A DNA stretch of 22,595 bases from a virus, in IMG/VR virus record IMGVR_UViG_3300006735_000289, positions 1-22,595 of that record. One strand, 5' to 3'. Shown here in pieces: positions 1-22,595 of the stretch (the stretch's first letter is position 1; every line of letters begins with the position of its first letter). A model generated the notes under the pieces. The model made no database searches, had not been told where the DNA came from, and saw only the letters and a program-made list of their open reading frames with translations. Made by a program: the position numbers and the translations under genes.

Positions 1-1
1 T

Positions 2-349
2 ACTATATTTAGTATATATATTAGAAGAAAAAATGCAGTAAATGATATAGCAACCTGTATTACTTGTGGTAAAAAGGATCATTGGAAAAAACTACAGAAT
101 GGACATTTTCAAAGTCGTAAACACTATTCAACTAGATGGGATGAAATAAACTGTCAAGTTCAATGTGCAGGTTGTAATGTATTTAAGTATGGAGAACAGT
201 ATGTATTTGGTAATAAACTAGATATTAAATATGGTTCAGGAACTGCTGAAAGATTACACTTAAAAGCTAAACAAATAATTAAACTAACTAACCCAGAGAT
301 AGAAGAAATGATATTAAGGTATAAAAATTTTGTAGATTTAATGGAATAG
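2..349 (+). CDS. NinG/Rap-like recombination protein, C-terminal part (5' end outside window)
   Basis: The reading frame is open from the window edge to TAG at 347-349, giving 115 residues. It has two Cys pairs (CITC at about residues 18-21, CAGC at 57-60), with NGHFQSR and TRWDEINCQVQC between them. This arrangement is characteristic of the lambda NinG/Rap family, which acts on branched recombination intermediates with single-strand annealing proteins. The ERF gene 450 bases downstream fits that role. The true start lies upstream and cannot be seen. Family assignment is from motif recognition; nuclease activity in this phage is inferred. A terminator follows directly. Confidence 0.82.
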   Translation, partial: TIFSIYIRRKNAVNDIATCITCGKKDHWKKLQNGHFQSRKHYSTRWDEINCQVQCAGCNVFKYGEQYVFGNKLDIKYGSGTAERLHLKAKQIIKLTNPEIEEMILRYKNFVDLME

Positions 350-395
350 TATATCTTTACAGTATTCTGTTTGTTTTGTCTTTAATGAAAGAAGG

Positions 396-423
396 GGGTT
401 AATTTAATTAATCCTTTTTTTTT
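396..423 (+). terminator. Rho-independent terminator after the ninG-like gene
   Basis: GGGTTAATT pairs with AATTAATCC (one G-U pair; the innermost pairs must open to form the loop), followed directly by nine Ts. It lies between the NinG-like stop codon and a promoter for the next unit, so it separates two transcription units. The stem is A+T-rich, as expected in this genome. Confidence 0.72.
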
Positions 424-433
424 GTGCCTATTT

Positions 434-463
434 TTGTTTTATTAACAATTTTGTTTATATTTG
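434..463 (+). promoter_or_regulatory. Host-type (Bacteroidota) promoter for the early recombination/replication unit
   Basis: TTG (434-436), a 19-base spacer, then TATATTTG (456-463). This is an exact fit to the Bacteroidota primary-sigma consensus, a -33 TTG and a -7 TAnnTTTG. It sits just after a terminator and about 30 bases before the first ATG. The same TTG-N19-TATATTTG pattern recurs at 4352-4381, which supports it. Confidence 0.72.
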
Positions 464-493
464 TTTAAGTTTAATTTATAAAAACATTTAAAA

Positions 494-649
494 ATGGCAT
501 TACAAACACAAAAGCAAGACATTGAAAAAGAAATCAAAACATTAGAATTGATGCATTCACACGCATCTATGATGGGAGATACAAAAAATCAGAAATTATT
601 TGAAAATAAGATATTCTGGTTAAAATCAACTTTAACACACATAGAATAA
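494..649 (+). CDS. Small hypothetical protein (51 aa), first gene of the early unit
   Basis: ATG at 494 preceded by an A-rich stretch; TAA at 647-649. The product is charged and probably helical, with a Lys/Glu-rich N-terminal half (QKQDIEKEIK) and a central HSHASMMGD segment; no membrane segment or catalytic motif is visible. It is the first ORF after the promoter at 434-463 and its stop codon overlaps the next start (TAATG). I do not recognise the family. Promoter-proximal position, translational coupling and absence of a competing frame support it as a real gene. Confidence 0.6.
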   Translation: MALQTQKQDIEKEIKTLELMHSHASMMGDTKNQKLFENKIFWLKSTLTHIE

Positions 650-795
650 TGTTTGCAACTTTCAGAGAAAATTATTCACATCAGACAAAAGATACTTTAT
701 TATTAGAATATAAGTATAAAGTAGAAGCCTTAACTAGTAAAGTTAAATTTCTAGAAGCACAATTAGAAGTAATTACAAATCAAAAAAACAGATAA
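649..795 (+). CDS. Small predicted coiled-coil protein (48 aa)
   Basis: Starts at ATG 649, sharing a base with the preceding stop (TAATG), and ends at TAA 793-795 immediately before the ERF start codon at 796. Residues 17-45 form a heptad-like helix (LLLEYKYKVEALTSKVKFLEAQLEV) suggesting a short coiled coil. No enzyme motif. Tight packing upstream of the annealing protein suggests an accessory early role, but no function can be assigned. Confidence 0.6.
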   Translation: MFATFRENYSHQTKDTLLLEYKYKVEALTSKVKFLEAQLEVITNQKNR

Positions 796-1326
796 ATGAA
801 AAATAATATATATCATAAAATATTTCAATTAAGAAAAGAAATAGGTACAATAAGCAAAGATGCTTCAAACCCTTTTTACAGGTCAAAATATTTTGACATT
901 AATTCACTAATAAAACAACTAGATCCATTATTTGAAAAACATAAAATATGTTTAGTTCAGCCTATCACAGATGAATATGTAAGAACTGTATTAGTAGATT
1001 TAGATGGTGGATCAATTGAATCTTCTTTAAAACTTACTAAAGGATTAGATGCACAAAAAAAAGGTTCAGAAATAACTTATTATCGTAGATATACTTTAGC
1101 ATCTTTATTAGGCTTACAAGCTGTAGATGATGATGGTAATTTAGCAGTAAAAACAAAACCAAAACCAAAACCAAAAAATTGGTTATTAAAAAAGAATGAT
1201 ATAAAAAATTGTGAAAATGCTATAATTTCTGGTGAATACACAATAAAAGACATAAAGGAAAAATGGAATATGTCTGATGATATAGAAAAACAATTAAATA
1301 ATTTAACAATAAATAAAAATCAATAA
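796..1326 (+). CDS. erf: ERF-family single-strand annealing protein
   Basis: A 176-residue protein with the ERF-family core: an N-terminal segment with DASNPFYRSKYFDINSLI (about residues 22-39) and the diagnostic GSEITYYRRYTLASLLGL (90-107) followed by DDDGN. ERF proteins form rings that anneal complementary single strands during phage recombination or genome circularisation. After the core comes a Lys-Pro repeat linker (about 119-127) and a short Lys/Asn-rich helical tail (130-170), probably a partner- or DNA-binding appendage. The SSB-like gene starts 3 bases downstream, a common ERF-SSB pairing. Length is a little shorter than many ERF proteins. Assignment rests on recognised motifs. Confidence 0.88.
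   Translation: MKNNIYHKIFQLRKEIGTISKDASNPFYRSKYFDINSLIKQLDPLFEKHKICLVQPITDEYVRTVLVDLDGGSIESSLKLTKGLDAQKKGSEITYYRRYTLASLLGLQAVDDDGNLAVKTKPKPKPKNWLLKKNDIKNCENAIISGEYTIKDIKEKWNMSDDIEKQLNNLTINKNQ
1154..1177 (+). repeat. CAAAAC hexamer microsatellite encoding the Lys-Pro linker of ERF
   Basis: Three perfect CAAAAC units followed by a partial fourth, in frame, encode alternating Lys and Pro between the ERF core and its C-terminal tail. Unit-number change would vary linker length without changing frame. Confidence 0.6.
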
Positions 1327-1328
1327 CT

Positions 1329-1655
1329 ATGAGTTCACTAATTAATGCAAGTATCAGGGTAGATAAATTACCTAAAGAAAAATTTATTAAAGGCAGACCA
1401 GATGCTGAAGGTAAAACACCAATTTATTACAACTTTACAATATCTATTCAAGATGAAACAAGATATGGTAATAATGTAGCTATAACTGATTCACAAACTA
1501 AAGAAGAACGTGAAGCTAAAAAACCTAAAAACTATTTAGGAAATGGAAAAGTTGTTTGGACTGATTCTAATATTGTTCTAGCAGAACGTGAAGAACCAAA
1601 ACTTGATATTATTTCAGGAACAGAATCTGCACACACAACAGACTTACCATTCTAG
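1329..1655 (+). CDS. SSB-like single-stranded DNA-binding protein
   Basis: A 108-residue protein starting 3 bases after the ERF stop. The N-terminal part is beta-rich (INASIRVDKL, YYNFTISIQDET, NNVAITDS, KVVWTDSNIVL), consistent with a compact OB fold. The extreme C-terminus is TTDLPF, closely resembling the DDDIPF-type tip by which bacterial SSB recruits replication and repair proteins. Location next to ERF and before an ATPase supports an ssDNA-binding role. I infer function from the tip, fold pattern and context rather than strong similarity to canonical SSB; it is smaller than bacterial SSB and lacks a long Gly/Pro linker. Confidence 0.65.
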   Translation: MSSLINASIRVDKLPKEKFIKGRPDAEGKTPIYYNFTISIQDETRYGNNVAITDSQTKEEREAKKPKNYLGNGKVVWTDSNIVLAEREEPKLDIISGTESAHTTDLPF

Positions 1656-1681
1656 TAAATACTTTTTTTAATAATAATTAA

Positions 1682-1716
1682 GGTATGGATTTTAGAATCT
1701 GTACCTTTTTTTTTTT
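1682..1716 (+). terminator. Rho-independent terminator between ssb-like and repA-like genes
   Basis: GGTATGGATT pairs with AATCTGTACC over 10 positions with two G-U pairs and a TTAG-type loop, followed by 11 Ts. No convincing promoter is visible between it and the ATG at 1728, so it may attenuate rather than end the transcript. Confidence 0.78.
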
Positions 1717-1727
1717 ATCTTTATTCA

Positions 1728-2567
1728 ATGACAGAGAAACAGACAGAACAATATCTATATATGCAATTAATTGAAGAAGATTGTTATATAGACACAAAAG
1801 AAAAAATAGACTATCCACCAGTAGCATTATCTTATGGTGAACAATTAATTAAATCAAGATCAGGTGATAAACTTCTTCCAATTCCCATTTGCAGTTATGG
1901 TAATATAATATCATTGGCTGCACCACCAAAAACAAAGAAATCTTTTTTTATATCATTATTAGCTTCTGTATTTTTAAGTGGGTCAAATATGTATGGTGGT
2001 CAATTAAAAGGTCATAGAGGTAATGGAAACTGTGTTCACATAGACACAGAGCAGTCCAGGTGGCATTCACAGAATTGCTTTTCTAGACCATTTGCAATGG
2101 ATTATAAAACAGATGCTAGTAAATACAATACATTTGCGTTAAGAACAATTCCTTTTAAAGACAGAATGAATTTTTTGGAATACTATTTGAGCAAATTAAC
2201 TGAACCATCTTTAGTTTGTTTAGATGGAGTTGCTGATATGGTAGGTGATGTTAATGATTTAATAAGCTGTAATGCTTGTGTTCAAAAATTAATGGAACTT
2301 TCTGAAAAATATAATTGTGCAATAATTTGTGTTATTCATAATAATTTCGGAACTTCCAAAATGACAGGACATCTTGGATCAGCATTAGCCAAAAAATCAG
2401 AAACAATTATTGAACTTGAACAGAACACAGTAAATAAAGACTGGATTACTGTGCATTGTAAACAAAGTAGAAACTATGCATTTGATACATTTAGTTTTGA
2501 AGTTAATGATTATGGATTACCTTTGGTAGTAGATGATTTATATGATCCTTTAAAAAGTAATGGTTAA
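1728..2567 (+). CDS. RepA-like AAA/RecA-fold replicative ATPase (probable helicase)
   Basis: A 279-residue protein with a RecA-like core: a Walker A-like loop APPKTKKS (65-72), VHIDTEQS after strand 2 (103-110), a Walker B strand SLVCLDGVAD (161-170) and AIICVIHNN (198-206), as in AAA_25/RepA-type hexameric helicases. The P-loop lacks the usual glycines and has the K-x-K-S form I associate with Bacteroidota RepA-like ATPases. It probably unwinds DNA or loads replication proteins. Its 3' end overlaps the next gene by 8 bases. No primase domain is present, so primase would have to come from elsewhere in the phage or from the host. Confidence 0.75.
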   Translation: MTEKQTEQYLYMQLIEEDCYIDTKEKIDYPPVALSYGEQLIKSRSGDKLLPIPICSYGNIISLAAPPKTKKSFFISLLASVFLSGSNMYGGQLKGHRGNGNCVHIDTEQSRWHSQNCFSRPFAMDYKTDASKYNTFALRTIPFKDRMNFLEYYLSKLTEPSLVCLDGVADMVGDVNDLISCNACVQKLMELSEKYNCAIICVIHNNFGTSKMTGHLGSALAKKSETIIELEQNTVNKDWITVHCKQSRNYAFDTFSFEVNDYGLPLVVDDLYDPLKSNG

Positions 2568-3033
2568 AGAAAAAATGATTCTTATTGCAAATAAACACAA
2601 TACCTGGATAGATATTGTTAAAACATTTGGCTGCAATAAAAGAACAGCAGAAGACATTACACAAGAAATGTATATCAAAATACAACTAAAGCTAGAAAAA
2701 GGCTTAGATATAATGTATAAAGATGAAATCAACTACTACTACATATTTAAAACACTAAGAACACTATTTCTAGACCTCAAAAGAAAAGGTAAAAATATAT
2801 CAATGATTCCTTTAGACAATGTTCATCTAATTAATAATGATGTAAATTATGATGAAAGCTATGAAAAGGTAAAACAAGCATTAAATGAAATGTGGTGGTA
2901 TGATAGAAAAGTATTTGAAATAATAAATAATGGTGAAAGTATTGCAGAATTTTCTAGAAAATCTTATATTCAGTATTACTCACTTTATAACACATACAGA
3001 AAAGTTAAAGACAAACTCAAAAAATTATTATGA
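2560..3033 (+). CDS. Sigma-70-like transcription factor
   Basis: 157 residues with the two-domain layout of a minimal sigma factor. Residues 10-80 resemble sigma region 2 (CNKRTAEDITQEMYIKI, then FKTLRTLFLDLKRKGK). Residues 103-155 resemble region 4 (YDRKVFEIINNGESIAEFSRKS, then a basic helix ending KVKDKLKKLL). Start ATG 2560 overlaps the preceding gene by 8 bases; a second ATG at 2575 is possible. It shares an ATGA overlap with the following nuclease gene. By position it is expressed before the late genes, so it is a good candidate to direct host RNA polymerase to the late motif CGTTATATA. That link is inference; similarity to sigma is clear in pattern but divergent. Confidence 0.68.
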   Translation: MVKEKMILIANKHNTWIDIVKTFGCNKRTAEDITQEMYIKIQLKLEKGLDIMYKDEINYYYIFKTLRTLFLDLKRKGKNISMIPLDNVHLINNDVNYDESYEKVKQALNEMWWYDRKVFEIINNGESIAEFSRKSYIQYYSLYNTYRKVKDKLKKLL

Positions 3034-3500
3034 AAATAAAATTAACTCCTGAACAAATGCAATGGTGCAAAGACCTAGCAATAAAAAGGTCAGGCTCTAT
3101 GAATCATTCAGAAACTAAAAACAGTATAAATTGTTTTAAAACTAAAGATGGATGGCATAGACATTATGTTGGTGCTTTAGGTGAATTAGCTTATTCTATA
3201 TATTCTGGCAAAAAAATTGATACATCTATAATTGGTAGGGGTGATGATGGAACTGATTTTGATAATGGTGTTGATGTAAAAACTTCATCTTCTAAATACA
3301 GACCTGACTTATTAATATTCAAAAAACAATATGATAGGAAAATAGCTGATAGTTATGTTCTAGCTTGGTTACAATTACCGACAGTAGAATTGGTAGGATC
3401 AATATCCAGGAATAGATTTGATGAATTAAAAGAAATTAAAAATTTTGGATATGGTGATTCTTATATAGTAAACAAAACACACTTAAATAAAATAATATGA
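3030..3500 (+). CDS. PD-(D/E)XK superfamily nuclease-like protein
   Basis: 156 residues. The catalytic pattern is visible: Glu52 in GALGELAYS, then Asp residues in DDGTDFDNG (72-80) and V-D82-V-K84-T as the D/E-x-K strand, followed by beta strands (DLLIFKKQ, SYVLAWLQL, VELVGSISRNRF). This fits a small PD-(D/E)XK endonuclease of the kind that replaces Holliday-junction or structure-specific nucleases in phages. Start ATG overlaps the sigma-like stop (ATGA). Substrate cannot be told from sequence. A second nuclease of this superfamily lies at 3919-4335. Confidence 0.7.
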   Translation: MKIKLTPEQMQWCKDLAIKRSGSMNHSETKNSINCFKTKDGWHRHYVGALGELAYSIYSGKKIDTSIIGRGDDGTDFDNGVDVKTSSSKYRPDLLIFKKQYDRKIADSYVLAWLQLPTVELVGSISRNRFDELKEIKNFGYGDSYIVNKTHLNKII

Positions 3501-3583
3501 ATATAGGTTTTTTTCATCCTTGTCCTATTTGCATAAGTGCATCAGTTATATTATACTTAATTTATAAAAAATACAAAAAATGA
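3497..3583 (+). CDS. Membrane micropeptide (28 aa) with Cys-x-x-Cys
   Basis: ATG overlaps the nuclease stop (ATGA) and the stop overlaps the next ATG in the same manner, so it is flanked by coupling junctions on both sides. The sequence is a short HPCPIC motif followed by a hydrophobic stretch (about residues 11-22) and a Lys/Tyr-rich tail, consistent with one membrane helix with a positively charged cytoplasmic end. No family recognised. The perfect tiling between neighbours is the main support. Confidence 0.5.
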   Translation: MNIGFFHPCPICISASVILYLIYKKYKK

Positions 3584-3726
3584 AATTAGGAGATTTAATT
3601 TATTACATTACCAAGTACACAGGTATAAAATATATAGTAGAAACATATCACGCATTTAGAGGTACAAAATGTAATTGTGATAAACGTAGAAAAAAATTCA
3701 ATGAAATTAAAATCAAAAGATGGTAA
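3580..3726 (+). CDS. Small conserved basic protein with Cys-x-Cys (48 aa)
   Basis: Starts in an ATGA overlap with the upstream micropeptide. It opens GDLIYYITKYTGIKYIVE and ends with a Cys-Asn-Cys-Asp-Lys-Arg-Arg cluster and basic tail. This resembles a small family I recall from flavobacterial phages, with the pattern 'GD..x..TK.TGIK...CGC.KR'. No biochemical role is known to me; the paired Cys and basic residues could bind metal or nucleic acid. Confidence 0.58.
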   Translation: MKLGDLIYYITKYTGIKYIVETYHAFRGTKCNCDKRRKKFNEIKIKRW

Positions 3727-3938
3727 AATTTAATAAATATGATTTTGAATTATGGACAGTCTTTAGAATGGACACAAAGCAATACTTATCAGCCAATGAA
3801 TTTGACTTGGTCTGCAAGTTACACGCAAAATATTACAAGCATAGTTTTTATAAACCCTGCACCTGCTCACCCAAAACAGTAAATAGATGGATTAAAGATT
3901 TGAATGTAATTTGGGATAATGGGAATCCAGAAGATTAA
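3720..3938 (+). CDS. Hypothetical protein with C-terminal CTC...WIKDLN motif (72 aa)
   Basis: Start ATG 3720 overlaps the previous gene by 7 bases. The product carries FDLVCKLHAKYYKH then PCTCSPKTVNRWIKDLN (about 46-62), a pattern that suggests a small helical DNA-binding protein with a Cys pair; 'KTVNRWIKDLN' looks like a recognition helix. I recall similar small proteins in Bacteroidota phages but no assigned function. It overlaps the next gene by 20 bases. Confidence 0.62.
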   Translation: MVKFNKYDFELWTVFRMDTKQYLSANEFDLVCKLHAKYYKHSFYKPCTCSPKTVNRWIKDLNVIWDNGNPED

Positions 3939-4335
3939 TAAGTGGGAACAGGCTGTTGTGATGATTCTAAACTTAGATGGTTGGGATTTGAAATGGACTG
4001 GTGAAGGAAATTCTAGATGGGATGCAGCAGGTAAAACCCCAAAAGGTTTTGATTGTGTTATTGAAATGAAATTCCGAAAAAAGTATTATGAAGAAAAATT
4101 AATTGAAAAAGATAAATATGATGCATTAATGTCTTTAGATAAAAAGATTATTAAATTATATTTTGTTAATGATCCTAAAGGTAATTTCTTATTCTGGTTA
4201 AATACACTCAAGCTGCCAGAACCTATAAAAAAATATTGTCCAGACACTACAATGTGGACTAAAAGAAGATTAAAAAAAGATGTATATCTTCTAAAAGAAA
4301 ACCAAGCCAGTAGAATAAATATCAATCTTTCTTAA
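3919..4335 (+). CDS. PD-(D/E)XK endonuclease (probable junction or structure-specific nuclease)
   Basis: 138 residues with a typical small phage nuclease core: N-terminal Glu10 helix (WEQAVVMILN), DAAGKTPKGFDCVIEMKFR (35-53) giving Asp45 and the E49-x-K51 strand, then helix EEKLIEKDKYDAL and strands IIKLYFVND and FLFWLN. The D...ExK layout is that of a VRR/Holliday-resolvase-like nuclease. It overlaps the preceding gene by 20 bases and is the last gene before the promoter at 4352. It probably resolves recombination or replication branches in concert with ERF and the 5'-3' exonuclease; the precise substrate is not evident. Confidence 0.7.
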   Translation: MGIQKINKWEQAVVMILNLDGWDLKWTGEGNSRWDAAGKTPKGFDCVIEMKFRKKYYEEKLIEKDKYDALMSLDKKIIKLYFVNDPKGNFLFWLNTLKLPEPIKKYCPDTTMWTKRRLKKDVYLLKENQASRININLS

Positions 4336-4338
4336 AAA

Positions 4339-4364
4339 AAGTTATTAAATTTTGTTTATAACTC
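4339..4364 (+). promoter_or_regulatory. Candidate operator overlapping the -33 element (copy 1)
   Basis: AAGTTATTAAATTTTGT is repeated exactly at 8145-8161, and both copies end in ATAACT, giving a dyad (here AGTTAT and ATAACT, 12 bases apart). The TTG of the predicted -33 element lies inside it, so a protein bound here would block or modulate the promoter. Confidence 0.5.
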
Positions 4365-4381
4365 AAATAGTTCTATATTTG
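4352..4381 (+). promoter_or_regulatory. Host-type promoter for the small-membrane-protein/exonuclease unit
   Basis: TTG (4352-4354), 19-base spacer, TATATTTG (4374-4381), identical in spacing and -7 sequence to the promoter at 434-463. It precedes the ATG at 4396 by 14 bases and would drive the genes up to the diphosphohydrolase. Confidence 0.72.
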
Positions 4382-4395
4382 AAAAAAACAAAACA

Positions 4396-4485
4396 ATGAA
4401 AAAAACATTAAAATTAATTTCAGAAGCATTATTTGTAGTATCAATCTTTGTTCTATTTTGGGCATCACTTTGGATATTCGCATAA
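4396..4485 (+). CDS. Single-pass membrane micropeptide (29 aa)
   Basis: First ATG after the promoter at 4352-4381. MKKTLKLISEA precedes a hydrophobic helix (about 11-29: LFVVSIFVLFWASLWIF) that runs to the C-terminus. This is the pattern of a small inner-membrane protein with basic N-terminus inside. The stop is one base from the next ATG. No family recognised; a role at the host membrane early in infection is plausible but unproven. Confidence 0.58.
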   Translation: MKKTLKLISEALFVVSIFVLFWASLWIFA

Positions 4486-4486
4486 T

Positions 4487-4648
4487 ATGAGAAAACAAAA
4501 ATCATTATGGAGAAAAAATAAGTATGGGAAATGGTATAAGCTAAAACCTGTAAATAATAAGGAAGTGTTTATTCCTTGTGATGATACTACTCAAACTTAT
4601 AATTGGCAAATAACAAATAAAAGTGGTAAACTGAAAGCTAAGAAATGA
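4487..4648 (+). CDS. Small basic hypothetical protein (53 aa)
   Basis: I place the start at ATG 4487, one base after the upstream stop; a longer TTG-initiated version would overlap the micropeptide gene completely. The product is strongly basic (MRKQKSLWRKNKYGKWYK, ending KLKAKK) with a central acidic patch (CDDTTQTYNWQ). It could bind nucleic acid, but no domain is recognised. The stop overlaps the next start in ATGA. Confidence 0.58.
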   Translation: MRKQKSLWRKNKYGKWYKLKPVNNKEVFIPCDDTTQTYNWQITNKSGKLKAKK

Positions 4649-4782
4649 AAAAAGAAAAAAAGGTTAGACAGTACAGATCAAGACAAGGCAGGTCTGATAA
4701 ACAGTATGAAAGTAATATGATTGTATTTGGCATATCTTTGATAGGTCTTTTTATATGTATCGTATTATTAATAATATTTTAA
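4645..4782 (+). CDS. Small membrane protein with basic N-terminus (45 aa)
   Basis: ATGA overlap with the preceding gene. Residues 1-24 are highly basic (KKEKKVRQYRSRQGRSDKQ) and residues 25-45 form one hydrophobic helix (MIVFGISLIGLFICIVLLIIF) ending at the C-terminus. This is a tail-anchor-like topology with the charged domain in the cytoplasm. Second membrane peptide in the same operon; function unknown. Confidence 0.58.
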   Translation: MKKEKKVRQYRSRQGRSDKQYESNMIVFGISLIGLFICIVLLIIF

Positions 4783-4783
4783 A

Positions 4784-4906
4784 ATGAATAAATATTTAAA
4801 TTATTTAAATGATAAATATTTTAAAGAAATAAACTACATACAAATCAAAAGTAAAATTAATAAAAATGAATCATCCATTCGAAAACGAAATCTTCAACGC
4901 ATTTAG
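4784..4906 (+). CDS. Possible small protein (40 aa) overlapping the next gene
   Basis: ATG 4784 follows the upstream stop by one base, and the ORF ends at TAG 4904-4906. It overlaps the next ORF by 41 bases in another frame. Composition is Asn/Lys/Tyr/Ile-rich, which is what A+T-rich DNA gives by chance, and the last 14 residues coincide with a better-supported gene. Kept as a weak call because the spacing fits the operon. Confidence 0.33.
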   Translation: MNKYLNYLNDKYFKEINYIQIKSKINKNESSIRKRNLQRI

Positions 4907-4988
4907 AGTTAAAGAAAAAAAAATAAAAGAAGCAATAGAATTTCTACAAGAAAACAATTACAAAGTTTTTAAAGAAATAAAAAAATGA
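4866..4988 (+). CDS. Small hypothetical helical protein (40 aa)
   Basis: MNHPFENEIFNAFRVKEKKIKEAIEFL... with a charged amphipathic helix; the stop TGA overlaps the exonuclease ATG in an ATGA junction, which supports it over the overlapping ORF at 4784. I recall short proteins with a similar opening beside exonuclease genes in related phages, but no function. Confidence 0.52.
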   Translation: MNHPFENEIFNAFRVKEKKIKEAIEFLQENNYKVFKEIKK

Positions 4989-5698
4989 TTCTACTTGTTG
5001 ATGCAGACAGCTTAATATTTGCTAGTTGTTACAGGTCAAAAGAAAATCCTGAAGATCATCCATACTATGAAGACATAGAAGATGCTAAAATTAAGTTTGA
5101 CCATCAGTTTATGAAAATAGTAAATGACCTGGAAGAACAATTTGAAATAGATAAGATTATAACATTTAATGGCAGCAAAGGAAACTTTAGAAAATTACTG
5201 ACTTCTAAATATAAAGCCAATAGAAAAAAACAAGAATTACCACCACTACTTCACGAAATGCATCAGTATGTAAAATATCAATACAGTAGCATATTTGGAT
5301 ATGGTATTGAAACAGATGATATGGTAGCAAGATATTGGTACGAAATCAGCAACACAGTTGGAAAAGAAGAAGTAATGATTGTCAGCATAGATAAAGACTA
5401 CAGACAGTTTCCCTGCTTGATTTATAATTACCACCACAAACACAAACAAATAATTAACATATCAGAAGAAGAAGCATTATACAACTTCTACGAACAAATG
5501 ATAGTAGGAGATACAGCAGACAATGTAAACTACTTTAAAGGAAAGGGTAAAGCATTTGCAAAAAAATATTTTAAAGACTGCAAAACACAATACCAATACA
5601 CTAAACAACTATATTTGTTATTCCAAAAACAATATAAAGGCAAGGCAAGACAGAAATATACAGAATGTTATAACCTTTTAAAATTAAGAACACAATGA
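4985..5698 (+). CDS. 5'-3' exonuclease / FLAP endonuclease (T4 RNase H / T5 D15-like)
   Basis: 237 residues. Metal-binding acidic residues of the PIN-like 5' nuclease fold are all visible: D6 and D8 in LLVDADSLIF, E109-x-D111-D112 in ETDDMVARYW, D136 and D138 in SIDKDYRQF, and D176/D179 in VGDTADN, followed by the helix-hairpin-helix-like segment FKGKGKAFAKK. The Lys/Arg-rich KYKANRKK (about 75-82) matches the helical arch. It would remove RNA primers and flaps, and resect DNA for ERF annealing. It shares ATGA junctions with both neighbours. Length is slightly shorter than T5 D15, mostly at the C-terminus. Confidence 0.88.
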   Translation: MILLVDADSLIFASCYRSKENPEDHPYYEDIEDAKIKFDHQFMKIVNDLEEQFEIDKIITFNGSKGNFRKLLTSKYKANRKKQELPPLLHEMHQYVKYQYSSIFGYGIETDDMVARYWYEISNTVGKEEVMIVSIDKDYRQFPCLIYNYHHKHKQIINISEEEALYNFYEQMIVGDTADNVNYFKGKGKAFAKKYFKDCKTQYQYTKQLYLLFQKQYKGKARQKYTECYNLLKLRTQ

Positions 5699-6168
5699 TG
5701 AATTTGAAGCCTATTGAAATAGCTAATAAGATAAAAGAACTGTCAGGATTAGATATATTTAAAAACACAAGACAAAGAAAATATGTAGAACATCGTTCAC
5801 TCCTGGCAACCATCCTAAGAAATAAATTACTAATGAGATGGACTAACATTGCAGTATTTTTTAAATCACAAGGAAAAGATATGAACCACGCAACAGTTAT
5901 GCATAGCACAAGACAATATTCTATGTATAAAAAACACAACAAAAAACTTGAAGAAATAGAAAAAATCTTCTCATTTAAAAGTGATTTAAACTATGATGAA
6001 ATAGATAGAATACATTACTTAGAAAATAAATGTAATTCCTGTGAAACAAAACTTAAAGAACCACTAGTAAAATTAGTTAGAGATATACCAAAAGAAAAAA
6101 CTGCTGATGTAGAAGAAAACATTAAAAGACTAATGAAGGCTTGGGAGTGGAAACAAAAAGTACTATAA
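5695..6168 (+). CDS. DnaA domain IV-like DNA-binding protein
   Basis: 157 residues. Residues 22-78 resemble the DnaA C-terminal box-binding domain: TRQRKYVEHRSLLATILRNK, then WTNIAVFFKSQGKDMNHATVMHSTRQ, with NHATVMHS (64-71) matching the DnaA signature DHATVxHA. The AAA+ domain of DnaA is absent. Residues 85-157 are a Lys/Glu-rich helical tail containing a Cys pair (CNSC). It probably binds DnaA-box-like sites at a phage origin or acts as a decoy for host initiation. The domain call is by motif; role is inference. Starts ATGATG over the exonuclease stop. Confidence 0.72.
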   Translation: MMNLKPIEIANKIKELSGLDIFKNTRQRKYVEHRSLLATILRNKLLMRWTNIAVFFKSQGKDMNHATVMHSTRQYSMYKKHNKKLEEIEKIFSFKSDLNYDEIDRIHYLENKCNSCETKLKEPLVKLVRDIPKEKTADVEENIKRLMKAWEWKQKVL

Positions 6169-6461
6169 TGGAAAAAGACCAAAAAAAAAGAAAACAAATT
6201 CCTATATATAGTGGACTAATTAAATATTTTCCTGATGCACTTTGTGAGGTAGCTAAGGTGTCTTATATAGGTAGTAAACAACATCATCCTAATAAACCAT
6301 TACATTGGGATAGAAACAAATCCACAGATGATTTAGATGCACTAATGCGACATCTTCTTCAAGCAGATGAATTAGATATTGATGGAACACCTCACTTAGC
6401 AAAATGTGCCTGGAGATGTTTGGCTGCACTTCAAAAACAAGCCGAAAATAAAAACAAATAA
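6168..6461 (+). CDS. dATP/dGTP diphosphohydrolase-family protein (DUF5664-like)
   Basis: 97 residues from ATG 6168, which shares a base with the previous stop (TAATG); a longer TTG start is unlikely. Key conserved elements are IPIYSGLIKYFPDALCEVAKVSYIGSKQHHP, PLHWDRNKSTDDLDALMRHL and PHLAKCAWRCLAAL. These match the all-alpha diphosphohydrolase N-terminal family (PF18909), relatives of MazG, with acidic and His residues for metal and nucleotide binding. It would convert purine dNTPs to dNMPs, adjusting the pool during replication. The late promoter follows 10 bases after its stop. Confidence 0.82.
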   Translation: MEKDQKKRKQIPIYSGLIKYFPDALCEVAKVSYIGSKQHHPNKPLHWDRNKSTDDLDALMRHLLQADELDIDGTPHLAKCAWRCLAALQKQAENKNK

Positions 6462-6471
6462 ATAACTGTTT

Positions 6472-6501
6472 TATAAAATCTATTGTTAAATTCGTTATAT
6501 A
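6472..6501 (+). promoter_or_regulatory. Phage late promoter motif, copy 1 (terminase unit)
   Basis: TATAAAATC (6472-6480), 12 bases, CGTTATATA (6493-6501). Same motif and spacing as at 8784, 15995, 17591 and 19909. Unlike the other four, the first ATG is 32 bases downstream (6534), so this transcript would carry a leader. A perfect palindrome TTGATTAATCAA lies at 6509-6520, between motif and gene. Confidence 0.72.
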
Positions 6502-6508
6502 GTAAAGA

Positions 6509-6520
6509 TTGATTAATCAA
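6509..6520. promoter_or_regulatory. 12-bp palindrome just downstream of late promoter copy 1
   Basis: TTGATTAATCAA is a perfect 12-base palindrome, 8 bases after the CGTTATATA box and 13 before the ATG, in the expected position for a repressor or activator site. It is absent from the other four late-promoter copies. Confidence 0.35.
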
Positions 6521-6533
6521 TAAAATATCAATT

Positions 6534-6668
6534 ATGGAAATCAAGAATGGCAACAGCCAATTAAATGAAACTAGAAATTTGTACAATCATAAAGTGTCCA
6601 GGCTTAATATCTTAGGTCATAGCAAGAAGATACAATGGGATGGTCGCAGAAGGTTCAGAACAATATAA
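6534..6668 (+). CDS. Small basic hypothetical protein (44 aa) preceding terminase
   Basis: First ATG after the late promoter; TAA at 6666-6668, two bases before the proposed terS start. The C-terminal half is basic and aromatic (RLNILGHSKKIQWDGRRRFRTI), suggesting nucleic-acid binding. No family recognised. Its presence makes the ATG at 6635, which lies inside it, a less likely terS start. Confidence 0.5.
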   Translation: MEIKNGNSQLNETRNLYNHKVSRLNILGHSKKIQWDGRRRFRTI

Positions 6669-6670
6669 TT

Positions 6671-6937
6671 ATGGATAAAAGAAAAAACAATGGTGGCTCA
6701 AGACAAGGTTCAGGAAGGCCAAGAAAAGCTGATGAAGTTAGGCTAATAGAAAAGATGGATAATCTAATTGATAATGATGAAGTAATTAAAACACTAGGAC
6801 AGCAAGTCTTAAAAGGTGATTCTAGGGCAATGTCATTATACTTTGGTTATAGATATGGTAAACCTAAAGAATCAGTAGATATAAATTCTTCTGAAGGCTT
6901 TAATATAAACTTCAAAGACCTGATTAAATTTAAGTGA
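6671..6937 (+). CDS. terS: Terminase small subunit-like protein
   Basis: 88 residues from ATG 6671, chosen because it follows the upstream stop by two bases; an in-frame ATG at 6635 would overlap that gene. The N-terminus has the basic, Gly-rich NNGGSRQGSGRPRKADE motif common to phage small terminases and related packaging proteins. Helices follow, including DEVIKTLGQQVLKGDSRAM and YFGYRYGKPKESVDI. TerS recognises the packaging site on phage DNA and stimulates the motor. The gene overlaps terL by 4 bases (GTGA). The call rests mainly on position and the N-terminal motif; overall it is short for a TerS. Confidence 0.68.
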   Translation: MDKRKNNGGSRQGSGRPRKADEVRLIEKMDNLIDNDEVIKTLGQQVLKGDSRAMSLYFGYRYGKPKESVDINSSEGFNINFKDLIKFK

Positions 6938-8142
6938 TAGATATTAATAAAAAGTATGCACCCATACAACAATCACCTTCTAGATATTTTATTGTAACTG
7001 GTGGTCGAGGTTCTGGGAAGTCTTTTTCAATTAATCTACAATTAGTGCTGCTAACCTATGAAGCAGGACACACAATCCTATTTACCAGGTTTACATTAGC
7101 ATCTGCATATATTTCCATAATACCTGAATTTATAGACAAGATAGAAACCTTAAACATTCAAGACCATTTCCATATTACAAAAGATGAAATCATAAATAAA
7201 CTATCAGGCAGTAAGATATTGTTTAAAGGCATTAAAACATCATCAGGAGATCAAACAGCAAACCTGAAGTCTTTAACTAATGTTAGCACTTGGGTTATGG
7301 ATGAAGCAGAAGAACTAGTGGATGAAAGTATATTTGACAAGATAGATTTGTCTGTTAGAAACCTTAAAAAACAAAACAGAGTAATACTGATATTGAATCC
7401 TGTTACAAAAGAACATTGGATATATTCCAGGTTCTTTGAAGATAAAGGTGTGATGGATGGTAGCAACACAACAAAAGACAACACAACATATATACACACA
7501 ACATATCTAGACAATCTAGAAAACTTATCTAAATCATATTTAACTCAAATAGAGAATATCAAGAAAAGAAGACCAGAAAAATATAGACATCAAATGCTTG
7601 GTGGATGGTTAGCTAAAGCTGAGGGTGTGATATTTACTAATTGGAAGATAGGAGAATTTAAACAAGTAGGTGTTTCAGTATTTGGTCAAGATTATGGATT
7701 TGCATCAGACAGTTCAACATTGATAGAAACTAACATAGACACAACTAATAAAATAATCTATCTAAAGGAATGTTTTTATCTGCCTAAACTAACTACAACA
7801 CAGATTGCACAACTAAACCTAAAACACGCAAAGACTAATTTAATAGTGGGTGATTCTGCTGAACCTAGATTGATAGCTGAGGTTAAGGCAAAAGGATGTA
7901 ATCTAATAAAATCAATAAAAGGTCAAGGGTCAATTACCTATGGTATTTCACTACTACAAGACTATGATTTAATTATAGAACCAAACAGCATAAATCTTAT
8001 TAAAGAACTAAACAACTATTGTTGGCTTGAACGTAAATCAAACACACCAATAGATAAATGGAATCATTGCATAGATGCTATAAGGTATGCAGTAAGCTAT
8101 CAACTTCAGAACCCAAATAGAGGTACATATTATATTTCATAA
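6934..8142 (+). CDS. terL: Terminase large subunit (packaging ATPase and nuclease)
   Basis: 402 residues, beginning with GTG in a GTGA overlap with terS. The ATPase has Walker A GGRGSGKS (23-30), Walker B WVMDEAEEL with D123-E124, and the coupling motif LILNP (152-156). The C-terminal RNase H-like nuclease has D253 in GQDYGFASDSS, D307 in IVGDSAEPRLI and D381 in NHCIDAIRYA, the expected acidic triad. It translocates DNA into the prohead and makes the cuts. It is an ordinary, complete TerL of the size seen in siphoviruses. The portal it must dock to is encoded about 12 kb away rather than next door. Confidence 0.95.
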   Translation: MIDINKKYAPIQQSPSRYFIVTGGRGSGKSFSINLQLVLLTYEAGHTILFTRFTLASAYISIIPEFIDKIETLNIQDHFHITKDEIINKLSGSKILFKGIKTSSGDQTANLKSLTNVSTWVMDEAEELVDESIFDKIDLSVRNLKKQNRVILILNPVTKEHWIYSRFFEDKGVMDGSNTTKDNTTYIHTTYLDNLENLSKSYLTQIENIKKRRPEKYRHQMLGGWLAKAEGVIFTNWKIGEFKQVGVSVFGQDYGFASDSSTLIETNIDTTNKIIYLKECFYLPKLTTTQIAQLNLKHAKTNLIVGDSAEPRLIAEVKAKGCNLIKSIKGQGSITYGISLLQDYDLIIEPNSINLIKELNNYCWLERKSNTPIDKWNHCIDAIRYAVSYQLQNPNRGTYYIS

Positions 8143-8144
8143 AT

Positions 8145-8170
8145 AAGTTATTAAATTTTGTGAATAACTT
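8145..8170 (+). promoter_or_regulatory. Candidate operator overlapping the -33 element (copy 2)
   Basis: AAGTTATT and AATAACTT form perfect 8-base arms separated by 10 bases. The first 17 bases are identical to 4339-4355. The TTG of the promoter at 8158 lies within the dyad. Confidence 0.52.
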
Positions 8171-8187
8171 TAATTGTGTTATTTTAG
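8158..8187 (+). promoter_or_regulatory. Host-type promoter (weaker -7) after terL
   Basis: TTG (8158-8160), 19-base spacer, TATTTTAG (8180-8187), one mismatch from TAnnTTTG. The spacing and the shared upstream dyad with 4339-4381 make it credible. The ATG at 8193 is 5 bases downstream, so this mRNA would be leaderless or nearly so. Confidence 0.5.
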
Positions 8188-8192
8188 CATTA

Positions 8193-8474
8193 ATGAATGC
8201 AATAGAAAACATACACAACTTGGAATACTTAAGTAATTCAATAGTGGTCTTAGAAAAGTTAAAAGAATGGCAAAAGGCTAGACCTGACAATAAAGACCTC
8301 AACAATTTAATTAATAAATACCTAGATATTACTTTCTATATTATTAGACTTCAGCAGGATGCTATGGCAAAAGATATGATGATTAGTAAATTTAGATTTG
8401 AAAGAAATACAGCTAGATTAGAACTTCAGGAATTAAAAGATCAATATACAAAATTAAAAGAATTAGAACTATGA
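8193..8474 (+). CDS. Hypothetical coiled-coil protein (93 aa)
   Basis: I choose ATG 8193; a longer in-frame GTG at 8160 would put the promoter inside the coding region. The product is almost entirely helical, with NSIVVLEKLKEWQKARP near the N-terminus and a C-terminal coiled coil (FRFERNTARLELQELKDQYTKLKELEL). It shares an ATGA overlap with the next gene. It has its own host-type promoter inside the late region, so it may also be expressed early. No family recognised. Confidence 0.68.
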   Translation: MNAIENIHNLEYLSNSIVVLEKLKEWQKARPDNKDLNNLINKYLDITFYIIRLQQDAMAKDMMISKFRFERNTARLELQELKDQYTKLKELEL

Positions 8475-8698
8475 AAGTAAAAGGAGAATACAATGTAGAA
8501 GAAGCTAACTATAATTTAAATATTTCTTATGAATATTATTGGGATGATGGCAATTATTTTAACCCACCTGAAAGCGACTTAGAAATACTAGAAGTTACTT
8601 TAAACGGAATGGATATAACTGACTTTTATTGGGATTGGGTTGATGATGCAATACATTCGCAAGTATGGGATTATGCACAAGAAAATAGAAATGAATAA
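8471..8698 (+). CDS. Conserved small acidic phage protein (75 aa)
   Basis: ATGA overlap with the upstream coiled-coil gene. The sequence is beta-rich and acidic with many aromatics: NLNISYEYYWDDGNYFNPPESDLEILEVTLNGMDITDFYWDW. The 'PPES-LEI-EV-LNG-DITDF' pattern resembles a small family found in many phages and plasmids, without assigned function. It is followed by a structured RNA region and a terminator, so it ends its unit. Confidence 0.68.
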   Translation: MKVKGEYNVEEANYNLNISYEYYWDDGNYFNPPESDLEILEVTLNGMDITDFYWDWVDDAIHSQVWDYAQENRNE

Positions 8699-8699
8699 G

Positions 8700-8734
8700 A
8701 TGTTGTAATAATAACTTGGGAAAAGTTACAACAT
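8700..8734 (+). repeat. Compound inverted repeat upstream of terminator
   Basis: ATGTTGTAA (8700-8708) and TTACAACAT (8726-8734) are perfect 9-base arms. In RNA, AACTT-GGGAA-AAGTT can stack on ATGTTGT/ACAACAT to give a 12-bp helix with a six-base bulge. It lies directly between a stop codon and a terminator hairpin. Confidence 0.5.
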
Positions 8735-8738
8735 TGAT

Positions 8739-8768
8739 AGGGTGGTCAGAAATGGCTGCCCTTTTTTT
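8739..8768 (+). terminator. Strong rho-independent terminator with GAAA tetraloop
   Basis: AGGGTGGTCA pairs with TGGCTGCCCT over 10 positions (three G-U pairs) closed by a GAAA tetraloop, followed by Ts to 8768. It separates the small-gene unit from the late promoter at 8784. Confidence 0.85.
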
Positions 8769-8783
8769 ATTATCTTAGTATAT

Positions 8784-8813
8784 TATAAAATCTTTAATTA
8801 AATCCGTTATATA
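8784..8813 (+). promoter_or_regulatory. Phage late promoter motif, copy 2 (tail unit)
   Basis: TATAAAATC (8784-8792), 12 bases, CGTTATATA (8805-8813), then three bases to the ATG at 8817. It directly follows a terminator, as a promoter should. It drives the tail gene unit. Confidence 0.75.
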
Positions 8814-8816
8814 TAT

Positions 8817-9467
8817 ATGAAAGTTGAATTAACTATTCCTAACAGTCTGTCAGAAATATCTTTAAAACAGTATCAGAAGTTTTTAAAAATACAGAAAAAC
8901 AATACTGATGCTTATTTCTTACAATGTAAGATGATTGAAATCTTCTGCAATCTAGATGCTAAGTCAGTTAGACTATTAAAGCTGTCTGATGCTGATAGAA
9001 TAGTACACATTTTAAATACTATGTTTGATTCTAAGCCAGAATTAATTAGAACATTTACTATGAATAATATTGAATATGGAATTGTTCCAGATTTTGATGC
9101 TATTTCTTTAGGTGAATATATTGACTTAGATACATATATTGGTGATTGGGAAAATATGTTAATTGCTATGAATGTATTATATAGACCTGTAAAAAACAAA
9201 ATGGGAGATAAATATATCATTAAAGATTATGATGTAAATTCTAAAGAAAATTTAGATGAAATTTCTATGGACATAGTTCTGGGGTCAATTTTTTTTTTGT
9301 ATCAACTAGGGATAGATTTATCGACAGTTATGGTGAACTATTTGGAGAATCAGGAAATAGACAGCTCGATGCATCAACAAATTTTGGAAGAAAGTGGGGT
9401 TGGTATCAATCAATTTACTCACTCGCTAAAGGAGATATTACGAGATTTGAAAGTATTACCAAATTAA
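8817..9467 (+). CDS. Tail assembly chaperone, short form (gpG-like)
   Basis: 216 residues in the zero frame, with start ATG 3 bases after the late promoter box. MKVELTIPNSLSEISLKQYQKFLKI and SLGEYIDLDTYIGDWENMLIAMNVLYRP are features I recall from a conserved flavobacterial phage tail-region protein. Position at the head of the tail module and the slippery T-run at 9289-9298 point to a gpG/gpGT-type tail chaperone that would hold the tape measure before tube assembly. The zero frame continues 56 codons past the T-run (to VLPN), overlapping the -1 frame extension. Chaperone role is inferred from architecture, not from similarity to lambda gpG. Confidence 0.72.
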   Translation: MKVELTIPNSLSEISLKQYQKFLKIQKNNTDAYFLQCKMIEIFCNLDAKSVRLLKLSDADRIVHILNTMFDSKPELIRTFTMNNIEYGIVPDFDAISLGEYIDLDTYIGDWENMLIAMNVLYRPVKNKMGDKYIIKDYDVNSKENLDEISMDIVLGSIFFLYQLGIDLSTVMVNYLENQEIDSSMHQQILEESGVGINQFTHSLKEILRDLKVLPN

Positions 9468-9553
9468 ATGTACACACTTGTTTAATGATGTTGTCATTTA
9501 TGAAAGACAAAAATGAATTAGAAGCAAAACAAATAAAAAAGAATTTTAAATGA
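8817..9553 (+). CDS. Tail assembly chaperone, -1 frameshifted long form (gpGT-like)
   Basis: A -1 shift at the T-run (9289-9298) would fuse about 161 zero-frame residues to an 84-residue extension beginning VSTRDRFIDSYGELFGESG and containing FGRKWGWYQSIYSLAKGDIT, FESITKLNVHTCLMMLS and an AKQIKKNFK end. The -1 frame is open from 9260, lacks a suitable own start after the slip site, and stops at TGA 9551-9553 in an ATGA overlap with the next gene. This fills what would otherwise be an 82-base gap. The KWGW/Y...LAKGD...ITKL pattern is that of phage tail-chaperone T-like domains. Total about 245 residues. Confidence 0.7.
9289..9299 (+). other. Slippery sequence for programmed -1 frameshift
   Basis: Ten Ts followed by G. 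In the zero frame the codons are ATT TTT TTT TTG, so both T TTT TTT and T TTT TTG heptamers are in canonical -1 phase. Polymerase slippage on T10 is an alternative mechanism with the same product. Confidence 0.7.
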
Positions 9554-10020
9554 GCCAACAAGGAATAAGGGGTTTTTATCAATTAACAGAAACTATAAAA
9601 GAACAGTTGCTAGAAGATAAAAATATCAATACAGTAACTACAGGAGATATTACAGATGTTAATTTAAACAAGCAAGACATATTCCCTATGGGTCATATTA
9701 TTGTAAATAGTGTAGTAGATCAGGAACAAGTATTAAGATTCAATATTACAGTATTAGCAATGGATATTGTTGACCAATCTAAAGAACTTACTATAGATAG
9801 GTTTAAGGGAAATGCCAATGAGCAGGATATTCTTAACACACAATTATCAGTATTAAATAAACTAATACAAAGATTAAGAATGGGTGATTTATATAGAGAT
9901 ATGTATCAGCTACAAAGTGATCCTACACTAGAGCCATTCTATGATAGATTTGAAAATCAACTAGCAGGATGGTCTGCAAATATGGAAGTGGTAATCTATA
10001 ATGACATATATATCTGCTAA
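9550..10020 (+). CDS. Tail terminator-like / tail completion protein
   Basis: 156 residues. The pattern is NTVTTGDITDVNLNKQDIFPMGHIIVNSV followed by LRFNITVLAMDIVDQS, then a helical segment and a C-terminal strand WSANMEVVIYNDI. This alternation resembles the small alpha/beta tail-terminator fold (lambda gpU class) that caps the tube. I recall close look-alikes in flavobacterial siphoviruses in the same position between the chaperone and the gp10-like gene. It starts in an ATGA overlap with the frameshifted chaperone and its stop overlaps the next ATG (TAATG). Role is inferred from position and fold pattern. Confidence 0.6.
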   Translation: MSQQGIRGFYQLTETIKEQLLEDKNINTVTTGDITDVNLNKQDIFPMGHIIVNSVVDQEQVLRFNITVLAMDIVDQSKELTIDRFKGNANEQDILNTQLSVLNKLIQRLRMGDLYRDMYQLQSDPTLEPFYDRFENQLAGWSANMEVVIYNDIYIC

Positions 10021-10580
10021 TGGAATACAACAATTTAGAAGCTGTAATGAAAAAGTATGCTAAGTATGTCATACAACAAGCTAAATCTAATTTATCTAAA
10101 GCAAAACCATATCCTAAAAACAAAGGTAATTTATATAATACATTAGACTATAAGATTGACCCAGATGACCAGGAAGCATTATTAGTAGAATTCCTAATGG
10201 AAGATTATGCTCAATTTGTAGATCAAGGTGTAAAAGGAAAAAACCCTAATGCTTTACCATCAGGTTCAAAACACTATGGTAAACAACAAGCACCTAATAG
10301 TCCTTATAAATTTGGTGCAATGAAGTCTAAAGGATTAAGGGCAGCAATAAATAAATGGACTGTTCAAAAAAGCATAAAAGGTGTCAGAGATAAAAAAGGT
10401 AGATTTCTTAAAAGAAAGACAATGCAATATTTAATAACTAGAAGTATATATTTAGCAGGTATCAAACCAACATACTTTTTTTCTAAACCATTTGAAGCAG
10501 GAATAAAAAAATATGAATTACAATTTAAAAAGGCATTTATATCAGACTTAGAAAGTCGAATGGTATATGGTGAAAAATAA
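10020..10580 (+). CDS. HK97 gp10-like neck/tail completion protein
   Basis: 186 residues. VMKKYAKYVIQQAKSNLS forms an N-terminal helix; DYAQFVDQGVKGKNP (about 62-76) matches the 'YA.FVE.G' signature of HK97 gp10-like proteins, which sit at the head-tail junction or tube end. A basic middle (INKWTVQKSIKGVRDKKGRFLKRK) and ITRSIYLAGIKPTYFFSKPFE follow. It shares TAATG with the preceding gene. The signature and position make it a tail-completion protein with moderate certainty. Confidence 0.68.
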   Translation: MEYNNLEAVMKKYAKYVIQQAKSNLSKAKPYPKNKGNLYNTLDYKIDPDDQEALLVEFLMEDYAQFVDQGVKGKNPNALPSGSKHYGKQQAPNSPYKFGAMKSKGLRAAINKWTVQKSIKGVRDKKGRFLKRKTMQYLITRSIYLAGIKPTYFFSKPFEAGIKKYELQFKKAFISDLESRMVYGEK

Positions 10581-10585
10581 ACATT

Positions 10586-11584
10586 ATGGCAAACATAGCA
10601 TTAAGAAACCCACAATATAAATTTATACAAGTATCATCAGGTGTTCAGTCTGTAGAATGTAAAATAACAATAAATACAGTTTTACGTTATACACTTGTAA
10701 AAAATGTAAGTCCAAGCACAGGATGCAATTTTGATATTTCAGAACTTGTCAGGGATTATTTAGAAATAACTTATTCTTCTACTTATGCAGCAGATACAGT
10801 ATTAATATCAACTAGTCTAAAACAATACTCAGGATTAAATGGAACAGGAAGTCAAGTAGGTTCAACTGTTAATTATACAGATGTAGGATGGGAAGCCTAT
10901 GGTTATTTTCCTGAGGGTTCTAATCCTGAAATACCTTTTACAACAGGCGCACAATTTTTAATAGCACCTAATACTACAGGTGTTGGGTCAAGATGGCAAA
11001 TCTTTGTTCCTTATGGAGTAGCAGGATATGTGCAATACATAACACAAACAGGAAGTTATTCTGTGAGTTCTTATAGCACTACAGCAACTTCTGCATCTGG
11101 TCAAGGTAACCAATGTATAATTAATAGAATTGATTGTACTAAATATGGTCAGGGTAGAAAAATTACATTTATAAACCGATATGGAGTTCAGCAAGATTTA
11201 TGGTTTTTCTTAAAAGAAGTCAGGTCATTAAATAGAACTAATGAAAAATATCAGTCTAATACAATACAATATCCTGATGATGAATATGCTCAATACGAAG
11301 TAAAAAATGCACCTAATAAATTATTCAATACACAAGGTAAACAAATGCATACTTTAAGTTCAGGTTATTATCCTGAATATACAAATCAGTTTTTTGAGCA
11401 ATTGTTATTGAGTGAGGATGTATGGCTTACAAGACCAAAAAAAGAAAATCCTGCTGCTGATGAAACTATACCTGTAACTGTAAAGACTTCTAATATGAAA
11501 TTTAAAACATCAGTCAATGATAGGTTAATTGAATACACAATAGATTTTGAAGAAGCATTTGACTTAATAAACAACATTAGATAA
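10586..11584 (+). CDS. Virion structural protein, tail-associated (332 aa)
   Basis: Beta-rich and Thr/Ser/Tyr/Gly-rich throughout, with no signal peptide or membrane helix. The segment INRIDCTKYGQGRKITFINRYGVQQDLWFF (about 180-209) and the later LSSGYYPEYTNQFFEQLLLSEDVWL recur, from memory, in a conserved structural protein of flavobacterial phages. It abuts the next large gene (TAA directly followed by ATG). The position between tail completion and a baseplate-like gene suggests a distal tail or baseplate component. No catalytic motifs are visible and the precise role is unknown. Confidence 0.6.
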   Translation: MANIALRNPQYKFIQVSSGVQSVECKITINTVLRYTLVKNVSPSTGCNFDISELVRDYLEITYSSTYAADTVLISTSLKQYSGLNGTGSQVGSTVNYTDVGWEAYGYFPEGSNPEIPFTTGAQFLIAPNTTGVGSRWQIFVPYGVAGYVQYITQTGSYSVSSYSTTATSASGQGNQCIINRIDCTKYGQGRKITFINRYGVQQDLWFFLKEVRSLNRTNEKYQSNTIQYPDDEYAQYEVKNAPNKLFNTQGKQMHTLSSGYYPEYTNQFFEQLLLSEDVWLTRPKKENPAADETIPVTVKTSNMKFKTSVNDRLIEYTIDFEEAFDLINNIR

Positions 11585-13927
11585 ATGCAAAAACTCCAAT
11601 TATATATAGGAACGCAAAGGGTTGATTTATTCAAAGATGAAACTGTATCTTTTACACAAACAATACAAAACGTAAAAGACATTAGTAAAATCTTTACCGA
11701 ATTTTCTAAAACATTTTCCTTACCTGCATCTAAAGTAAATAATAAGATATTCCAACATTATTACAATTTTGATATACAAGGTGGTTTTGATGCTAGAAAT
11801 AAAGTAGCAGGATATATTGAATTAAATACAATACCATTTAAAGAAGGATATATAAAATTAGAGGGAGTTGATTTAAAAAAAAACATACCTCATACTTATA
11901 GAATTACATTTTTTGGGAATACAATAAATTTGAAGGATGTATTAGGAGATGACCAATTAGGAGCATTACCTAGTTTATCAACATACAATCAAGCTTATTC
12001 TAAAGCAAATGTTAAAGCTAAAATGACTGCTAATTTAACTAGCACAACTAATATTTGTATTCCACTTATAACACATACTCAAAGATTATTTTATAATTCT
12101 GATTCTGCAACACACAATGACAATGGGAATTTATTTTATCATAATACTAGTGGAACAAATGGTGTTGTATGGAATCAATTAAAGTTTGCTATAAGATTAC
12201 AAGCTATTATTGATGCAATAGAATCACAATACCCATCAATAAATTTTTCTGATGATTTTTTTAATAATTCTAGTAACACTCAATTTCATAATTTATGGAT
12301 GTGGTTACACAGAAAAAAAGGTAGTGTAGAACCAACTCAACAATTAGCTTTAAATTTTGTTGCGTTAGAAGAATTGTATAAGGTTTCAGGTAATACAGGT
12401 TTTACTGCTTCTATATTTGGTATATTAGAAATAATAGCACCAACATCCCCAACACAAATTGTACAAACTGATTTAACAGTAACACCAACAAATAATTCAA
12501 CAGTATATAATATACAGATTTTAAAAAATGGTTCTATTTATGACCAAAGAACTAATGTAACAGGTTCTCAAACTTTTTTTAATACATCTGGAACAATTTT
12601 AGGTGCAGGTCAATATAGTATACAGGTTGCAACATTAGATTCTAATGGAATAACTTTTAATGCAAATAATATAGTTTGGACTATTTCTGTTGCTGTTCCT
12701 GGTCAAGGTGGTGGTGGTGGAACTGATATTTGGAAAAATGCAACTGCATTTCAAAGTAGCACGATAACCCCTTTTAATATTCCTGAACAAATACCTGAAA
12801 TGACAATAATTAGTTTCTTAACATCTTTATTTAAAATGTTTAATTTGACTGCTTATATAGATAATTCAGGCACAATAGTAGTTAAGACCTTAGATAGTTA
12901 TTATGCATCTGGTTCTGCAACCCCTATTGTGATAGATGAATATTTAGATGTAACAAAATCGAGTACAGATGTTGCTTTACCATTTAAAGAAATAGAATAT
13001 AAATATAAAGGTCTAGGAACTTTTTTAGCAAAACAATATAATCAACTTAATAATATTGGATGGGGAACATTGAAATACACATTAAATAATGCAACTTTTG
13101 ATGCACCGAATAATATTTATAAAGTAGAAATACCTTTTGAACACCTTTTATATGAAAGATTAATTAATGTTAATACTGCAGTATCAGCACCTGCTAATGA
13201 AACAACAATACAATGGGGTTATTTTGTTGATGATAATCAAGAACCTTATTATGGATTACCTTTAGTTTTTTATGCAATAGAAGTTAGTAATGGAACTGAA
13301 ATAGCATTACAAACAGGCACAGGTACAGAAGCTATGGATGATTATATTATACCATCTAATAGTTTAGAAGTAGGAACAACAAATGAAACTAATATTAATT
13401 TTACTGCTGCAATAAATGAATATGATGGCTCTGAATATTTAGGAACACTTTTTAATACTAATTATAGTACATACATAAATAATGTTTTTGATATTGGTAG
13501 AAGGCTTATTAAAGTTAATGCAATTTTACCACAAAAGATATTTCATAATTTACAGTTGAATGACTTAATACAAATCAGGCAACAGAACTATCAAATAAAT
13601 TCAATTACAACAAACCTAACAAATGGTAAAAGTCAATTAGAATTATTGAATGTTGGAACACCTTATTATAGGGTGCTACCTAGTGTATCGTATCAAGGCT
13701 CACTTGGAACTTTATATTATAATTATTCTGTAGGTGTTGCATCAAGTTTATCAGTCGGAGATACAATGTATAATAATGCAACATTAACTAGCACAGCAAG
13801 TTCTGGAACATATTTTCAAACAGGATCAACAGAAGATGATACAGTTTGTCAAGACAGTTCATATATGATGTCAATGACTTTAGATTCTAACGGAATAATA
13901 ACTAACATATTATGTGGGCAACCTTAA
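11585..13927 (+). CDS. Large tail-tip/baseplate-like virion protein with Ig-like insert (780 aa)
   Basis: The N-terminal region (1-130; RVDLFKDETVSFTQTIQNVKD, ASKVNNKIFQHYYNFDI, YRITFFGNTINLKDVLGDD) is a conserved module I associate with Bacteroidota siphoviruses. Residues about 283-372 form a beta-sandwich, Ig/Fn3-like segment (NIQILKNGSIYDQRTN, AGQYSIQVATLDSNG), followed by a five-glycine linker at 375-379. The C-terminal half is beta-rich with a repeat-like Thr/Ser/Gly tail. Size and position upstream of the tape measure suggest a tail-tip hub or baseplate protein, with the Ig-like part possibly binding cell-surface glycans. Function is inferred. Confidence 0.6.
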   Translation: MQKLQLYIGTQRVDLFKDETVSFTQTIQNVKDISKIFTEFSKTFSLPASKVNNKIFQHYYNFDIQGGFDARNKVAGYIELNTIPFKEGYIKLEGVDLKKNIPHTYRITFFGNTINLKDVLGDDQLGALPSLSTYNQAYSKANVKAKMTANLTSTTNICIPLITHTQRLFYNSDSATHNDNGNLFYHNTSGTNGVVWNQLKFAIRLQAIIDAIESQYPSINFSDDFFNNSSNTQFHNLWMWLHRKKGSVEPTQQLALNFVALEELYKVSGNTGFTASIFGILEIIAPTSPTQIVQTDLTVTPTNNSTVYNIQILKNGSIYDQRTNVTGSQTFFNTSGTILGAGQYSIQVATLDSNGITFNANNIVWTISVAVPGQGGGGGTDIWKNATAFQSSTITPFNIPEQIPEMTIISFLTSLFKMFNLTAYIDNSGTIVVKTLDSYYASGSATPIVIDEYLDVTKSSTDVALPFKEIEYKYKGLGTFLAKQYNQLNNIGWGTLKYTLNNATFDAPNNIYKVEIPFEHLLYERLINVNTAVSAPANETTIQWGYFVDDNQEPYYGLPLVFYAIEVSNGTEIALQTGTGTEAMDDYIIPSNSLEVGTTNETNINFTAAINEYDGSEYLGTLFNTNYSTYINNVFDIGRRLIKVNAILPQKIFHNLQLNDLIQIRQQNYQINSITTNLTNGKSQLELLNVGTPYYRVLPSVSYQGSLGTLYYNYSVGVASSLSVGDTMYNNATLTSTASSGTYFQTGSTEDDTVCQDSSYMMSMTLDSNGIITNILCGQP
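12707..12720 (+). repeat. Short GGT repeat encoding a polyglycine hinge
   Basis: Consecutive GGT/GTG triplets at the end of the Ig-like segment code for five glycines, marking a flexible domain boundary in the large tail protein. Confidence 0.5.
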
Positions 13928-13936
13928 AATAAAATT

Positions 13937-14083
13937 ATGATTAAAAATATATTAGACTTATTAAAAATAGTAAATGGTGAAACTGAGAATATTAGAATTG
14001 CTCAAGGTAAATATAAATTAGCAGAATCGTTTTCAGAGGGAATAAAGCAAACAAAAAATAAATTAAAATGGCAACAAAACTAG
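13937..14083 (+). CDS. Small hypothetical protein before the tape measure (48 aa)
   Basis: ATG 13937 lies 9 bases after the large tail gene; TAG at 14081-14083 overlaps the tape measure start by 16 bases. The product is helical and charged (IKNILDLLKIVNGETENIRIAQGKYKLAESFSEGIKQTKNK). The reading frame fills the gap between two solid genes. No family recognised; position suggests an accessory tail factor. Confidence 0.52.
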   Translation: MIKNILDLLKIVNGETENIRIAQGKYKLAESFSEGIKQTKNKLKWQQN

Positions 14084-15993
14084 AAGTAGAATTTCAGTTA
14101 AAATATAAAGAAGCTGTTAAAAACTTAGATGAATTCCAAAAGGAATATACTAAGTTAGAAAAACAAGTAGTCAAAGCAAATGAAGAAACTGCTAAAGCAT
14201 TACAAAAAGTAGAAAAAAGTGCTGAAGATGGTGCAAAAGGTGTGCAAAGTGTTGGTGCATCTTTAAAAAATATTGCTAAAGTTACTGGTGTTGTGTTTCT
14301 TCTACAACAAGCATTTGAATTTGTCAAAAGTGCTATACAAGAAAACCAACAAGTGATGGATGCCCTTAATGTTGTGTTTGAAACTGCACAAATTTTATTT
14401 AATCAAGTTGCTAATGTCTTTATTGATGTTTATAAAAACGTATCTAGTGCCACAGAAAACTTTGATGCATTAGGAAAAGTAGTTAAAGGTCTTGTTACTA
14501 TAGCCTTCACACCATTAAAACTAACAATTGATGGAATTAAATTAGGTTTATTGGCTGCACAATTGGCTTGGGAAGAATCATTCTTTGGTGATGGTGATCC
14601 TGAAACAATAAAAAGACTAAATGAATCAATAGATGAAACTAAAGAAAGCCTAAAAGAAACAGCAGTTGAAGCAGTAGTTGCAGGTGCAGATATTGTTACT
14701 AATTTTGGTGAAGCTGTTACTGAAGTTGGTGCAATAGGCACACAAGTAGTAGATGGATTAAAAGAAGTTAGTGTAGAAGCTGCAATAGAAACTGCAAAAA
14801 CTAATATACAATTAAAAAAATCTGCTGAAATTGCTGCTGCAGAATCTAGGGGTCTTATTGAGCAATATGACAGACAGGCTGAACAGCAAAGACAAATTAG
14901 AGATGAAGAAAGAAACAGTATTGAAGACAGAATAAATGCTAACAACGAATTAAAAAAGGTTTTAGAGTTACAAGAAAAGCAAATGTTAGCCAATGCTGAA
15001 ACAGTATTAAAAGCAGCAGAAGCACAATTTGAACTAACAGGCAAAGATGAAGATTATATAGCACTACTAGATGCTAGAAATGAAAAGCTAGGTGTTTTGG
15101 CACAAATAGAAGGATTCAGATCAGAACAAAAATCTAATGATTTAGCACTTGATAAAGAATTAATAGAATTAACTAATTCACAAATAGAAAGTGAAAGTAA
15201 ATTATCTATAGAAAGAAAAAGGTTTAATGCTGAATTAATACAAGATGAATTATTAAGATTACAAGCCTTAAAAGAAATAGACATATTAGAAGCAGAACAA
15301 GAATCTGTTAGACTTCAGGCAATAGTAGATAATGCAACAGCAGGAACACAAGCCAAAATTGATGCACAAATTGCTTTAGATGAATTTACAGAACAGTCTA
15401 GACAAACTAATTTAACTAGACAGAAAGAAATTTTAGATGCAGAAATAGCATTAGATAAACGAAAGATAGCAGACAAAAAAGCTGTAGTAGATGCTATATC
15501 ACAATTTGCAGATGCAGAATCTGGGATAGGTCAAGCCTTATTAATAGTGAAACAAGGACTTGCATTAAAGGAAACTATAATGGATTTAAAACGTATCACA
15601 TTTAAAGGAACAGAAGCAATAGGTTCAGCAGCAGTTTCAACAACACAAAACGTAGCTGAAAGTTCTAAGATTGGTTTTCCACAAAACATTATTACTATTG
15701 CTAGTGCTATTGCACAGGGTGTTGGAATTATGCGTTCTGTGAAAAAAGCAGTTTCTAAAACTAAAGCTAAAGCAGGTGCAGCATCAGCATCTGTTCCTAG
15801 TATTCCAACTCCATCAACACCTGCATCATTACCACCTGCATTTAATATAGTTGGAGCAAGTGGCACAAATCAATTAGCAGAAGCAATAGGTGGACAGACA
15901 CAAGAACCAGTACAAGCATTTGTTGTTGCTAGTGAGGTAACCTCAGCACAAGCACTAGAAAGAAACACAATAGAAGGTGCAACAATAGGATAA
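14068..15993 (+). CDS. Tail tape measure protein
   Basis: 641 residues, overwhelmingly helical. Residues 10-60 are a coiled coil (YKEAVKNLDEFQKEYTKLEKQ). Hydrophobic helices at about 70-90 and 130-165 (VVKGLVTIAFTPLKLTIDGIKLGLLAAQLAW) are typical of tape measure proteins. Residues 240-475 are a long Glu/Gln/Lys-rich coiled coil. The C-terminus is Ala/Pro/Ser/Thr-rich (SVPSIPTPSTPASLPP). At about 1.5 Angstrom per residue it predicts a tail near 95 nm, implying a siphovirus. It is the last gene before late promoter copy 3. Its chaperone lies four large genes upstream, an uncommon separation. Confidence 0.85.
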   Translation: MATKLEVEFQLKYKEAVKNLDEFQKEYTKLEKQVVKANEETAKALQKVEKSAEDGAKGVQSVGASLKNIAKVTGVVFLLQQAFEFVKSAIQENQQVMDALNVVFETAQILFNQVANVFIDVYKNVSSATENFDALGKVVKGLVTIAFTPLKLTIDGIKLGLLAAQLAWEESFFGDGDPETIKRLNESIDETKESLKETAVEAVVAGADIVTNFGEAVTEVGAIGTQVVDGLKEVSVEAAIETAKTNIQLKKSAEIAAAESRGLIEQYDRQAEQQRQIRDEERNSIEDRINANNELKKVLELQEKQMLANAETVLKAAEAQFELTGKDEDYIALLDARNEKLGVLAQIEGFRSEQKSNDLALDKELIELTNSQIESESKLSIERKRFNAELIQDELLRLQALKEIDILEAEQESVRLQAIVDNATAGTQAKIDAQIALDEFTEQSRQTNLTRQKEILDAEIALDKRKIADKKAVVDAISQFADAESGIGQALLIVKQGLALKETIMDLKRITFKGTEAIGSAAVSTTQNVAESSKIGFPQNIITIASAIAQGVGIMRSVKKAVSKTKAKAGAASASVPSIPTPSTPASLPPAFNIVGASGTNQLAEAIGGQTQEPVQAFVVASEVTSAQALERNTIEGATIG

Positions 15994-15994
15994 A

Positions 15995-16024
15995 TACAAA
16001 ACTTAATTTTAAATACGTTATATA
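15995..16024 (+). promoter_or_regulatory. Phage late promoter motif, copy 3 (protease unit)
   Basis: TACAAAACT (15995-16003), 12 bases, CGTTATATA (16016-16024), then three bases to ATG 16028. It begins just after the tape measure stop codon and would start the head-gene unit. Confidence 0.75.
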
Positions 16025-16027
16025 ATT

Positions 16028-16966
16028 ATGAAAATAGTAGAATTAATACTAGATGAAGAACAAGAAGAAAGTGGGATTGATGCAATATCAATTGTAGAAA
16101 GTCCTGCTATAGAATCTGATTTTGTTGCTTTAAACAACCAGGAAATAAAACTTGCAGAGTTAGACAAAGAAAAAAAAATATTATTAGGTGCTTTATTGAT
16201 ACCTAATAAACCTATTTATAGAAATGGGGAAGAAGGTGATTATTATATCTTCTTTTCTAAAGAAACTATAGTTAAGGCATCACAGATGTACTTAAAAAAT
16301 GGCTATCAAAATAATTCAACACTAGAACACAAAGACACATTAAAAGGTCTTACACTAGTTGAATCTTGGATAGTTGAAGATGAAGTAAATGACAAATCCA
16401 GAAAATATGGTTTAGATGTACCAGTAGGAACTTGGATGGGAGCAGTAAAAGTTAATAACGATGAAATATGGAACGAGTATGTTAAATCAGGTAAAGTTAA
16501 AGGTTTTTCTATTGAAGGCTATTTTGCTGATAAAATGGAACGACCTAAAGAACAGATCAAAGAAGATATGTCAGAAGAAAAATTAGCAGAACAATTACTT
16601 AATAAAATAGAAAGTATTGTTAAAGGTGAAAAAGTAGAATTAGGAATTGCAGATGATTTAAAGAAAAGAAGTGGTGAATTATTAAAGTCAGTATCAAAAG
16701 CTGATAAATCTTGGAAAAATTATCAAGACTATCTAACAGGTGCAGATAAACCTTTTTCTTCAATGATAGATGCTTATAGCGACTTAGATGGTTCTGTTCA
16801 GTTTGCAGAAGGTATTGCAAAAAGATTTATAAAAGCAGGTCAAGAACTTGGATTAGATTTAAAAAACAATAAAGATTATCAAAATATAGAAGCTAATTTA
16901 AAAACATCTAAGGATGTATTAAATACAATAAATAGTTTCAAAGACCCTTCAACATTCCAAAAATAA
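16028..16966 (+). CDS. XkdF-like prohead protease with helical C-terminal extension
   Basis: 312 residues. The N-terminus has ISIVESPAIESDFVAL (20-35), the XkdF hallmark. The protease-like core runs about 50-166: LLGALLIPNKPIYR, GDYYIFFSKETI, NSTLEHKDTLKGLTLVESWIVED with H101, and VKGFSIEGYF with S161. H101 and S161 are likely catalytic by analogy with prohead proteases (PF14550/S78-like). Residues 170-312 are an added Lys/Glu-rich helical region containing KVELGIADD (202-210). It matures the capsid by cleaving scaffold and core. No long leader separates promoter and ATG. Confidence 0.8.
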   Translation: MKIVELILDEEQEESGIDAISIVESPAIESDFVALNNQEIKLAELDKEKKILLGALLIPNKPIYRNGEEGDYYIFFSKETIVKASQMYLKNGYQNNSTLEHKDTLKGLTLVESWIVEDEVNDKSRKYGLDVPVGTWMGAVKVNNDEIWNEYVKSGKVKGFSIEGYFADKMERPKEQIKEDMSEEKLAEQLLNKIESIVKGEKVELGIADDLKKRSGELLKSVSKADKSWKNYQDYLTGADKPFSSMIDAYSDLDGSVQFAEGIAKRFIKAGQELGLDLKNNKDYQNIEANLKTSKDVLNTINSFKDPSTFQK

Positions 16967-16983
16967 AATAAATTAATATAAAA

Positions 16984-17409
16984 ATGAAAACACCAAAAGA
17001 ATTAGATAAAATCTATAATAGATTGCCTAAAGACAAAACTGAATTAGGTAATCATAAAGTTGAATTAGGAATAGTTGATGATATTGCTCAAGCCATATCT
17101 AATTTAGAAAATCAATTTAAACAGCTTAGTGATGCTGAAAGAAAACAATTTAATGCTGTCGTAGAAATAAGAAAAGCAATAAGTGAAGCAAAAAAAATAG
17201 ATGATAAAAGTAAAAGTTTAGCAAATAAATCAGAAAGTATTGCAGATAAATCTGCTAAATTAATAACTAAAGCAAGACAAGCAGCAAAAGATTTAGGTGT
17301 AAAAGATTCTGATATTAAAGGTTTGAAACAATTATTTAATACAATAGATAATATGGATCAAAAAATAGAAGAAATAAGAAATTTTCAATTTACTTATGAA
17401 AAATTATAA
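16984..17409 (+). CDS. Coiled-coil head-region protein sharing the KVELGI-DD motif
   Basis: 141 residues, predicted all-helical (ISNLENQFKQLSDAERKQFNAVVEIRKAISEAKK; SLANKSESIADKSAKLITKARQAAKDLGV). Residues 24-33 (HKVELGIVDD) closely match KVELGIADD in the C-terminal part of the preceding protease. Head-region position between protease and scaffold suggests a minor capsid, core or second scaffold-like protein. Start ATG is 17 bases after the protease stop with an A-rich leader. No named family recognised. Confidence 0.66.
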   Translation: MKTPKELDKIYNRLPKDKTELGNHKVELGIVDDIAQAISNLENQFKQLSDAERKQFNAVVEIRKAISEAKKIDDKSKSLANKSESIADKSAKLITKARQAAKDLGVKDSDIKGLKQLFNTIDNMDQKIEEIRNFQFTYEKL

Positions 17410-17425
17410 AAAATACATATAGTAA

Positions 17426-17587
17426 ATGCGTAATACAAGAAACAAAAAACCTTTTATACCTAGCAGAACAAGTCCTACTGGTAGTTCTAGAGCCTGTTTA
17501 TGTTGGGATTCCAACACATATTCAATAGAATGTTGTGATGGTTCAATACACGCACAAGGTATTGGTGTTATTACTAGAATTACTTAA
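17426..17587 (+). CDS. Small Cys-rich protein (53 aa) of the head region
   Basis: ATG 17426, TAA 17585-17587. After a basic, Pro/Ser/Thr-rich start, the C-terminal half is CLCWDSNTYSIECCDGSIHAQGIGVI with C-x-C and C-C pairs. I recall a small family with the pattern 'CLC.D.TYS.ECCDG...QGIG' in flavobacterial phage structural regions, role unknown. Four Cys in 16 residues suggest metal binding or disulfide structure. The conserved late motif follows it directly. Confidence 0.62.
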   Translation: MRNTRNKKPFIPSRTSPTGSSRACLCWDSNTYSIECCDGSIHAQGIGVITRIT

Positions 17588-17590
17588 AAA

Positions 17591-17620
17591 TGCAAAATTA
17601 AATCAAATAATCGTTATATA
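17591..17620 (+). promoter_or_regulatory. Phage late promoter motif, copy 4 (scaffold-capsid unit)
   Basis: TGCAAAATT (17591-17599), 12 bases, CGTTATATA (17612-17620), then six bases to ATG 17627. The first half differs at the second base (G for A) from the other copies. It gives the scaffold and major capsid genes their own start, consistent with high demand. Confidence 0.72.
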
Positions 17621-17626
17621 AATAAT

Positions 17627-18256
17627 ATGAAATCAACTGAAATGTTAAATCAAATTAAAACACTTCTAAACATCGAGGTAAAACTTGAAGAAATGAAGTT
17701 AGAAAATGGCACTATCGTAAGTGCAGAATCATTTGAAAAAGGTAAAGAAATCTTTATAGTAACAGATGATGAAAAAGTAGCAATGCCAGTAGGTGAATAT
17801 ATCCTAGAAGATGGCAGATTAGTAGTTGTTGAAGAAGAAGGAATTATTGCAGATGTTAGAGAAGTATCTGATGAAGTTCCACAGAAAGAAGGAGAAGATG
17901 GAGAAGAAATTACTTCAGATTTAAAAGAAGATGACTATGAAGAAGAAAAAGATGAAAAGAAAATGGCTGATGTAGAAGATTGGGAAGGAATGGAAAAAAG
18001 AATCCAAAACCTAGAAGATGCTATTTCTGATCTTAAATCTAAACTTAGTGAAAAAGAAGAAATGGGTGAAGAATCTAAAGGATTAAAATCTCGTACAGTA
18101 AAAGAAGAATTTAGCAAAGAAGAATTATCTGAAGCTGCAGTAAAGCCTATTAAACACAATCCTGAATCAGGAAATGAAAAAATAAATAAAGTAGAATTTG
18201 CAAAAGGCAAGTTTAACACGACACTAGATAGAGTATTAAATAAATTAAATAAATAA
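17627..18256 (+). CDS. Head scaffolding protein (predicted)
   Basis: 209 residues immediately upstream of the major capsid gene. Residues 20-80 form a beta-rich domain (LENGTIVSAESFEKGKEIFIVTDDEKVAMPVGEYILEDGRLVVVEEE). Residues 85-115 are very acidic; 117-150 form a coiled coil (MEKRIQNLEDAISDLKSKLSEKEE). The end is basic (KGKFNTTLDRVLNKLNK), as in scaffolds whose C-terminus binds capsid protein. Position, charge pattern and coiled coil support a scaffold that is removed by the protease. Family membership is from general resemblance, and an internal acidic capsid protein is the main alternative. Confidence 0.65.
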   Translation: MKSTEMLNQIKTLLNIEVKLEEMKLENGTIVSAESFEKGKEIFIVTDDEKVAMPVGEYILEDGRLVVVEEEGIIADVREVSDEVPQKEGEDGEEITSDLKEDDYEEEKDEKKMADVEDWEGMEKRIQNLEDAISDLKSKLSEKEEMGEESKGLKSRTVKEEFSKEELSEAAVKPIKHNPESGNEKINKVEFAKGKFNTTLDRVLNKLNK

Positions 18257-18264
18257 TAAAAAAA

Positions 18265-19239
18265 ATGAGTAATCTAAAAAATGTAAATTTAGCAACTACT
18301 GTAAATATCACTAGTACTTATGCAGGTGAATTCGCAGGAGAATATATTGCTGCAGCACTTCTTTCAGCATCTACAATTGATGATGGGGGATTAACAGTAA
18401 AAGCGAATATCGCTTACAAAGAAGTAATTAAAAAATTAGCAACAGGTTCTTTAGTAACTGCAGCAGGATGTGATTTTGTACCAAATTCATCTGTAACACT
18501 TACAGAAAGAATTATTGAGCCAAAAGAATTACAAGTAAACCTACAATTATGTAAGTATGACTTCGTAAACGATTGGGAAGCACAACAAATGGGATATGGT
18601 TTAGGTCAATCTTTACCCCCTAAATTCTCTGACTTTATGATTGCTCACGTGGCAGCAGAAGTAGCACAAAATACAGAATTATGTATATGGCAAGGAGATA
18701 CAACTGCAAGTTCTAACAATTCATTTGATGGATTTGAAAAACTAATTTTAGCAGCAGCAGCACAAATTCCTACAGGTCAAAAAATTACAAAAGTAAGTGG
18801 TGGAATTACTGCAGCAAACGTAATCGCAGAATTATCTAAAGTAGTAGATGCAATACCATCATCATTATATGGTAAAGAAGACCTATTTATTTACATTCCA
18901 TCTAAAACAGCTAAGGCTTATGTTCAAGCATTAGGTGGGTTTGCAGCTAGTGGATTAGGAGCAAATGGTGTTAATAACCAAGGAACACAATGGTGGAACA
19001 ATGGTTCGCTAAGTGTAAATGGTGTTAAAATATTTGTTTGTCCAGGAATGAGCAACGATAAAATGTATGCAGCACAAAGAAGTAACTTATACTTCGGAAC
19101 TGGAATCCTTAACGATTCAAATGTTGTAAAGGTTTTAGATATGGCTGACTTAGATGCTTCTAACAATGTTAGAATGGTAATGAGATTTACCTCAGCAGTA
19201 CAGTTTGGAATTGCTTCTGACCTTGTACAATATAAATAA
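18265..19239 (+). CDS. Major capsid protein (HK97-fold)
   Basis: 324 residues, starting 8 bases after the scaffold stop. The N-terminus lacks a long delta domain, matching the separate scaffold. The pattern is that of HK97-like capsids of Bacteroidota phages: CKYDFVNDWEAQQMGYG, a long helix FSDFMIAHVAAEVAQNTELCIWQGD (the spine helix), FDGFEKLILAAAAQI, then DLFIYIPSKTAKAYVQAL, VNGVKIFVCPGMSNDKMYAAQRSNLYFGTGI and the closing VRMVMRFTSAVQFGIASDLVQY. Codon use includes more G and C than neighbours at several positions, typical of a highly expressed gene. A terminator follows. Confidence 0.88.
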   Translation: MSNLKNVNLATTVNITSTYAGEFAGEYIAAALLSASTIDDGGLTVKANIAYKEVIKKLATGSLVTAAGCDFVPNSSVTLTERIIEPKELQVNLQLCKYDFVNDWEAQQMGYGLGQSLPPKFSDFMIAHVAAEVAQNTELCIWQGDTTASSNNSFDGFEKLILAAAAQIPTGQKITKVSGGITAANVIAELSKVVDAIPSSLYGKEDLFIYIPSKTAKAYVQALGGFAASGLGANGVNNQGTQWWNNGSLSVNGVKIFVCPGMSNDKMYAAQRSNLYFGTGILNDSNVVKVLDMADLDASNNVRMVMRFTSAVQFGIASDLVQYK

Positions 19240-19257
19240 AAATTAATTAACTAAATT

Positions 19258-19290
19258 AAGGCAGGTAGAATAATCTGCTTGCCTTTTTTT
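19258..19290 (+). terminator. Terminator after the major capsid gene
   Basis: GGCAGGTAGA pairs with TCTGCTTGCC (two G-U pairs, extendable by two A-T pairs), ATAA loop, then a run of seven Ts. No late or host-type promoter is evident between it and the next ATG at 19311, so partial read-through is likely. Confidence 0.85.
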
Positions 19291-19310
19291 ATAAATAAAA
19301 TATAAATAAT

Positions 19311-19841
19311 ATGGCTTGTACATTAACAACAGGTAGAAAAATTCCTTGTAAATCAGCTTTTGGTGGTATAAAAACTGTTTTGTTTGCTAATTATGGGACT
19401 ATTGCATCAATTGCAGTAGATTCAACAACCAAAATAGCAACTATAACAAATGGTTCGCCAGCACCAGTATGGTTTGAATATGATGTAAAAGGAAATTCTA
19501 GTTTAGAAACTACTGTAACAAGTAGCAGAGAAAACGGAACAACATTCTACACACAAACTTTAAACTTAACATTAACTTATTTAGATGCAAAAACACAAGC
19601 AGAACTGCAACTTTTAGCAGTATCTAGACCATACGCAGTAGTCGTTGATTACTACGGCAATAGCTTCTTATGTGGTTTTGAAAACGGAATGGATTTGACA
19701 GGTGGAACTGTAGTAACAGGAGCAGCAGCAGGAGATTTATCAGGGTTTACTCTAACATTTGAAGGAATGGAAGAAACAGCACCTTATTTCTTAAATGCTA
19801 CACCAACAGCATCAACTGAACAAGTTGACCCAACAGCATAA
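19311..19841 (+). CDS. Tail tube-like major tail protein
   Basis: 176 residues. Features are an opening CxxxxGRKIPCKSAFGGIKTVLFANYG, then SSLETTVTSSRENGTTFYTQTLNLTLTYLDAKTQAELQLLAVSRPYAVVVDYYGNSFLCGFENGMDLTGGT and SGFTLTFEGMEE. The paired strands and the NGMDLTGG...GYxLTFEGxE ending closely resemble the tube protein family I recall from flavobacterial siphoviruses. It lies after the capsid terminator without its own visible promoter, so it is presumably made in lower amount than capsid by read-through. Tail tube is the best call; a head decoration protein is the alternative. Confidence 0.7.
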   Translation: MACTLTTGRKIPCKSAFGGIKTVLFANYGTIASIAVDSTTKIATITNGSPAPVWFEYDVKGNSSLETTVTSSRENGTTFYTQTLNLTLTYLDAKTQAELQLLAVSRPYAVVVDYYGNSFLCGFENGMDLTGGTVVTGAAAGDLSGFTLTFEGMEETAPYFLNATPTASTEQVDPTA

Positions 19842-19866
19842 TAATAGTTTTTTTTAATTGTAAATC

Positions 19867-19895
19867 AAGCACTCTTAATAGGGTGCTTTTTTTTT
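19867..19895 (+). terminator. Terminator after the tail-tube-like gene
   Basis: AAGCACTC pairs with GGGTGCTT (one G-U pair) around a TTAATA loop, followed by a run of Ts to 19895. Late promoter copy 5 starts 14 bases further on. Confidence 0.82.
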
Positions 19896-19908
19896 GCCTA
19901 AATGATTG

Positions 19909-19938
19909 TACAAATTCTTAGTATTATTACGTTATATA
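19909..19938 (+). promoter_or_regulatory. Phage late promoter motif, copy 5 (portal unit)
   Basis: TACAAATTC (19909-19917), 12 bases, CGTTATATA (19930-19938), then four bases to ATG 19943. It directly follows a terminator. Confidence 0.75.
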
Positions 19939-19942
19939 AGTA

Positions 19943-20374
19943 ATGATTATATTAACTACATCAGCAACTGCCCAAGCATTGTCAGTTATTCCTAGAGAAT
20001 ATACTGATGCTTTTAGTGTATCTATTCGTGATGACAGTACAAATGTTATTAAATATTATGATATTACTAGTGCTGTAACTTCAGGAAATTATCTTAACTT
20101 TAATCTAACATTTAATCCTATCTTAGTAGAAAATCACTTCTATGATTTAAGATTATACATAGATTACAATTATTGGAATACTAATTATAGTTTTTGGAAT
20201 ATATCAGACCAAATTTGGAATGTGGAAACTGAAGAAGTAGATGATATTTACAAAGATAGAGTATTCTGTACAGACCAAGATGTAGATCAATTAAATAAGA
20301 ATGACCATTACGAAATAAATAAAGGTCAATATATAACATACGATGGGTATGATAATACATACATAGTAATATGA
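19943..20374 (+). CDS. Conserved virion-region protein (143 aa), function unknown
   Basis: Starts 4 bases after the late promoter box. The N-terminal two thirds are beta-rich (FSVSIRDDSTNVIKYYDI; LNFNLTFNP; HFYDLRLYIDYNYWN), like a small structural beta-sandwich. The end reads YKDRVFCTDQDVDQLNKNDHYEINKGQYITYDGYDN, a pattern that I recall from a conserved protein adjoining portals in flavobacterial phages. It shares ATGA with the portal gene. Likely a virion or head-assembly component; nothing in it indicates an enzyme. Confidence 0.62.
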   Translation: MIILTTSATAQALSVIPREYTDAFSVSIRDDSTNVIKYYDITSAVTSGNYLNFNLTFNPILVENHFYDLRLYIDYNYWNTNYSFWNISDQIWNVETEEVDDIYKDRVFCTDQDVDQLNKNDHYEINKGQYITYDGYDNTYIVI

Positions 20375-22497
20375 AAAAAATAAGATTAAGAAATGCTAAG
20401 GGTCAATTTAAAAAGGCTTCAAAAGTATCAGAATTTGGTTTTGTAAATTTAAGCACTTACACAAGTCCAGAAATTAAAGAAGTAAATGGTAAAAATTGGA
20501 TTGAATATGGAGCAGATAATAACTATTTTCAGTATTTAATTGACAGATATAATGGAAGTCCTACAAATAATGCAGCAATTAATGGCATAAGTCAAGCTAT
20601 TTATGGTAAAGGACTAAATGCTACTAATGGTAACAAAAAACCAAATGAATATGCACAAATGATTTCTTTATTTAAAAAAGAAGTTGTTAGAAAATTGTGT
20701 TATGATCTTAAATTAATGGGTCAATGTGCCATTCAAGTCATATATACTAAAGACAGAAAAAAAATAGCACAATTAGCACATATGCCAATAGAAACTTTAA
20801 GGGCAGAAAAATGCAATGATGAAGGTGATGTACCTGCATATTACTATTTTAAAGATTGGGCAAATATAAAAAGAAGTGATATTCCACTAAGAATACCTGC
20901 TTTTGGTATGTCTAAGGAAAATATAGAGATATATTACATTAAACCTTATAAGTCTGGTTTTTATTACTATTCACCTGTGGACTATCAAGGTGGTTTACAA
21001 TATGCAGAATTAGAAGAAGAAGTATCTAATTATCATTTGAATAACATTATGAATGGTTTAGCACCATCAATGCTTATAAATTTTAATAATGGTACACCAA
21101 ATCAGGAAGAACGTAAATTAATAGAAACAAAGATTGCACAAAAGTTTTCAGGAACAAGTAATGCAGGTAAATTTATTCTTGCTTTCAATGACAACAAGGA
21201 TAGTCAAGCAGAAATAACACCAGTTCAATTATCTGATGCACACAATCAGTATCAATTTCTTTCAGAAGAAGCTACAAAAAAAATAATGGTAGCACACAGA
21301 GTAGTTAGTCCTATGTTATTAGGTATAAAAGACAGTTCTGGTTTAGGTAATAATGCAGATGAAATAAAAACTGCTTCATTACTTATGGATAATACTGTTA
21401 TTAGACCTTTTCAGGAACTTTTAATAGATTCCTTTGACCAAATACTAGCATACAATGATATTGCTTTAAACCTTTACTTTACGACCTTACAGCCACTAGA
21501 ATTTACTGAGGTTGATAGTTCAATACAAGACAAGGAAGATATTGAAGAAGAAACTGGCTATGAATTTAATAAGGTAGAACTTAAAATGATTGATGGTCAA
21601 AAGGCTTATGACACAATAGAAGAAGCTGTAAAGGTAGCAGAAGAAAAGGGATGTAGTGGCTATCACGAACACGAAGTAGAAGGTGTTGTTTATTATATGC
21701 CTTGTGAAAGTCATACAGAACTTAAAGCACCTTGTTGGGATGGATATGAGCAGATAGGAACTAAAATGAAAAATGGAAAAAAAGTTCCTAATTGTGTTCC
21801 ATTGTCTGAAATGAAATTGACAGAAGAAAATGAATTACAAGAACTAACAGACCAATTATCAGAATATGGACAGGATGAAGCTGATCTTTTAGAAAATTAT
21901 GAATTAATTGATGTTTCTGAAGTTGATTATGAAAATGATGATTTACAAGATGAATTAATCAAAGAATTAAATGAAGAAAAACCAAAACAATCTACACTTA
22001 GTAAAATAGTAAATTTAGTAAGAACAGGACAGGCATTTCCTAACAGAAAATCTGCACAAGATGGAGTTACTAAACAAACAGGATTACAAAAATTTATGGT
22101 TAGATACCAATACGCACCATTAAAAGTAGATAATGATGGTAGAAAGTTTTGTAAAGCAATGGTTAGAGCCAAAAGAATATACAGAAAAGAAGACATCATT
22201 AAAATGGGTAAACAACCTGTTAATCCAGGATTTGGTGTTAAGGGTGCTGCAACTTATTCAATATGGTTATATAAAGGTGGTGCAAGATGCCAACACAAAT
22301 GGTTTAGAAAAACATATATGCTGACTTTAGATGGAGATAAATCTTTAGTTACAACTACTAAAGCAAAGTCATTAGGGTTTAAATTTCCTGTAAATGACCA
22401 ATTAGTACCAGTTGCACCAAAAGATATGAAATACAAAGGTTACACAAAGGCATATTGGGATAAAATGGGTTTTGGTAAAAAGAAAAAAAAGAAATAA
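20371..22497 (+). CDS. Portal protein with long C-terminal extension
   Basis: 708 residues. Residues about 20-380 look like a portal: WIEYGADNNYFQYLIDRYNGSPTNNAAINGISQAIYGKGL near the start, LKLMGQCAIQVIY, then SGTSNAGKFILAFN, ITPVQLSDAHNQYQFLSEEATKKIMVAHRVVSPMLLGIK and the closing DNTVIRPFQELLIDSFDQIL. Residues 400-708 are extra: a Cys/His module (C428, H432, H434, C445, H448), a GYEQIGTKMKNGKKVPNCVP segment (458-477), an acidic stretch (485-535), a C-terminal domain with NPGFGVKGAATYSIWLYKGG and C640-x-H642, and a Lys-rich end. The portal forms the DNA entry ring at the capsid vertex. The gene starts ATGA over its neighbour. Confidence 0.85.
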   Translation: MKKIRLRNAKGQFKKASKVSEFGFVNLSTYTSPEIKEVNGKNWIEYGADNNYFQYLIDRYNGSPTNNAAINGISQAIYGKGLNATNGNKKPNEYAQMISLFKKEVVRKLCYDLKLMGQCAIQVIYTKDRKKIAQLAHMPIETLRAEKCNDEGDVPAYYYFKDWANIKRSDIPLRIPAFGMSKENIEIYYIKPYKSGFYYYSPVDYQGGLQYAELEEEVSNYHLNNIMNGLAPSMLINFNNGTPNQEERKLIETKIAQKFSGTSNAGKFILAFNDNKDSQAEITPVQLSDAHNQYQFLSEEATKKIMVAHRVVSPMLLGIKDSSGLGNNADEIKTASLLMDNTVIRPFQELLIDSFDQILAYNDIALNLYFTTLQPLEFTEVDSSIQDKEDIEEETGYEFNKVELKMIDGQKAYDTIEEAVKVAEEKGCSGYHEHEVEGVVYYMPCESHTELKAPCWDGYEQIGTKMKNGKKVPNCVPLSEMKLTEENELQELTDQLSEYGQDEADLLENYELIDVSEVDYENDDLQDELIKELNEEKPKQSTLSKIVNLVRTGQAFPNRKSAQDGVTKQTGLQKFMVRYQYAPLKVDNDGRKFCKAMVRAKRIYRKEDIIKMGKQPVNPGFGVKGAATYSIWLYKGGARCQHKWFRKTYMLTLDGDKSLVTTTKAKSLGFKFPVNDQLVPVAPKDMKYKGYTKAYWDKMGFGKKKKKK

Positions 22498-22500
22498 ACT

Positions 22501-22595
22501 ATGGCAACAACACTTTTTATAAATCGTACTGATTTAATAAGAAATTCTATAATGGATGGGAATGTCGATACTGACAAGTTTATCCAGTTTATAAA
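22501..22595 (+). CDS. Head-tail connector/adaptor protein, N-terminus only
   Basis: ATG 22501 follows the portal stop by 3 bases; the ORF runs off the window. The visible 31 residues (TLFINRTDLIRNS, GNVDTDKFIQFIK) match the opening of DUF6712-type head-tail connector proteins of Bacteroidota phages, which normally lie directly after portal or capsid genes. Only the first helix-turn is available, so identity is provisional. Confidence 0.6.
   Translation, partial: MATTLFINRTDLIRNSIMDGNVDTDKFIQFI

Follow-up and report, generated by a model that had tools for sequence, protein, structure and literature searches.

According to our analysis, the five copies of a two-box motif that precede the late transcription units of a virulent siphovirus-like phage with a flavobacterium-type host are probably late promoters, read by a phage-encoded ECF-type sigma factor on the host core polymerase, a reading to which we assign a probability of about 0.82. 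The window, that is, the whole stretch of DNA analysed here, is an entire IMG/VR virus record of 22,595 b with a G+C content of 24-34% (in 1-kb steps) and with all genes of substance on the + strand. A sequence-only reading of it had proposed a bipartite late promoter which is not of the host type and is recognized by a different sigma factor or activator, and this proposal is supported by the strand, position and spacing of the motif, by its restriction to late genes, by the adjacent terminators and by its conservation. The different sigma factor now has a candidate, overlooked in that reading and encoded in the same window (Table 1).

Table 1. Candidate sigma gene and predicted transcription signals in the window
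Feature	Position	Strand	Context	Orthologues with motif upstream	Predicted +1 and leader
Host-type early promoter (sigma-ABfr, TTTG/TAnnTTTG)	433..463	+	5' of the operon with the sigma gene		
ECF-like sigma factor, 157 aa, predicted	2560..3033	+	Early operon; family profile, Pfam and fold evidence		
Second host-type early promoter	4351..4381	+	Position conserved in relatives		
Late promoter 1	6472..6501	+	Packaging unit: small ORF 6534-6668, TerS-like 6635-6937, TerL 6934-8142	TerS, 69/77	A6505; about 29 nt to ATG 6534
Intrinsic terminator-like hairpin and T-run	8740..8768	+	Ends 15 b before late promoter 2		
Late promoter 2	8784..8813	+	Before ORF 8817-9467, which tail-region genes follow	8817 gene, 82/88	A8817, A of ATG (leaderless)
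Late promoter 3	15995..16024	+	Before head maturation protease 16028-16966	Protease, 34/34	A16028, A of ATG (leaderless)
Late promoter 4	17591..17620	+	Before scaffold-like 17627-18256 and capsid-like 18265-19239	Scaffold, 42/44	A17624 (3-nt leader)
Intrinsic terminator-like hairpin and T-run	19867..19895	+	Ends 13 b before late promoter 5		
Late promoter 5	19909..19938	+	Before ORF 19943-20374 and portal 20371-22497	19943 gene, 66/69	A19942 (1-nt leader)

A two-box motif in front of the late genes

The motif was originally given as TRYAAAWYY-N12-CGTTATATA, and this pattern has exactly five matches in the window, all on the + strand and at the late promoter positions of Table 1, with 0.00 expected from shuffles. 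Allowing up to three mismatches adds two matches, both on the minus strand (1.74 expected). A position matrix trained on 159 sites of relatives, from which sequences resembling the window's own sites had been left out, places the same five sites at the top (20.5-30.6 bits), and the sixth-best match in the window, at 11.5 bits, lies within the range of the shuffles (maximum 12.9). A chance repeat as the origin of the motif is ruled out by the shuffles, the mismatch scan and the matrix ranking taken together. Each site lies before the first gene of a late unit, as the sequence-only reading had it, namely the packaging, 8817, protease, scaffold/capsid and 19943/portal units. A small unannotated ORF (17427-17587, start ATGCGTAATACAAG) is found just 5' of late promoter 4, and the related contig L196 has a comparable small ORF at the matching place.

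The refined late motif is TAYAAA-N15-CGTTATATA-NN-T(A/G). In 252 distinct contexts from relatives, picked by CGTTATATA alone, A occupies positions -18, -17 and -16 (counted from the C of CGTT) in 98-99% of cases and is preceded by TAY, and T is found at +11, followed by A or G at +12. Since these contexts were chosen by the downstream half only, the fixed spacing of the two halves is no selection effect, and the constancy claimed for it from the five window sites extends to the relatives. The upstream consensus first proposed keeps its core, TAYAAA(A/T), located 15 b before CGTT, and loses its final YY, which is not conserved in the relatives.

About 300 related viral loci, most of them contig fragments, were collected, L006 to L240 by scans with the sigma-like protein, TerL and portal and L243 to L305 by further sigma scans; close contigs were thinned by sequence identity of the examined region only. 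Counted over the first 235 relatives, the coding strand holds 333 copies of CGTTATATA, against 11 on the opposite strand. When orthologous genes were inspected in loci fetched by protein similarity, not by motif, the motif was present upstream of 90-100% of the orthologues of each of the five genes listed in Table 1, as well as at 2/2 small ORFs that precede TerS in some genomes. It was found at none of the orthologues of 22 other genes (e.g., sigma 0/107, TerL 0/118, capsid 0/54, and portal 0/66), and on the opposite strand at orthologous starts the count was 0 for every gene. A simple AT-rich start context is ruled out because the motif is consistently missing from the starts of these 22 genes of the same genomes. 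Had the motif been as frequent within coding regions or on the minus strand, this would have spoken against a promoter; the observed outcome favours the promoter claim.

All of the 23 contigs of 28-34 kb carry four to six sites each, with two sites in total on the unexpected strand. A longer pattern was run against the entire viral collection, and among the matches listed 109 of 114 loci encode a homologue of a window protein; of the five listed loci that do not, one is a small 2-kb piece and three represent a single repeated stretch. The long motif pattern appears to be nearly private to this phage group, and Riemerella phage RAP44, which has a related TerL, shows 0 matches to the motif pattern. 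Sequence comparison establishes the motif together with its orientation, spacing, conservation and placement relative to genes, and from these we infer that it acts as a promoter.

Two of the sites had been described as directly following terminators, and this is borne out by hairpins with T-runs in front of late promoters 2 and 5. With a strict detector, the terminator before the portal unit is kept in 66/69 orthologous regions and the one before the 8817 unit was detected in 20/86, the other starts being mostly without one. Because a conserved terminator precedes it, the portal unit would need a promoter of its own, which argues against a purely translational role of the motif.

A candidate reader and its counterpart in a cultured phage

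The ORF at 2560-3033 is deemed the probable reader of the five late promoters. The window protein itself scores 12.4 bits against Pfam Sigma70_r2 (cut-off 24), and its best NCBIfam match, at 2.2e-4, is likewise below the cut-offs; 15 of 28 family members match Sigma70_r2, the best at 4.6e-5. The family profile matches ECF SigE in the PDB at an E value of 0.0025, and in the family alignment (A1) a stretch AED(I/L)(V/T)QEMYIKI is conserved, which resembles sigma region 2. The family profile and the fold were needed since a phmmer search of the PDB with the single window sequence gave a chance match only. The AlphaFold model (pLDDT 84.5, pTM 0.48) has helices at 2-78 and 97-156, with low-confidence stretches at 80-85 and 90-93 between them, and its PDB matches span both domains. 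In the Foldseek comparison with the PDB, ECF sigmas, free or in complex, make up the whole of the best 15 hits, with a best E value of 2.8e-4 and a probability of 1.00. The TM-scores of about 0.4 and the pTM are modest because the relative placement of the two sigma domains is uncertain, and domain 4 in the window protein is supported mainly by the predicted structure. With its 157 aa, the protein has the layout of ECF sigmas, in which a linker connects sigma2 to sigma4, with no further domains, over a total of about 150-200 aa.

The sigma gene is found in 23/23 long contigs (28-34 kb), in two P12024-like contigs and in phage P12024L, an association with the motif that rests on one phage group and distant relatives, which also have other genes in common. 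When 50,697 phage records were searched by tblastn, the window sigma gave no match at E <= 1, the L196-type and L178-type sigmas gave nothing, and the P12024L sigma matched only P12024L/S. The family is encoded by hundreds of viral contigs, though it was not found in the bacterial and archaeal genomes scanned nor, P12024L/S aside, in GenBank phages. These were 84,980 genomes, searched with the sigma alignment and with TerL; because they yielded no relative, the host is placed no further than the P12024 link allows.

The Nonlabens (Persicivirga) phage P12024L has a TerL 55% identical to that of the window and has most late genes in common with it. Its gp35, annotated as "Sigma-70 region 2" only in a genome with no annotated promoters, is homologous to the window sigma (5.7e-8 with a profile built without gp35; 25% identical) and passes the Sigma70_r2 cut-off, with 25.2 versus 24 bits. 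Ten early window proteins were compared with P12024L, and homologues were found for just two of them, Erf and the sigma. P12024L and P12024S combine a homologous sigma and the same late genes with an equivalent late-promoter layout, in a changed form. CGTTATATA is absent throughout P12024L, and a shifted motif, AACAAA-N13/14-CGTTAA, is present at six sites, all forward (0.075 expected) and all 11-12 b before the annotated ATG of a late gene (gp05, gp08, gp37, gp42, gp45, and gp46); the minus strand and the replication region have none. Compared with the window, the upstream box is AACAAA, the spacer is 1-2 b shorter and the downstream box is CGTTAA. A weaker CGTTATTATA precedes gp01.

Contigs L245 and L246 carry the P12024L form of the motif and L249 a near form, and L196, with another diverged sigma, has TRCAAA-N15-(C/A)GTTATAC. 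In outline, sigma and motif appear to have changed together, across the few deep lineages compared. As a separate observation, the single gene gp01 of P12024L (L241 179-1228) matches two separate genes of the window, those of the protease and the scaffold, each of which has its own late promoter.

Start points, early promoters, and rival readings

The distance from the C of CGTT to the ATG is 12 b in 119/273 sites and 13-16 b in 91, hence 12-16 b in 210, and it is mostly 33-47 b at the 55 packaging-class sites. At sites whose ATG falls at another base, T still occupies base 11 in 84% / 73% of cases and a purine base 12 in 100% / 98%. Since T at base 11 and a purine at base 12 form a usual start-site signature, we infer that +1 is the purine 12 b after the C of CGTT, which places this C at -12. 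Late mRNAs are predicted to be mostly leaderless or near-leaderless, because at four of the five promoters this +1 falls on, or within 3 b of, the A of the ATG. Bacteroidota are without Shine-Dalgarno leaders, and 87% of the transcripts predicted in F. johnsoniae carry leaders of more than 10 nt (PMC6847099); leaderless late mRNA would be unusual in such hosts, given that F. johnsoniae leaders mostly exceed this length.

On the early side, the TTG-N19-TAnnTTTG signal that had been noticed before early genes was found at 434 and 4352, both conserved in position in relatives. In non-coding DNA, read on the + strand, TTTG about 19 b before TAHHTTTG occurs only at 433 and 4351, and it is missing from the five late sites. 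Across 121 sigma loci, host-type sites show two peaks, one located 2-2.5 kb ahead of the sigma gene (55 forward : 3 reverse) and the other 1.5-2 kb beyond its start (42 forward : 1 reverse); the late region of these loci has no comparable forward peak of host-type promoters. In relatives, host-type matches also peak on the minus strand some 1-1.5 kb 5' of the sigma gene (22 loci); this peak is not present as such in the window and may correspond to conserved coding sequence or to an antisense promoter. The window further encodes a small helix-turn-helix (HTH) protein (5695-6168), present in most relatives, with a weak match to the DnaA C terminus (1.2e-4), possibly a replication or DNA-binding factor.

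This arrangement fits a simple cascade, with the host sigma serving the early genes and the phage sigma the late genes. Host RNA polymerase would transcribe the early genes, that of the sigma included, from the host-type TTTG/TAnnTTTG promoters, and the phage sigma, a two-domain ECF-type protein, would then bind the host core polymerase. Its domain 4 would read TAYAAA and its domain 2 CGTTATATA, at the fixed 15-base spacing, and transcription would start afresh at the packaging, tail, protease, scaffold/capsid and portal units, twice just after a terminator.

Alternatively, the host polymerase with the host's own sigma could be guided by a phage activator bound at TAYAAA. T4 MotA and the lambda-type activators are precedents, and the conserved HTH protein at 5695-6168 would be at hand for such a role. 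We consider this unlikely: that protein has no detectable homologue in P12024L, where the corresponding motif is present and the sigma does have a homologue, and for this reason it was lowered as a candidate reader. An ECF sigma, moreover, suits both the constant spacing and a downstream box that begins with CGT, and CGTTATATA is unlike the host -7 element TAHHTTTG (PMC6847099).

The closeness of many sites to the ATG, in hosts without Shine-Dalgarno leaders, would also agree with an element acting at the RNA level, such as a ribosome-binding or regulator site within a longer mRNA. We deem this very improbable, given that at the packaging promoter the same motif lies much farther from the ATG, that gene starts within operons never carry it and that a bipartite layout with a fixed gap is unlike a translation signal; the conserved terminator before the portal unit points the same way. 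More doubtful still is that the sites are operators or other DNA-binding sites, serving a repressor, packaging or replication. A repeated, conserved phage DNA motif can be the binding site of any protein, but the strict single orientation, the restriction to first genes of late units and the purine initiator at a fixed distance argue for promoters, and a dimeric repressor would not typically bind an asymmetric motif.

Relation to known systems and implications

Phage sigmas of the ECF type are a kind already known from phiEco32, and those of phiEco32 and phage 7-11 are ECF-like; what differs here is the motif, its two-box layout, its closeness to the ATG, the sigma sequence and the host phylum. 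In phiEco32, gp36, named as a phage sigma (PMC5312081), likewise redirects the host polymerase to a few conserved promoters before structural genes, as does its counterpart in 7-11 (shown for phiEco32, inferred for 7-11; PMC4331800), and the early genes use host promoters, as we propose for the window phage. In the window, too, the sigma gene lies outside the late region and the motif precedes structural units and no early genes. The phiEco32/7-11 motif is a single block (TAATGTATA; TGTGATGTTATA) (PMC4331800), whereas that of the window has two boxes at a fixed spacing, close to the ATG, and TAYAAA-N15-CGTTATATA contains neither the core TAATGTATA nor TGATGT(TATA). The sigma sequence (no tblastn match) and the host phylum differ as well.

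Bacterial ECF sigmas, such as E. coli sigmaE, M. tuberculosis SigE, SigH and SigL, and B. subtilis SigW, have the two-domain fold in common with the window protein, although its sequence stays below the curated family cut-offs. They use -35/-10-like boxes with a fixed short spacer, as in the window motif, and the ECF -10 box begins with CGT. The T4 late promoter, by contrast, is TATAAATA alone, with no -35 box; unlike these gp55-dependent promoters, those of the window have two conserved boxes, of which the downstream one is CGTTATATA. Sites of the Bacteroidota sigma-ABfr type (TTTG / TAHHTTTG; PMC6847099) flank the early genes of the phage, and the late motif is without both elements.

Late gene control in Bacteroidota phages has been little described. 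In the open-access literature, subscription papers being outside the scope of the search, we found no report of the motif or the sigma family, and CGTTATATA and CGTTAATATA as exact strings in papers led to unrelated texts only. We think it somewhat probable that an abundant uncultured marine phage group possesses an undescribed late system, combining a diverged ECF-type sigma and its own two-box promoters with leaderless late mRNAs. If true, the choice of late genes and the mode of translation would be switched together, in a phylum with normally leadered, Shine-Dalgarno-free mRNA, and the way in which such hosts translate leaderless late mRNAs would become a question of its own. P12024L and its Nonlabens host provide a cultured representative in which the pairing of sigma and promoter is testable. 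As a genome marker, the motif allows early and late genes to be told apart reliably across a large marine phage group, and sigma and promoter together would make a compact candidate pair for flavobacterial genetics.
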